Made by a program: the position numbers and the translations under genes. The notes under the pieces are model-generated. The model did no database searches and had not been told where the DNA came from. It saw only the letters and a list, made by a program, of their open reading frames with translations. From Elmis aenea (Eukaryota > Arthropoda > Insecta > Coleoptera > Elmidae): a DNA stretch of 64,000 bases. Of the stretch, positions 1-64,000 are shown piece after piece. The stretch is taken from positions 39,190,970 through 39,254,969 of the forward strand of contig OX393579.1 of NCBI GenBank assembly GCA_947652605.1. The letters are read 5' to 3'. The number at the start of each line of letters is the position of its first letter. The first letter of the stretch is position 1.

Positions 1-545
1 AAAGAGCAAGCACATCACATAGTACGCGAAGTACTGAGAAAGCTATCGGCGCTGTGGGCATCGCAATTGCTTGTACCGACACAAAAATTCAATCGTATGA
101 CCATTATCGAGCAATGCTCAAAACAGTAGACAGCGAAATACGAACCAGCTCCGAAGGAGACGAAAGTAGTTACATCGGCCAGAAAAATTATGACGACAGG
201 ATAAGGTATTCTTTTGACTAATTTCAACAAGGAAAAACAATAAATGAAGAGTTTTACGCCAATTATACTGTACAACTGCACCAGAAAATTCGCGAAAAAT
301 GACCCGCATTAGCGAAAAAAAAAGTGTTGGTTTGTCAAGCTAGTACTCCATGTCACAAGCATGTTATTGCGACGGTTTAAATTTATTAATGGTGCTTCAA
401 ATTGCTGTCACACGCACCCCACTCACCGGACTTAGACCCGTTACACTTTAGTTTATTTCTGATCATGAAGATGTTACACGGGTCATTTTTCAAAGTGATT
501 GCCGCCACAAACGCCTATTTTGAAGAGTCTGACGAATCAGCCTAA
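1..545 (+). pseudogene. Decayed mariner-family transposase
   Basis: Conceptual translation across frames gives successive mariner transposase landmarks. They are a helix-turn-helix/linker-like stretch near 20-120, an ARKIMTTG...ILLTNF segment near 175-240 (catalytic core), KTINEEFYANY near 230-270, a degraded KKKVLVCQAS region where HQDNAPAH is expected, and SHAPHSPDLDPLHFSLF near 410-460 matching the third-aspartate block HPPYSPDLAPSDYFLF. It ends ATNAYFEES then a stop near 545. In-frame stops and shifts interrupt it, so it is dead. The family enzyme cuts and pastes DNA at TA dinucleotides. The left end lies outside the window and no terminal repeat was identified. Confidence 0.75.
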
Positions 546-2087
546 CACAATCTTCAAAAAAATATTGTATTTAGGAACAGAACAAATAAACACAACTATA
601 ACAAACTCTTTTAATTGCTTCATTGTTGGTTCTTAACTACCCTAACTCGACTGTCCTCAAAATTTGGTCCACGGTGTCATCCTTTTGTAATTGCCCGTCT
701 TGTCATTCTTACGTATAAGCACATAAGTCTCGAGTGTTATGTCCCTGTCACAATGTATAAATCGTTTGTCAGTAAAGAAAATCCAAGTACTGACGTTGTA
801 GTTGTACATCCAAGTGATGACTATAATATTTTAACGTTAATTTGTTTTATCAAAGCTGAAATCTGCGTAAATTGATACTTGGTAGTTATTAAAACATTTT
901 AGAATACGTTAGTGTATCCCATTGTATTTTATTTGCAATTTAAAAAATTAAAATTGAAGTAAAATATGAATAGTTGATGGCAAGCTTCACATTACTAACA
1001 AAAGCTTATGAAAGCTTTGTGAACTATATGTCGTTTAATAAAGCTTCATTAAAAATTTTTCGACTGAAAACTTTTAATATTTTACACTTTTTCCTATTAT
1101 TTTTTAATGAGAACCTAACAATCCTTGAATACTTATCGTACCTAGTACCTACATCGTACTATTTGTTCAAGAAAACAGAAACTCTTCATTTCAAGGGCAA
1201 TAAACCCTTTACAATTTTTAATTAATCATAGGAATGCAAAAAGTCTAAATAAACTAGTTGTTTTTTTTATAAACAAATTTATACAAATTCAAAGCCACAT
1301 TTTGTCAAGTTTTTTTTTTTTGTTATTGAACCTCGGAACTAATTTAAATTATTGAATATATTTAGCACCACAAAACGATTATACAAAAATTATTAATATT
1401 TTAAATTTTAAACTGATGTAATTTTGTTCAGTTCTGTGCATAATTTCTTTAATAATCTCTCAAACATATTAAACTCCAGTACAATATTAATTGTCGCCAA
1501 GACAATTCTTACCTTGCTTGTGCGAAATTATAAATTTGAATTGCGCTTCAAAAATTTGTATTTTAATAAAATGGTATCCATTAAACTGTCAAGATAAGCA
1601 TTATTTTATACACCATGTGGTTAACATAGTGCATTATTGTGTATCTGCAGAATAAATTAATTATTTGTTGTAAGATCATCTTAATTATCTTTATCAATTT
1701 TAATTAGTAATACCAAAACAGGCTAATTAAGTGTTTGTCGCTGTAGGTACATGTCGTTAATTAATTTAAACAAGCGCATTCAAAATAAAATACGACAAAC
1801 TTTTCAGCGTATTTTTACCATCACTTGTTTTTCAAGTATTTCACCGCGTAAACAAACCAATAACATACAAAAATTGTTTACAAAACACATTATACGTACA
1901 CATTTTTAAAGCTAACCTGAAATATTGATATTTTGCTCCCTCGTAGCTTTTTTCAAAAATTCTTGTTTACCCAATGATGTTTAAAAATACAATAATTTGC
2001 CAAAAAAACGTTCTGAGAAAACAAAGCTATATTACCTGCCTAGGATATGATATCTGTATATTTAATATACAGAACATAACATTTCTT
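546..2087. other. AT-rich intergenic stretch, no gene seen
   Basis: Very AT-rich sequence with homopolymer runs. Short open frames at 615-875 and 974-1225 have no recognisable domain and biased low-complexity composition. I see no RNA gene, terminal repeat or tandem array here. Confidence 0.6.
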
Positions 2088-2101
2088 AAAAAAAAAACAG
2101 T

Positions 2102-2344
2102 CAACCGAGCTCGGTGGCTGGTTGGTATGCAACCTAGCGAGTAAAATCGGGAGGCGTGGGTTCGAATCCCGCGGCCGTCTGTCATCGTAGGGGTTTCAGG
2201 TGGTTTCCCCTACCTACTATAGGCAAATGCTGTGACAGTACTTCCACCTACCCTTACCTTACCCACCCTTTCCTTGTTCCCCGCCCCCTCCTCCCGGGCG
2301 CTAGTGACCTCAGTTGTCGAAGCGTCCCTAAAACTCTCAATTTT
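2102..2344 (+). repeat. tRNA-derived SINE, copy 1
   Basis: A short interspersed element with a pol III promoter. An A-box-like TGGCTGGTTGG lies near 2116 and a canonical B box GGTTCGAATCC at 2159-2169. The unrelated body after it (TTTCAGGTGGTTTCC, GGCAAATGCTGTG, CAGTACTTCCACCTA) is shared with the copy at 8308-8558. It is flanked by an A-rich direct repeat ending ACAGT (about 2088-2101 and 2345-2358), consistent with L1-type target-primed insertion. It is not a functional tRNA gene, because the 3' acceptor half does not pair. Confidence 0.85.
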
Positions 2345-2358
2345 AAAAAAAAAACAGT

Positions 2359-3185
2359 AAATTTCAAAATTTTAAATAATCATTATACCTATAGGTACAG
2401 TCTGGTTTAATTTCGAACCAATTACTTACTACCTACGTTGTCTTCTTTAAAGAAAAAATGCATTGTTAAATATGTATTTTAAATAAATGAAAACCTTTTT
2501 TTTTAATAAATACGTTTTTTATGTAAATAACATAATCCTGTAGGTTGTAGGTAATACATTTTTGGAATTAGAAAAAAAGTTCTAGCTAACAAGATGAAAA
2601 TCAAGTTTGTCGCCCATATAAAATTAACAATTTAGTACCTATTAAACAAAACGGAATCGGCACAGCAAAAAATTGATGGCACCATTAAAAGTAAAATAAA
2701 AATTTATTTAAAAACAATTGAGGATATTTCAAATCTGTTTTGATATTACTGATGAGCATAAAATTTAGCGACTTTGCCAAATTTAAACCTATACTTTAGC
2801 TATTATAATTAGCGAAATTCCCATGGTCGCCCTCGAATTTGAATCACCCTGTATATAAAAGACTTTAAAATATTAAGTTTGTGTTTCATGACCTCTGCAT
2901 AAATGGTACCACAGGCTATTTATGCATCGGGCGAAATTCGGATATATCATTCTTTTGACGCCGAAAAACGATGCCTACTTTGTCGTCCTCAAGCGATTTT
3001 TTTTTTATTGTGAGGCTCTTGTACCATTCGAATATAGACATACTCGATAAACTAGTCTCTCCGTAACATTTTGAACGTTTGTGTTGCAGTTTTATTTTTT
3101 TATATTTTTATTTTAACGCTCCATCATGAAAACTTTTACACAACAAAAATCTTTGAATGCTACAAAACCATTTAACTCTCTAACC
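2359..3185. other. AT-rich stretch with an orphan CACCCTGTATA end
   Basis: No gene is seen. CACCCTGTATA near 2845 looks like a solo terminus of the TACAGGGTG-ended foldback family found throughout the window. Confidence 0.5.
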
Positions 3186-3450
3186 CAGGGGTCTCAAACA
3201 CGCAGCCGGCGGGCCGCTTGCGACCTCTCTATACATTTCGCGCGGCCCGCCAAGTTTTTATAATAACCAATGCACAAACAAATAAATAATATATTTTATT
3301 AAATGAAGTTATTATAATTTTACTGTAGCGCAATACATTTCTGCCAGTATTTTCTACAAAACATATTTTTAATTCTTATATCTATCCTTTCTCTTCTAAA
3401 ATTTCACGAAATTAAAAGTTTCGAAAGTGTTCGGCCCGCTTATGAATTGT
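3186..3450 (+). mobile_element. hAT (Tip100/Zaphod-like) terminus, partial
   Basis: Begins CAGGGGTCTCAAACACGCAG followed by a CGGCGGGCCGC block, the characteristic end of Tip100/Zaphod-type hAT elements. CGGCCCGC blocks recur near 3240 and 3432. The opposite terminus and an 8-bp duplication were not found, so only the left end is supported. Downstream sequence to about 4360 has no convincing transposase frame. Confidence 0.5.
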
Positions 3451-4364
3451 GTGAATTAAATTAGTACACATAATACGTAATACGTTATAGTACTCCCACC
3501 GTTTAGCGAAATAACACATAAGTATTAACAACACAAAAAACAGTACCACAACTTAATAGTCACACTGTGTAAAATCACATACTACATTTACTGAGCCATT
3601 TCTGGATTGCAAATTTGGTTTGGAGAGGCATTTTTATATGCAGTCTACTTAATAAAAGCTGACTTGCTCTCTAAAACATCAAAGAACACCTGCATAAAGC
3701 TGTACTTGGATTTACATTTGACTTTTGACTTTTCATTCATAACATACATTTGCTTTGCAACTGTTTCTAATGCTGTAAATCATTGAAATCTCTCTAACTC
3801 TTTGAATAATTGATTTAAAGTTAGCAACTCCTTTCATTGCCCAAAGCTTACATGAAAATCGTCGAGAGTTCCTTACAAGAACTTATATATAATTTATTAA
3901 TTAATAAGTTGCTATTCCTGTAGTTATATTTGAGGTGAATTATAAATAATACTTATCACGATGTGCAAATTTGCAGAACCGATATGAAAAGGAAATATAA
4001 AAATGTCATAAACACAAAACTAAACAAAATATATGTTCTTATACGTACGTCCTTTAAAGTACAAATATTTTTGCATAATTTTAAAACTAAATTAAATTAA
4101 AAAATATTTTTAGTTAACAGTTAAAGGTACACTAAAGTCAGTAAATAAGTTACAAATGACTATATTACTTAAAAGGAAAGGAAAAACTGTGGAAAAAATA
4201 ATATTTTCCCACTTTTCCTCTGTTATTAACATTAACGCACTTGTTCCATCGCTTTTACGATCCTTTGAAACCAGCAATAAAGAATTCTGTTGTCTCATCT
4301 CTTCACCGTCGAAAAATCCAGTAGGACATTTAAAAAGTCAAGTGAAAACTTCTTAAATATACGT
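3451..4364. other. AT-rich stretch, no gene seen
   Basis: No recognisable coding segment, repeat unit or RNA gene. It may be the decayed interior of the hAT element beginning at 3186. Confidence 0.4.
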
Positions 4365-4590
4365 CTTACAGCCCTGACCTTGCCCCGAGCAACTTTTACC
4401 TGTTCGGTTCGCCAAAAGTTTGTCTGGCGACAAAGAGATTGAAAAAAAAAGAATGCGGAATTAGCTAAGTCAAGAGGCAAAAGAATTCCATGATGCTGGT
4501 TTCGAACGCCTGTAAAAACTATGAAACTAGTACCGTAATATCAAAAATTATCTTGGTCAAAGGTGGTCATGGAATAGAAAATTGTCGTCC
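4365..4590 (+). pseudogene. Mariner transposase 3' fragment
   Basis: One frame reads SPDLAPSNFYLFGSPK near 4370-4420, the block around the last catalytic aspartate of mariner transposases. A shifted frame near 4475-4520 reads EAKEFHDAGFERL, the usual C-terminal helix. Frameshifts and stops separate them. It is in the same orientation as the fragment at 1-545 but a separate copy. Confidence 0.7.
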
Positions 4591-4747
4591 TAGCTTAAAT
4601 CACCTTTTTGCAATAATATCTCAACATACGTCCTATACTGACATCATCTACAATAATGTGCAAATGTGTTGTTAATTCTAGAGATAAAACAATCTGAGAA
4701 TTCAAATAAAAGACTATTAACGTTTTTATTAACAGAAAAAAAACAAA

Positions 4748-5885
4748 TTAATGTAACTGTTGACATTGTGCCCCGCCTTGTTCAATGCACAAGTTTACGG
4801 GCATCATGCTATTAAAAGCATTTTGCAGCATTACTGGCGTTATGGTTGCACATTCTTCAACAATTCTTTGTTCCAGTTCTTGCAAATCAGCTACAGAAGT
4901 TCTGAAAATTATATTTTTTAAGTAATGGAACACAAAATAGTCGATAATGGTCAAATAAGGTGTGACCTCTGAGAAAACTCAACTTGTGTATGCAAACTTA
5001 TCAGCCGCCAATCAAAAAACTCGCGAAGAAAAGCTATAGTTTCTTGTGTCGTATGTGCCATTGCACCGTCCTGCTGAGAATAGCCATGCTGAAGTCCATC
5101 ATCGTGTAGTTGTTGAACAAATTCAGTCAATACCGTCTATGTCTCACACAAAATGTTGTCGCTAGAATCTGATCAAGACTGTGTTTATTGCATCAAAAAT
5201 ATCAAATGGTGCAGTTTTTAAAAAAATCCTAAACGGTGCCGGAGAAAAACCAAAACTCCTGCAAAAGCGCTATGATTTGAGAAGTTGTATTATATTTTAT
5301 GTATTATAACTAAATCTATGCGACTTGCATAGGCGTTTAAAATGGGGTAAACCGTTTTTACAAGGGCCTCGTTTTTCGCGATTTTCTCCGGGACTGTTTA
5401 AGATTTTTTCAAAAAAGTTGCACCATTTTACTTGCAAAGGATACGCTCATTGGTAAATAGAAGAATTTAGATTTTATCTCCGACAGTTTCATGACCAACG
5501 CGATCACAAAAATTACTTTTATTATTCAACTTTTCAGTTTTTCCTCTATTTTTCCGAAGGAAATGGCCAGTGGCACGTATAACTCTGCAAAGTATTTAGT
5601 TTTGATCTTCTTGATGCAATAAACACAGCGCCTTGATCAGATTCTAGCGACAACATATCGTAACCTTCCCTGGTCAGCATTGATGGTGAAATTTAAAAAA
5701 AAAACACCAATTTTCTGAGCATGTAGTGGAGATTCAACAAAAGTATGCGGATCATCAGTGCTTCACATCGGCATATTTTGGGTGTTGACGTACCCCGAAA
5801 GTTGAAATCACGCTTCGTCGAAAAAAGAAGTTAAGTTTAGCAGGTCGTCATTCATTAAATTTTGACAAACCACTGGCAGTACGCA
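4748..5885 (-). pseudogene. Tc1/mariner-like transposase remnant split by a MITE
   Basis: The minus strand encodes, from 5885 leftward, DEA.FQLSGYVNTQN and ESPLHAQKIGVFF (first catalytic aspartate region of the insect Tc1/mariner-like group). After an interruption at 5154-5655 come LHDDGLQHGYSQQDGAMAHT (5060-5110), LREFFDWRLISLHT and VADLQELEQRIVEECATITP at 4820-4880. These blocks are in family order. The catalytic part has stops and the 5154-5655 palindromic element sits in the middle, so it is inactive. Confidence 0.75.
5154..5655. mobile_element. Long-inverted-repeat MITE inside the transposase remnant
   Basis: TGTTGTCGCTAGAATCTGAT (5154-) recurs inverted at the other end (to 5655), giving terminal inverted repeats of at least 43 bp. 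Inverted similarity continues inward (GGTGCAGTTTTT near 5210 against AAAAAGTTGCACC near 5425). There is no coding capacity. It interrupts an otherwise collinear transposase remnant, which fixes its boundaries. Confidence 0.8.
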
Positions 5886-5928
5886 AGAAGTCTGGGGTGG
5901 TCTGCCGGCAAAAGGGCTTAATATGATT

Positions 5929-6716
5929 AGGGGAGGGAGGGGTAATGGCACCCACTTAAGCAACAAAAATCATATATTCTAAACCGTAACAACAATTACG
6001 CTGTAATTTGAGGTTATTGTTGACAAAACATTACTTAGTGTTCGGGTTAAGTCAAATTTGATTAAACCTTAAAGAACCAAAACTTATTAATAATTTAAAA
6101 ACATGTAAGTGAGCGGAATTACCCGCCTGCTAGTGGGTAATGGCGCTCACCTATTTTATGTGTAAACAGCTTTGGATATTGATATTTCAGGATACTTTAC
6201 CAGTTGTTTTTTTAGTTGTACGAGGCATTGTGCACAATTACTATGAGAAAAAATAAAATATAATTAAATTATATAAAAATATCGATGAGGGTAATGCCGC
6301 TCACCGAGCGTTATTGCCGTAGCTAATTGAGCGCCATTACCCCCTGTTGCACAACTGTCTAAATTCGGTATTTTACTAAACTAGCCTTGAATTTAAAAAA
6401 TAGCTTTATATGGTCACTCCTGCTTAAAATGACACAAATTTCATAGGAGACCAAAGCACAAACTCAAATTAGACTAATTGAACTACTTACAGTTTTTTTT
6501 GTCGGCGATTTCTTATATGAAAATGTTAAAAATGACACATATTCAATTAACTTACGTTTTATGGTGAAATAAGTTTTTTTTACTTACGGCATGTATTTAT
6601 TAGAACGAAAGCTAGGTGGCTGCTAAGTTTAACTTTTAAATATTTGAAAACTGGCGCAAAATGACGGTGAGCGTAATTACCTACTGAGCGTCATTACCCC
6701 GCTCACCCCTACATCT
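5929..6716. mobile_element. Non-autonomous element with GGGGTAATG inverted ends
   Basis: The ends are imperfect inverted repeats: TAGGGG..GGGGTAATGGC at 5929 and its complement GTCATTACCCCGCTCACCCCTA ending 6716. The same motif occurs internally as hairpins near 6110-6155 (GTGAGCG..TTACCC...GGGTAATGGCGCTCAC) and 6285-6345. No frame of note lies inside. Target duplication is unclear, so class is unassigned. Confidence 0.6.
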
Positions 6717-8295
6717 TATATGGATGCATATCCAAGTCCTTCTTTACAATCGTTGGGCATGTTCCACAAGAAAGTCCAATTTCTTGACATTTCAAAGGTT
6801 TTGTAGGCTCTTGTTTCACACGTTGACAAACGTCAATAACAACTTATTTTGTACGAACAGTTGGCCTATTGGTACTTTTTTTAGGAGCCACAGAACCAGT
6901 TTCGCTAAACAGACCAACACAATTTGTAAGACATGCATAAAATTTATTTGGTATTACTGTCAAGTCTGGGAAGAACTCCCAAAAATCGTTCAAACATAAA
7001 TGCTTACTGCTGTATTCCCAAATTCCATTAACTACCACAAAAGTTAGAAAATATGCTTTAATTGAGTAAATTTGAGCTCTGTGGTGAAAACCATAAGTAA
7101 AATGATTCAAAAACTGCTTAAGATTACAATAGAAAGAAAACTTCGCCAGAACTGCTTTAAAAATTATGACAATCAAAAAATGATTGACATAAATCCACAA
7201 AAGTACCTTCGACAATTATTTAAAATCCATGAACACCCTGACCAAGATAATTTTTGGTATGGTATATTAATTTTGGATGGGTTAAGTTAAGGAAACAAAT
7301 TTTTTCTTGACATTCGTTTCTAACTTGCTTCAATTATTATAATCATTTGTAACTTATTTACTGAATTTCCCTCCTACGTGTACCATTAACATCAAGCCCC
7401 GAAAAGCTACTACCACCCACCACTGATTATATTTTCTACAGCGAAGAGCATCTTTCTTAATCCCGAATTCGTGGTTATATATTGTTATTTAACAAATGTC
7501 TTTTTTATTTTAAAGTCATTGTCGCAGTTGCTCTCATCATCATCAGTTTTTGTTTAAGACATGACAAATAGAAAATAAAACATACGCCACCGTTTTAAGA
7601 CGATTGTATCAGATTCGTGTGTTTTGTTTTGTGTAATAAATGAATGAAAATAAATAACCTGTTTATTTCTCAGTGGGAAACCTAATTTGCATGGATCTTT
7701 AATTCATTTCACGCAACGCACGTAACAGACCCTTAAAACTAAATGGCAATTTAACTTTTAGCGGCTAAGTTACTTAAATGGCAAAGTTTTAAAGGCAGAT
7801 GCTCTATAATACAATCAGTTGCTCGCCTTTTTATTAAGATTTCTCATTTCTAAAACAACATGAATTATAAATACCACTCAAAATTCAAGGCATATTGTAT
7901 TTCGTTTATGTACGTAATCTTTCATTTATAAATAAGAAACCAAGTCTTTGTATTTCCTAAAAATTTAATCATAAATTAAGATGTAGCATATGTACTGGAA
8001 ACTCCCTCGAGTAACGTAAAAATCTGAAAAATACGCATTAAAATCAAATACAATTTTACTAAAAATAAATTTGGTTATAGGTTTCCAAATAGATTTTCTA
8101 AAATTTAAATTGTTCGAAGACTATGAAATCTTATGTAAGTGTAACGTGAACAACTTGGTATAAATACTAAAGTTATTAGATTTCTATTAGGATAACTTAC
8201 AGATGATTACTATTTTAATATGCCAAGCATATTTTTACCTCTTGCTTTTCCTCCTATTCAGGTTTTCCTCTTATCGCCGTAGCGGCTCGTGATTG
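6717..8295. other. AT-rich stretch, no assigned gene
   Basis: A 123-codon minus frame spans 6844-7215 with no recognisable domain. The overlapping plus frame 6724-6999 is equally uninformative. Nothing in codon pattern or neighbours supports a gene. The rest is AT-rich with no detected repeat pair. Confidence 0.45.
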
Positions 8296-8307
8296 GACCT
8301 AAATCAT

Positions 8308-8558
8308 GCTTGGTGGCTGGTTGGTAAAACAACCTAACTTGTAATTGGGAGGTCCTGGGTTCGATTCCCAGGGCCGACTGTCATTGTAGAGGTTTCAGGT
8401 GGTTTCCTCTACGGTTAAGGCAAATGCTGTGGCAGTACTTCCACCTATCCTTACCCATCCTTGACTATCCACATCCCTACCCATTATCCTTGTACCTCTA
8501 AAGACTGAAGAGGGGGTCAACCCCCCTATAGCAGTCTCCGCGCGAGCGGAAAACACGT
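8308..8558 (+). repeat. tRNA-derived SINE, copy 2, with target-site duplication
   Basis: Same family as 2102-2344: A-box-like GGTGGCTGGTTGG, B box GGTTCGATTCC at 8358-8368, then the shared body. The element is flanked by GACCTAAATCAT at 8296-8307 and 8559-8570, a 12-bp direct repeat that fixes the ends. The 3' portion (about 8500-8558) differs from copy 1, so the family tail is variable. Confidence 0.9.
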
Positions 8559-8799
8559 GACCTAAATCATAACAACATTTAAAACCAGGGACTAAAAACG
8601 AAAAAAATTCCGTTCGTTTCTGTTCGGAACGAAAACGAAATATATCGTTTTCGTTCTTTTCTTTCTAACCGAAAAAAAATCTTTTTTCGTTTTCGTGAAC
8701 CGAAATAATAACGGTTAAAACCGGTTTTACAATATTTTTTTGTCGTCAAAAAATCTTTTTTTTTTTTAGTCACCACAACCCTCTATAAATACGATAACA

Positions 8800-9206
8800 A
8801 TGGCCGCATTCCACTCAAGCACCGTACACTTATTGTATGTGTACGGTACACAATGAATGGAACGGTCGGTGTAGCAAAGTGCATGTGTAACGTTTACGTA
8901 TTTATACTTAACCTCAAAATTTTCAGTTTATGATTGCAGTGAACTATTTTGCAGTTGAAACATTGATTATTATATTATATTTTTAGGATTTTAGGACATT
9001 ACCGTGCAAGTGTCATCCATTTTTCTCACACCACTGTCAATCACATGAAAATTTGAGGTTATGTTAGTTCAGTTCTACAAGTGCCCGGCATAATTTTTAA
9101 GTACACTTTAGGAGTAGTTGTCGTACCGCCGTGCATGTGCACAGATTGATGGAACACTGGCAGTACATGTACCGATGTGCACGGTGCTTGAGTGGAATGC
9201 GGCCAT
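8800..9206. mobile_element. TIR MITE nested in hAT copy A
   Basis: ATGGCCGCATTCCACTCAAG at 8800 recurs inverted ending at 9206 (TGAGTGGAATGCGGCCAT). The uninterrupted equivalent lies in hAT copy B near 38450-38470, so this 0.4-kb block is an insertion. The inner part carries further inverted similarity (GTGTACGGT / ACCGATGTGCAC). No coding content. Confidence 0.8.
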
Positions 9207-9832
9207 TATTTGCGTCTCAACTAAAATATTAACGATGACGATGGGGTTTGATGCTCACGGACAGCATATTTTGAACTGGCGAACCATCGCCATATTAAAT
9301 TTACCAAATCGTTAAACACAATAACATTTAACTATTTTATTAAGTTTAACACCCGTAAGGTGCAAAAACACAACGTGATTAGGTTAAATTAGACACACGA
9401 TCTTTATCTAAAAATATGAAAATATAGCAAGTGCTGTTTTAAATTTGTTTTAGTACTAAAAATCTATGCATTTGAATTAAATAAGATCCTGCTGTAATTA
9501 TTTAAAAAGACAAAAGAATGAATTCAAGTGGATAATTTACTAAATGTTATAAATAAAAAAGATATTAAAAAAAAAACTTATATTAACTTGAAATGTACTT
9601 TAACTTTATAGTTTGTACATACCATACAATATACATTTTCACATTCCGTTAAATCTTAATAGCAACAGATCTTCCAATAAATCTTCTTTTACATTAGTCC
9701 TTTTCGAAGTAAAAATAAATGTTACTATTATTATGTCTAAACGCAAATAAAACATACACATTGATAATATATATCCAATCAAGTATATATTCTAAATTGA
9801 TAATCTAAAAAACAAATTAGAAATAGAGAATA

Positions 9833-11741
9833 TACAGGGTGCACCACGACCCTGAGATTCTTCGATAGCTCCTTTATTAATGAAAATATCAAAAAATGTT
9901 TAATACAAATATTGTGCGAACCTATTTTCTACATAACCTAAAATTATTTTCAAATATACAGAGTGTTTCGTTTGACCGGCACATATAAAAATTTAATTTT
10001 TTTAAATAGAACACCCTGTATATTTTTACATTTTTGGATTCCTCTTAAAATTTACTTTAAAAAATGTATAAGGTTATATGAGTTTTAAGTCAACCGTTTT
10101 CGTAAAATTTACATTTTTGTGAAAATTTTGAGCGATACAGCACTTTCAATTTTTTTTAACATTAAAGTTATTTAAAAAAGCGGTAAAATTTCGTTTAAAA
10201 CTTAGATTGACAATAGATTAATTAACACTTTGCGCTAGCTACATTTAAAAAATATTATACAGGGTGTTTTTTACGCTTGGTCAAACTTGTGAAACTTTAA
10301 ACATCGATAAGTCATTTTTCTTAAATGCAACACCCTGTATAGTTTTACATTTTCTTGTAGAGAATTTAATTGTCTTTCGAAATTATTAAGCATGTCCTAT
10401 ACCTAAAGTTAATATTTTTCGAGCTATCTCGATTTTTATTAGTATTACTAAGGCAATTAAAATATTTTAAAGTCGGCCATGGACGTAAGCCGTAATTTTT
10501 CAAAGAATTTTTAAACAAAAGAATAAAAAGAGCTCCAACTTTAATTTTAGTCCAATAATGTACCCCTTTTCCCGAGATTTATCGTATAAATTGTTTAAAA
10601 TTATATCCTTGTTCATGTTCTACGCACAGCCGTAGATGTTGTCTCAAAGACTCTAGCACTCTTGATAACATTTCGGGGGTTATACCATTAAAAGCAACAC
10701 AGGAAGTAATGCAGTTGCCGAACACAGAATATCCTAATAGATGGATAGGGCGAGGTAGACCAATATCCTGGCCACCTAGGTCACCTGATCTTACCCCTAT
10801 AGATTTATTTTTGTGGGGACCCATAAAACAGGTGTATCAAGACACCCCAACAACTGCTGAAGATGTGCAGAACAGGATTTGTGTTGCTTTTGATGGTATA
10901 ACCCCCGAAATGTTATAAAGGGAGCTAGTCTTTCAGACAAGGTCTACGGCTTTGCGTAGAACAAGGACATAATCTTGAACAATTTATACGATAAATTTCG
11001 GTAAAATGGGGTACATTTTTAGCCTAAAATTAAAGTTGCAGCTCTTTTTATTCTTTTGTTTAAAAATTCTTTGAAAAATTACAACTTAAGTCCATAGCCC
11101 ACTTTAAAATATTTTAATTGCCTTAGTAATACTAATAAAAATTGAGATAGCTCGAAAAATGTTAACTTTAGGTATAGGACATGCTTAATAATTTCGAAAG
11201 ACAATTAAATTCTCTACAAGAAAATGTAAAAATATACAGGGTGTTACATTTAAGAAAAATGACTTATCGATGTTTAAAGTTTCACAAGTTTGACCAAGCG
11301 TAAAAAACACCCTGTATAATATTTTTTAAATGTAGCTAGCGCAAAGTGTTAATTAATCTATTGTCAATCTAAGTTTTAAACGAAATTTTACCGCTTTTTT
11401 AAATAACTTTAATGTTAAAAAAAATTGAAAGTGCTGTATCGCTCAAAATTTTCACAAAAATGTAAATTTTACGAAAACGGTTGACTTAAGACCCATATAA
11501 CCTTATACATTTTTTAAAGTAAATTTTAAGAGGAATCCAAAAATGTTAAAATATACAGGGTGTTCTATTTAAAAAAATTAAATTTTTATATGTGCCGGTC
11601 AAACGAAACACTCTGTATGTTTGAAAATAATTTTAGGTTATGTAGAAAATAGGTTCGCACAATATTTGTATTAAACATTTTTTGATATTTTCATTAATAA
11701 AGGAGCTATCGAAGAATCTCAGGGTCGTGGTGCACCCTGTA
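9833..11741. mobile_element. Foldback mariner derivative with ~865-bp arms
   Basis: Begins TACAGGGTGCACCACGACC and ends with its complement at 11741. The left arm (9833 to about 10700) is repeated inverted as the right arm (about 10880-11741). Only about 180 bp in the middle is unique. It is nested in hAT copy A; the empty site near 37838 in copy B shows insertion at a TA-like dinucleotide. Both arm inner ends carry the same transposase 3' coding segment in opposite directions, so the element is an inverted duplication of one transposon end. Confidence 0.9.
10709..10918 (+). pseudogene. Transposase fragment in the foldback centre
   Basis: Seventy codons with WPPRSPDLTPIDLFLWGPIK, the last-aspartate block of Tc1/mariner-type transposases, followed by AEDVQNRICVAFDGITPEML and a stop. 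The last segment recurs on the minus strand at 10579-10700 in the left arm (VAFNGITPEMLSRVLESLRQ). Only the C-terminal part of the enzyme survives, so it cannot be active. Confidence 0.8.
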
Positions 11742-12139
11742 TGTACCGTTAATTGTGTTACACGAAATTGCAAGTATAAACAATAAAGTTGTTAATACAT
11801 ATTCACGTAAATATATGGAGAAAAGTGAAGCTCACTCATTTCAAGTGAGATTTTTTACTGCCTCGTAGAGTGTCCCCAGCACAGAAGGTAAATTCGCGTT
11901 TGTGTTTATTAACAAATAAAATTGAAATAGCGACAAAACCGGTTAAAACCGGTTTTGGAAAATATTTATTTCGTTTTCGTTCTTGAACGAAAAATAATAA
12001 TTTCGTTTTCGGTTTCGTTTTCGTTCTTAAAAACATTTCGGTTAATTTCGTTTAACGTTTTCGTTTTCGTTCCGTTCTTAGTCCCCGTTTACCTATTCGC
12101 TTGTAACTGAGTTCTGGACACCCCGATTTTTCTTTAGTT

Positions 12140-12625
12140 TTGTATTTAATTAAATAAAATTTTAGACATATCATATGTGCAAAAAACCGGATTTTTTGAG
12201 CACATGCACACAATTCTTTCACTTCCGGTTTGCCCGGAAATGAGCCTAGCTTTGATATTTCAAATGGACCACCCTGTATATTTTTACATTTTTGGAAAGA
12301 GGAAGCAATTTTGAATACAGTTGTACTATTTTGGTTAATGTTTATAACCTCAAATAATTTTTGGACGAAAATGTGTTTTTTAATTATTGAGTGTAAGTCA
12401 TTTTTTTTTAAACGGAATGATAGTGGTACATTAAACAAAATAGTGCACCTGTATTCAAAATTGCTTCCTTTTTCTAAAAATGTAAATATACAGGGTGTTC
12501 CATTTGAAATACCAAAGTTAGGGTCATTTCCGGCCAAACCGGAAGTGAAAGAATTGTATGCATGTGCTTAAAGTCCCTGGTTTTTTTGTACATATCATAT
12601 GTCTAACTTTTCATTTATCTAAAAA
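12140..12625. mobile_element. Palindromic foldback element
   Basis: Sequences on either side of about 12390 are inverted copies: CACTTCCGGTTTGCCCGGAA...GACCACCCTGTATATTT near 12220-12280 against TACAGGGTGTTCC...GGCCAAACCGGAAGTG near 12490-12550. Arms are around 190 bp with an internal spacer. The near-identical peptides encoded on opposite strands are a by-product of the palindrome, not genes. The outer boundaries are approximate. Confidence 0.75.
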
Positions 12626-12749
12626 CAAAAAGGAGGTTTACCAAACTTTGTTTACACCCGGTATATCATTGGAATGGGGAAAAATCCTTTTTCTCGTGAT
12701 GCCACAGCCAACTATGGGTTCTATTTTAAAAAATACTTTATGTCACAAC

Positions 12750-12936
12750 CAGGGCCGCTCACAGAAAATTCGGGCCCCGGGGAAGCAATAGACAACGGGC
12801 CCGCCATTACTTTTAGTAAGGTTTAAATTTAATTTTAATAGAACAAAATATTGTGTATTAGCTCGAATCCGGGCCCCCTTGACAACGCCGGGCCCTGGGA
12901 ATTAGTCCCGTCTACCCCCTGCCGTGATAGGCCCTG
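12750..12936. mobile_element. 187-bp hAT-type MITE with perfect 8-bp TSD
   Basis: Starts CAGGGCCGCTCACAG at 12750 and ends GATAGGCCCTG at 12936. It is flanked by GTCACAAC at 12742-12749 and 12937-12944. CAGGG termini and an 8-bp duplication are hAT hallmarks. The interior has repeated CGGGCCC blocks. It encodes nothing. Confidence 0.85.
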
Positions 12937-12944
12937 GTCACAAC

Positions 12945-14255
12945 TCAAATATCGAATATTTTTTTTAATTGTCTACATTACTGCATTCTTATTAATAAAG
13001 TGCCCGCAGAACGTCAACATTATTTTCCGTTATTTTCATAAACAAGCGAGACATGATCATAAAACGAAAAATCGAGTTATCGGTGATAACTCGAAAACAA
13101 AAAAAGATAACCAATTTTAGTTTTCACCATTAACTTTTTTTCGAAAAAAGAGATCGAGGATGAGCGGTCCGTTTTTCGAAACCTCCGAGATTTCCTATGA
13201 AAACATCGAAATTTGCACACCCTGTACACATGTCTTCAACACGACATTCCCAAATTTCATACCTAGGTAAGTTTTATCTTTACCAATAATTACTATCTAC
13301 ATTAAAAAATACTCTAGTGACAGCCAGACTAGACTCAACTTGCTAGGAAAAGTTTTCATTAACTGATTAGAAGCATGCATCCTGGTCTGGTGGTATGCAT
13401 ATACGTTGGAGGTAAACCACTCGGGCACTTTCTTTATTAAAATTAAATTTTGATGCAATTCTTGATTTGAAGTTGTTTTTGTTGGAGTAATATCCTCACC
13501 GTTCAAACTTTAGGACAAAAGATACACGTACTCAGTTTCTAGTTTAATATGGGCCTTGGATTTAAAAAAAATCTTAGAAGTTACTTGCTTATTGAATGTA
13601 TACTAATACACCTTTCAAGTAGGGTGCGTTAATTACAATCAATGGCTCTAGTAACGAAAAATAATGTCGGTTAAATTAGACAAAACGTTACTATATTAAA
13701 AAGCTACTTAGTGATACCTACTTCCATTTATTAATAATAATGCATGGCACGGTAGATACATACAAAAATTAAATTGGCAAATTTTCTTAAACTTGAATAC
13801 ATCCATTGTGAGATTGTGACTGATATTAGAAAAAACTTTTGGAGGAAAAGTTGTAGACATTCTAACAAAGTGTAAAATTACGACATAAAAATGTCTAAAT
13901 GACATTTCAATTCTGAGCTAAATAAAAAAGTTGATTTTTTTAAATGAAAACCATAATTGGCTGTTTTCAGAAATACATATTCTTGCATTCTTTTCATAAT
14001 CTATGTAAAAAACATACAACAAAATAAGTTACACCGCTCTTAAGAACTAGGGCGTCTTAAAATAAAAATACTGCCATATTATGATTTTAAAAAGTTACTT
14101 GTAATACAAAAAGTAATGAAATTTTAACAGATAGTAAAGCTAGATCATTAGTATTTAATCATTTTTTTTTTCATTACCGCGTTCTTCCTAACCGATACAA
14201 ATAGGCAAATATTAATCGCATGGTAAATTATAATACCGAGTGATTCAGTTTGACT
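12945..14255. other. AT-rich stretch, no gene seen
   Basis: Contains an orphan CACACCCTGTAC end near 13216, again of the TACAGGGTG family. Open frames (13297-13506, 13708-13905) have no recognisable domains. Confidence 0.5.
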
Positions 14256-14259
14256 GTTG

Positions 14260-14725
14260 CACCCCTTTAACTTTGTTAATTTAAGAAGAAACCCCTGTAC
14301 GTAACCGTAACCCTTATATTTTTGTAAATCGCAGGAAATATTTTTTACGAGGAAATATGCCATCCTGGCGATAGCCATTTTTTATTTAAATAACATGTTT
14401 TACATGTACAGGAAAATTGAATTTAAAATATATTTATTATTTTTCACAAAATCGTTGTATTTGACTAAACAAAACACGATCGCTGTAGTGATGGACAATT
14501 TATAACTTGTCTAATTGTGTTTTATTATTTTTCGACAAAAAATCATTATTATATGAGTATCTATCGACTCAATCGAATCGCCAGCCTGACATATTTCGTC
14601 GTAGAATAAACATTTTACCGTCATTTGGTAGACAATTTCCTGCGATTTACAAAAATATAAGGTTTATAGGGGCTTCCTTTACAAAAATAACGAAAATTTT
14701 GGAATGCAACAGCTAAACGGTATAC
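14260..14725. mobile_element. Decayed foldback remnant
   Basis: TTTTGTAAATCGCAGGAAAT at 14320-14340 recurs inverted as ATTTCCTGCGATTTACAAAA at 14636-14655. The similarity extends outward (AAGAAACCCCTGTA against TATAGGGGCTTCC; TTGACTGTTGCA against GGAATGCAACAGCT). This is a palindrome with arms of about 100 bp around an AT-rich centre. No intact termini. Confidence 0.55.
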
Positions 14726-14794
14726 GTCACAAATTTTAAAAGCAATCATTAGTAACAAACTATACGACCATTAAAAATAAAAGATTATCTTAAG

Positions 14795-15112
14795 AGTGTT
14801 GTTGTTATATTTTAAGATAAAGCCGGATGTGTGGTGTTGCGCGGTAGACCTACTGAGCACGCCGTCAGCGAAGGAACCAAAGCCGTAACCAAATAAGCTT
14901 CCGGTCGCATGCCGTTTGACAGATCTACGAATAAAAATGTTTTTTTTCAGAACCACAAATTATTAAAGCTAATAGCGCTCATAGTAACAAAGATGTTTCC
15001 TTGGCCGCTAGTCGATTCGCAGTAGTCGTGTGTCGTTCATTGTAGTGTAGACGATAGTCGCTTGGAAATTCACACGAGCATCGTGTCGTCAATAAAACGA
15101 ATTGTCAGGTTA
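14795..15112 (+). other. Possible solo-LTR-like segment
   Basis: GC-richer than its surroundings. It runs from TGTTGTTGTTAT through a mixed-composition block to AATAAAACGAATTGTCAGG near 15090-15110. A TG..CA outline and a late AATAAA are LTR-like, but the flanking duplication is not evident and no internal retroelement lies next to it. A decayed unknown repeat is equally possible. Confidence 0.25.
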
Positions 15113-15185
15113 CACTTCTCACCAGAGTGGACAGGGAAAAAAGGAAGGATTTATTTTTGTAAAAAAAAAACAAATTGTATGTAGG

Positions 15186-15961
15186 TACAGGGTGGTCCAA
15201 ATTCGATAGGACTGCATTGGCATCTCGCTTAATATTCAAAATAAAGAAAGGGTTACCTCGCCAGAAATGTGCAGTTTTTTGAGACAATATCAGAACCGTT
15301 TTCAAACATATCCTATCATTTCCGGTTTTTGAGTTAATTCTTTACATAACTGCTGATTCTGACTATACCTTGTATATCTTTTATTCAAATCCTGTTTTTT
15401 TTTTTTTGTTTTCACAGCCTACTTTTTGTTGCTACCTGTTTAAGCTAACATAACATTTACTTATTGTTCAAAAGCAACAGATTGTAAATAAACAGGGATT
15501 CCTAAAAAAAAAACCTGTTTATCTCTAAAAAAAAAATCCTTTGTACCTTACGTATTGTTGAAATGAAATACATCAACTCTTATATTTTGAAAAAGAAAAA
15601 AAATAAATAATTTAAATAGGTCATAACCAACTCTAGCTTCCATTTAAGAAAAGTTAAGTTAAGATAAGGTAAGGTAAGGTAAGCGAGTGTAAAAAAGATT
15701 TTTAGTGCCATCAAATTCTACATAAAAATAATCTCAATAAATATATTCGTTATTAACAACAATAAGTGAGATTTGACACATTATAAAAATGACAAAAAAA
15801 AAAACAGTTTTTCGCTAATAACTCAAAAACCGGAAATGATAGAATATTTTTGAAAAGAGTTGTCTCAAAAAACTGCCCATTTTTGGTAATTTAACCGTTT
15901 CTCTATTTTGACTATTAAGTGAGATACCCATGTAAACTCATCGAATTTGGACCACCCTGTA
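15186..15961. mobile_element. 776-bp foldback element
   Basis: Begins TACAGGGTGGTCCAAATTCG at 15186 and ends with the complement at 15961. Inner matches include GTTTTTTGAGACAA against TTGTCTCAAAAAACTGCCC and ATCATTTCCGGTTTTTGAGT against ACTCAAAAACCGGAAATGAT. Arms are roughly 180 bp around an AT-rich centre that also holds a short AAGGT tandem run near 15668-15690. No coding content. Confidence 0.85.
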
Positions 15962-16093
15962 CAATTTACATACGCATGTGACATGTGTGTACGCGTCTTG
16001 TGCATTCGACATACGCATAGGCATCACACGCGGAAAGGAAATAAAAAATGCACTTTAAAAAGAGATACGAAAGAAAAAAATACGGAAAAAAGT

Positions 16094-16182
16094 GACAACG
16101 ACACGCGGTGTTCCCAAGCGGTCACCCATCCAAGTACTGACCGCGCCCGACGTTGCTTAACTTCGGTGATCGGACGAGAACC
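16094..16182 (-). rRNA. 5S rRNA gene, 3' part (nt 30-118) split by element 1
   Basis: The minus strand reads GGTTCTCGTCCGATCACCGA onward to the 3' end of 5S. It keeps the whole internal control region (box A, intermediate element, box C) but not nt 1-29, which lie across the retrotransposon at 20310-20349. A T-run terminator follows at 16085-16092. This marks the left edge of the array: sequence further left does not resemble the 5S spacer. A C-to-T-type difference near the 3' end (ACGACACG instead of ACGGCACG on the plus strand) distinguishes it from the other copies. Confidence 0.95.
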
Positions 16183-16548
16183 AATTCCAATTCAAACATC
16201 TTTATTGAACATTACTTACATTGATTGCAAACACATTGTTTGCTTACTTTATTGACAATAGTTTAAAGTTCCTACAGCTAAAGAACTGCTTATCTTTAGT
16301 TGAGATTTTATATGTAACTTAAAGCTAACTTATAGATATTTCACATTTATTATTGTTTTTATAGTTTTTGTTGCACTGATTATTTTTTTGTTTTTTGTTT
16401 TGTTTATTGCAGGAAAAATATTAAAAAACCTACATTTACTTCACTTTTTCTTCGCTTACGTATTTACATATTTACATTTACTTCAACTTTTATTTTATAG
16501 CAGGAAAAAAGCTATCAAAAGAAAAACCTGCTTGTATTGAATATTTTT

Positions 16549-19234
16549 TTATAAGTTTTCATTAAAAATTTGTAGGTATTGGTAGGCTAGTTTGTGTTTA
16601 ATGTGAAATGGTGTGTTGTTGTGTCGTATGTTGGTTATGTTTTTAATTAGTGGGTTGGTGTGAGTTTTATTGTAGTGTTTTTCAGAAATTTTGATTATGT
16701 GTTCTCGTATCATTTCAATGTCTATGTTTTCGTAGAGGTCTCGTATTATGGTGTATCTGTCCGAGTTTGTTATTAGTCTTACGCATTTCGTAGCTGTTAT
16801 TGATATCCCGCCCCATACTGGTGCCCCGTAAGTGAGTATAGGTCGTACCAGTGTCTTGTAAATTAGTTTCTTGTTTACAGTGCTTAGGTCACTGTTTTTT
16901 GTCATTAACGGGTATAATGTTTTCATTGTGCCGTATGCCTTGTTTATTGTTTTGGTTACGTGTTGTTTGTACGTTAGTCGGTGGTCGAGGTACATTCCCA
17001 AGTATTTTACAGTTTTTACAGGTGTTATTGGCGTCGAGTCTATTTTTATTGGTGTGAATGTCTTTATGTTCGTGAATTTCCTACTGAAGATGATGTTTTC
17101 CGTTTTGTCAGGGTTAATTTTGATTTTCCACTTTTTGTAGTATCGTTGCAGTATGTCCAGGTGTATTTGTAATTGTTTGTTTGCCACTATGGCGCTGAAT
17201 GAGTGTGCGTATATCGCCGTGTCGTCGGCGAAAAGGGCTATTTTTGTTTTGTCGAATTGTGGAATGTCGTTGACGTAAATGTTGAATAGTTTAGGACTTG
17301 GTACTGCGCCTTGAGGTACGCCCGCTAGTGGCGTTTTAAAGTCTGAATGGTCATTGTTAATGTTTACTTTAAATTTTCGTTCGGTGAGGTATGAGTTTAG
17401 CAGTGCTATTAAGTTGTCTGGTATTTTTAGTTTGATTAATTTGTAAATGAGTCCACTTAGCCAGACTGTGTCGAAAGCTTTTTGTATGTCTAATAGTACT
17501 AGTGCTGTTACGTTGTTTTTGTTAAAATTTATTATTACGTCGTTTGTTATTCGTGATGTTTGTTGTATGGTGTTATGTCCTTCTCTAAATCCAAATTGGT
17601 AGTTGTTCGTTATTTTTAATTTTTTGTCAGTGTTGTTTAGTCGTGTTAGTATCACCTTTTCCGCTATTTTGGATAAGCTGCTTAGCAGACTTATGGGCCT
17701 GTAGTTGCCCGGTAGCTTGTGATTTTTATTTGGTTTTGGTATTGGAACCACCGTTGCGATTTTCCATGCCTCGGGAAAGTGATTTAATTTAAGCTTTGCA
17801 TTAATGATGTAGGTAAGTTGTACGTTGTACCACTGCTTTTTTTATAAGGTTCTTTATAATTTTGTTGTCGATTTTGTCTGGGCCGGGGGCTTTCTTATTA
17901 GGTAAAGTTTTGATGATTGTCCTTATTTCGTTGGGATTTGTCAGTGCTTTTGTCAGTGTAGCATCGTTAGTTGGGCGAGTTGATGATAAGAAATTTCGTA
18001 CTGTTCGTTCGATTTCGATTTCGATTTGTTCTTGGTTAAGTACGTTTATGTCTGTGGTGTGGACCTTGGCGAATGAGTCTGCAATTAGCTCTGCTTTTTC
18101 CGCGTCCGTTAGTACTATCACGTTGTTATGTTCGAGTGCGGGAATTTGTAAATGGGGCTGTTTGAGGTTTTTCGTTATTTTCCACAATGAGTTGTCAGTA
18201 GGTTTTAGTGCTTGCAGTTTGTTGGTCCATTGTTCGTTTCTGAAAGCTTTTATGGCCCGTTTAATTATCGTATTGGTCTCGTTCATTTGTGTTTTGTATT
18301 GTATGTCCGCTGTTCTTTGCCATTTTTTCCTTGATCTGTTGCGGCTGTTAATTAGTATTAGTATGTCGTCTAGCAGTGAGAGTCTGTTAGGGTTAATTGT
18401 TATTAGTTTACTGTGTTTCTGTTTCGTTTTTAATATGGCAGCTGTGTATTTTTTTATTTCTGCATCCAGTTCTTCGGTGGTGTTAATTTGATTATTTATG
18501 GTCAAGTTTTCGTCCAACGTGCGTCTGAATTGTACCCAGTCCGTGTTTTTATATGATGTTATTTGTTTTTTGATGTCCTGTTTAGTAAAGTCTGTAATTT
18601 TAAATGTTATTGGGTTATGGTCAGAGTCCAGTTCGGGTAGTGATATGGGTGTCGTTACGTTCGTGACGTTCTTAGATATGATTAGGTCAATGGTCGACGG
18701 AGTCGTGTTGTTAGGTGGGTAATGGGTTGGTTTGTGCGAGTACATTATGTTAATGTTGTTATTGTCGGAGTAGTCTCTTAAGGTATTGCCGTTTCTGTTG
18801 TTCCTGTTGCACTGCCAGGAGATGTGTTTCGCGTTGAGGTCTCCTATTAATAGCACTCTATTGCTAATCTCAAGTAAGGCGTCCAAGTCTCTTTCCAGGA
18901 ATGTATTCGATGGTCTGTTATATGCGGCAATTATGTGTATGTTATTTGCTAATTTGCAGCAGATGTTTTCTATTGATGTATTGTCTATTTTTATTTCGGC
19001 GTGTGGAATTTTATCGGAAACTAACGCGATAACACCCCCCGCACCTATGTCTGGGTCCCTGTCTTTTCTTAAAATAGTGTAACCGTTGATTTTTAGTTTG
19101 TTTTTTGTTTTGAATTTGGTTTCGTTAATCAAAAATATGTCAATGTCATGGTGTTTTATAAAATTAATAATTTGATCAGTTTTGTTAACTAGTCCGTTGG
19201 CGTTCCAGGTTGCTATAGTCAAGTTAGATGTCAT
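16549..19234 (-). pseudogene. ORF2 endonuclease/reverse transcriptase of element 1, frameshifted
   Basis: The N-terminal 477 codons (19234-17801) hold the APE-like endonuclease: WNANGL, INETKF, AAYNRP, GDLNAKH and SDHNPI. The following 400 codons (17751-16549) hold the reverse transcriptase with LLDIQKAFD, GVPQGA and FADDTAIY. The two frames are separated by a tandem 7-bp duplication (GTTGTAC twice, near 17817-17830) that element 2 lacks. Compared with element 2 it also lacks eight codons after SITATK. The protein nicks 5S DNA and copies the RNA in place by target-primed reverse transcription; this copy is not autonomous. Confidence 0.92.
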
Positions 19235-20254
19235 ATTTGTGTATGTTTTGTGTAAAAGTGTAAAATGTTGTAAATGTATTCATTTTGCTGGTGCATTTTT
19301 TTAGTTGTTCGTTCAGGTCTTGTACAGCCTTTAGCATATTACTTACGTTTATTAGCGTGTTTAGTTCGTGGAACGCGTCCACTAATTCGCCGAGCTGTTG
19401 TTGAGTACTTGTTGATGTTTGTGGCCCTGGGGCCTGACTGGTGGCGGCTGGCTCTTGGGGGTTGCGAGTTGGTGGTGTCGTCCTGGTGATTGCACTGGGG
19501 TTGGATGTTGGTGGCTGTAGTGGCCTGGTCCACGCTTTGTGTAGCGGGGGCGGTGCTGGCACGTATCTCGGGGGTGGCTGGGTCGTTGTTTGCCTGTAGT
19601 GGGTGATGACTTCTATCCTTTTTTTATATACTGGGCATTCGATGTTATTAGCTGTGTGATTTTGGCCGCAGTTTGCACAATTGGCGTTAGTTTCCCTTGG
19701 TTTTTGGCATTCATTCGACCAGTGCGCGTCGCCACACTTCACGCACCTGGGGTTCGCCCTGCAGTTGGACGTGGCGTGGTTCCATTGCTGGCACCGGTGG
19801 CACTGTATAATCAGTTTTTTATTGTGGTGCCTTACCCACTGTATTTTGGTGTAGCACACATATTTCACACATTTTATCAAGTCCTTTAGAGTTATTGTAT
19901 TGTTTGTAATTATCAGGTATAGAGGTCTGTTGCTGCGCATTTTGTAGCATTTTGTATTGCATAGTTTGTATGCGTTTTGTAGATCTTCCTCTATTTCCGC
20001 TGTGGTAGGTTCGCTGTCTAGGCTCTTTAGGAGGAAGGCATGCGATTTTTCACTTTTGTTCGTGTAGGTGTGGAATTCAGTGCCTTCTTGCTCTAGGGCC
20101 TGTATGAGCAACTGCCACTCCTCCTTGTCCTCAACATAGATGTTGGTATTATTTTGTGAGTGTCTTAAATAATACCCTTTTTTATTTTGCTGTTGAGGGA
20201 TTCTGTTAGTTTTTTATGCTCTGTTAGCTTACCGTGTATTATAATAGGCGGCAT
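19224..20254 (-). pseudogene. Gag-like ORF1 of element 1 (Jockey type, needs -1 shift)
   Basis: RNA-binding nucleocapsid-like protein. After an N-terminal region with FHTYTNKSEK and RPLYLIIT (PRE_C2HC-like, as in Jockey Gag) come three zinc knuckles. These are CHRCQQWNHATSNC, CVKCGDAHWSNEC and CANCGQNHTANNIEC, near residues 104-165 of the main frame. A proline-rich stretch and a weakly coiled C-terminus follow. The only in-frame ATG (20254) starts a 29-codon frame (MPPIIIHGKL...). It leads into the main frame only by a -1 shift at A AAA AAG (20177-20183). It overlaps the ORF2 start by 11 nt. Whether the shift is programmed or a defect is unresolved. Confidence 0.8.
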
Positions 20255-20309
20255 CTTATTGATGTTTTTCTTTTTGTCTTCTGTTTTGTTTATTTCGACA
20301 TTAGTGGTG

Positions 20310-20349
20310 GGACGAGAACCGGTGCTTTCAACGTGGTATGGCCGTTGTC
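20310..20349 (-). rRNA. 5S rRNA gene, 5' part (nt 1-40) split by element 1
   Basis: The minus strand starts GACAACGGCCATACC and stops at GGTTCTCGTCC, then enters the retrotransposon. An AT-rich TTTTATTAAG lies about 25 nt upstream in the spacer, a plausible insect 5S upstream element. It lacks all internal promoter boxes. Confidence 0.95.
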
Positions 20350-20426
20350 TGTAATAAAATGCTTAATAAAAGACTCAAGTAGTTATAGTTGCAATGTCAA
20401 ATGTTAAAAATAAAAGAAAAAAAAGT

Positions 20427-20515
20427 GACAACGGCACGCGGTGTTCCCAAGCGGTCACCCATCCAAGTACTGACCGCGCCCGACGTTGCTTAACTTCGGT
20501 GATCGGACGAGAACC
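20427..20515 (-). rRNA. 5S rRNA gene, 3' part split by element 2
   Basis: Nucleotides 30-118 of 5S, identical in extent to 16094-16182, followed by a T-run at 20418-20425. The upstream neighbour is the 3' end of element 2. The matching 5' part is at 24669-24708. Confidence 0.95.
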
Positions 20516-20899
20516 ATACCATACCATATATCTTTATTAAATTTTTAACTAAATATACAGACCAATATCTTAGAAAATATTTCGTTTGCTTAAACTAATT
20601 TACATGTTCAAAGTTCCTGCAATTCAAAATTGCTTATCTTTGCTTATTATTTTTTGTATGATAACTATGTTATCTTAAATCACTGTTTTTAGTTTTATTG
20701 TTTGTAGTATCACTGTCACTTTTATTATTGTTATGTTTTTTTGTAGGAAAATGATGTAAAAAAACCTACATTTACTTCACTTTTGCTTCATTTACATATT
20801 TACATATTTACATTTATTTCAGTTTTTATTTTATTTTATTTTATTTTTTAGCAGGAAAAAAAGGCTAACCAAAAAAAACCTGCTTGTATTGTTTATTTT

Positions 20900-23593
20900 T
20901 TATAAGTTTTCATTAAAGATTTGTAGGTGTTGGTACGCTAGTTTGTGTTTTATTCGAAAAGGTGTGTTGTTGTGTCGTATGTTGGTTATGTTTTTGATTA
21001 GTGGGTTAGTGTGAGTTTTATTGTAGTGTTTTTCAGACATTTTGATTATGTGTTCTCGTATTGTTTCGATGTCTATGTTTGCGTAGAGGTCTCGTATCCT
21101 GGTGTATCTGTTTGAGTTTGTTATTAGTCTTACGCATTTGTTTTGGAATGATTGTAAAGGTTTCGTAGCTGTTATTGATATCCCGCCCCATACTGGTGCC
21201 CCGTAAGTGAGAATAGGTCGTACCAGTGTCGTATAAATTAGTTTCTTGTTTGCAGTGCTTAGGTCACTGTTTTTCGCCATTAGCTGGTATAATGTTTTCA
21301 TTGTGGCGTATGCCTTGTTGATTGTCTTGGTTACGTGTTGTTTGTACGTTAGTCGGTGGTCGAGGTACATTCCTAAGTATTTTACAGTTTTTACAGGTGT
21401 TATTGGAGTCGAGTCTATTTTTATTGGCGTGAATGACTTTATGTTCGTGAATTTCCTACTGAATATGATGTTTTCCGTTTTGTCAGGGTTTATTTTGATT
21501 TTCCACTTTTTGTAGTATCGTTGCAGTATGTCCAGGTGTATTTGTAATTGTTTGTTTGCCACTATGGCGCTGAATGAGTGTGCGTATATCGCCGTGTCGT
21601 CGGCGAAAAGGGCTATTTTAGTTTTGTCAAAAAGTGGAATGTCGTTGACGTAAATGTTGAATAGTTTAGGACTTAGTACTGTGCCTTGAGGTACGCCAGC
21701 TAGTGGCGTTTTAAAGTCTGAATGGTCGTTGTTTATGTTTACTTTAAATTTTCGTTCGGTGAGGTATGAGTTTAGCAGTGCTATTAAGTTGTCTGGTATT
21801 TTTAGTTTGATTAGTTTGTATATGAGTCCACTTAGCCAGACCGTGTCGAAGGCTTTTTGTATGTCTAATAGTACTAGTGCTGTTACGTTGTTTTTGTTAA
21901 AATTTATTATTATGTCGTTTGTTATTCGTGATATTTGTTGTATGGTGTTATGTCCTTCTCTAAATCCAAATTGGTAGTTGTTCGTTATTTTCAATTTTTT
22001 GTCAATGTTGTTTAGTCGTGTTACTATCACCTTTTCCGCTATTTTGGATAAGCTGCTTAGCAGACTTATGGGCCTGTAATTGCCCGGTAGCTTGTGATTT
22101 TTATTTGGTTTAGGTATAGGAACCACCGTTGCCATTTTCCATGCTTTGGGAAAGTGATTTAATTTAAGCATTGCATTAATGATGTAGGTAAGTTGTACCA
22201 CTGCTTTTTTTGTGAGGTTCTTTATAATTTTGTTGTCGATTTTGTCTGGGCCGGGGGCTTTTTTATTAGGCAAAGTTTTGATGATTCTCCTTATTTCGTT
22301 GGGATTTGTCAGTGCTTTTGTCAGTGTAGCTTCGTTAGTTGGGCGAGCTGATGATAAGAAATTTCGTACTGTTCGTTCGATTTCGATTTGTTCTTGGTTA
22401 AGTACGTTTATGTCTGTGTTGTGGACCTTGGCGAATGAGTCTGCAATTAGCTCTGCTTTTTCCGCGTCCGTTAGGACTATAACGTTATTATGTTCGAGTG
22501 CGGGTATTTTTGAATGGGTCTGTTTGAGCTTTTTCGTTATTTTCCACAAGGAGTTGTCAGTAGGTTTTAGCGCCTGCAGCTTGTTGGTCCATTGTTCGTT
22601 TCTGAAAGTTTTTATGGCCTGTTTAATTGTCGTATTGGTCTCGTTCATTTGCGTTTTGTATTGTATGTCCGCTGTTCTTTGCCATTTTTTCCTTGATCTG
22701 TTGCGGCTGTTAATTAGTATTAGTATGTCGTCTGGCAGTGAGAGCCTGTTAGGGTTAATTGTAATTAGTTTACTGTGTTTCTGTTTCGTTTTTAATATGG
22801 CAGCTGTGTATTTTTTTATTTCTGCATCCAGTTCTTCGGTGGTGTTAATTTGATTATTTATGGTCAAGTTTTCGTCTAACGTGCGTCTGAATTGTACCCA
22901 GTCCGTGTTTTTATATGATGTTATTTGTTTTTTGATGTCCTGTTTAGTAAAGTCTGTAATTTTAAATGTTATTGGGTTATGGTCAGAGTCCAGTTCAGGT
23001 AGTGATATGGGTGTCGTTACGTTCATGACGTTCTTAGATATGATTAGGTCAATGGTCGACGGAGTCGTGTTGTTAGGTGGGTAATGGGTTGGTTTGTGCG
23101 AGTACATTATGTTAATGTTGTTATTGTCGGAGTAGTCTCTTAAGGTATTGCCGTTTCTGTTGTTCCTGTTGCACTGCCAGGAGATGTGTTTCGCGTTGAG
23201 GTCTCCTATTAATAGCACTTTATTGCTAATAAGTAAGGCGTCCAAGTCTCTTTCCAGGAATGTATTCGATGGTCTGTTATATGCGGCAATTATGTGTATG
23301 TTATTTGCTAATTTGCAGCAGATGTTTTCTATTGATGTATTGTCTATTTTTATTTCGGCGTGTGGAATTTTATCGGAAACTAACGCGATAACACCCCCCG
23401 CACCTATGTCTGGGTCCCTGTCTTTTCTTAAAGTAGAGTAACCGTTGATTTTTAGCTTGTTTTTTGTTTTGAATTTGGTTTCGTTAATCAAAAATATGTC
23501 AATGTCATGGTGTTTTATAAAGTTAGTAATTTGATCAGTTTTGTTAACTAGTCCGTTGGCGTTCCAGGTTGCTATAGTCAAGTTAGATGTCAT
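20900..23593 (-). CDS. ORF2: APE endonuclease-reverse transcriptase, intact (897 aa)
   Basis: Endonuclease domain about 1-215 with WNANGL (Asn11), INETKF (Glu38), AAYNRP (Tyr105), GDLNAKH (Asp131/Asn133) and SDHNPI (Asp204-His205). The linker is Lys/Asn-rich. Reverse transcriptase spans about 440-760: APGPD, YRPISLL, LLDIQKAFD (Asp577), GVPQGTVLSP, FADDTAIY (Asp665-Asp666), KYLGMYLD. No C-terminal RNase H or zinc knuckle is seen. Start chosen at MTSNLTIATW because the endonuclease fold begins there and it overlaps the Gag stop, as in Jockey-type elements. All catalytic motifs look preserved. Expected role: nick the 5S target and prime cDNA synthesis. Sequence specificity is inferred from insertion position, not from a known binding domain. 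Confidence 0.95.
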   Translation of the reverse strand: MTSNLTIATWNANGLVNKTDQITNFIKHHDIDIFLINETKFKTKNKLKINGYSTLRKDRDPDIGAGGVIALVSDKIPHAEIKIDNTSIENICCKLANNIHIIAAYNRPSNTFLERDLDALLISNKVLLIGDLNAKHISWQCNRNNRNGNTLRDYSDNNNINIMYSHKPTHYPPNNTTPSTIDLIISKNVMNVTTPISLPELDSDHNPITFKITDFTKQDIKKQITSYKNTDWVQFRRTLDENLTINNQINTTEELDAEIKKYTAAILKTKQKHSKLITINPNRLSLPDDILILINSRNRSRKKWQRTADIQYKTQMNETNTTIKQAIKTFRNEQWTNKLQALKPTDNSLWKITKKLKQTHSKIPALEHNNVIVLTDAEKAELIADSFAKVHNTDINVLNQEQIEIERTVRNFLSSARPTNEATLTKALTNPNEIRRIIKTLPNKKAPGPDKIDNKIIKNLTKKAVVQLTYIINAMLKLNHFPKAWKMATVVPIPKPNKNHKLPGNYRPISLLSSLSKIAEKVIVTRLNNIDKKLKITNNYQFGFREGHNTIQQISRITNDIIINFNKNNVTALVLLDIQKAFDTVWLSGLIYKLIKLKIPDNLIALLNSYLTERKFKVNINNDHSDFKTPLAGVPQGTVLSPKLFNIYVNDIPLFDKTKIALFADDTAIYAHSFSAIVANKQLQIHLDILQRYYKKWKIKINPDKTENIIFSRKFTNIKSFTPIKIDSTPITPVKTVKYLGMYLDHRLTYKQHVTKTINKAYATMKTLYQLMAKNSDLSTANKKLIYTTLVRPILTYGAPVWGGISITATKPLQSFQNKCVRLITNSNRYTRIRDLYANIDIETIREHIIKMSEKHYNKTHTNPLIKNITNIRHNNTPFRIKHKLAYQHLQIFNENL

Positions 23594-24613
23594 ATTTGTG
23601 TATGTTTTGTGTAAAAGTGTAAAATGTTGTAAATGTATTCATTTTGCTGGTGCATTTTTTTAGTTGTTCGTTCAGGTCTTGTACAGCCTTTAGCATATTA
23701 CTTACGTTTATTAGCGTGTTTAGTTCGTGGAACGCGTCCACTAATTCGCCGAGCTGTTGTTGAGTACTTGTTGATGTTTGTGGCCCTGGGGCCTGACTGG
23801 TGGCGGCTGGCTCTTGGGGGTTGCGAGTTGGTGGTGTCGTCCTGGTGATTGCACTGGGGTTGGATGTTGGTGGCTGTAGTGGCCTGGTCCACGCTTTGTG
23901 TAGCGGGGGCGGTGCTGGCACGTATCTCGGGGGTGGCTGGGTCGTTGTTTGCCTGTAGTGGGTGATGACTTCTATCCTTTTTTTATATACTGGGCATTCG
24001 ATGTTATTAGCTGTGTGATTTTGGCCGCAGTTTGCACAATTGGCGTTAGTTTCCCTTGGTTTTTGGCATTCATTCGACCAGTGCGCGTCGCCACACTTCA
24101 CGCACCTGGGGTTCGCCCTGCAGTTGGACGTGGCGTGGTTCCATTGCTGGCACCGGTGGCACTGTATAATCAGTTTTTTATTGTGGTGCCTTACCCACTG
24201 TATTTTGGTGTAGCACACATATTTCACACATTTTATCAAGTCCTTTAGAGTTATTGTATTGTTTGTAATTATCAGGTATAGAGGTCTGTTGCTGCGCATT
24301 TTGTAGCATTTTGTATTGCATAGTTTGTATGCGTTTTGTAGATCTTCCTCTATTTCCGCTGTGGTAGGTTCGCTGTCTAGGCTCTTTAGGAGGAAGGCAT
24401 GCGATTTTTCACTTTTGTTCGTGTAGGTGTGGAATTCAGTGCCTTCTTGCTCTAGGGCCTGTATGAGCAACTGCCACTCCTCCTTGTCCTCAACATAGAT
24501 GTTGGTATTATTTTGTGAGTGTCTTAAATAATACCCTTTTTTATTTTGCTGTTGAGGGATTCTGTTAGTTTTTTATGCTCTGTTAGCTTACCGTGTATTA
24601 TAATAGGCGGCAT
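23583..24613 (-). pseudogene. Gag-like ORF1 of element 2 (same -1 shift as element 1)
   Basis: Identical in deduced sequence to the Gag of element 1: same three CCHC knuckles, same proline-rich segment, same HKYDI C-terminus overlapping the ORF2 ATG by 11 nt. The ATG at 24613 opens a short frame that joins the main frame through A AAA AAG at 24536-24542. Because the two Gag regions share sequence by descent or conversion, agreement between them is not independent evidence that the shift is functional. Confidence 0.8.
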
Positions 24614-24668
24614 CTTATTGATGTTTTTCTTTTTGTCTTCTGTTTTGTTTATTTCGACATTAGTGGTG

Positions 24669-24708
24669 GGACGAGAACCGGTGCTTTCAACGTGGTATGG
24701 CCGTTGTC
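24669..24708 (-). rRNA. 5S rRNA gene, 5' part split by element 2
   Basis: Nucleotides 1-40 of 5S on the minus strand, ending at GGTTCTCGTCC, then the element 2 leader (CACCACTAATG). Counterpart of 20427-20515. Confidence 0.95.
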
Positions 24709-24785
24709 TGTAATAAAATGCTTAATAAAAGACTCAAGTAGTTATAGTTGCAATGTCAAATGTTAAAAATAAAAGAAAAAAAAGT

Positions 24786-24903
24786 GACAACGGCACGCGG
24801 TGTTCCCAAGCGGTCACCCATCCAAGTACTGACCGCGCCCGACGTTGCTTAACTTCGGTGATCGGACGAGAACCGGTGCTTTCAACGTGGTATGGCCGTT
24901 GTC
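24786..24903 (-). rRNA. 5S rRNA gene, intact
   Basis: A full 118-nt 5S on the minus strand. GACAACGGC at the 5' end pairs with GCCGTTGTC at the 3' end (helix I). The internal control region GAAGTTAAGCAACGTCGG ... GGATGGGTGACC is intact. A T-rich run right after the 3' end serves as pol III terminator. The unit repeats every 195 bp (118-bp gene plus 77-bp spacer), and the next gene starts exactly 195 bp away. Confidence 0.97.
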
Positions 24904-24980
24904 TATATTAAAATGCTTAATAAAAGACTCAAGTAGTTACAGTTGCAATGTCAAATGTTAAAAATAAAATAAAAAAGGAG

Positions 24981-25068
24981 ACAACGGCACGCGGTGTTCC
25001 CAAGCGGTCACCCATCCAAGTACTGACCGCGCCCGACGTTGCTTAACTTCGGTGATCGGACGAGAACC
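24981..25068 (-). rRNA. 5S rRNA gene, 3' part split by element 3
   Basis: Same 3' fragment as in the other interrupted units, one base shorter near the junction. The spacer to its left reads AAGGAGAC instead of AAAGTGAC, so its terminator T-run (TCCTTTTTT) is slightly altered. The 5' part is at 28344-28383. Confidence 0.93.
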
Positions 25069-25448
25069 AATTTCAATTTTTCCAATTTAAAAATCTTTAT
25101 TAATTTTTCCAATATTTACAAACTGATAATGTACAACATATTGTTTGCTTAATTGCTATTTACATGTTTTATGAAGTACCTCCAATCTACGATTGTTTAT
25201 CTTCAGTTTTTTTTTTTTTTTTTTTTTTTACATGATAACTTATAGTTAACTTATAGCTAGTTCACTTATGTCTTTTGTCCTTATTGTTTTTGTTTCGCTG
25301 TCACTTTTTGTTTTTGTTTGTTCTTTGTAGGAAACGATTTAAAACCTACATTTACTCGTTCACTTTCACTTTTACGTTGTTGTATTTTGTAAGTAGCAGG
25401 AAAACGGCAGTCTGCAGAAAAAAACCTGCTGCTTTTATTATTCGTGTT

Positions 25449-28154
25449 TTATATGTTTTCGTTGAAGATCTGTAGTGTCTGGTATGGCAGTTTATGTTTA
25501 AGTTTGAATGGTGCGTTGCTGTGTCTGATTTTTGTTATGTTTTTTATTAGTGTGTTTGTGTGTGTTGTGTGTGTGCTTGTGTAGAATTTGTTTGATTGTC
25601 TTATTACGTATTCGTTTATTGTTTCTATGTTTGCTTTTTCGTGTAAAGTTTGTATTCGCGTGTGACTGTCTGAATTAGTGATTAGTCTTAGTAATTTATT
25701 TTGGAATCTCTGTATCGGAGTCATTGTGGTTTTGGATATGTTACACCAAATCGGTGCTCCATAGGTGATAATCGGTCTTATTATGGCCGTGTATATTAAT
25801 TTTTTATTCTGCTTATTTAGTTGGTTATTTTTTATGAGTAGGGGGTAGACAGCTCTGGTTGTAGCGTATGCTTTGATTATTGTTTTCGTTATGTGGGTCT
25901 TATATGTTAGCCTGCTGTCAAGGTGTATACCCAAGTATTTGGTTGTTTTGGATGGGGTAGTCGGGGTATTATTAATTTTTATTGGGTTGAATGTTTTGTT
26001 GTTTGTGAATTTTTTCGAAAAGATTATGTTTTCGGTTTTATCTGCGTTAATTGTGATTTTCCATTTGTTGTAGTATTTTTCGAGTTGATCTAAGTGGATT
26101 TGGATTTGTTTATTTGCGACGATTGCGCTGAATGAATGCGCGTAGATTGCCGTGTCGTCGGCGTATAGGGCCGTCTGCGTTTTTGCGAATTTTGGGAGGT
26201 CGTTTATAAAGAATGTGAAGAGCTTGGGTCCTAGTACGGAGCCTTGGGGTACTCCGGCTTTGGGTTTTTTAATGGTCGAATGGGCGTTGACGATTTTGGT
26301 TTTCATTTGTCGGTCTGTTAGGTATGAGTTGATTAGTTTGATTAGGTTGGTCGGGAATTTTGATTGTATTAGTTTATATATTAGGCCGTCGATCCACACT
26401 TTGTCAAAGGCTTTTTCGATATCTAGCAAGACCATTGTTGTTACGTTATTTTTGTTGAAATTGACTGATATGTCGTTTGTTATTCTTGCAAGTTGGTGTA
26501 GGGTATTGTGTTTGGGCCTGAAACCGAATTGGTTTTCATTTGTTGTTTTTAGCTTTTGCTCAACCTTGTCGAGTCGTTTAAGTATTATTTTTTCTGTTAC
26601 TTTTGATAGTGTGTTAAGTAGGCTAATCGGTCTGTAGCTGTTTGGGTTTTTGGGGTTTTTGTTGGGTTTCAGGATCGGGATGACTGTTGCAGTTTTCCAA
26701 GTTTGTGGAAAGTAGTTCAGTTTTAGGATGGCGTTTATTATGTAGGTTAGTTGTACAATTGTTTTTTTGCTAAAGTTTTTTAGTATTATGTTTTGTATTG
26801 TGTCTGGGCCGGGTGCTTTTTTGTTTGGTAGTGTTTTTATAATTTGTTTTATTTCGCTAGGGGTTGTTAGCATGTGTTTTAATGATTTTTGATCGATGGG
26901 GTGGTGGGTTTGTAAGAATTCGTGTACTTGGTCTGTTATTTTTTGTTGTTCTGAGTTTAGTTTGTTGAATTCTACGTTGTGGATTTTTTCAAAGATGTTT
27001 GCGATCGTTTCTGCTTTTTCTGTGTTTGTTATGAGTGTTCTGTTTTCGTGTTCGAGTGCGGGTATGAGTTGGTTGGAGTTTTTTAGAGCTCTGGTTAGTT
27101 TCCAGAGTGAGTTGTCTTGTGTTTTTAGTGTTAGCAGTTTTTGTGTCCACTGGTTGTTTTTGTGTGTTTTGATGTTTTGTTTTATTCTAGTGTTTAGGCT
27201 GTTCATATTAATTTTGTGTTGTTGTATTCCCGTTCTTTGCCACAGTTTTCTCGCATTATTCCGGTCTTTTATATCGTTTATGATGTTTGGTGGCAGTTGT
27301 GTTTGGTTGTGTTTGATTGTTATAGTTTTTGTGTGTTTGTGTGTGGCTTTAGTAATTGCTGTTGTGAATTTTTGAACTTCGTTATCTAGTTCTGTTTTAT
27401 TTTGAATTTGATTGTTGATCGTGATGTGTTCATCGAGTGTTTTTTTGAATTCTGGCCAGGCCGTGTGTTTGTATGAGGTTTTTTGTTTTAGTGTGTTCTG
27501 TTTATTGATGTTTGTGAGTGTAAATATGACTGGGTTGTGGTCGGAGTTCAGCTGGGGTAGCGAGATGGGTGCCGTTATGTTTGTGACGTTCTTTGAAATG
27601 ATAAGGTCGATGGTCGATGGCGTGGTGTTATTGGGAGGGTAATGGGTTGGGTTTTCCGTGTGCATTATGTTAATGTTATTATTGTCGGAGTAATTTCTAA
27701 GGGTATTGCCGTTTCTGTTGTTCCTGTTGCATCTCCAGGAGGTGTGTTTCGCATTAAGATCGCCTGCTAATATTACTTTATTGTTAATTCCTAGTAGGGC
27801 GTCTAAGTCCCTTTCTAGGAACGTGTTTGATGGCTTGTTATACGCGGCTATTATGTGTATGTTATTAGTTAGTTTAAAGCAGATATTTTCTATTGAAGTA
27901 TTGGCTATTTTTATTTCAGCGTGTGGGATTTTTTTAGAGATTAGCGCGATAACACCCCCCGCACCTATGTCTGGGTCCCTATCTTTTCTTATGGTGGTGT
28001 ATCCCTTGATTTTTATTTTGTTTTTAGTTTTGAATTTTGTTTCGTTAATCAAAAATATGTCAATGTCATTGTGTTTTATAAAATTAGTGATTTGGTCAGT
28101 TTTGTTATGTAGTCCGTTTGCGTTCCAGGTCGTTATTTTTAAGTTAGATGTCAT
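25449..28154 (-). CDS. ORF2: endonuclease-reverse transcriptase, intact (901 aa), subfamily B
   Basis: Same order as the 897-aa protein: TTWNANGL and INETKF, GDLNAKHTSW, NSDHNP (endonuclease, about 1-212), then APGPDT, YRPISLLNTLSK, LLDIEKAFDKVW, GVPQGSVLGPK and YADDTAIYAHS (reverse transcriptase). The FADD of subfamily A is YADD here. The endonuclease is much closer to element 2 than the linker and reverse transcriptase are, which suggests past recombination or strong constraint on target recognition. The frame is open throughout although the element is 5'-truncated, so insertion is probably recent. Confidence 0.93.
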   Translation of the reverse strand: MTSNLKITTWNANGLHNKTDQITNFIKHNDIDIFLINETKFKTKNKIKIKGYTTIRKDRDPDIGAGGVIALISKKIPHAEIKIANTSIENICFKLTNNIHIIAAYNKPSNTFLERDLDALLGINNKVILAGDLNAKHTSWRCNRNNRNGNTLRNYSDNNNINIMHTENPTHYPPNNTTPSTIDLIISKNVTNITAPISLPQLNSDHNPVIFTLTNINKQNTLKQKTSYKHTAWPEFKKTLDEHITINNQIQNKTELDNEVQKFTTAITKATHKHTKTITIKHNQTQLPPNIINDIKDRNNARKLWQRTGIQQHKINMNSLNTRIKQNIKTHKNNQWTQKLLTLKTQDNSLWKLTRALKNSNQLIPALEHENRTLITNTEKAETIANIFEKIHNVEFNKLNSEQQKITDQVHEFLQTHHPIDQKSLKHMLTTPSEIKQIIKTLPNKKAPGPDTIQNIILKNFSKKTIVQLTYIINAILKLNYFPQTWKTATVIPILKPNKNPKNPNSYRPISLLNTLSKVTEKIILKRLDKVEQKLKTTNENQFGFRPKHNTLHQLARITNDISVNFNKNNVTTMVLLDIEKAFDKVWIDGLIYKLIQSKFPTNLIKLINSYLTDRQMKTKIVNAHSTIKKPKAGVPQGSVLGPKLFTFFINDLPKFAKTQTALYADDTAIYAHSFSAIVANKQIQIHLDQLEKYYNKWKITINADKTENIIFSKKFTNNKTFNPIKINNTPTTPSKTTKYLGIHLDSRLTYKTHITKTIIKAYATTRAVYPLLIKNNQLNKQNKKLIYTAIIRPIITYGAPIWCNISKTTMTPIQRFQNKLLRLITNSDSHTRIQTLHEKANIETINEYVIRQSNKFYTSTHTTHTNTLIKNITKIRHSNAPFKLKHKLPYQTLQIFNENI

Positions 28155-28343
28155 ATTTGTGTAGGTTTTGTGTAAAAGTGTAAAATGTTGAAAATGTTTC
28201 TATTTTGTTTGTACATTGTTTTAGGAGGGCGTTGAGATCTTTTATAGCTGTTAGCATGTTACTTACATTTATTAGCGTGTTTAGTTCTTGGAACGCGTCC
28301 ACTAGTCCGCCGAACTGTTGTTGCGCGTTTGTTGTTGTTTGGG
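28144..28343 (-). pseudogene. Truncated Gag C-terminus of element 3
   Basis: Codes the last part of Gag only (QQQFGGLVDAFQELNTLINV ... HKYDI), matching elements 1 and 2 at the C-terminus. Its upstream end fuses in frame with 5S sequence, so the longer open frame to 28428 is a junction artefact. It overlaps the ORF2 start by 11 nt as in the full copies. Confidence 0.85.
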
Positions 28344-28383
28344 GGACGAGAACCGGTGCTTTCAACGTGGTATGGCCGTTGTC
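28344..28383 (-). rRNA. 5S rRNA gene, 5' part split by element 3
   Basis: Nucleotides 1-40 of 5S, ending at GGTTCTCGTCC and joined to the truncated Gag of element 3. Confidence 0.95.
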
Positions 28384-28460
28384 TATAATTAAATGCTTAA
28401 TAAAAGACTCAAGTAGATAAAGTTGCAATGTCAGATGTTAAAAATAAAACAAAAAAAGGT

Positions 28461-28578
28461 GACAACGGCACGCGGTGTTCCCAAGCGGTCACCCATCCAA
28501 GTACTGACCGCGCCCGACGTTGCTTAACTTCGGTGATCGGACGAGAACCGGTGCTTTCAACGTGGTATGGCCGTTGTC
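28461..28578 (-). rRNA. 5S rRNA gene, intact
   Basis: Full 118-nt 5S with intact internal control region and complementary ends, T-run terminator on its left, 195 bp from the next gene at 28656. Confidence 0.97.
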
Positions 28579-28655
28579 TGTAATAAAATGCTTAATAAAA
28601 GACTCAAGTAGTTATGGTTGCAATGTCAAATGTTAAAAATAAAACAAAAAAAAGT

Positions 28656-28773
28656 GACAACGGCACGCGGTGTTCCCAAGCGGTCACCCATCCAAGTACT
28701 GACCGCGCCCGACGTTGCTTAACTTCGGTGATCGGACGAGAACCGGTGCTTTCAACGTGGTATGGCCGTTGTC
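28656..28773 (-). rRNA. 5S rRNA gene, intact
   Basis: Full 118-nt 5S, in 195-bp register with 28461 and 28851. The spacer is nearly identical to its neighbours (TAATAAAATGCTTAATAAAA on the plus strand upstream of transcription). Confidence 0.97.
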
Positions 28774-28850
28774 TGTAATAAAATGCTTAATAAAAGACTC
28801 AAGTAGTTATGGTTGCAATGTCAAATGTTAAAAATAAAACAAAAAAAAGT

Positions 28851-28939
28851 GACAACGGCACGCGGTGTTCCCAAGCGGTCACCCATCCAAGTACTGACCG
28901 CGCCCGACGTTGCTTAACTTCGGTGATCGGACGAGAACC
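28851..28939 (-). rRNA. 5S rRNA gene, 3' part split by element 4
   Basis: Nucleotides 30-118 of 5S, then the 3' tail of element 4. The matching 5' part is not visible because the element runs into the N gap. Confidence 0.95.
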
Positions 28940-31559
28940 AATTCCAATTCCAATTATAAAATCTTTATTAGTTTTTTATAATACATATATACAAACTGGT
29001 ACTATTTATCATAGTGTTTGCTTATTTTATTTTCTATTTACAAGTTTGAAGTACCTACAATCTAAGATTGTTTATCTTCAGTTTTTATTTTTACATGTTG
29101 ACTTAAAGTTAACTTAAGGCTAGTTCACTTGTGTTTTTTGTCTTTTTATTTTTGTTGCACTGTCACTTTCGTTTTATGTTCACTGTAGGAAAATTGTCAC
29201 TAAAAACCTACATTTACTCGTTCACTTTTTGTTATTTGTGCTATGTGTTTTCGTTAAAAATAGGTAATGTTTGGTAGGGTAGTTTATGTTTAAGTTTGAG
29301 TGTCGTGTTGTTGCGTCTGATTTTTGTTATGTTTTTTATTAGTGTGTTTGTGTGTGTTGTGTATGTGTTTGTGTAGAATTTGTTTGCCTGTGTTGATACG
29401 TATTCGCTTATTGTTGCTATGTTTGTTTTTTCATGTAGTGTTTGTATTCTTGTATATCCGTCTGAGTTAGTTATTAATCTTAGTATTTTGTTTTGGAATC
29501 GCTGTAGGGGGATTATTGCTGTTTTTGATATGTTGCACCATACGGGTGCTCCGTATGTGATTATTGGTCGTATTAGGGCCGTGTAAATTAGTTTTTTGTT
29601 TTTTGTGTTTAGTTCATTATTTTTAATGAGTAATGGGTAGACTGTCCTGGTTGCTGCGTATGCTTTTTTCAGTGTGTTAGTAATATGAGTTTTGTATGTG
29701 AGTCGGCTGTCGAGGTGTATGCCTAAGTATTTGGTTGTTTTGGTGGGGGTCGTTGGGGAGTTGTGTATTTTTATTGGGTCGAATGTTTTGTTGTTTGTGA
29801 ATTTTTTCGAGAAAATTATGTTTTCAGTTTTGTCTGCATTAATTGTGATTTTCCATTTATTGTAGTAATTTGCTAGTTGATCTAAGTGGATTTGGATTTG
29901 TTTATTTGCGACGATTGCGCTGAATGAGTGCGCGTAAATTGCTGTGTCGTCGGCGTATAGTGCCGTCTGAGTTTTTGCGAATTTTGGTAGATCGTTAATA
30001 AAGAATGTGAAGAGTTTGGGACCTAATACTGGGCCTTGGGGTACCCCGGCTTTAGGTTTTTTAATTGTTGAGTGGGCGTTGATGATTTTGGTTTTTATTT
30101 GTCGATCTGTTAGATACGAGTTGATTAGTTTGATTAGAATTGCCGGGAATTTGGATTGTATCAGTTTATATATTAGGCCGTCGATCCACACTTTGTCGAA
30201 GGCTTTTTCTATATCTAGCAGGACCATTGTTGTTACGTTATTTTTGTTGAAATTTATTGTTATGTCATTTGTTATTCTTGCAAGTTGATGTATGGTATTG
30301 TGTTTGGGCCTGAAACCGAATTGGTTTTCATTTGTTATTTTTAGCTTTTGCTCGATCTTGTCGAGTCGTTTAAGTATTATTTTTTCTGTTAGTTTTGATA
30401 GTGTGTTTAGTAGGCTAATCGGTCTGTAGCTGTTTGGGTTTTTTGGGTTTTTGTTGGGTTTTAGGATCGGGATGACTGTTGCTGTTTTCCAGGTTTGTGG
30501 AAAATAGTTCAGTTTTATGATGGCGTTTATTATGTAGGTTAGTTGTACTGTTGTTTTTTTACTAAGGTTTTTTAGTATTATGTTTTGTATTGTGTCTGGG
30601 CCGGGGGCTTTTCTGTTAGGTAGTGTTTTTGTTATTTGTTTTATTTCGCTCGGGGTTGTTAGCATGTGTTTGAGTGTTTTTTGATCGATGGGGTGATGGC
30701 TTTGTAAAAATTCGTGAACTTGTTTTGTTATTTTTTGTTGTTCTGTGTTTAGTTTATTGAAATCGGTGTTGTGGATTTTTTCAAAGATGTTTGCGATCGT
30801 TTCTGCTTTTTCGGTGTTTGTAATGAGTGTTTTGTTTTCGTGTTCAAGTGTGGGGATGTGTTGGTTAGAGTTTTTTAGGGCTCTGGTAAGTTTCCAGAGT
30901 GAGTTGTCTTGAGTTTTTAGTGTTAGCAGTTTTTGCGTCCACTGATTGTTTTTATGTGTTTTAATGTTTTGTTTTATTTTGTTGTTTAGATTGTTCATGT
31001 GAATTTTGTGTTGTTGAATTCCCGTTCTTTGCCACTGTTTTCTCGCTTTGTTACGGTCTTTTATATCGTTTATGATGTTTGGTGGTAGTTGTGTTTGGTT
31101 GTGTTTGATTGTTATAGTTTTTGTGTGTTTGTGTGTGGCTTTAGTAATTGCTGTTGTGAATTTTTGGACTTCAGAGTCAAGTTCAGTTTTGTTTTGAATT
31201 TGATTGTTAATCTTTATGTTTTCGTCTAGTGTTTTTCTAAATTCGGACCAGTCGGTTTTTTTGTATGATGTAATTTGTCTTGTCATGTTTTGAAAATGGT
31301 TGTTATTTACTGTGAATTTCACCGGGTTGTGATCGGAGTCTAGTTCAGGCAGGGATTCTGGGAAGCCGACGGAGGGTACATTCTTGTTGAGGATTATGTC
31401 TATTGTTGTTGGGGTAGTCCCATTTGACGGGAAGTGGGTGGGCCTGTCGGGGTACGATATGCTAATGTTATGATCGTTAGTGAGTTCGTAAAGGGTTTTT
31501 CCATTTTTGTTATTTCTGTTACAATTCCAATAAGTATGTTTCGCATTGAGATCACCGAC
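28940..31559 (-). mobile_element. 5S-inserted retrotransposon, element 4 (runs into gap)
   Basis: Third lineage at the same 5S position. The 3' tail is AATTGGAATTGGAATT after AATAAAGATT. Only the 3' UTR and most of ORF2 are visible before the 200-N gap at 31560. The reverse transcriptase is close to element 3, but the endonuclease part next to the gap is more divergent. The 5S 5' half and the element's 5' end are missing from the assembly here. Confidence 0.9.
29241..31559 (-). CDS. ORF2 of element 4, partial (5' end in gap)
   Basis: The frame is open from the gap edge at 31559 to the stop at 29241. The visible endonuclease part has GDLNAKHTYW, NGTTPTTID and LDSDHNPV. The reverse transcriptase has APGPDT, YRPISLL, LLDIEKAFDKVW, GVPQGPVLGPK and YADDTAIY. 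No internal stops were seen. The true start lies in or beyond the gap; a downstream GTG is not a plausible start because it would cut off the endonuclease. A mosaic origin is likely, since similarity to element 3 rises sharply after the endonuclease. Confidence 0.88.
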   Translation of the reverse strand, partial: VGDLNAKHTYWNCNRNNKNGKTLYELTNDHNISISYPDRPTHFPSNGTTPTTIDIILNKNVPSVGFPESLPELDSDHNPVKFTVNNNHFQNMTRQITSYKKTDWSEFRKTLDENIKINNQIQNKTELDSEVQKFTTAITKATHKHTKTITIKHNQTQLPPNIINDIKDRNKARKQWQRTGIQQHKIHMNNLNNKIKQNIKTHKNNQWTQKLLTLKTQDNSLWKLTRALKNSNQHIPTLEHENKTLITNTEKAETIANIFEKIHNTDFNKLNTEQQKITKQVHEFLQSHHPIDQKTLKHMLTTPSEIKQITKTLPNRKAPGPDTIQNIILKNLSKKTTVQLTYIINAIIKLNYFPQTWKTATVIPILKPNKNPKNPNSYRPISLLNTLSKLTEKIILKRLDKIEQKLKITNENQFGFRPKHNTIHQLARITNDITINFNKNNVTTMVLLDIEKAFDKVWIDGLIYKLIQSKFPAILIKLINSYLTDRQIKTKIINAHSTIKKPKAGVPQGPVLGPKLFTFFINDLPKFAKTQTALYADDTAIYAHSFSAIVANKQIQIHLDQLANYYNKWKITINADKTENIIFSKKFTNNKTFDPIKIHNSPTTPTKTTKYLGIHLDSRLTYKTHITNTLKKAYAATRTVYPLLIKNNELNTKNKKLIYTALIRPIITYGAPVWCNISKTAIIPLQRFQNKILRLITNSDGYTRIQTLHEKTNIATISEYVSTQANKFYTNTYTTHTNTLIKNITKIRRNNTTLKLKHKLPYQTLPIFNENT

Positions 31560-31759
31560 NNNNNNNNNNNNNNNNNNNNNNNNNNNNNNNNNNNNNNNNN
31601 NNNNNNNNNNNNNNNNNNNNNNNNNNNNNNNNNNNNNNNNNNNNNNNNNNNNNNNNNNNNNNNNNNNNNNNNNNNNNNNNNNNNNNNNNNNNNNNNNNNN
31701 NNNNNNNNNNNNNNNNNNNNNNNNNNNNNNNNNNNNNNNNNNNNNNNNNNNNNNNNNNN
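31560..31759. other. Assembly gap, 200 N
   Basis: Exactly 200 undetermined bases. It interrupts element 4, and what follows on the right does not resemble 5S rDNA or the retrotransposon. The true distance, and whether the two sides are adjacent, are unknown. More 5S units may be collapsed here. Confidence 0.95.
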
Positions 31760-33492
31760 ATTGTTTCTATTGTCAAAGTCGGGGCCTACTCCGAGAAAAC
31801 TAGGAAATTCCTACACAACGCTTATAAGAATAAGTAAAATGTAAATATCTCAGAAAATATTCATTTTAGGTATAGGTAAGTATTAAGAAAAGTTGAAGAA
31901 AAACAAAAATGCAACAAAATGACGTAATAATATACAGGGTGTTCCATTTGAAAAAATAAAGTTATTGATGTTTGAAAATTGGGAAGTTGGCACATCTATA
32001 AGAAACACCCTGTATAATATAAATTAATTTTGATGTATTTAGACTGTGACTACACCTTTTGACTTTGTATGTACAAAATATCATATGCCAATTATTATTC
32101 ATAAGGTTGTGCTCTTGACAAATATTGTACCCTGTTTTTCTGGAAATTCAAAGATTTTTTAAGATAAATTGGCAACGTCGCAAAAAAATGAAAAAAACAA
32201 AATACTGTCATATGGAGATTTTCTTGCTGAATTCGATTATGCAAAAATATACTGGGTATTCAATTAAAAAAAAATACCTTTAGTGACGCCCCACTTTTAT
32301 GAAACACCCTGTATACTTGAAACTAATTTTAAAACATGCACGTCTAGAAATACTATAAGTTTTATTAAAAACTTTTTTTTATTAAGTTGACATTAAGGGC
32401 AATAATGGACTTTATCGCACTAATGGCGCACCCTGTATATAACTGCTGTATCTATATAACTGCTGTATCGCTCAAAATTTTCACAAAAATGTAAATTTTA
32501 CGAAAACGGTTGACTTTAGACCCACATGACCTGATACATTTTGTAAAGTAGATATTAAGAGGAATCCAAAACTGTAAAAATATACAGAGTGTTCCATTTA
32601 AAATTTCAAAGTTTGAGTCCGTTTCTGGTTGAACCGGAAGTCTATTGCAACCTTAATATTTTCATCGAATCCGAAAAATACCATAACGCTCAGATACAAA
32701 ATTTCATTGTTATATCTGTAATAGTGTTCTAGATATTTGTCTGTTTCTATAGTTTTGCGCATATCTGTATAAAAACTAACCTAAAGCAATCTTCGTCTTC
32801 TGCTAATGCTAATAACAACAGATCCTCCTCTTCATCTGAAGATGTATTGGAACATATTTATTACAAAGTATTTTATACAGATCATAAAACGTAAATATGA
32901 ACCACGTGGGTTGGCTCTGAACGCAATAACACATATCCCGCATCCTCTAAACCGCGCTGGTCTAGTCAACCCCGCGATTTCCTATTTTCGCCTTAAACGC
33001 GAAATTTTTGCTCCCGCTCCCGCTATATCGCGTTGGTCTGTGGGGTTCTTAATGGTCGCGGGACGCGTTAATGTCGGGGAATCGCTGAGCCGCTCGGGGA
33101 TTTTTAGACTTAAGCGTCTGCGTAAATCAGCGTATGCGCCATTCCACTGTCTTCTCAGTGTCCAAACGTTTAAGGGTACGCGCTGGATTGATGATAAAAC
33201 ATAATATCGGAATGAATTGTTTGGAATTCCGAATTTAAAAAAAAAATCAATTTACAAATTGATAGGGGGAAACGCGTTTCTTCTTATCAGCTTCTCCTTA
33301 GTCCATATTCTTTTTTTTTGTGTTTTTACCGATAACGCTATAATAGTAACAGGACAAGCTTTCGTTTTACACAACATTATTGACTGCCTGTCAAACTTAA
33401 ACTGAATGTATTGTCAATATTTATTGATCGTGTGAGGCAAATGCAGTTTGTCAATATTTATTGACAGTATTGACTATACTGTATTGACAATA
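31760..33492. other. Cluster of broken TACAGGGTG foldback fragments
   Basis: Includes a short pair (TACAGGGTGTTCC near 31933 and ACACCCTGTATA near 32010), further ACCCTGTATA ends near 32310 and 32435, and a block at 32455-32600 matching the arm of the 9833-11741 element (CGCTCAAAATTTTCACAAAA). A GC-richer island at 32900-33190 with an open frame (32806-33204) has no recognised domain. TTGTCAATATTTATTGA is repeated at about 33411 and 33449. Confidence 0.6.
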
Positions 33493-34576
33493 TACAGGGT
33501 GTTTCTTAAATTTTGCGAAAAATTCGGCAGGTGATTCCTTACCAGAAATTAAAGGGGGTCTTGTTTATAAATGTTTTCCTTAGACATACCTTTCGGTGGT
33601 ACACCCCCCTAAAGGGGAGCGGTAAAATTGTGTTTTTATTTTATTTCTCAAATTTGGATAAATGTAGGAGAATGATATTTGGTAGATGTTTTATACTTAT
33701 TAAAAGGTTTCCCATAGTAATATTTTTAATTATCTCCCACCTTCACAGGGGGCTGATTAGTGCGACCCCTGTTGTTTTTTTTAATCAAAACTTTTTTGTG
33801 GGTTGAAATTTTGCAATTAAAAAATTCTTTTTTTAAAGAAAGATTTATTTAATTTTTTTTTTTAATTTCCTAGTTTTTCTCGTAAAACCTACAGTAGGTA
33901 CTTGAGTAAAAAATAAAATAAGTAAACATGCACCATCAAATTAATATTCCAATATAAAACGATTCATTTTGGTGGTTGCCATGGTTTGTTTATGTTCGTA
34001 TTGGGATTGGGTAGAATTGACGGGTGTAATTCATTTTGAAGTTTACGCGGCGACAACGCTAAGACGCTCGTCAATTCTACCCAATACGAGTATAAACAAA
34101 CCATGGTAACCAGCAAAATGAATCGTTTTATATTGGAATATTTGATAGTTCATGTTTACTTAATTTATTTTTTACTCAAAAACTGTAGGTTTTACGAGAA
34201 AAACTAAGGAATAAAAATAAATTAATCTTTGAAAAAACAACTTTTTAATTGCCATATTTCAACGCACCAAAAGTTCTGAAAAAAAACCAACAGGGGTCGC
34301 ACTTTTCAGCCCCTGTGAAGGGGGGAGATAATTAAAAAAATTACTATAGGCAACCTTTCAATCAATATAAAACATCTACCAAAGATCATTCTCCTACATT
34401 TATCCAAATTTGAGAAATTTTTATTTTTAAAAACCTAAAATTTTACCGCTCCGCTTTAGGGGGGTGTAACTCCGAAAGGAGACTTTAAGGAAAACATTTT
34501 ATAGGAAAGACCCCCTTAATTACTGATAAGGAATCACCTCCCGAATATTTTCGCAATATTTAAGAAACACCCTGTA
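33493..34576. mobile_element. 1.1-kb foldback element (family F1)
   Basis: Begins TACAGGGTGTTTCTTAAATT and ends with its complement at 34576. Arms of about 450 bp share AGGTGATTCCTTA, ACACCCCCCTAAAGGGG and GATAAATGTAGGAGAATGAT. The short middle contains CCATGGTTTGTTTAT..TTGGGTAGAATTGACG, also palindromic. The same family recurs at 39716-41605 and as a solo arm at 50259-50575. No coding capacity. Confidence 0.9.
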
Positions 34577-35335
34577 TATCGATCATCTGAATCCCGCTTA
34601 AGGTGTTGGGAAATTTATTCGAACAGATAGGGAAAAACCAGTGGTGTAGGGAAACCACACACAAAATGAGAGCAAAACCTGAACTCACAGAAAACGAAAA
34701 TAATACAACGCCACTGATATCCTTGTTTTGACTCTGCGATACCAACACAAACCTGGTTATTTTATTTTCGGTTTGAAGTTAGCGGGCATACTGATTTTTG
34801 ATCACCCTATACTAAGTAGTAAGTACTATACTACATTCATTGTGAACGCGAACTTACATATGTTTGCCCTAATTGTACATAGGAAATATTATATTTTATA
34901 TAACAAAACACTTTTAATTGTCAATTCTTTTTAAGTTACTTATTGTTGAATTTAACTTTTTATTGCAAGTAGTGGTTTTCATATTAATTTAATAAAATAA
35001 TAACTCGTAGTATGTCATTTTTATCCCTACTACCACTAATGTAAATGACCTTACCGTACAGCGTGCATGCATAGTAAGTGAGTCATAACGCACGGTAAGC
35101 AAAACGCACACTTGGCTAGAAACGTCAAAGAAGGCTTACGTCAAAATTGACAAGAAAACGTAATTACATGTGTATACTAGCCAAAAAGCCGTTATAATCG
35201 TAGGTATTATGTGTTCGTAGAAAAAGTAAGCTACATAACTCGAGTTGTAAAGCAATTACGCACTCGTGGAAATACGCACGAAGCCGCTTAGCGCCGAGTG
35301 CGTAATATGCTTTTTACAACTCTTGTTATGTAATA
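34577..35335. other. Non-coding stretch with a 98-bp palindrome
   Basis: No gene is seen. At 35233-35330 ACATAACTCGAGTTGTAAAG and ACGCACTCG are mirrored by CGAGTGCGTAATATGC and TTACAACTCTTGTTATGT, an imperfect hairpin that may be a small MITE. Confidence 0.55.
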
Positions 35336-36100
35336 TACGAGGGCGTATTGAAAAGTAAGGTCTCCAACGATGCCATTTCCGAACGCGAGTTGCTAGGCGA
35401 AATTTGACAACAGCGTTGCATTCCTTGGTTCCCCCACCACAGTGTAGAACCATCCGCGAGACCTTGGAACGCTAGGTCGCTGCGTAGCAGTGGTTTGAGA
35501 TGGGGCTCCCGCTTAGCTCGCCCGCCAGGTGCGAACTGCGCTCAGTCATTCGATTTTTGAATGCAAAAAAGGTTTCTCCGATAGACATTCATCGCCAGTT
35601 AGTGGAAGTATACGGTGCGAATTGTATGGACATAAAAAACGTGCGGACGTGGTGCCGGGAGTTTTCTGAGGGCCGGGAAAACGTCCACGATGAACAGCGG
35701 TCGGGGCGGCCGAGTTTGCCGGAATCAACGGCGAGCCGAATCGACGAGATGGTGCGCAATAACCGGAGAATAACTTTTCATGAGAAGTAGCCACACTCTT
35801 CATTAAGACCTTTCCTTATCCCGTACACTTCCACTAACTGGCGATGAATGTCTATCGGGGAAACCTTTTTTGCATTCAAAAATCGAATGACTGAGCGCAG
35901 TTCGCACCTGGCGGGCGAGCTAAGCAGGAGCCCCAACCTAAACGACTGTTACGCAGCGATTGAGCGTCCCAAGGTCTCGCGGATGGTTCTACACTGTGGT
36001 GGAGGAACCAAGGAATGCAGCGCTGTTGTCAAATTTTGCCTAGCAACTCGCGTTCGGAAATGGCATCGCTGGAGACCTTACTTTTCAATACGCCCTCGTA
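35336..36100. mobile_element. Foldback mariner derivative with transposase N-terminus
   Basis: Ends are TACGAGGGCGTATTGAAAAG and its complement (to 36100). The left arm to about 35610 reappears inverted at about 35820-36100. The plus-strand frame 35500-35790 encodes a mariner N-terminal region, with AKKVSPIDIHRQLVEVYG and VRTWCREFSEGR followed by DEQRSGRPS, the paired helix-turn-helix area. It stops before the catalytic domain. The right arm repeats the start of this coding region in the opposite direction. Duplicated-end structure, no active transposase. Confidence 0.88.
35500..35790 (+). pseudogene. Mariner transposase N-terminal fragment
   Basis: Ninety-six codons covering only the DNA-binding half of a mariner (SETMAR/gvQW-like) transposase: RCELRSVIRFLNAKK, HRQLVEVYGANCMD, CREFSEGRENVHDEQ and RIDEMVRNNRRITF. 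The catalytic DDD part is absent because the inverted arm begins right after it. It could bind the element's own ends in principle but cannot catalyse transposition. Confidence 0.85.
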
Positions 36101-36242
36101 CTAATACACTACTCTACAGCATCGCGTAACTTGATCCAAAAGACTACAAGTGTGTAGTGTAGAATAACGAAGGGAAACATCACGGTTAATATTTTGCGTA
36201 TCCCTGTATAAAATTAAGTAATAGAAAATAATTTACGGTTAC

Positions 36243-37055
36243 CTGCAGTAGGCTCATCTAGGTAAACTACTTGGGGATCGCCAATAAAAGCAATAGCAGT
36301 GCTTAATTTTCGTTTGTTACCACCGCTGAATTCTTTAATTTTTTTATCTAAATGCCTGTTGAAATCAAATACATTTGCCAATTTCTCTGCTATAGCATTA
36401 ACTTCTGATGGTGGTATTCCTCTTACAAGACCAAATATTTTCAAGGTTTCACGTCCTGTGAAATCTTCCAACAATGCATCGAACTGCGGGCAATACCCTA
36501 TGCATTTGTACACTCCCTGGATGTCCTTTTTTAAATTTATACCATTAACCCACACATCACCATAGGTAATTGAGATATCACCCGTCATCATTTTAAATGT
36601 TGTTGTTTTACCAGCTCCATTGATACCCAATAATCCGAAACATTCTTGAGGATTAATCCCAAGTGAAATGTCATTGACAGCTAAAAACTTTCCATAGCAT
36701 TTGGTGATTTTACGCAAGGCGATGCTGTATTGGTTTAATTCACTTTGAGAAGCTTGATTTATTTTATTTTTTTCTTCTAGTACGTCATCGTCTTCTGTTA
36801 GTTGTTCTTTTGGAGGTTTAGGCATCGAATTTCCTTGAATTTTATATTCAAGGAAATTAGCTACACCACATTCAATTAAAATTAGGAGAACAATTAAAAT
36901 TGAACCAACCAATAACATCATTAAAACATTTCTGCCGATTCCTGGATATTCCCATGTAAAGTAAGCTTGAAGTTCCTCTAAAATATAAAAATATTTTTCG
37001 ATATATATTTTTTTTGCAGCAGGGTCGTGCAAAAGAACCTGGTGCAAAATAAGCT
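36243..37055 (-). CDS. ABCA-type transporter exon (last TM helix and NBD2)
   Basis: An 813-bp exon of an ABCA-family lipid transporter. The first part carries YFTWEYPGIGRN and a hydrophobic helix (MMLLVGSILIVLLILIECG), the last membrane span. After an acidic linker comes NBD2: Walker A GINGAGKTTT, Q-loop YCPQFDAL, signature FSGGNKRKLS, Walker B VVYLDEPTAG. The exon ends GCAG/GTAACC at 36243/36242, a canonical donor. The proposed acceptor is TAAAG/AGCTT at 37055, chosen because it keeps phase with the upstream exon at 48110-48382 (all junctions phase 1). The nearby CACAG at 37061 is possible but out of phase. The rest of NBD2 must lie in exons further left, which I did not find. Confidence 0.88.
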
Positions 37056-37089
37056 CTTTACTGTGATTAAGTTTCGTAGGTAATAAAAT

Positions 37090-37200
37090 ACCTTCAGGGT
37101 CAATTCACACCGGCGCGGTGGCGATCCGCGATCATTATTATAAGTAACTTGGTTACTTATAGTGATCGCGGTCGCCACCGCCACCCCGCCGGAGTGAGTT
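37090..37200. mobile_element. CG-rich palindromic MITE next to the splice acceptor
   Basis: GTCAATTCACACCGGCGCGG..GGCGATCCGCGATCA is mirrored by TGATCGCGGTCGCC..CCGCCGGAGTGAGTT around a GTAACTTGGTTAC centre. A related palindrome lies at 49425-49575 (GTCAACTCAAACCGGCGCGA). It begins about 35 bp upstream of the ABCA acceptor, within the usual branch-point range. Confidence 0.7.
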
Positions 37201-37494
37201 TATCTTATAAGCGACTAATAAATGTAAAAATATAGTGTTATTTGTAAGTAAATTTTCGAAAAAAATTAAAAGAATATGAATAGAATTTTGTAAAATATAA
37301 AACGTCCCAAGGCCCAGTTAAGAAAGGAGGAGGGTGAAAGGGTGCTAAGAATCTTAGGGAGTACACTTTTTGCCAAGAAAGAGTATCTCATTAAAACCTA
37401 AGTAACGTTTGAGTAAATGAAGACCTTTTACCTCTGCCACCAAACCTTATCCCGCAATGGGAAGGACGATTGCGAGTCTCCATCGCCAGAAAAC

Positions 37495-38678
37495 CAGGGA
37501 CTGAGAACGGAACGAAAACGTCAAACGAAATTAACCGATTTTTTTTTAAGAACGAAAACGAAACCGAAAACGAAACTATTATTTTTCGTTCAAGAACGAA
37601 AACGAAATAAATATTTTCCAAAACCGGTTTAACCGGTTTTAACCGGTTTTGTCGCAATTTCAATTTTATTTGTTAAACACAAACGCGAATTCACCTTCTA
37701 TGCTGGGGAGACTACGAGGCAGTAAAAAATCTCACTTGAAATAAGTGAGCTTCACTTTTCTGCATATATTTACGTGAATATGTATTAACAACTTATTGTT
37801 TATACTTGCAATTTCGTGTAACACAATTAACGGTACAGATATTCTCTATTTCTAATTTGTTTTTTAGATCATCAATATAGAATATACACTTGATTGGATA
37901 TATATTATTATCAATGTGTATGTTTTATTTGCGTTTAGACATAATAATAGTATAATTTATTCTTACTTCGAAAAGGACTAATGTAAAAGAAGATTTATTG
38001 GAAGATGTGTTGCTAGTAAGATTTAACGGAATGTGAAAATGTATATTGTATGGTATGTACAAACTATAAAGTTAAAGTATATTTCAAGTTAATATAAGTT
38101 TTTTTTTAATATCTTTTTTATTTATAACATTTAGTAAATTATCCACTTGAATTCATTCTTTTGTCTTTTTAAATAATTACAGCAGGATCTTATTTAATTG
38201 AAATGCATAGATTTTTAGTACTAAAACAAATTTAAAACAGCACTTGCTATATTTTCATATTTTTAGATAAAGATCGTGTGTCTAATTTAACCTAATCACG
38301 TTGTGTTTTTGCACCTTACGGGTGTTAAACTTAATAAAATGGTTAAATGTTAATGTGTTTAACGATTTGAGAAATTTAATATGGCGATGGTTCGCCAGTC
38401 TAAAATATGCTGTCCGTGAGCATCAAACCCCATCGCCATTATATTTTAGTTGAGACGCAAATATTGTTATCGTATTTATAGAGGGTTGTAGTGACTAGAA
38501 AAAAAAATTGATTTTTTGACGACAAAAAAAAATTGTAAAACCGGTTTTAACCGTTATTATTACGGTTCACGAAAACGAAAAAAGAATTTTTTCGGTTAGA
38601 ACGAAAAGAACGAAAACGATATATTTCGTTTTCGTTCCGAACAGAAACGAACGGAATTTTTTTCGTTTTTAGTCCCTG
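37495..38678 (-). mobile_element. hAT-type non-autonomous element, copy B, with 8-bp TSD
   Basis: A 1184-bp element, CAGGGACTGAGAACGGAACG at one end and CGTTTTTAGTCCCTG at the other. It is flanked by CAGAAAAC at 37487-37494 and 38679-38686. Subterminal regions are rich in AACGAAAACG and CCGGTTTTAACCGG. Same family as 8586-12087 in the opposite orientation and free of nested insertions, so it gives the empty sites for copy A. It appears inserted in the 5' leader of the RTE-like element to its right. Confidence 0.93.
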
Positions 38679-38994
38679 CAGAAAACTGAAGTTTTTTGGC
38701 TAAGGGTAGGATGCCCTAAACAGAAATCTCTCCGGCCCTCCGGAATGGAGGTTGAGGCGATGGGCTTGCAGTTTACCACTAATAAAAAAAATAATCAAAA
38801 AATCCTGGAACAGTGCCTCAGAAATTGTATGGACTAAGGATTAAGCAAAGAAAAGGATTAATGAGAATTGGGTGTTCAAATTAAATACGAAAGAGCAGGA
38901 AGTATTTGAAAAACTGAATAAAAATGATGTAAAAATAGCAGTATTAACGGAAACCAAGAAAAAAGAAAAGGAAATGAGCAGAAATATCAGTATG

Positions 38995-39261
38995 TACAGG
39001 GTGACCTATTTTCGATGCCCATACAGGGTATCTCGGTTATTATCAGAGATAGAAAAAAACTAAGTACGTAGTCTCGATTTATTTTTTCGAGAGAAATTTA
39101 CTGCCGTAAACAGATTTTTGATACCTTTTTTAATTTTCGAAATATCTGTTAACGGCAATGAATTTCTCTCGAAAAAAATAAATCGAGACTACGTAGTTTT
39201 TTTCTATCTCTGACAATAACCGAGATACACTGTATGGGCATCGAAAATAGGCCACCCTGTA
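38995..39261. mobile_element. 267-bp foldback element
   Basis: TACAGGGTGACCTATTTTCG at 38995 is mirrored by CGAAAATAGGCCACCCTGTA ending 39261. Inner arms ATCGGTTATTATC.. and TCTCGATTTATTTTTTCGAG are nearly perfect inverted copies with a short spacer. It interrupts the endonuclease of the RTE-like remnant, which continues on both sides. Confidence 0.92.
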
Positions 39262-39715
39262 CACTTCTACAGCGGAATGGAGAAAGGTATAAGAGCCAAA
39301 GCGAGCGTTTAAATTTAATAAGTAAAAAAATGAAAAGCCCAATTAGATATTGTAACGCGGTAAACGAAAGACTGATAACAGTCAATTTAGTTCTTTACGG
39401 AAAAGAGATAATAGTGATAGGAGTCTATGCAGCTATAGATGATGCAGCAACTCAACTAAAATACGAATTTTTTGACGACTTGACGAATCTCCACAAAAAA
39501 ATTCTTCTGGGGCATTTTAATAGACGAACAGGTAAAAAATTAAAGATTTAGTAGTGGTACCATATGGGGAACATATAAAAAACAATAATGGCAGACGTCT
39601 TTTTGACCTCTGTCAACAAAAAGTATTATCAATTAAAAATCGTTTTTATCAAGATAAAGATATCCACAAATATGCATGGTTCCAACCTACCAAGAATATT
39701 CGATCTACAGGGTAT

Positions 39716-41605
39716 TTCTTAAGTATTGCAAAAAAATTCGGGAGGTGATTCCTCATCCAAAATTAAGGGGGTACTTTTATATAAAATGTTTTCTTTAGAC
39801 GTCTCCTTTCGGAGTTACACCCCCCTAAAGGGGAGCGGTAAAATTAGGTTTTTATTTTATTTCTCAGATTTGGATAAATGTAGAATGATATTTGGTAGAT
39901 GTTTTTTACTTATTAAAAGGTTTCCCATAGTTATATTTTTAATCATCTCCCACCTTTACAGGGGACTGAAAAGTGGGACCCCTGTTGGTTTTTTTATTAG
40001 AACTTTTTCTTGGGTTAACATTTTGCAATTTAAAATTTTGTTTTTAAAAGCTTGTTTTATTCAGAAACTTTTTTTATTTCCTAACTTTTCTTGTAAAATC
40101 TACAGTTTTTGAGTAAAAAACAAAGATGTAAACATGCATCATTAAATATTCCTATATAAAACGATTCATTTTGGTGGTTACCATGGTTTGTTATGTTCAT
40201 ATTGAATATAACTGATGGGCGTTTTAGCGTTGTTCGCCGCGTAAAGGCTGCCGTACACGATCCGTAAAAACTGAGAGGAAAAACTGATCAGGCCGGCCTG
40301 TCCGGAATTCCTGATTCGGCCTGAATACCCCCTACGCCATACACGGTGTCTTTATGCTTTCAGTTCGGCTTCAGTTTTCGCTTGCGCCTCTATTGGTCAA
40401 TAGTACTTTGTAGTGTGCCTTTAATAAGAAATGATATTATTATGGTTTATTTGGACGATTTGCTAGCTATTATTGCTATTGGGTTAGTAGCTGCCACTAA
40501 ATGGCAGCAAAGAAGTACACGAAAGAGACGCATGTGGTGCAAGGAGTGGTTGTTGAAAAGGAGCACGTTTTCCCACATAAACCTCCTCTCGGAGAAAGTG
40601 TTGGCCAAAAGATTGGCACAACTACTGAAGAATGAACGAGGAAATTCTTTGGTTCTTGTCCTCCTTACATTTCGTTTGCCAAAGACATGGTTCTGACTCG
40701 TATATGGAAATAAATTCCCACATGTTTTCCCGAAACATTTTGAACACTTATAAAATGAACTAACTAAACTTTAAAGGGAACAAACCTTTAACTAAACTAG
40801 AGAAAAAAACGTCAAAACAAGCGACTAATCGTAGCGGCTAACCGTGCTGGACTGACGATTTGGCCTGAAGTGAGGGCATACACGATCAGTTTCGGGTGGT
40901 TGGAACAGGCCGTCCGGAAATCCTATTGATGTTTCAATTTGATTCCGGCCGCCTGAACAGGCCATTTGCTTCAGGCAATACTGACGGTTTTTCCCCACAA
41001 ACGATCTGGAAATCCGGACAGGCCGGCCTGATCAGTTTTTCCTTTCAGTTTTTACGGATCGTGTATGGCAGCCTTAAATGTCGAAATTAATAATTACACC
41101 CGTCAATTCTACCCAATATGAAGATAAACAAACCATGGCAACCACCAAAATGGATCGTTTTATATTGGAATATTTGATGGTTCCTATTTTATTTTTTACT
41201 CAAAAACTGTAGGTTTTACGAGAAAAGAAGGAATAAAAAAAGTTTCTAAATAAATCAAGCTTTTAAAAACAAAATTTTAAATTGCAAAATGTTAACCCAC
41301 CAAAAAGTTCTGTTAAAAAAACCAACAGGGGTCGCACTTTTCAGCCCCCTGTGAAGATAATTGAAAATATTACTGTGGGAAATCTTTTAATAAGTATAAA
41401 ACATCTACCAAATATCATTCTCCTACATACTCGTATATCCAAATTTGAGAAATAAAATGAAAACCTAATTTTATCGCTTTCCTTTAGGGGGGTGTAACTC
41501 CGAAAGAAGACGTCTAAGGAAAAAATTGTATATGAAAGACTCCCTTAATTTTCGATAAGGAATCACCTCCCGAATTTTTTTGCAATACTTAAGAAACACC
41601 CTGTA
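39716..41605. mobile_element. Foldback element, family F1, with nested Harbinger-like MITE
   Basis: Ends TACAGGGTATTTCTTAAG and complement at 41605. Arms of about 450 bp are shared with 33493-34576. The centre contains the 830-bp insertion at 40245-41074. Without it the element is about 1.06 kb, like the other copy. It splits the RTE-like ORF at 39715/41606. Confidence 0.92.
40245..41074. mobile_element. PIF/Harbinger-like element, 830 bp, TAA target duplication
   Basis: Terminal inverted repeats of about 60 bp (AGGCTGCCGTACACGATCCG ... with CTGATCAGGCCGGCCTG) are flanked by TAA at 40242-40244 and 41075-41077. The paralogous foldback at 33493-34576 has the unoccupied site (CGCCGCGTAAAC in reverse orientation). 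The 3-bp TAA duplication is typical of PIF/Harbinger. The plus frame 40346-40696 includes KRRMWCKEWLLKRSTFSHINLLSE, resembling the start of a Harbinger transposase, and nothing of the catalytic region. Confidence 0.88.
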
Positions 41606-42475
41606 TAATAGATTACGTAATTACAAAGCAAAGTTCGACAATAGTAACAACCTAACAACAGATGTTAAAGTACAGAGAGTTATCTCATGCGGGTCAGACC
41701 ATTACTTAGTGGGCTTCAAATTTTGCTTTAAGCATCCAGTCCAACAAAAAGCAAAACACCAAGAACAAGAAAGGAACGAAACAATACAAAGTATAATCTG
41801 AATAGCCTAAACGACGATTCGTCAATATTTCTATATAAATAAGAATAGCAAAAATGATTGAAACAGAAATAACGCGTAATGTAGAAGAAAGGTATGTACG
41901 AATAAAAAAACATAATGCATCAGGGGGCCTTAGAGGCCTTAGGAACAAAGGAAACAAGTAACTCGGCAAAATTTTACTGGTGGAACGGTGGAACAGTAGT
42001 ATTAAACCGTTCATTGAAGAAAAAGAACGGCTATATCAGAAATGGTTAGCAATCAATGACCCCGAAGACCGTAAAAGTTATTCAAGACAGAATTATGTAG
42101 TCAAGAAACATGTCAAAAAGCTAAATAATGAATATTGGAATAAAAAATGCCAAGAAATAGATAGCTTATTAGCTAGCACACGATCGAGAGAGGCTTGGAA
42201 AACGATAACGATAAGAACCAAGAATGATCAACAAAGACTAAATTTTGACCCAATAGGAACGACGGAGTGGGTAGGTAGAATACTATAAAAAATTATTAGT
42301 CGAGGGCAGAACACAGTTTATAGAGGAAATAGAAATAAACAGACTACATCAAGACATCGAAATAATATCAATTGGACAAAAATAAGAAAGGCGCTAAGGG
42401 TAATGAAAAATAACAGATATTCGGGCCCTGGAGATATATTCCCGTCGATCTGTTAAAACATGCACCCGACGTATA

Positions 42476-44147
42476 TACAGGGTGTCCCCGTTATCACCGC
42501 GAATATTTTAAGAAAAAATTTCAAGTAAAATTTTTTCCTAAAATCAAATGCTACTAAGCTGATATCAACACTAACTTGATTTTTTTACATTTCTGCCTTT
42601 TTAAGACTCTGTAGCCGAAAATATCAATTTTATCGTAAAATATTTTGAAGCTTTTTAATAGAGCATGAAATTCTCTACAAAATTAGTTTTATTTATTTTT
42701 TGTCTACAGGCAATGGTTTGAGAGTTATAAAGCAGTTTGTACAAAAAAATGTAAAAAATTTACAAAATTTAATTGTTTCTTAGACTTTGCAACCGCTGTA
42801 TCTTTAAAACGAAAGGTTGTACAAAAAAACCGACGGCCCATTCCGGATAGCAAATTTTATGGGCTATAACTTTAGTCTAGTGAAATTTTTTGAAAATCAA
42901 ACCGATTTTCCGGAAAAGCTGAAAATAAGGAATAGAGTGCAAAAACAAAATTTCCTACAAATATTGTTTTGTATTTAAAAATGCTTTTAAAGAGAGTGCG
43001 ATTACGTGATTGAAAATGATGGAGGTCATTTTGAACACTTATTGAAGTAATTTTGTGGTTACATGTTAATTGTATTGCGTCCAGATGGATTTGCATTGTT
43101 TTGCATTTTATCGTTTTTTTTTCACCTTTTCACTATTATAGACATTTCTATGATACATTTAGTTTTATTGAACAATATATTTACCGAAGTTGTAGTCCGT
43201 TAAATGCCTTATCCGCAATAGGCATCCGTTTTGCTCTACGACGTTTCGTTAAAAAGATGCGGCGTTTTTAAAAATGTACATAACTTATTTATATGCAATT
43301 TTACAATTTTTTGTTAAATTTGTTCGTTAGCTCCTTAAAAAAAATGATAAGGGGTGGTTTTCTGAAGAATTTCAAACTTCATAAAAAGCTTTGAAACTGA
43401 TGAGATCCATAATTTTATGAATGTTGCCGATGCTATGGCATTTTTAAATACAAAATATCATAATACCGGGAGTTTTTGTTTTTCGAAAACGATAAAATGC
43501 AAAACAATGCAAATCCATCTGGACGCAATAAAATTAACATGTCACCACAAAATTACTTCAATAAGTGTTCAAAATGAACTCCATCATTCAATTATGTAAT
43601 CGCACTCTCTTTAAAAGCATTTTTAAATACAAAACAATATTTGTAGGAAATTTTGTTTTTGCACTCTATTCCTTATTTTCAGCTTTTCCGGAAAATCGGT
43701 TAGATTTTCAAAAAATTTCACTTGACCAAAGTTGTAGCGAATAAAATTTGGTATGCGGAATGGGCCGTCGGTTTTTTTGTACAACCTTTCGTTTTAAAGA
43801 TACAGCGGTTGCAAAGTCTAAGAAACAATTAAATTTTGTAAATTTTTTACATTTTTTTATACAAACTGCTTTATAACTCTCAAACCATTGCCTGTAGACA
43901 AAAAATAAATAAAACTAATTTTGTAGAGAATTTCATGCTCTATTAAAAAGCTTTAAGGTATTTTACGATAAAATTGATATTTTCGGCTACAGAGTCTTAT
44001 AAATGCAGAAGTGTAAAAAAATCAAGTAAGTGTTGATATCAGCTTAGCATTTGATTTTAGGAAAAAATTGTACTTGAAATTTTTTCTTAGAAAAAGGTCC
44101 TCTATCACTACTTAAAATATTCGCCGTGATAACGGGGACACCCTGTA
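42476..44147. mobile_element. 1.67-kb foldback element
   Basis: TACAGGGTGTCCCCGTTATC at 42476 and its complement ending 44147. Arms of about 650 bp are mirrored almost to the centre (for example TCCAGATGGATTTGCATTGT near 43080 against ACAATGCAAATCCATCTGGA near 43505). Peptides repeated on both strands come from the palindrome. It lies between the plus-strand and minus-strand RTE-like remnants. No coding capacity recognised. Confidence 0.92.
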
Positions 44148-45539
44148 TATATATATAGCGAGTATTTGCAGCTATTGCCGCTTCTCGCATCCTAATCGCC
44201 ATTTATCCTTATCGTTCCAGTCATCTTCTCGTAAACCTCTCTTTTTCATTTCCTCATCTATGTTGTTTTTCCACATATTCCGTGGTCTCCCTCGTTTATT
44301 TCTTTGTGCTGGAGTCCAGTTCCATACTTTTATTGGTATTCTTTCTTCCTTCATTCTGCGCAGATGTCCGTACCATCTTAACTGTTTTTCATTTATATGA
44401 TCGATAATAGTGCCTTTTATTTTAATTTTATCTCTGATGTCCTCATTTCTAACGTGATCGTACAAGGATAGGCCGCAGAATCTTCTCCAATATGCCATCT
44501 CGGCCGAGAGTAGTCTTTGATTCATTGATATGTCCCTTACCCATATCTCTGCCCCATATGTCAATACTGGTTCTATTATCGTTTTAAATATATTTATTTT
44601 TGTTTTTCTAGTTAGGTTTTTATTCCACAAGATTGGATGTAATGTTTTTATAATATTCTTTCCTCTGCCTATTTTCTTCATTATGTCCTTGTCGTCTCTT
44701 CCATCTTCGCATATTGTTACTTCCAGATATTCGTACTGAACGTTTTTTATCGTTCCGTTGTCTAACTGTATGTCATGTCCTCTTCCACCTATGACCATAT
44801 ACTGTGTTTTCTCTGTATTTACCTCCAGTCCCCACTTCTTGTATTCCTCTATAAGTTTATTTAGCATGTACGTCATATCTTGCTGATCTTCTGCAATAAC
44901 TATTTGATCATCTGCAAAGAGGATCGTGTATATCGGGCTCTCGCCCAACAGTGCTCCCATCGGACTGCATTTTCTGGTCCAATGTTTTAAGGCCGCACAG
45001 AGGTAAATTTTAAAAAGTGTAGGGGAGAGGCAGCAGCCTTGTTTTACTCCTTTCGAAGGCGAGAATGGTTGAGAGACTTGGTTTCCGGCTTTTGCGACGG
45101 CTTGGTTTTCTCTGTATAGCGTTTTAACTGCGTTTAAATATATTTTATTTATGCCAGCTTGTTCCAAGGTAATCCATAGTTTTTGGAGGGGAACGGAGTC
45201 GAATGCTTTCTTTAGATCTATAAATGTAACGTGGAGTTCTCTTCCTTTAGCCAGATTCTTCTCTGCTAAGTGTTTTAACGTAAATAGATTATCTGTACAG
45301 GACCTTCCTGGTCTAAAGCCGCTTTGCTCTTCTATTTTTTTAGCTTCTTTCTCTATTCTTTCTTTAAGGACTCTTCCATATAATCTTCCTACAGACGACG
45401 TTACACTTATTCCTCTATAGTTTCCGCAATCATTTCTACTTCCTTTTTTGTAAATCGAGTTTATATGAGAGATTTTCCAATCTGTTGGTATGTTTTCCCC
45501 CCTTAGACATTTATTAAATATATCGCAGATTATTTCTAA

Positions 45540-47154
45540 GGGCACGTACATAGTGAGGCTGCGCTTCTCGCTGCGCTACGCGCTGCGCTTCTCGCTGCAC
45601 TTCTCGCTGCGCTTCTCGCCGCGCTACTCGCCGCGCTTCTCGCCAGGATGCTAGCCGCGATGCTGGCTGGGATGTTCGCACCTCGCTATTCGTATCTGGC
45701 CAAGCAAATATTCAAACAAATCACGGTTTATGTCAGTTTGCGTTTTCAAGTTCATATTTTATTAAAATGTTTACTACGAGTTCTGATAGTGATAGTGAAT
45801 TATTGACAAGTAATGCCGTCAAGTTGTGGTTACTTTCCAATAGAAAAGTTAGAGAATGCAGTGTGCATCCTATAAATAAAAAACGCACCAAACTTGGTGA
45901 ATTTTATCATATGTATGAAGAACTAAAACATTATTCGGATAGATTTTATGAATACCTAAGGATGTCTCAAGCAACATTCAATTATATTTTAGAGTTAATA
46001 GAACCCAAAATTCAGAAGGTGTACACCAACTTGCACACAACCAATTAGTGTTGAAGAAAGGCTGGTAGTAACAATCAGGTAAGAATTAATATTAAATGTA
46101 TAGTCAACTTGGGCATATCAAATATGAACTTTAAACTGCTGCCTTAACATTTTCTAATTATTAGAGTAATATCCAAAGGCTTATTGTCTAATATAATGTA
46201 ATCATTAAAATACAGCATAAAAAGATTTAAAACGGATGCATATTACTAGAAATTAACTTAAGTTTCCTTGACAGGTTTCTAGCAACAGGAAACTCGTTTA
46301 GAAAAGTCTTGCGTTTTCATTTAGAATGGGGACTAGTACTGTTGCTAGCGTAATTGCAGAGATGACCCAATTATTGTGGGAAATTTTACAACCACTGCAT
46401 ATGAAACCACCGACTCAAGATACATTTAAAAACATTGCAAACACTTTCTTTCAAAAATGGGGGTTTCCTAACTCTTGGTGCAATCAATGGGAAGCATGTG
46501 CGAGTGAAATGTCCAGTTCAAACAGGATCTATGTTTTATAATTACAAACAATACTTTTCAATTGTTTTACAAGCAGTTAGCGACGCCAATTGTAAATTTA
46601 TTTTCGTTGAAGTGGGAGCATATGGTACACAGAGTGACGGAGGAACTTTTCGGAGCTCTGTGTTGTACAAATTGCTGGAAAAGAACCAGTTAAATATTCC
46701 ACCCCCAGAAGATTTGCCAAATTCCGATACTAAGATGCCTTTTGTTTTTATCGGTGATGAAGCGTATCCATTATTAACAAACCTGTTAAAACCGTACGCG
46801 CGAAATTGTTTAGATGAACAGAAAGAACTCTTTAACAAGAGATTATCTCGGGCAAGAAAAACTGTTGAATGTAGTTTTGGAATATTAACCATGAAATGGA
46901 TGATACTGTGCAAAGCTATTGAAACACGTCCAGAAGTTGTAGAGTCTATTATTAAAGCCGTTTGTGTTCTCCATAACACTATCATTGATAAAGATAATAC
47001 AACAATTAACTCTTTCAATGTAACTATCGACAACCTGTTAACTGATGAAAAATTTTGTAGAAGACACAATCCTCACACACAAGAAGCTGCCTTGGTGAGA
47101 AATCGCTTCAGAGAATATTTTTGTGGAAATGAATGACTAATGTTTTCCACTACT

Positions 47155-47185
<31 letters not shown>

Positions 47186-47553
47186 AACAGATTTCAACAT
47201 TATTCGTTTATATTGATCATTAACAAATTGTGAAGAACATCTACAACCAACCCCAAAAAAACCGTTCGACAGATCGTCACAACTTGACGGCATTACTTGT
47301 CAATAATTCACTATCACTATTAGAACTCGTAGTAAACATTTTAATAAAATATGAACTTGAAAACGCAAACTAACATAAACCGTGATTGTTTGAATATTTG
47401 CTTGGCCAGATACGAATAGCGAGGTGCGAACATCCCAGCCAGCATCGCGGCTAGCATCCTGGCGAGAAGCGCGGCGAGTAGCGCGGCTAAAAGCGCAGCG
47501 AGAAGCGCAGCGAGTAGCGCAGCGAGAAGCGCAGCCTCACTATGTACGTGCCC
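45540..47553 (+). mobile_element. PIF/Harbinger transposon, 2.0 kb, with ~280-bp TIRs
   Basis: Ends GGGCACGTACATAGTGAGGC and complement, flanked by TAA at 45537-45539 and 47554-47556. The inverted repeats extend about 280 bp inward. They include a tandem array of CTCGCTGCGCTTCTCGC-like units and the first 20 or so codons of the transposase. A TTA microsatellite sits at 47155-47180. It is inserted in the RTE-like reverse transcriptase, which fixes both ends. Confidence 0.93.
45767..47136 (+). pseudogene. Harbinger (HARBI1/DDE_4-type) transposase, frameshifted, one intron
   Basis: DDE nuclease of a PIF/Harbinger element. Order: MFTTSSDSDSELL leader, GEFYHMYEELKH and RFYEYLRMS (N-terminal domain), PISVEERLVVTIR, then an intron at 46079-46274 (CAG/GTAAGA ... 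TTGACAG/GTT), FLATGNSF, MGTSTVASVI, MKPPTQDTFKNIA, QKWGFPN, GAINGKHVRVKCP, SDGGTFRSS, FVFIGDEAYPL, RKTVECSFGILTMKW. Frame breaks occur near 46040, 46320 and 46465. The first catalytic aspartate, normally in GAIDGKH, is Asn here. It therefore cannot work as it stands. No companion Myb-like gene was found between the TIRs. Confidence 0.88.
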
Positions 47554-48109
47554 TAATGTTCTTGTTGTGGCATGTTTTAGTAACTCGATAGGCAGATCAC
47601 CTGGTCCTGGTGCTTTATTATTTTTTATTTTCTGTAGCGCTTTCTTTAATTCTTCTACCGTAATCTGTTCTATTTCATTTTCCTCTACTTCATCTACATC
47701 TATTTATCTTTTTTATTTCTTTTTTGACTATGTATCTATATCGGTCATATTGTTTGCGATCCTCTTCATCCTTTGTGGTTAGATACTTAAAATATAGCAT
47801 TTTCTTTTCTTTAACTATTTCGCTTAGTTCGTCTGTCCACCAGAAGTTTTTTTTTTTTTTTCTCTAGTTCCAAGAGCTTCTGATGCTGCTTTATGAAATT
47901 TCTCTTTTAGTTTTTCGTATATTTCTTGAAAATATTGCCGAGAGATTACATCTTTCAAATAACAAATTTTAAAAAGCAGAACAAACGAAAAATGTTCTGC
48001 AATTCAAAATCAACACTTTTTGTTGAAATCTTCCAATACCGGATTTTATTTTATTCAGAAAACAAAATGAAAACTACATTTTAAATTGATATAAAAAAAA
48101 ATAACTTAC

Positions 48110-48382
48110 TGCAACATGGTTCATAATTCTTACACGCATAGTCCCAGCAATTTTTCCAGAGCATTGTGCCATTGGGCGGATCACCTGATTGACCAAGCTT
48201 TTCGCAGGTGTCAACGGCGACACGACAAAGTTTGTACGTCGATGACACAACGTATACGTTACTTATTGATGTGCACAAAGCATAATGAGGTATTACAAGG
48301 AAACCCCAATCGACTTTGTACAATATTCCTACTCCTATATTATATTGAGCGAGTATTGTTATAATTATAAACGCAATAGGGC
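48110..48382 (-). CDS. ABCA-type transporter exon upstream of the NBD2 exon
   Basis: A 273-bp exon with acceptor TTTTTTTTAG/GCCC at 48382 and donor TGCA/GTAAGT at 48110, phase 1 at both ends. It encodes a hydrophobic helix (PIAFIIITILAQY), then WGFLVIPHYALCTSISNVYV and a Cys-rich lumenal loop (CRVAVDTC, NCWDYACKNYEPCC). This is the arrangement just before the last helix and NBD2 in ABCA3-like proteins, and it joins in frame to 37055. Earlier exons are not in the window, so they lie to the right of the Polinton or are unrecognised. Confidence 0.8.
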
Positions 48383-49170
48383 CTAAAAAAAACACACATT
48401 TTTATAAAATATTTAACATTTTAGGTGTTGTTTCTACAAAAAACGTATTTTGTTATAAAATTTTTAAGGTGCGTATAAGTTCTGGAACTTATGCCTTAAT
48501 AAGAATTAATTATTCATCGACATTTAAAAAATTCAATGTGTTTCCGATCTTAAGCAATCTTTTGTTGTAAAGTTGATGTGTTAGACCAGTCTTAACCAAT
48601 TTTTTTTATCTTACGACGCTAAAAATCTATTTTGACTTTAAACCGCTCGTTGAGCTGGGGTCCTAAACATACGAATGAAACATGAAAACAAAATAAAATA
48701 TAAAAAATACCAGAAACAAAAATTAAAAATGAGGATCTCACTTAATACAACAGATACAGTAAAACCAGCAAAAACTTACGTATAAAATAGCTCAATCTAT
48801 AGCACTTTTGAAAGGTTTAGAAAATAAATAGTTTACTAAATAAAAGCAAAAAAATATATTTTTCTACTCATGTATATGAAAGTTGTTATTTTCTCACTGC
48901 ACTACATGAAAGTTTTACTTTTTTACACTAGTGGCGAAAGTTAATTGTAAAACTTAGGTTTTTTTTTTAGCTTAAACTCATAATAAACTAAAATTGCGTT
49001 AATATTCTTATGAAATAATTTAATTTTAAGTACCATTTTATATAAAAGCCCAAGAATGGCAAACAAATTAATAGGAGTATTAAATATATTTCGTTTGCAG
49101 GTTATAATTTTATTTCTGTCAATGTTAGTGTGCAGGTGTCGCTATGGAAATGAAATAATTTATCAATACT
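48383..49170. other. AT-rich intronic sequence, no feature seen
   Basis: Presumed start of the next upstream ABCA intron (minus strand). No exon-like frame, terminal repeats or tandem repeats noted. Confidence 0.5.
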
Positions 49171-49174
49171 TTAT

Positions 49175-49725
49175 ACATAACTAGCTGATTGACCCGGCGT
49201 TGAACTGGTGATTACAATTCTCTTTTATCAATCACAGACTACTCGCGCTCCGCGCTCGCGCCGGCGGACGTTCCCAGATTATCAATCACAGACAACTCGC
49301 GCTGCGCGCTCGCGCTCGGCGGACGTTCCCAGACGTTTCCGGCCGTTCCCGGCTGTTCCCGGCTTTTCTTGGCTGTTCTCGGCTGTTCCCAGCTGTTCCC
49401 GGCCGTTCTTTATACGACGTTTAAAGGTCAACTCAAACCGGCGCGATCTCGACGCGGTCGCGGGCGCGGTCACGATAATTAGTAACCTGGTTACGTAAGT
49501 AAGTAAACATGGTTACCAATTATCGTGACCGCGACCGCGCCCGCGCCCGCTTCCAGATCGCGCCGGTGTGTGTGGACCTCAATCCGTTGGGTCCTAAATT
49601 CCTAAATAGTAACTGTGCAAAATTTGGTCCCGATCGGTCAACGGACCTAGGATTCTATAGCGAACAAACAACCAAACAAACACACAAACAAACAAGCTCT
49701 TTTATATATATGGAAGATAATTGTC
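49175..49725 (+). repeat. GC-rich repeat block with tandem units and a palindrome
   Basis: Starts ACTAGCTGATTGACCCGGCG, a start often seen in insect non-LTR-related repeats, and ends in (CAAA)n then TTTTATATATATGGAAGAT. In between, a unit of about 65 bp (TATCAATCACAGACWACTCG ... GGACGTTCCCAGA) is repeated twice from 49230. Ten-base GTTCCCGGCY units run to about 49410. A 150-bp palindrome at 49425-49575 is related to 37090-37200. No coding frame. Classification uncertain. Confidence 0.55.
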
Positions 49726-50258
49726 ATTTAGTTCGTTTACATTAACTTTCGTTCCATAATATAATTTTAAATTCGTAGAAAAAATAGCATTTACGACTCG
49801 AGATGAAATCAGTTTTTCTTGTTCGTGAGATTTATGCACGAGCCGCGAAACTGGACTTTCATCTCTTGTTGTAAAATATACTCCTAGCATTTTTCACAAC
49901 GATGCAATAGTCAACTTTTGATTTTTTATGAGCCTAATTTTAGCTAATTGCATAATCAAATAGTTTTCTTTATGTTTAAAATTATATATTACCTGTAAAA
50001 CAAATTATAAATTTACCTACACATAAAAAAAAATCTTTTTAGGAGTTGGCCATAAACAAACTACGTTATTTATTAAAAATGAAGTGATAAACTGGGGCAC
50101 ATCTGCATATGCAGTCAGAGTAAATCAGCCCAGGGGAAGCATGACACCGATTGCAGTCATGTTTCGTGATTAAATATATGTAGATATACATCGACTATCC
50201 CTGAATATTCTATGTAAAATGTAAACACGGGGCACTGTCCAATGTCCATGTAAAGGAC
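49726..50258. other. Non-coding stretch with a small hairpin
   Basis: ACTCGAGATGAAA near 49795 is mirrored by TTTCATCTCTTGTTG near 49857, resembling the hairpin at 35233-35330. Otherwise AT-rich with nothing recognised. Confidence 0.45.
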
Positions 50259-50575
50259 GTTTCTTAAATATTGCGAAAAAATTCAGGTGGTGATTCCTTA
50301 TCGAAAATTAAGGGGGGTCTTTCATATATATTTTTTTCTTTAAACGTCTCCTTTCTGAGTTACACCCCCTAAAGGGGACCGTAAAATTAGGTTTTTATTT
50401 AATTTCTCAAATTTGGATAAATGTAGAAGAATGATATTTGGTAAATTATTAAAAGGTTTCCCACAGTAATATTTTCAATCATCTCCCACCTTCACAGGGG
50501 GCTGAAAAGTGCGACCCCTGTTGGTTTTTTTATCAGAACTTTTTGGTGGGTTGAAATTTTTCAATTTTAAAATGT
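50259..50575 (+). repeat. Solo arm of foldback family F1
   Basis: Matches the left arm of 33493-34576 and 39716-41605: CGTTTCTTAAATATTGCG, GGTGATTCCTTATCGAAAAT, GAGTTACACCCCCTAAAGGGG, ATCTCCCACCTTCACAGGGG, GTGCGACCCCTGTTGG. It breaks off near 50575 before the palindrome centre. The mirrored arm is absent to the right, where sequence of a different character begins. Confidence 0.85.
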
Positions 50576-51558
50576 AATGTAAAATGGTACCATGAATATT
50601 TGACCTATAATTCAGTAAAAATCGACTTATACCTGTAGCGATAGTAACGCGTTATTTATCGGCAAATTCTTGAGAGTTCATTTTGTTGGCTTACGAGTGA
50701 GAGTAATATTGACAGCTAAAATGTTGGTTATGTTTACGGCGGACTTTACAAATTACAGAAGGAATTCCGCCGTGCGGCGGAATGTAACTAGAAAATACCC
50801 TCGAATCCGCCGCGCGTGCACATAATACAGCTTCAAAGGCGGAAAGCACCCGGACACGGTCAACTGGGCGACGGTCAACTGGGCGACGCGACGGTCAACT
50901 GGGCGACGTGCCAACTGGGCGACGTGCCAACTGGGCGACGGTCAACTGGGCGACAGGAACTTAAACATTTTTGAACTCTCATCTTAGCGCACGATTTTAT
51001 AGATTGTTTTTGTAAATATTGGTTAAATATAACTACTTAATTTTGTAGAACTATATCGTACATCGAAATTTGTGGAATCATTTACGAAAGATATGATCAA
51101 AAAACGTGGTCCGAAAATAATTTAAAAATGAAGAAGTATGATTGCACAATATTAGAATAAAGAGAAAAATACAGTTTTTTCATTCATTTATCAATATTAT
51201 TAGTAGTGTGTATTTGTCTTTTCAACAGCAGTTTAGGCGTCATTTGCACTCGGGTAGGGCCATGTCTTTTCAACAGCAGTTTAGGCGTAATTATTTTATA
51301 GAACCGTGGAGGGATTTAGTCGTGATTTTCAAGAACCGTGGAGGGATTTAGGCGCAATTTGATCGGCGATGCGAGTTAGGGGCGGCGTGACGTAGTGCTT
51401 TGTGTGTGTGTGTGTCGTGGGGCTGGTCGGGGCGTGCGTGTGGGGCGGGGGCGGGGGCTGGGGCGGGGTGCGGGTCTCGGATTAAAACGAAAGTATAATT
51501 TTAAAAATTGCTTTATTATTTATATCTATTTACAATATTTTGTAAGGTATTATTATGA
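50576..51558. other. Presumed left end of the Polinton, non-coding
   Basis: About 980 bp without genes. It holds a GCCG-rich hairpin near 50768-50790, the 50868-50956 minisatellite, and two short direct repeats (TGTCTTTTCAACAGCAGTTT at about 51217 and 51262; GAACCGTGGAGGGATTTAG at about 51300 and 51333). A TGTG run and a G-rich strand follow at 51396-51475. Location at the outer end suggests all or part is the terminal inverted repeat; the partner is outside the window. Confidence 0.5.
50868..50956 (+). repeat. Minisatellite of GGTCAACTGGGCGAC units
   Basis: At least six units of 15-17 bp with core CAACTGGGCGACG, partly degenerate (CGACGGTCAACTGGG, CGTGCCAACTGGG). Only copy of this array in the window. 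Confidence 0.9.
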
Positions 51559-52101
51559 TTAACTTAAGTATCTATTATAAAATAATTTGTAAATTACAAA
51601 CATCGAAATGTACAATAAATTCATAACGTCTATACCGATATAAAAGGGTAAAGATGAAATCGTGTGCTGCTGCTGCTGTTGATCCGACGGCGTAGATGTA
51701 TTATTCTGCGTGTGTGGAGGATGAGGAGGAACATCGCCAACTTTTTCGTGCGACGAGCTGCTCTTAAGAAGAAGAAGTTCTTTGTGCAGCAATGAAGTTT
51801 TTGCTGCGATTGTCGTATAATTTAATATGTGCGTCCATGGCGAGTCATGATAACTTTGGTTGGCGTGCAAATATCTTAATTTGTATTTGATAATGCTGTT
51901 ATCGCCTGCAGAAATATTGGCAGCATAAAAAATGGGAATACCATTATGAATGTTCGGATCCAGCTCGGTCCACTCGGCTGGCCAATTTTCTTGTTCGTTG
52001 AAGCAGACAAACGCTTTGTACAGTCCAGGCGCTCGGTATATTATAAAATTGTCTCCTATTATGGAGGCGAGGATGAGAACAGATGCTCTCAACAAGAACA
52101 T
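51559..52101 (-). CDS. Predicted type I membrane glycoprotein, 180 aa
   Basis: I do not recognise the family. Visible: an N-terminal hydrophobic signal (about 1-16, MFLLRASVLILASI), an ectodomain of about 135 residues with four N-glycosylation sequons (near Asn62, Asn81, Asn94, Asn134), a low-complexity stretch rich in Pro, Ser, Thr and five Gln (about 120-150), and a C-terminal hydrophobic helix (about 151-173) ending in a short basic tail. This is the layout of a small surface glycoprotein. It is the outermost gene at the left end, in the same direction as 52202-52849 and the integrase. An envelope-like or host-interaction role is inference only. Confidence 0.75.
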   Translation of the reverse strand: MFLLRASVLILASIIGDNFIIYRAPGLYKAFVCFNEQENWPAEWTELDPNIHNGIPIFYAANISAGDNSIIKYKLRYLHANQSYHDSPWTHILNYTTIAAKTSLLHKELLLLKSSSSHEKVGDVPPHPPHTQNNTSTPSDQQQQQHTISSLPFYIGIDVMNLLYISMFVIYKLFYNRYLS

Positions 52102-52201
52102 TTTTGTCAGATTAAGATATACTATTAGAATACATGGTTTTTATTCAAACTTAATGTAGGTCATTAACATATTGTTAACAAAGCGAATATTGTATGCGCT
52201 C

Positions 52202-52849
52202 TTAGGCGATTAACATGGAATAGGTTTGCTTCATGGATTTAAGATTTATGTATTCGGGTAGAGATCGGGTAGAGAGCGCAGATTCGTACTCTCCATTGCT
52301 GAATATTCTTTCGTTTCCAATTTCGCGATATTCATAACACTCGATTGACAGCGAGCGTTGCGAATAATTTGAATCGTAAGTACAGCGAACGGGTATTACT
52401 ACGTCTTCATCGTATTCAAGTTTAAAATGTCTATAAAAATTGTGTTCGCTTTCGATGATGCCGCCAATTTCCATCTCTCTATCGATTAGATGTCGTCTGA
52501 AGTCTTCGATGGCCTCTTCGCCGGTAACTAAATGCGGAGTTTCCGAAGAGGAGAATAGTTCGTCCGTTTCTAACGCCTTCGTCGTAGGTGTTGATATATT
52601 TGAACTTGACGACGTTTCATCGTCGGGTTGCACAAAGTTGGCAGGTTCGAGCGTCGGCAAAGATTTACTAGGCGTTAGCAGTTTAAACGATAAATTAATC
52701 TGAACTGTTTGATTGCTCGGTAATTGAACATTAAATTTCGTTCGACTAATATGATCTGGCTCCAGTAGGTTTATTGGAATTGGTGAACCGATTGCTCCTC
52801 GTCGAATAATGAGAGGTAAAATAAGAAGAATAAAATAAATACTCTTCAT
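52202..52849 (-). CDS. Predicted secreted glycoprotein, 215 aa
   Basis: Family not recognised. It starts with a strong signal peptide (MKSIYFILLILPLII, cleavage expected near 20-22) and has sequons near Asn46, Asn52, Asn84 and Asn161, a Ser/Thr-rich segment about 78-105, and only two cysteines (about 156 and 171). No second membrane segment is seen, so the product should be secreted or held by a partner. It lies 100 bp upstream of the 180-aa membrane glycoprotein in transcription order. The two may be co-expressed as a surface pair. The start ATG is the only one before the signal peptide. Confidence 0.75.
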   Translation of the reverse strand: MKSIYFILLILPLIIRRGAIGSPIPINLLEPDHISRTKFNVQLPSNQTVQINLSFKLLTPSKSLPTLEPANFVQPDDETSSSSNISTPTTKALETDELFSSSETPHLVTGEEAIEDFRRHLIDREMEIGGIIESEHNFYRHFKLEYDEDVVIPVRCTYDSNYSQRSLSIECYEYREIGNERIFSNGEYESALSTRSLPEYINLKSMKQTYSMLIA

Positions 52850-53056
52850 GTTAATGCTGCTGCTATCTGCTGATCGGATTTATTCGCTTTGCTGGCGGCA
52901 CTTTCGCGGTACAAGATGCTGGCTGTATACGCGCGGGTTCGGACTAGTTTTTTGTCGACGCCTGAATTCGCTTTTATAAGATTAATCGTGCGCGCGCGCG
53001 CGCTTGTGGGGACTGATAAGGAATAATACGACGATAAAAACATCCGAATGATTCAT
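52850..53056 (-). promoter_or_regulatory. Intergenic region between integrase and glycoprotein gene
   Basis: A 207-bp gap downstream of the integrase stop and upstream of the 52849 start. It includes a (CG)n run at about 52989-53003 and, on the minus strand, TTATAAAAG near 52973-52982, a possible TATA element about 125 bp before the ATG. Functional status is inferred. Confidence 0.35.
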
Positions 53057-53971
53057 TTATAAAATTGCGTTTTTATTAATCCAAGAATTGTGTGCGTCAG
53101 AAAAGCCTAACCATCTGACGTATACTTTATTTCTGCGTTTTTTTAAAACTTTTTGAACGAGGTAAACATTAGGATGCTTGGTCTTTAACAGTTCGTGCTC
53201 GTAAAAACAGCCTCGAATTTCATTGTCTTGATAGTCTTTGAGAATGTATGTGACAGGATTTGTATTTTTGAACGTTTTAATCGTAAAAATTTCCGTCGTC
53301 CAGTTGGGCGTGTAACCCTTCTCGAAAAGATGTTTATATTTGCTTATGCGGACCTTTTCTCCGACTTTGAATTTGGGCAATGGAAGCGTTTTGATTTTGC
53401 TATAGACAGTGTTTAATAATTTTTTCTCGTTTGTCGAATTTACATCGCACGGGCGCATTTTGATGGTCGTATGAACTGTGCTATTGTATTTTTTGACGAG
53501 ATCTCGAACGATATTGGTCCATTTGTAATTTCCATTCAGACTAAATTGTTTCCACATTAGGCCCTTCAGTGTCCGGTTGAAACGTTCGACGATCGATGCT
53601 TTTAAGGTTGTGAATGTCGAATAATGGTTGATGGCATGTTTTTTCATTAAATTTCCGAAATGAACATTATAAAATTCTTTACCGTCGTCTGTTTGTAGAT
53701 GTTTAGGCGATTGTTTTATTAAAATTTGCTTCATTGCGTTCGTCACTTCGGGTCCTGATTTGGTTTTGATCGGTAGAGCCCATGCAAATTTGGTGAAAGC
53801 ATCAATAACTGTCAGCAAATATCGGAATCCATTATTTTCGGACGAGTATTCGCCCATTTCGACTAAATCTGCTTGCCAAAGATCGTCAATACCTTTTAGA
53901 ATAACTGTACGACGTTTAAAGTTACGACGCGCCGGTTTGTGCAATTCATTTACTAGCTGTTGTTTGCTCAT
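53057..53971 (-). CDS. INT: Polinton integrase (DDE RVE core plus chromodomain), 304 aa
   Basis: Retroviral-type integrase that inserts the linear element into chromosomes. The core has DLWQADLVEM (Asp35), LQTDDGKEFY (Asp95/96) and ASIVERFNRTLKG (Glu129), the three acidic catalytic residues. An SH3-like region around 200-260 is followed by a C-terminal chromodomain (VYLVQKVLKKRRNKVYVRWL.., about 269-304), which in family members binds modified histones. The N-terminal zinc-binding part is short, starting MSKQQLVNELHKPARR, as in other insect Polintons. Its ATG overlaps the stop of the upstream gene (ATGA at 53968-53971). All key residues are present. Confidence 0.95.
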   Translation of the reverse strand: MSKQQLVNELHKPARRNFKRRTVILKGIDDLWQADLVEMGEYSSENNGFRYLLTVIDAFTKFAWALPIKTKSGPEVTNAMKQILIKQSPKHLQTDDGKEFYNVHFGNLMKKHAINHYSTFTTLKASIVERFNRTLKGLMWKQFSLNGNYKWTNIVRDLVKKYNSTVHTTIKMRPCDVNSTNEKKLLNTVYSKIKTLPLPKFKVGEKVRISKYKHLFEKGYTPNWTTEIFTIKTFKNTNPVTYILKDYQDNEIRGCFYEHELLKTKHPNVYLVQKVLKKRRNKVYVRWLGFSDAHNSWINKNAIL

Positions 53972-54486
53972 TCTATTTTCATTCTTTTGTTTGTTGAAGG
54001 CGTATTTGTTGCCGCTGCTGATGGCCGCACACTACTCGATGATATCGATTGCGAGTTTAAGTTTTGTGTCGATGTCGAAGCAGCAGTAGCAGCGACGGGG
54101 TTTTGCACAACTTTTGTCACTTTCATATCGACTTCATGATATTGTTTTTCCAACTTTTTTATTGCTGTTTCAAGCTTTTTAATTGACTCGAAAGTGTTCA
54201 TGATCTTTTGTCTCAATTCGTTTTTGATGGGATTCAAAGACTGAGTAAATTTCTGATCGAAATAGGATTTCGTATCGGTTTTAACGAGTTTTGAACTTTG
54301 AGTAATTTGCTCATCGACATAAAATTTGTTAGTTGCGTCGGAATTTTCGGTGGGTTTACGTAGATTGCAAATGCGCTTATGTTTTATATCTACGTTACCG
54401 TCTACACTTAAAACGAACCCGACTCGTTGTTGTTGGTGTTTTGCTGTTGTTGCCGCCAGAGAACGTCCGAATTTGTCGATACCCAT
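53968..54486 (-). CDS. Coiled-coil, possible fibre-like virion protein, 172 aa
   Basis: The N-terminus MGIDKFGRSL is followed by GNVDIKHKRICNL and a PTENSDATNKFYVD motif (about 43-57). The pattern P..n.DA.NK.YVD is common near the head of phage and eukaryotic-virus fibre proteins. Residues about 60-125 are Lys/Glu/Leu-rich heptads suggesting a coiled coil, and the tail is Ser/Thr/Ala/Asn-rich and ends KRMKIE. The stop is shared with the integrase ATG. Fibre or capsid-attachment role is inference from motif and coiled coil. An internal scaffold protein is another possibility. Confidence 0.8.
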   Translation of the reverse strand: MGIDKFGRSLAATTAKHQQQRVGFVLSVDGNVDIKHKRICNLRKPTENSDATNKFYVDEQITQSSKLVKTDTKSYFDQKFTQSLNPIKNELRQKIMNTFESIKKLETAIKKLEKQYHEVDMKVTKVVQNPVAATAASTSTQNLNSQSISSSSVRPSAAATNTPSTNKRMKIE

Positions 54487-54522
54487 TTCGATAATGTTAA
54501 AAGTAAAACAAAAGCGCTGATT

Positions 54523-55437
54523 TTATACGATAATTTTAGCCTCTCGTAATTCTTCGATGATGCTGATAATTTCGTTATTGTGATTATTGTGGCCGGCTTG
54601 TTGCGATGCGAATAAAAGTTTAAGTCTGTCGACTAGTTCATTGGGATCGTCCCAATATACGTAGTCGGTTTTATTTGTTGAAAACTCCATCAGCCCTGAG
54701 CCGGTGTGAATGCTTTTCGAAATATTTTTAATTAATTTATACTTAAAACTTTTATTGCCGGCAATCTGTTGTGTTTCGTCATAATTGCGACGCATCACAT
54801 TACTTGCCCTAACGATTTCTAAATAATCAGAAATCTCGCGGTTATTGCAAAGTTGGAGATTCGGCTCTTTAAAAAAGATTAACATTTTCAAGCCGTCTGT
54901 TAGCTTGTAGGCCTTGTCGTTAATAAAGATATTTCGATTGTCCATTTGGAAAGGAGAATTGCCAATTTTCCAAACTTCATCATCGGCACTGAAGTAAGGA
55001 CCGTACTTATTATCGAAATCTGCGTTACTTATGTCGAGCAATCGTATAGATCTGTCTGTCGATGACTCGCCTACTAATGAAGCTTCTGGCGATTCTTCTT
55101 CTTCAGGGCTAGAATCGACAATAGACTCTGCGGGAATTATTGATGGAGTGCCGATGCTCGACGACGGTATACTCGTCGTGTTTACTGCTCGTTCGTTACT
55201 CGATTTGGGCTTCTTTTATCTTTTCGATGGCGATGGCAATTCGGGCTCATCTATAAACGTGATCGCTCCAGATTTACCGCTATTTTTTCTCGTTAATTGT
55301 TTTAAAGGCGACGTAATCGGCTGCAAGATTTCTTCCCAACGAGCCGTACTCTCTAACCGACCAGATTTCAGCATTTTATATTTTTTTCGAATTATGTTTC
55401 GTGCAATAATAAGATCCTCGACTACTTTTTCTTTCAT
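54523..55437 (-). pseudogene. DUF8207-like Polinton protein with one in-frame stop
   Basis: One reading frame covers the whole gene. The first part (MKEKVVEDLIIARNIIRKKY..) ends ELPSPSKR, then a TAA at about 55216-55218, and the same frame goes on through a Ser/Glu-rich linker to LLDISNADFDNKYGPY, DGLKMLIFF, YVYWDDPNELVDRLKLLFAS and IISIIEELREAKIIV. This C-terminal block, with YWDDPNEL.DRL, is widespread in insect Polintons (DUF8207) and of unknown function. A restart at 55041 would give the conserved half alone. The single nonsense codon could be inactivating, a readthrough site or a sequence error. Start at MKEKVV preferred over an upstream TTG. Confidence 0.82.
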
Positions 55438-55499
55438 CGTGACAGCTTGCAATCATCGACTACTACGAACAGCTTATGAAGAGGTTATGAACAGACTGC

Positions 55500-55680
55500 G
55501 AACAGGCTCGATCAGCTTTCGAACAGCTTCGATCAGCTCCTGATAACAGCTTTGATCGGTTTTTGAACAGCTTTGATCAGCTCCCGATAGCACCTTATAA
55601 CAGACTATGAACAGGCTCGATCAGCTTTCGAACAGCGTCGATCAGCTCCTGATAACAGCTTTGATCGGCGGCGTCAGCGG
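55500..55680. repeat. 109-bp tandem repeat between DUF8207-like gene and ATPase
   Basis: GAACAGGCTCGATCAGCTTT starts at 55500 and again at 55609. Each unit is itself made of GATCAGCT / GAACAGC sub-repeats. The second copy is partial, ending near 55680. It sits in the 287-bp gap upstream of the DUF8207-like start, so it occupies that gene's likely promoter. Confidence 0.85.
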
Positions 55681-55723
55681 TTCCCGATAATCTAATGAGT
55701 CGAGCGATTGATGTCGGCTTTAT

Positions 55724-56419
55724 TTATAATAAAATAAACGTATCGAATCCTTTCCGATATCGGCCGTTTTCTATCGAGCAATCTTTGTTGATGACCAAGA
55801 AATCGTATTTTTCCTTCCAACATTTCGAGCACATTTCGTGAAATTGTTCTAGTCGCATGTCCGTATTGACGTGATCCTCGTATATATGTTTTAAATTTAA
55901 ATTATCTTGCTTAAAAATAATTAATAAATTCGCATTATCGCGCACCAATTGTTTCGGAATATGACTGTATGTTTGGCATAAGTAAAAGCTGTCGATTTCT
56001 TTATGGCGTCCTCTGCAAAAGTAGGATCTTATATGATCCTGCTTTTCGCACGCAATGTCGTCAAAAATAAATATCGAATTTTGTTTCGCCTCCTCGAGCG
56101 GCAGAACGGCATTGTGTTCGGAAAAGGTATGATATCCTATTTGCCTTATATCGGAAAACAATGTTTGCAGATATTCGTATTTAGGCTGATATAAAGATTT
56201 CGAATATATGTAAATATTTTCAAACTTTAAACCGTTGGGATGTTTAACTAAAGCTATAACTACGTTCGTCTTACCGCAACTAGAGGGACCTACAATTATC
56301 GCGCGAATACTGTTCGGCAATAATTTACTATGTTTGAAATGTTGTGTTGTTTGATCATCGTTTTGAATAACGTCGATATTTTTGATGGTTAATTTATCGT
56401 GTTGATCGATCAACCGCAT
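55724..56419 (-). CDS. ATP: DNA-packaging ATPase (FtsK/HerA, A32-like), 231 aa
   Basis: P-loop motor expected to pump the genome into capsids. Walker A GPSSCGKT at about 44-51, Walker B SIFIFDD at about 115-121, a Gln-containing strand near LCQTYS (149) as sensor. Length is typical of Polinton ATPases. Divergent from the PLA2-domain gene across a 104-bp shared promoter region. No lesions seen. Confidence 0.93.
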   Translation of the reverse strand: MRLIDQHDKLTIKNIDVIQNDDQTTQHFKHSKLLPNSIRAIIVGPSSCGKTNVVIALVKHPNGLKFENIYIYSKSLYQPKYEYLQTLFSDIRQIGYHTFSEHNAVLPLEEAKQNSIFIFDDIACEKQDHIRSYFCRGRHKEIDSFYLCQTYSHIPKQLVRDNANLLIIFKQDNLNLKHIYEDHVNTDMRLEQFHEMCSKCWKEKYDFLVINKDCSIENGRYRKGFDTFILL

Positions 56420-56523
56420 TTTATCGACTAAATAAAAAATATATATGTGCGACTATTTAAAATGAGTCAGCAGTACATGTAAAACAATGGTCTCGATAAC
56501 AACAACAACAACATCGCTATAAA
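56420..56523. promoter_or_regulatory. Divergent promoter region between ATPase and PLA2-domain gene
   Basis: 104 bp separating the two start codons. Contains AAATAAAAAATATATAT near the ATPase side and an ACAACAACAACAAC run followed by CGCTATAAA at the PLA2 side. The layout implies shared control of the two oppositely transcribed blocks. Confidence 0.45.
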
Positions 56524-57387
56524 ATGATTGAGCATAGAAAACCTTCGATCAAATGTAAGTCGACCGTTCGAGGTAAAGGTTTACTCAACAGGGCGATAAA
56601 TAATTTGCCCTTCGAGTTGCACCTCCCAGGCGGATATCAATATTGCGGTCCCGGCACGAAATTAAAAAAACGTCTGGCTAGAGGCGATCCAGGTATAAAT
56701 CCTTTGGACCGTGCATGCAAAGAGCACGATATCGCGTATTCTAAATCTAGAGATACGTCCGCAAGGAATCAGGCCGATCTTCGGTTGGCCGAAAGAGCTT
56801 GGGAGAGAGTCAAAGATAGCGACGCGAAATTTGGAGAACGGACGAATGCGTGGTTCGTGACAAACATTATGAAAGGAAAAGCGAAACTGGGAATGGGTGC
56901 GAGAGCTAATAAATCCAAGAAAAAAAATGTTAAAACGCTACGTGCTGTGATGACGAGGAGTAGTAGGAGGAGGAGTAGTAGGAGGAGTCGTAGTCGTCGT
57001 CGTCGGACTGTTGTAAAATCCAAGAAAACTAAAAACATTCAAAGCGCTATTAAGTTAGCGCTAGCGGCGGCAAGAAATAATGCGAAAAATAAACTAATCA
57101 AACTTCCGAAGACAGCAGCAGCAGCAGCACGGGTGATACCGATTCCGAAAGTAGGCGGGGTGTTACCTCTCCTGCCAATATTCGCCGGTTTATCTGCAAT
57201 TGGAACCTTATCTGGCGGCGCGGCAGGTATTGCGAAAGCTGTTAGCGATATAAAAACGGCGCGAAAACAATTGTCCGAAAGCGAACGACACAACAAAAAA
57301 ATGGAGACAATTGCTATGGGCAAAGGACTATTTCTTAAACCGTATCGAAAAGGACTCGGTCTTTATTTAAAGCCAAAAAACTTTTAA
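56524..57387 (+). CDS. PLA2-domain virion-type protein, 287 aa
   Basis: Residues about 33-125 form a parvovirus-like phospholipase A2 domain: calcium loop YQYCGPGT (about 38-45) and catalytic helix LDRACKEHDIAY with His68-Asp69. Next is a nuclear-targeting or DNA-binding basic region (Arg/Ser repeat about 146-162). Then comes a hydrophobic Gly/Ala-rich segment (about 210-240) that could insert in membranes, and a repeated C-terminal GLFLKPYRKGLGLYLKPKN tail. Such a protein would help a particle leave the endosome; this is inference from parvoviral PLA2. The protease gene starts 2 nt after its stop, so the two are probably co-transcribed. Confidence 0.88.
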   Translation: MIEHRKPSIKCKSTVRGKGLLNRAINNLPFELHLPGGYQYCGPGTKLKKRLARGDPGINPLDRACKEHDIAYSKSRDTSARNQADLRLAERAWERVKDSDAKFGERTNAWFVTNIMKGKAKLGMGARANKSKKKNVKTLRAVMTRSSRRRSSRRSRSRRRRTVVKSKKTKNIQSAIKLALAAARNNAKNKLIKLPKTAAAAARVIPIPKVGGVLPLLPIFAGLSAIGTLSGGAAGIAKAVSDIKTARKQLSESERHNKKMETIAMGKGLFLKPYRKGLGLYLKPKNF

Positions 57388-57389
57388 AT

Positions 57390-57761
57390 ATGCTACCGAC
57401 GACGACGACGACGACAAGAAGACGACCACTCGACGAGCTAGATTTATATAAGTTCGCAAAATATATTCCCAACTTTAGAGGCGTGTTTATGCTGGATACT
57501 CTGCCGTCCGAGCCTCGCCATACGGAATGCGGAATTGTGAATCTGGATACGTCGAACGGTCCCGGCACCCATTGGATAGCATACACTAAAAGAGGTGCGC
57601 GCGCAATATATTTCGACAGCTATGGAAACTTGAAGCCGCCCCGACAGATCGTCCGCTATCTAGGAAAGAACATAAAGTATAATTATAATAGATATCAACC
57701 GAATGATTCTGTAATATGCGGTCATTTATGTTTAAATTTTTTATTTACATGTGCTGTATAA
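57390..57761 (+). CDS. PRO: Adenain-like cysteine protease, 123 aa
   Basis: Capsid-maturation protease of the adenovirus C5 type. Catalytic triad visible as GTHW (His61), YFDSYG (Asp76) and VICGHLCLNFL (Cys110). The poly-Thr start (MLPTTTTTT) is unusual. Begins 2 nt after the PLA2-domain stop. The stop codon lies in TATAAATAAAG, which could supply both a poly(A) signal (AATAAA) and a TATA box 45-50 bp before the minor capsid gene. Short for the family but the core motifs are complete. Confidence 0.92.
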   Translation: MLPTTTTTTRRRPLDELDLYKFAKYIPNFRGVFMLDTLPSEPRHTECGIVNLDTSNGPGTHWIAYTKRGARAIYFDSYGNLKPPRQIVRYLGKNIKYNYNRYQPNDSVICGHLCLNFLFTCAV

Positions 57762-57809
57762 ATAAAGGATTCCATATGCATATCGTTTAGTTTTATTATA
57801 ACCTTTACC
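57755..57809 (+). promoter_or_regulatory. TATAAATAAAG overlap: poly(A) signal and possible TATA box
   Basis: TGTATAAATAAAGG spans the protease stop. AATAAA suits cleavage of the upstream transcript, and TATAAATA lies 40-50 bp before the ATG at 57810. Dual use is an inference from position. Confidence 0.4.
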
Positions 57810-58502
57810 ATGGCTAGAATATTAAATTTCTCTGGAAAACAATCCACTTTGTATGCGAATTATTTTCCGCCAATAGAATTAAATTCTGACTATGAGTGCG
57901 GTTTAGTTAGTCTATACACATATAATTCTATATCCAATATCCTTAAAAGGAATAACTTGTTTCATATTGGAAATGAAATAATTGAAATACCGGAAGGGGC
58001 GTATGAAATTGACGATATAGAAGAATACATTAGAAGCGCGCTGAAAAGAATGCAATCACCGCCTACAGTTACGATTCGCGCCAACACTAACACACTCAAG
58101 ACGGAAATCAAAACGACGCATCCAGTTTACTTTGACAAGGAGCGATCGATTGGAGAAGTTTTAGGCTTTAGCAAACGTGTAATTCAACCAAACCAAATTG
58201 TCGCGTCTGATTTGCCTGTCAACATAAACCAAGTTAATTCTATCCGCGTCGAATGCAGCATAACTACGGGCTCGTATATGAACGATAAGCCTGTTCATAC
58301 AATTCACGAATTCGCGCCTGATGTTTTACCGGGATATAAAATAAATGAAGTGCCAAAGAATATAATCTACCTACCCGTAAACACCAAGTCCATAAGTTCA
58401 ATTATTATCAATTTGGTCGATCAGGACGGCAAATTGATCGATTTTCGCGAAGAAACTATCACATTAAGACTGCACTTAAAACCGAGCAGTAAGGCCGACT
58501 GA
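57810..58502 (+). CDS. Minor capsid (penton-like, single jelly roll) protein, 230 aa
   Basis: Matches the Polinton minor capsid pattern: MARILNFSGKQSTLYANYFP, PIELNSDYECGLVSLYTYNS, EIPEGAYEIDDIEEYIRSAL, IGEVLGFS, then a C-terminal series of strands ending EETITLRLHLKP. Beta-rich with no membrane segment. In family members it forms the vertex pentamer. It lies just before the small ORF and the major capsid gene in the same direction. Start ATG has a good context (ACCATGG). Confidence 0.88.
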   Translation: MARILNFSGKQSTLYANYFPPIELNSDYECGLVSLYTYNSISNILKRNNLFHIGNEIIEIPEGAYEIDDIEEYIRSALKRMQSPPTVTIRANTNTLKTEIKTTHPVYFDKERSIGEVLGFSKRVIQPNQIVASDLPVNINQVNSIRVECSITTGSYMNDKPVHTIHEFAPDVLPGYKINEVPKNIIYLPVNTKSISSIIINLVDQDGKLIDFREETITLRLHLKPSSKAD

Positions 58503-58507
58503 CGAGG

Positions 58508-58615
<108 letters not shown>

Positions 58616-58707
58616 TAAAACACGGATGCTCTGGGAATATCGTCTTATGAGGTGCGCGGACATCGAAGAAATAAGATCTTAGTTTGAGATATATTTTTTT
58701 CTTTAAA

Positions 58708-58914
58708 ATGCTAATTTTTAATGACGACAACAGCATAAATAAAAGTGTTCGAGCGTCCATTGCAAACGTTAGTTGTGCGGCTGATTTGAAAGGATCAACA
58801 ACAACAACAACAACACCGACAGCAACTTCTGCAACGAAACGGTCTATTATTGTCTTAACCGAACAAAATAAACAATTCTTAAAGTCTTTGGGATTAACTC
58901 TAACAATACAATGA
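58708..58914 (+). CDS. Small ORF overlapping the major capsid start, 68 aa
   Basis: MLIFNDDNSI start, a Thr-rich middle, and an ending VLTEQNKQFLKSLGLTLTIQ that looks structured. Its TGA overlaps the capsid ATG (ATGA, 58911-58914), the same coupling as between the fibre-like gene and the integrase. An upstream TTG could extend it by 8 codons but has no support. I do not recognise a family. Position suggests a short capsid-associated or cement protein, or a leader controlling capsid translation. Confidence 0.6.
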   Translation: MLIFNDDNSINKSVRASIANVSCAADLKGSTTTTTTPTATSATKRSIIVLTEQNKQFLKSLGLTLTIQ

Positions 58915-60143
58915 GTAATAACTTGTTAGACATATCGGCGATACCCCGATTTGATGAGTCGATAAAAAAGAAGACGTTCGGTCATTATTTACCGTATACA
59001 GAGTCCTTCAATACCAGCGATACGATTCGAATTGCCGTTCAAAGTCAAGATTTAATTCTGCTTCCGAGCGAGAGTTTTCTATATATCGACGGCACTCTGT
59101 TAAAACAAGATGGCACCTTTCCAGAGCCCGCCGACCCTGAACAGCTGCATTTCAATAATAATTGCGTGGCTTTTATGTTTGAAGACATACGTTATGAGCT
59201 AAATGCTGTTGAAATTGATCGTACTCGGAGCCTGGGCATCACCACCTCATTAAAAAATTACATTTCATTCGACCAAGACGAGAGCTCGACACAATTTAAC
59301 GCCGGATGGAAAATCGAAAACAACGGGCTCATAAACCTGGATAAAGGAATTTTTAATTTCTGCGTGCCTCTGAAATTGTTCTTGGGTTTTGCCGAAGACT
59401 ATAACAAGATAATTCCCAACTGCAGACACGAATTAATTTTAACAAGAGCAAGAACGAATAATAACAGCGTTTTTACGGCAATTGCGGATTATAAACTTGA
59501 CATTACGAAAATCGTATGGAAGATGCCTCAATTTGTGCTAAACGACGCTGCACGTCTCAATCTGTATCAGACAATTCAGAGTGCGAGACCCGTACAAATA
59601 AGTTTTCGAAGTTGGGATCTGTACGAATATCCCAACATACCCAAAAGCACTCACAACGTTTGGCGTGTAAAAACTAGCAATCAATTGGAAAAGCCTAGAT
59701 TTGTTATTTTCGCCTTACAGACAAATAAGCTGAACAACTCGAAAAAGAATCCTAGCAAATTTAATCACTGCCAGCTTACCAGCGTGCAAGTGCACTTAAA
59801 TTCGGAGACATATCCTCAGGACAAACAAAATATCTCTTATCCGGAGAACCGTTTCGCCCTGATATACGAAATGTATGCCAGATTTAAACGTTCCTACTAT
59901 GGATCGACACACAAATTGTGGCCTCTGTTGACCGCAGCAAATTTCAAAGATGTCGCACCCATTGTCGTGATTGATTGCTCGCACCAGAACGAAGACACCA
60001 AAAGCGGCCCCGTCGACGTGACGATCGAATTTGAAAACGCCGCTGGCTCCATCGCGGACAACACTTCGGCATTTTGTCTGCTGCTTCACGATCGATTAAT
60101 CGAGTATTCGCCATTAACAGGAGACACAAGAAAACTAGTGTGA
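58911..60143 (+). CDS. Major capsid protein (double jelly roll), 410 aa
   Basis: Polinton major capsid protein: LLDISAIPRF near the N-terminus, then GHYLPYTESF and IRIAVQSQDLILLPSESFLY leading into the first beta-barrel, followed by FMFEDIRYELNAVEIDRTR. The second barrel includes FVIFALQTN, CQLTSVQVHLNSETYP and a final IVVIDCSHQNE..SGPVDVTIEFE. Homologues assemble trimers that tile an icosahedral capsid. No frameshift or stop. Followed by AATAAATAAATAAA near 60195. The gene points toward the convergent 129-aa ORF. Confidence 0.92.
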   Translation: MSNNLLDISAIPRFDESIKKKTFGHYLPYTESFNTSDTIRIAVQSQDLILLPSESFLYIDGTLLKQDGTFPEPADPEQLHFNNNCVAFMFEDIRYELNAVEIDRTRSLGITTSLKNYISFDQDESSTQFNAGWKIENNGLINLDKGIFNFCVPLKLFLGFAEDYNKIIPNCRHELILTRARTNNNSVFTAIADYKLDITKIVWKMPQFVLNDAARLNLYQTIQSARPVQISFRSWDLYEYPNIPKSTHNVWRVKTSNQLEKPRFVIFALQTNKLNNSKKNPSKFNHCQLTSVQVHLNSETYPQDKQNISYPENRFALIYEMYARFKRSYYGSTHKLWPLLTAANFKDVAPIVVIDCSHQNEDTKSGPVDVTIEFENAAGSIADNTSAFCLLLHDRLIEYSPLTGDTRKLV

Positions 60144-60287
60144 AAATAATCTAATATCAATTTATTGTAAAAGTAATGTATTAATGTAAAAAAAAATAAA
60201 TAAATAAAAAACAATTTAATGCGTATAATATAGTGTTTTATTTGCACAGTAATAATCCCCTATACAATGTCACAATTCTAAAATATT
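60144..60287. terminator. Convergent poly(A) region after the capsid gene
   Basis: AATAAATAAATAAAAAAC on the plus strand near 60195-60212 and TTTTATTTGCAC (minus-strand AATAAA) near 60235-60247. The two serve the capsid gene and the opposing 129-aa ORF. A similar motif pair occurs at 60815-60862. Confidence 0.6.
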
Positions 60288-60677
60288 TCAATCGTATGGA
60301 TACATTATCAAGCGATCCAAATGAACCTTCCCCGTAGTATGCTCCAAGTGCTGCCACTGCTTGACAATCCAATCGGTGATATGCGAAAACCATACGCATA
60401 ACGGATCCTCTATTACGCTCTCGAAGTACTTCATCTTGTACACTATAGACGGATCGTGATCGTTAATCTCGCTGATGGCGAAAATTACCAAAATGTGCAC
60501 TTGGGTATGCTCGGCCATCCTCGTCGCTTTAACCAATTCGTTAAACACTTGCTCCAGGAATAGGTAATTCGAGTCGTAATTATCATCAGATCGGCATATA
60601 TTGCCGATATTGACTATCGCATGATCAGCGTAATCGCATTCATTTTCGATATTGTTCGACGACGACGTCGAAGTCAT
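60288..60677 (-). CDS. Hypothetical acidic protein, 129 aa
   Basis: No family recognised. It is acidic, begins MTSTSSSNNIENE, and has a central segment FLEQVFNELVKATRM and FAISEINDHD, then a Trp/His-rich part (WFSHITDWIVKQWQHLEH). No signal peptide or membrane helix. Its own convergent terminator lies to the left and a 230-bp gap separates it from the polymerase stop. The length of the open frame in a compact genome supports a real gene. Confidence 0.65.
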   Translation of the reverse strand: MTSTSSSNNIENECDYADHAIVNIGNICRSDDNYDSNYLFLEQVFNELVKATRMAEHTQVHILVIFAISEINDHDPSIVYKMKYFESVIEDPLCVWFSHITDWIVKQWQHLEHTTGKVHLDRLIMYPYD

Positions 60678-60909
60678 TATAATGATGATTTTCTAAGAGC
60701 GCTACTTGCCAACAACAACAACACGTCTATATTTAGTCGAGCGCTCGGACAAAATAGATCGAAATGGCGTAGTGTTTGCGATTATATTATGACGACGTCA
60801 TGCTTAAGTATTTTAAATAAAAGACAATTTAATCAATACATATATTGTTTTATTTGCAATTTATCATATCCTACTAATACTACAATGTGTTATTACAATT
60901 CAATATGTT
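60678..60909. other. Gap between 129-aa ORF and polymerase, with a second terminator pair
   Basis: TTTTAAATAAAAGACAATTT near 60812 (plus) and ATTGTTTTATTTGCAATTT near 60845 (minus AATAAA) repeat the pattern seen after the capsid gene. A plus-strand poly(A) signal here has no obvious plus-strand gene before it. This may be a duplicated terminator or the remnant of a lost gene. Confidence 0.45.
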
Positions 60910-63900
60910 TTATTCGGTATTTATTATCTTGTAATGAGCCCATGCATACGTCGAAACCCCATCATCTTTTATATACCTCTTATCGTCTAAATAGCTCAAC
61001 GATATTTTATTTATCCGCTGTGTGTAAATGTTATGAATTTTAGATCTAAACACTAGCATATTACTATAGAAAATTTTTTTTTTATACAAACAATCTCTAT
61101 AATCGTTCAGACACAATCCGTCTACTGCTGTTTTCTTTATGCCTTTAGCTTTTTTAATTTCTTTAACGCCGACCACATCTATGGAGTACATTTTCGATCT
61201 TAAACCGACGAATTCCTTCATGATGCGGCCATTATTCTCATCTTTCATGAGACCGACCTTTTTTTTATTTACAAGCGGGATATTATACGGATTATCGATC
61301 GAAAAATCCGATGTATCGAAGCGATCATTTATATCGTCTTTTATATCGGCGTAAAAATCTTCTGTTTTAATTGTATAAATAAACGAGTCGGTGTCCATGT
61401 AATTTAGAATTATATTATCGCCAAATTTTGGCTTCATGTAATCGTAATGAAACTCGTACATGAGCCATTTCGACAATTCTAAAACGACGAAACCGAGATA
61501 TATCGGCTTGTCGTACAATGTTTTGTCGCGACTTAACTGAATAGCTATCATGTCCGGCGTGAATTGGGTCGCGCTATGAAAATTCGGTTTACTTATGAGT
61601 GCTCGAGCGCCTAGTCGCCGGCCGTAACTTTCCCACTCTGTGGCAATTCTTACATCCCTGCGTTTATCGACATTTTCCATCGTTTTCCCGTACGTACAAT
61701 TATTCATAGTCTTAAAATAGTTCTTTTCAAACTCATTTGTCGCTTGCGCACGATGATGCGTATTCAGATCCATATATTTTTTTAGCCAGCACGCCTGTTT
61801 AAACTGTAAAGCTCTATGTATTTTGACGAGTTTCAACCCGTGTCGCAGACACTGTTGCAGCGTTCGATAATGAATTACATATTTAGTTTTGTTTTCGAAA
61901 TCTAATATCAGTTTTGGAAATTTCGAATTCGGACTGCATTTATTCTCGGCGCAAAATGGCAACTCGTTGTGGATGTCGTGCAGAGATTCGGGATACGTCA
62001 AATCGACTTCGAAAATGTATCCGACATCGGCATCTTTAGCAATATTCATAATATCAATTTCTTCGACATTATCTATCCACACAAAGTCGCCATATGGAAG
62101 CGCCTGAGACATGGCCCACCCGTAAAGATTATTAGCATCTAAATACATTAAATAAGACGACGGTTTAGTTTCATCATAATTCTCCATATATTTATTATTT
62201 GCTAGCGAATGTCTATGCGAACATTGAGTGATGCCGCCTCGAATACCTCGTTTTATGAAATTATACATGCCTATGTCTGTAAACAGCTTTAATTTTATTC
62301 CCGTGTATTTCAACATGGCGTCCCAGCTTAAGCCGGGAGATGTATAGAAATGACAGGCTTCGAGACCGTATATTTTATAGCAAACTCTTCTAAAATTCTC
62401 GAAAACATCGCACAACAATAAGACATCGGTAATTAAATAAATTTTTAAGTAATCCCATAAATTTGCACAGCTAAAATTCTGCCACACTTTGTTTGCATGG
62501 AGATAGTCGACATCAGAACAATACGAGTTTGTTAATTTATTATTAAAATTTATTTGCGGAGGTAGAACAGTCTCATCTAATCTACTCCACGAATCTAGAT
62601 ATTCGTAACACAATACGCCTTTTCTAGTGAGCAAATCGAATTTATGTTTGTCAGGAAAGACGGCTCTTAGACTTTCAAAACTTGAAGGCGATAAATATTG
62701 CGCTAATTTCTCCAAACTGCATTGCATAAATCGGGCTGAATCCAAAAAGCGTATTTCTACAGATTCTCGCTCGTTAACGAAAATTCGCTTAGATAGGCTT
62801 ATGTACAGCTCCTTATTTAAAGGAATCAACTTAATGTCTCCCGCAACTATGCTTAATGCCTTAACAAATAAATGACAGTCATAGCCCGAAAAATTGTGGA
62901 AAAAAACAGGAAAAAATTTCGAAATCTGATACTGGATATTACACGCGCTGTGCGCCACGCCCCTGTATTTACCGTTAAAATGATTATGATCAATGACTCT
63001 ATCATTTCCCAATGGCTGCTTGCATATATGACATTCGGTAGATTCATTACGCATTTTTTGCTCCTCATTGGTCAAAGGACTCAGAGGCTTGGGATTCATC
63101 AGGTGGTTTTTATACAGATATTTTATATCATGCACCAAAGATATGACAAATTGTTCGGCCGAATCTTCGCCTTTGTAAATTCGTAATTTGTTTAAGCTAG
63201 CATCAAATCTGCTTTTTATGTAGTACGCGAATGCGCACGGAATGTGCTGTTGCATATTGACGGTCGAAGATTCTGTAGGCCGAGGAATGCACGTATCGAA
63301 GTCTTGTAAAATACATTCAAAATCTGCATAAATTACAAAGGGTGTCTCGAGCTCGCGTTTAATATATTTATATTCGAGAAAACAGCTGTCTTCTTCGGGC
63401 ATAGTCGTTACAATTTTACCGCATTCGTTTCTATGTTCGCCGAGACGTTCTACAGACGAAAAATGAATCAAACAATAATTACACAAATGTATTTTTTTCG
63501 AATTTTTTGTTAATTGACTTCTCACCAGCCTCGAAATATGTTTAATCCAAACATAATGACTCTTTTCGTTGTCTTGCAAAAATAAAAGATTAATATGAAT
63601 GGGTTTCTCATTTTTTGTAGCATAAAATGGTCCGACAATAGAATTAGCGCTATCAAGTCCAAACACATTTATGCTAATATTGGCATTCAAGAATTCGAAG
63701 GTCGAAACGTCTTCAACGCGCAACGGAAAATCTAAATCTTTGAATTTAAGGCATACATTATTGGACAATTTAATATTATCATCGCTTATATCCGATATTT
63801 GATAAGCCGACATTCGGTCCGCATTCGTTTCAACAATACACACAGCGGATATTACAGCCCACTTAAAACAGAATATGTCATTATTTTTTACGTTCACGCA

Positions 63901-64000
63901 CGCATGCTTCTGCTTCAAATAAGCATTTAGCGGAATATAATTAGAACCTCGCAACGGTTTATACTCATTAATATTTACTTCCAAATGGTGAATTATTATC
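60910..64000 (-). CDS. POLB: Protein-primed DNA polymerase B, 5' end outside window
   Basis: At least 1029 codons, open to the window edge (codons before the TTG at 63984 continue the frame, so the start is further right). Order in visible residues: KNNDIFCFKWAVISA near 33-47, a C2HC finger CNYC..H....C about 168-188, exonuclease FVIYADFEC (Asp221/Glu223), CHICKQPL..DH.H and RGVAHSACN metal-binding insert about 318-349, exo II NFSGYDCHLF (Asp369), exo III YLITDVLL (about 516-523), Pol A YLDANNLYGWAMSQALPYG (Asp616), Pol B NNCTYGKTMEN (about 761), Pol C NYMDTDSF (Asp864, Asp866), and C-terminal KKTAVDGLCLND. This is the Polinton type that starts synthesis from a terminal protein. No lesions seen. 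Confidence 0.95.
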   Translation of the reverse strand, partial: IIIHHLEVNINEYKPLRGSNYIPLNAYLKQKHACVNVKNNDIFCFKWAVISAVCIVETNADRMSAYQISDISDDNIKLSNNVCLKFKDLDFPLRVEDVSTFEFLNANISINVFGLDSANSIVGPFYATKNEKPIHINLLFLQDNEKSHYVWIKHISRLVRSQLTKNSKKIHLCNYCLIHFSSVERLGEHRNECGKIVTTMPEEDSCFLEYKYIKRELETPFVIYADFECILQDFDTCIPRPTESSTVNMQQHIPCAFAYYIKSRFDASLNKLRIYKGEDSAEQFVISLVHDIKYLYKNHLMNPKPLSPLTNEEQKMRNESTECHICKQPLGNDRVIDHNHFNGKYRGVAHSACNIQYQISKFFPVFFHNFSGYDCHLFVKALSIVAGDIKLIPLNKELYISLSKRIFVNERESVEIRFLDSARFMQCSLEKLAQYLSPSSFESLRAVFPDKHKFDLLTRKGVLCYEYLDSWSRLDETVLPPQINFNNKLTNSYCSDVDYLHANKVWQNFSCANLWDYLKIYLITDVLLLCDVFENFRRVCYKIYGLEACHFYTSPGLSWDAMLKYTGIKLKLFTDIGMYNFIKRGIRGGITQCSHRHSLANNKYMENYDETKPSSYLMYLDANNLYGWAMSQALPYGDFVWIDNVEEIDIMNIAKDADVGYIFEVDLTYPESLHDIHNELPFCAENKCSPNSKFPKLILDFENKTKYVIHYRTLQQCLRHGLKLVKIHRALQFKQACWLKKYMDLNTHHRAQATNEFEKNYFKTMNNCTYGKTMENVDKRRDVRIATEWESYGRRLGARALISKPNFHSATQFTPDMIAIQLSRDKTLYDKPIYLGFVVLELSKWLMYEFHYDYMKPKFGDNIILNYMDTDSFIYTIKTEDFYADIKDDINDRFDTSDFSIDNPYNIPLVNKKKVGLMKDENNGRIMKEFVGLRSKMYSIDVVGVKEIKKAKGIKKTAVDGLCLNDYRDCLYKKKIFYSNMLVFRSKIHNIYTQRINKISLSYLDDKRYIKDDGVSTYAWAHYKIINTE

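Follow-up and report, generated by a model that had tools for sequence, protein, structure and literature searches.

A Jockey-like retrotransposon family that appears to insert repeatedly at one exact position of 5S rRNA genes in the beetle Elmis aenea

In a 64,000-nucleotide stretch of Elmis aenea DNA (the window), four non-LTR elements, E1–E4, interrupt 5S rRNA genes on the minus strand, and in the whole genome (516 Mb) 14 copies join 5S exactly at nucleotide (nt) 30 on their 3' side. These junctions suggest that a Jockey-like family repeatedly inserts at one exact 5S position, probably directed by its endonuclease, with exchange between copies and between lineages. We assign this reading a probability of about 0.94.

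Results

Seven 5S genes or remnants, all on the minus strand, were detected in the window by Rfam, and BLAST resolved the 5S sequence into three intact genes, four remnants from nt 30 and three remnants up to nt 40. BLAST rows reading 1-46 at E1 and E2 reflected an overrun of 5S into the element through chance similarity. The three intact genes are mutually identical and interspersed with E1–E4, as listed below.

16093..16182, minus: 5S remnant, nt 30-119, after E1 (Rfam, BLAST)
20310..20349, minus: 5S remnant, nt 1-40, before E1 (BLAST)
20426..20515, minus: 5S remnant, nt 30-119, after E2 (Rfam, BLAST)
24669..24708, minus: 5S remnant, nt 1-40, before E2 (BLAST)
24785..24903, minus: intact 5S rRNA gene (Rfam, 115 bits)
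24980..25068, minus: 5S remnant, nt 30-118, after E3 (Rfam, BLAST)
28344..28383, minus: 5S remnant, nt 1-40, before E3 (BLAST)
28460..28578, minus: intact 5S rRNA gene (Rfam)
28655..28773, minus: intact 5S rRNA gene (Rfam)
28850..28939, minus: 5S remnant, nt 30-119, after E4 (Rfam, BLAST)
31560..31759, no strand: assembly gap of 200 N, hiding the 5' side of E4 (sequence)

The remnants behind the elements bore out the initial annotation, in which four elements split four 5S genes: nt 30 follows the element in 4/4 cases. Element sequence after 5S nt 40, said to be constant in the window, was likewise found in all three elements with a visible 5' side, that of E4 lying in the gap. Moreover, GGTTCTCGTCC occurred 10 times in the window, each time inside a 5S piece (expected 0.01), and the pattern AATAAAGAT followed after 10-30 nt by GGTTCTCGTCC occurred four times (expected 0.00). 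The annotation had also described an 11-bp duplication of nt 30-40. A duplication is present, but its size is 9-11 bp, because the tails of E1–E4 all end in GG and this GG (nt 30-31) may be either element or target.

The 14 copies joined to 5S at nt 30 comprised the four in the window, nine at other 5S loci and one at C4:42.69 Mb (copies are named by contig and position). Since the 5' side was hidden in E4 and in the C4:42.69 Mb copy, 12 of the 14 5' junctions were read; they fell at nt 40 in nine copies and at nt 39, 31 and 29 in one copy each. Ten of these 12 junctions are distinct, seven of the 10 being at nt 40, and three of the nine nt 40 junctions are one shared junction (E1, E2 and C4:38726669). 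Such recurrence of the same junction in independent insertions (nt 30, 14 copies) is characteristic of a site-specific non-LTR element.

Guidance of integration by the RNA polymerase III machinery instead of endonuclease specificity was also considered, as the targets are Pol III genes. TRE5-A of Dictyostelium keeps some distance from the tRNA and 5S genes near which it inserts, which was attributed to TFIIIB/TFIIIC (PMC5391098). However, its insertions near 5S lie 37-42 bp upstream of the gene according to the same source, whereas in the beetle the 3' junction falls at a single nucleotide within the transcribed gene in 14 copies, making this alternative unlikely.

Few copies were found elsewhere in the genome in searches with either ORF2 or the 3'UTR, as is typical of a site-specific non-LTR element. 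Among ORF2 copies with an identity of 60% or more, 12/12 were in 5S (14 of 52 match rows), a count that is a lower bound because 51 of 14393 candidates were scored. The other 38 of the 52 rows were 32-36% identical, and flanks were read for the copies of at least 60% identity. Two 3'UTR searches yielded 17 copies, with 13 in 5S, three without a 3' end (not scorable) and one with a non-5S flank. These four copies are decayed: the three that could not be scored are interrupted by other sequence ahead of their 3' end, and the fourth, C4:39473805, whose short matching pieces show about 68-90% identity, has its 3' end near AATAAAGA, outside 5S; once it is counted, 14 of 15 readable 3' ends lie at 5S nt 30. 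Abundant copies outside 5S, which the initial annotation had named as counting against it, were thus not what these searches returned. In viral contigs, the protein scan gave no relative and the 5S 3'-junction pattern had 0 matches; a single 36% fragment at the edge of viral contig L001, from an alignment scan, was set aside. As a side observation, the 120 ABC-transporter matches listed include Dendroctonus and Popillia among the few that are named.

The elements and their parts were delimited as follows, the stem-loop coordinates being set by eye.

16183..20309, minus: E1, with 5'-truncated Gag, ORF2 in two open pieces and 3'UTR
16265..16297, minus: 3'UTR stem-loop, E1
20516..24668, minus: E2, 5'-truncated in Gag, ORF2 open
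20610..20641, minus: 3'UTR stem-loop, E2
20900..23593, minus: E2 ORF2, 897 aa from first Met, with an endonuclease of APE type and a reverse transcriptase (Pfam RVT_1 9.6e-40, Exo_endo_phos_2 4.5e-18)
23583..24572, minus: open part of the E2 Gag (ORF1), containing zinc knuckles, without the N-terminal part, frame broken upstream
25069..28343, minus: E3, 5'-truncated, ORF2 open, mosaic lineage
25173..25204, minus: 3'UTR stem-loop, E3
25449..28154, minus: E3 ORF2, 901 aa from first Met
28940..31559, minus: E4, cut by the assembly gap
29048..29079, minus: 3'UTR stem-loop, E4
29241..31559, minus: E4 ORF2, 772 aa open

The initial annotation had held that the four elements differ and therefore are not one insertion copied by unequal crossing over. 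All four 3' ends do differ, but E1 and E2 share the same 5' truncation and 5' junction, with 0 differences over 1,348 nt, a span that starts at nt 30 of the preceding unit's 5S and takes in the first 1,142 nt of each element. Therefore, the 5' ends of E1 and E2 are not independent. Measured against the same-lineage copy C7:29626519, 434 nt are missing through this truncation, which falls within ORF1 after roughly 100 codons. In its 3'UTR, E1 matches E2 at 66-67% identity, and C7:29626519 and C4:38735624 at 90-97%. In addition, C4:38726669, 485 kb away, is a duplicate of the E2 insertion, with 99.69% identity and an identical 5' junction.

These shared sequences would fit a history in which unequal crossing over, together with gene conversion, spread one or a few old insertions among 5S arrays, without repeated targeting, and homogenisation is likewise invoked by the authors of the Tribolium freemani study (PMC11202950). 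Other copies argue against it. E3 and C4:38731423 are 99.0% identical with different 5' ends, and E4, C4:17133310, C1:26210590 and C4:38738888 are 98.4-99.5% identical, joined at the same nucleotide, on two contigs, with 5' ends that differ where visible. Furthermore, dN/dS between lineages was 0.11-0.16 (0.20 and 0.34 for E1-E2), a range suggesting that the differences between lineages accumulated under purifying selection; together with the open ORF2s, this is expected if the elements were actively moving rather than dead. Given also the 10 distinct 5' junctions, we consider such a history very unlikely, and as the sole cause it is refuted.

The relationships among the elements were more complex than the "at least two subfamilies" proposed previously: multiple lineages are present, but they number at least four and one is a mosaic. 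E3 groups with E2 by its endonuclease and with E4 by its reverse transcriptase, with tree support of 100/100 each way; its Gag end also resembles that of E2 and its 3'UTR that of E4. E4 entered the first trees with a partial endonuclease only, and two genomic copies of its lineage with the full domain were added in the final tree. Trees and alignments drew on the listed proteins (the first 70 of 120 in the first tree, 26 of 120 in alignment A1 and 20 of 120 in each of the two later trees). The E3 lineage is thus a hybrid of two others, and at least four lineages have kept the 5S site. The E2 and E4 endonucleases are 62% identical over 207 residues, and both occur at the same 5S nucleotide.

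The four 3'UTR stem-loops showed 97.5% pairing, with four pairs altered on both sides, versus 26-48% when the sequences were slid (four sequences). In the shuffling control, 46/500 shuffles reached the observed count of pairs with both sides changed, and 354/500 reached the observed count of pair types.

Classification was assessed from the protein architecture. ORF2 contains an APE endonuclease and a reverse transcriptase (Pfam), as in Jockey elements, and RNase H was absent among the Pfam matches of the ORF2s (checked up to E 10 for E3); the absence of RNase H separates Jockey from I. Jockey Gags carry zinc knuckles and a PRE_C2HC-type region. Pattern matching located two zinc knuckles per protein in three Gags, and a third was seen by eye. 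The E2 Gag had no Pfam match of its own above the cut-off. PRE_C2HC was not detected in the element's own Gag (Pfam) or in its closest relatives, and was present in Gag relatives in 5/42 precomputed annotations and 2/8 on rescan. Those named among the 42 Gag matches were the beetles Tenebrio, Asbolus and Psylliodes and, more weakly, the moth Eumeta; two ORF2 relatives were named "transposon X-element" (Formica and Anthophora). The ORF2 model had a mean pLDDT of 86.4, and its best solved match in structure comparison was LINE-1 ORF2p; this match is uninformative on clade because whole-chain TM-scores were about 0.5 with high rmsd. Profile matches of the endonuclease to the PDB, with the LINE-1 endonuclease ahead of TRAS1 and R1Bm, were short and weak and were also put aside as clade evidence.

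Tx1, L1 and R1 elements carry a C-terminal CCHC after the reverse transcriptase, and Mutsu belongs to the Tx1 group. The CCHC pattern was absent at this position in E2, E3 and E4, in keeping with neither Tx1/Mutsu nor R1. Membership in Mutsu, which has the same target gene and is called 5S-specific in zebrafish (PMC11202950, PMC3706591), is thus extremely improbable, given this missing CCHC, the "X-element" names of two ORF2 relatives and PRE_C2HC in some Gag relatives. On protein architecture and annotators' names, the origin would be separate from that of Mutsu. The earlier proposal of a Jockey-type element specific for one 5S position was supported, with nt 30 joined in 14 copies.

Discussion

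The junctions are consistent with a mechanism in which the ORF2 endonuclease would nick the 5S bottom strand beside nt 30 while the conserved stem-loop of the 3'UTR is bound by the reverse transcriptase. Pairing of CC at the nicked end with the GG that closes the short repeated tail may then provide the point where cDNA synthesis would start. In SART1, a swap of the endonuclease domain alters the target and the 3'UTR GGUU/AGG has been proposed to anneal with the nicked target (PMC7265360). The top strand would usually be cut after nt 40, giving the 9-11 bp duplication, and synthesis may often stop early, leaving 5'-truncated copies. Crossing over or gene conversion within the array, and exchange between lineages as in E3, would produce mosaics. 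Residence in a multicopy gene would limit the harm.

Moreover, we lean towards the view that targeting of 5S nt 30-40 is old, having been inherited in a Jockey lineage of beetles, or perhaps of insects more widely, since before the E2/E4 endonuclease split and passed between lineages as a module, with an origin separate from Mutsu. Most known cases of precise insertion into ribosomal genes involve R1, R2 and Tx1-type elements. A Jockey-type family with this 5S habit, in which two strongly diverged endonucleases share one target nucleotide and a hybrid has arisen naturally, could provide a comparative system for target choice. Like R2, APE elements that are compact and have a defined multicopy target may also interest makers of gene-insertion tools.

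Among known systems, the R1-clade elements R1, TRAS and SART of insects resemble E1–E4 in combining an APE endonuclease with an exact target in repeated sequence. They differ in targeting 28S or telomeric repeats and in carrying the C-terminal CCHC absent in E2–E4, and the endonuclease matched TRAS1 and R1Bm more weakly than the LINE-1 endonuclease. Mutsu of zebrafish is, like E1–E4, a 5S-specific non-LTR element (PMC11202950, PMC3706591), Dada-5S of fish shares the 5S target but consists of DNA transposons without reverse transcription (PMC8869645), and TRE5-A is a non-LTR element tied to Pol III genes including 5S that lands upstream, for which the authors invoke Pol III factors (PMC5391098).

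The closest counterpart is T. freemani, another beetle, in which Jockey-like non-LTR elements of about 5 kb interrupt 5S arrays (Volaric et al. 2024, PMC11202950). Jockey-like elements in beetle 5S arrays are therefore already in print, within the open-licence PMC literature, and a Repbase or Dfam entry for the present family is possible. According to that report, the T. freemani elements reside mostly in 5S and are more uniform there, the Jockey-like elements of T. castaneum are not associated with 5S, and 32 of 113 T. freemani 5S copies, confined to element-bearing arrays, are without 30 bp at the beginning. Its authors interpret the short copies as deleted pseudogenes, and the sections consulted describe neither a target site or its duplication nor tails, lineages or mosaicism. 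An insertion joined at nt 30 would produce copies short by 30 bp, and a simple reading of these "pseudogenes" is that each is the 3' half of a target gene, left behind an insertion. Set against that description, the T. freemani 5S elements are probably of the same kind as E1–E4.

Insertion of the elements into 5S genes

The 5S array occupies positions 16093-28969 on the minus strand, where the seven Rfam 5S matches in the window are three intact genes, showing no differences across 119 nt, and four (4/7) that a non-LTR element interrupts.

Elements E1 to E4
E1, 16183-20309, minus strand, non-LTR element in split 5S gene
E2, 20516-24668, minus strand, non-LTR element in split 5S gene
E3, 25069-28343, minus strand, non-LTR element in split 5S gene
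E4, 28940-31559, then a 200-N gap, minus strand, non-LTR element in split 5S gene

All four elements run parallel to 5S. BLAST with the intact 5S as query placed nt 1-40 before E1, E2 and E3 and nt 30-118 or 30-119 behind each of the four, and the counts of the junction motifs in the window were well above chance expectation. This agrees with the initial annotation, which had proposed element sequence after nt 40 in four 5S genes, nt 40 being visible for E1-E3. The 11-bp duplication of nt 30-40 that it proposed is one of two options: since all four tails terminate in GG and 5S nt 30-31 are likewise GG, the duplication is 11 bp long if it begins at nt 30 and 9 bp long if it begins at nt 32, ending at nt 40 either way, and both lengths give the same junction. 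The upstream piece of a split gene, nt 1-40, lacks the downstream part, and the nt 30-119 piece holds the entire internal control region.

AATAAAGAT is separated from the target by 14 to 24 nt of short repeats (GGAATT in E1 and E4, a looser version in E3, GGTAT in E2). The GG of the tail could pair with CC at the nicked bottom strand; a comparable pairing with the nicked target has been proposed for SART1 (PMC7265360). Exactly 200 N fill 31560-31759, inside E4 at the end of the array. This gap is probably a scaffold join, and the array may therefore be longer than assembled.

Genome-wide survey

The E. aenea genome itself (516.4 Mb, 302 contigs) was searched with the pattern of 5S nt 15-40, which gave 47 sites, 6 of them in the window. 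The stretches around all 41 others contained 32 full-length and 29 partial 5S rows and nine readable element insertions.

Element insertions at 5S sites on other stretches (contig: position)
C4: 38726669, 38731423, 38735624, 38738888, 17133310
C7: 29626519, 29632685, 28338869
C1: 26210590

The 3' junction was nt 30 in all nine, and the 5' junction was nt 40 in six and nt 39, nt 31 and nt 29 in one each. Of the 29 partial rows, 18 belong to these insertions and 11 are truncations and fragments without an adjoining element. An ORF2 search returned 52 rows, 14 at 61-100% identity (at least 12 copies) and 38 at 32-36%. All but one of these 12 had been read at the 5S sites above, and the remaining copy, C4:42690009, also continues into 5S nt 30-119; in window and genome together, 14 copies join 5S at nt 30. 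Two 3'UTR searches (18 and 14 rows) were together read as 17 copies, counting two C7 rows 2.7 kb apart as a single interrupted copy. Thirteen were known 5S copies, and no 5S was found in the stretches fetched around the remaining four: in three (C7, 14.85-14.86 and 14.86 Mb; C8, 19.83 Mb) other sequence interrupts before the 3' end, and the 3' flank of the fourth (C4, 39.47 Mb) is not 5S.

Independent insertions and exchange within the array

Near-identical copies inside lineages carry differing 5' ends.

Near-identical copies
E3 and C4:38731423, 99.0%, 5' ends differ
E4, C4:17133310, C1:26210590 and C4:38738888, 98.4-99.5% over the overlap, 5' ends differ (E4's own 5' end is hidden)
E2 and C7:29632685, 99.3%, 5' ends differ
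C4:38735624 and C7:29626519, 99.0%, 5' ends differ

The exception is E2 and C4:38726669 (99.7%), whose identical 5' end marks the pair, on its sequence, as a duplication. Outside the window, one copy or more has both ORFs open.

From nt 30 of the preceding unit's 5S to a point 1,142 nt inside the element, E1 and E2 show zero differences, and they share a 5' truncation that, compared with C7:29626519, removed 434 nt with its breakpoint about 100 codons into ORF1. Their divergence climbs 3' of this stretch, reaching roughly one third in the 3'UTR, where E1 is 66-67% identical to E2 and 90-97% to the C4:38735624 and C7:29626519 copies. The earlier claim that such elements are not simple copies of one insertion thus holds for the 3' parts of E1 and E2 and fails for their 5' ends, which, judging from this identity, are a single event followed by exchange within the array.

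Proteins, 3'UTR and the mosaic E3

ORF2 contains an APE-type endonuclease (EN) and a reverse transcriptase (RT); its predicted model (mean pLDDT 86.4) had LINE-1 ORF2p as first structural match. Domain searches found no RNase H in the ORF2s, and no CCHC follows the RT. Among the matches listed, the closest ORF2 relative was P0001 (62%); named relatives among the 120 listed came from beetle, ant, bee, wasps and louse, and two bear the name 'transposon X-element'. Named Gag relatives were from Tenebrio, Asbolus and Psylliodes and, more weakly, the moth Eumeta, annotated 'nucleic-acid-binding protein from transposon X-element'; PRE_C2HC occurred in 5 of 42 Gag relatives, the nearest ones lacking it. 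By its domains and its relatives' names, the architecture is assigned as Jockey-type.

By a simple counting method, dN/dS over shared regions was 0.16 (E2-E3) and 0.15 (E3-E4), in the RT part 0.15 (E2-E4) and 0.11 (E3-E4), and in the two pieces of E1-E2 0.20 and 0.34, with dS of about 0.5 to 2 and saturated in two E4 endonuclease-piece comparisons. All four elements keep a 3'UTR stem-loop, with 97.5% of cells paired versus 26-48% in slid versions and four pairs changed on both sides. In 500 shuffles, percentage paired and covariation score were each matched by 4, pairs changed on both sides by 46 and pair types by 354, counts that come from just four sequences and are not a probability.

E2 and E3 share 86% identity in EN, with the E4 lineage at 62% to either; in RT the close pair is E3 and E4 (89%), with E2 at 62% to either. 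The EN tree joins E2 with E3 and the RT tree E3 with E4 (support 100/100 each), and the DNA-level switch lies ~1.7-1.9 kb into E2, close to the EN end. Two endonucleases of 62% identity arrive at one and the same nucleotide, so a shared origin of the 5S specificity seems likelier than two separate gains. P0001 lies equally far from E2 and from E4 (62%), a distance that matches the one between E2 and E4, so the 5S habit may be either older or younger than their split.

Other 5S pieces and neighbouring genes

Isolated 5S nt 1-40 pieces lie in non-array DNA at C4:28725230-28725269, C4:28907134-28907173 and C7:24106422-24106461, stopping exactly at nt 40 with no element adjoining. The two C4 pieces share the same flanks and, by eye, are followed by an apparent 28S rRNA piece; the C7 piece, also by eye, adjoins another LINE. 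At C2:52506407-52507018 a 5S gene is split, again near nt 34-41, by a different insert with, by eye, apparent inverted-repeat ends TAGGGTTACCAGA...TCTGGTAACCCTA and a repeated TCGTCCG-like target. C2:18480907-18480942 holds 5S nt 8-43 in non-array DNA, at the edge of an apparent other LINE. At C7:28338869-28339841, a short E1-type 3' end in 5S carries a nested insert with seemingly inverted-repeat ends (by eye).

Within the window, 53057-63999 carries Polinton/Maverick-like genes (integrase core, A32-like ATPase, phospholipase A2-like domain, double jelly roll protein) and a long ORF resembling, by eye, DNA polymerase. At 44172-45575 and 46405-47136 are another reverse transcriptase (RVT_1, which looks RTE-like by eye) and a transposase with a DDE_Tnp_4 domain, and at 36214-37104 an ABC transporter stretch, its named matches being beetles among those listed.

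Relation to known 5S-associated elements

Searches of the open-licence literature turned up no account of the precise insertion site, the duplication or the lineages. Jockey-like elements of ~5 kb have been described in 5S arrays of Tribolium freemani (Volaric et al., 2024; PMC11202950). In that paper, 32 of 113 5S copies, exclusively in element-bearing arrays, lack 30 bp at the beginning and were interpreted by the authors as pseudogenes. These short copies would fit a junction at nt 30 as in E. aenea.
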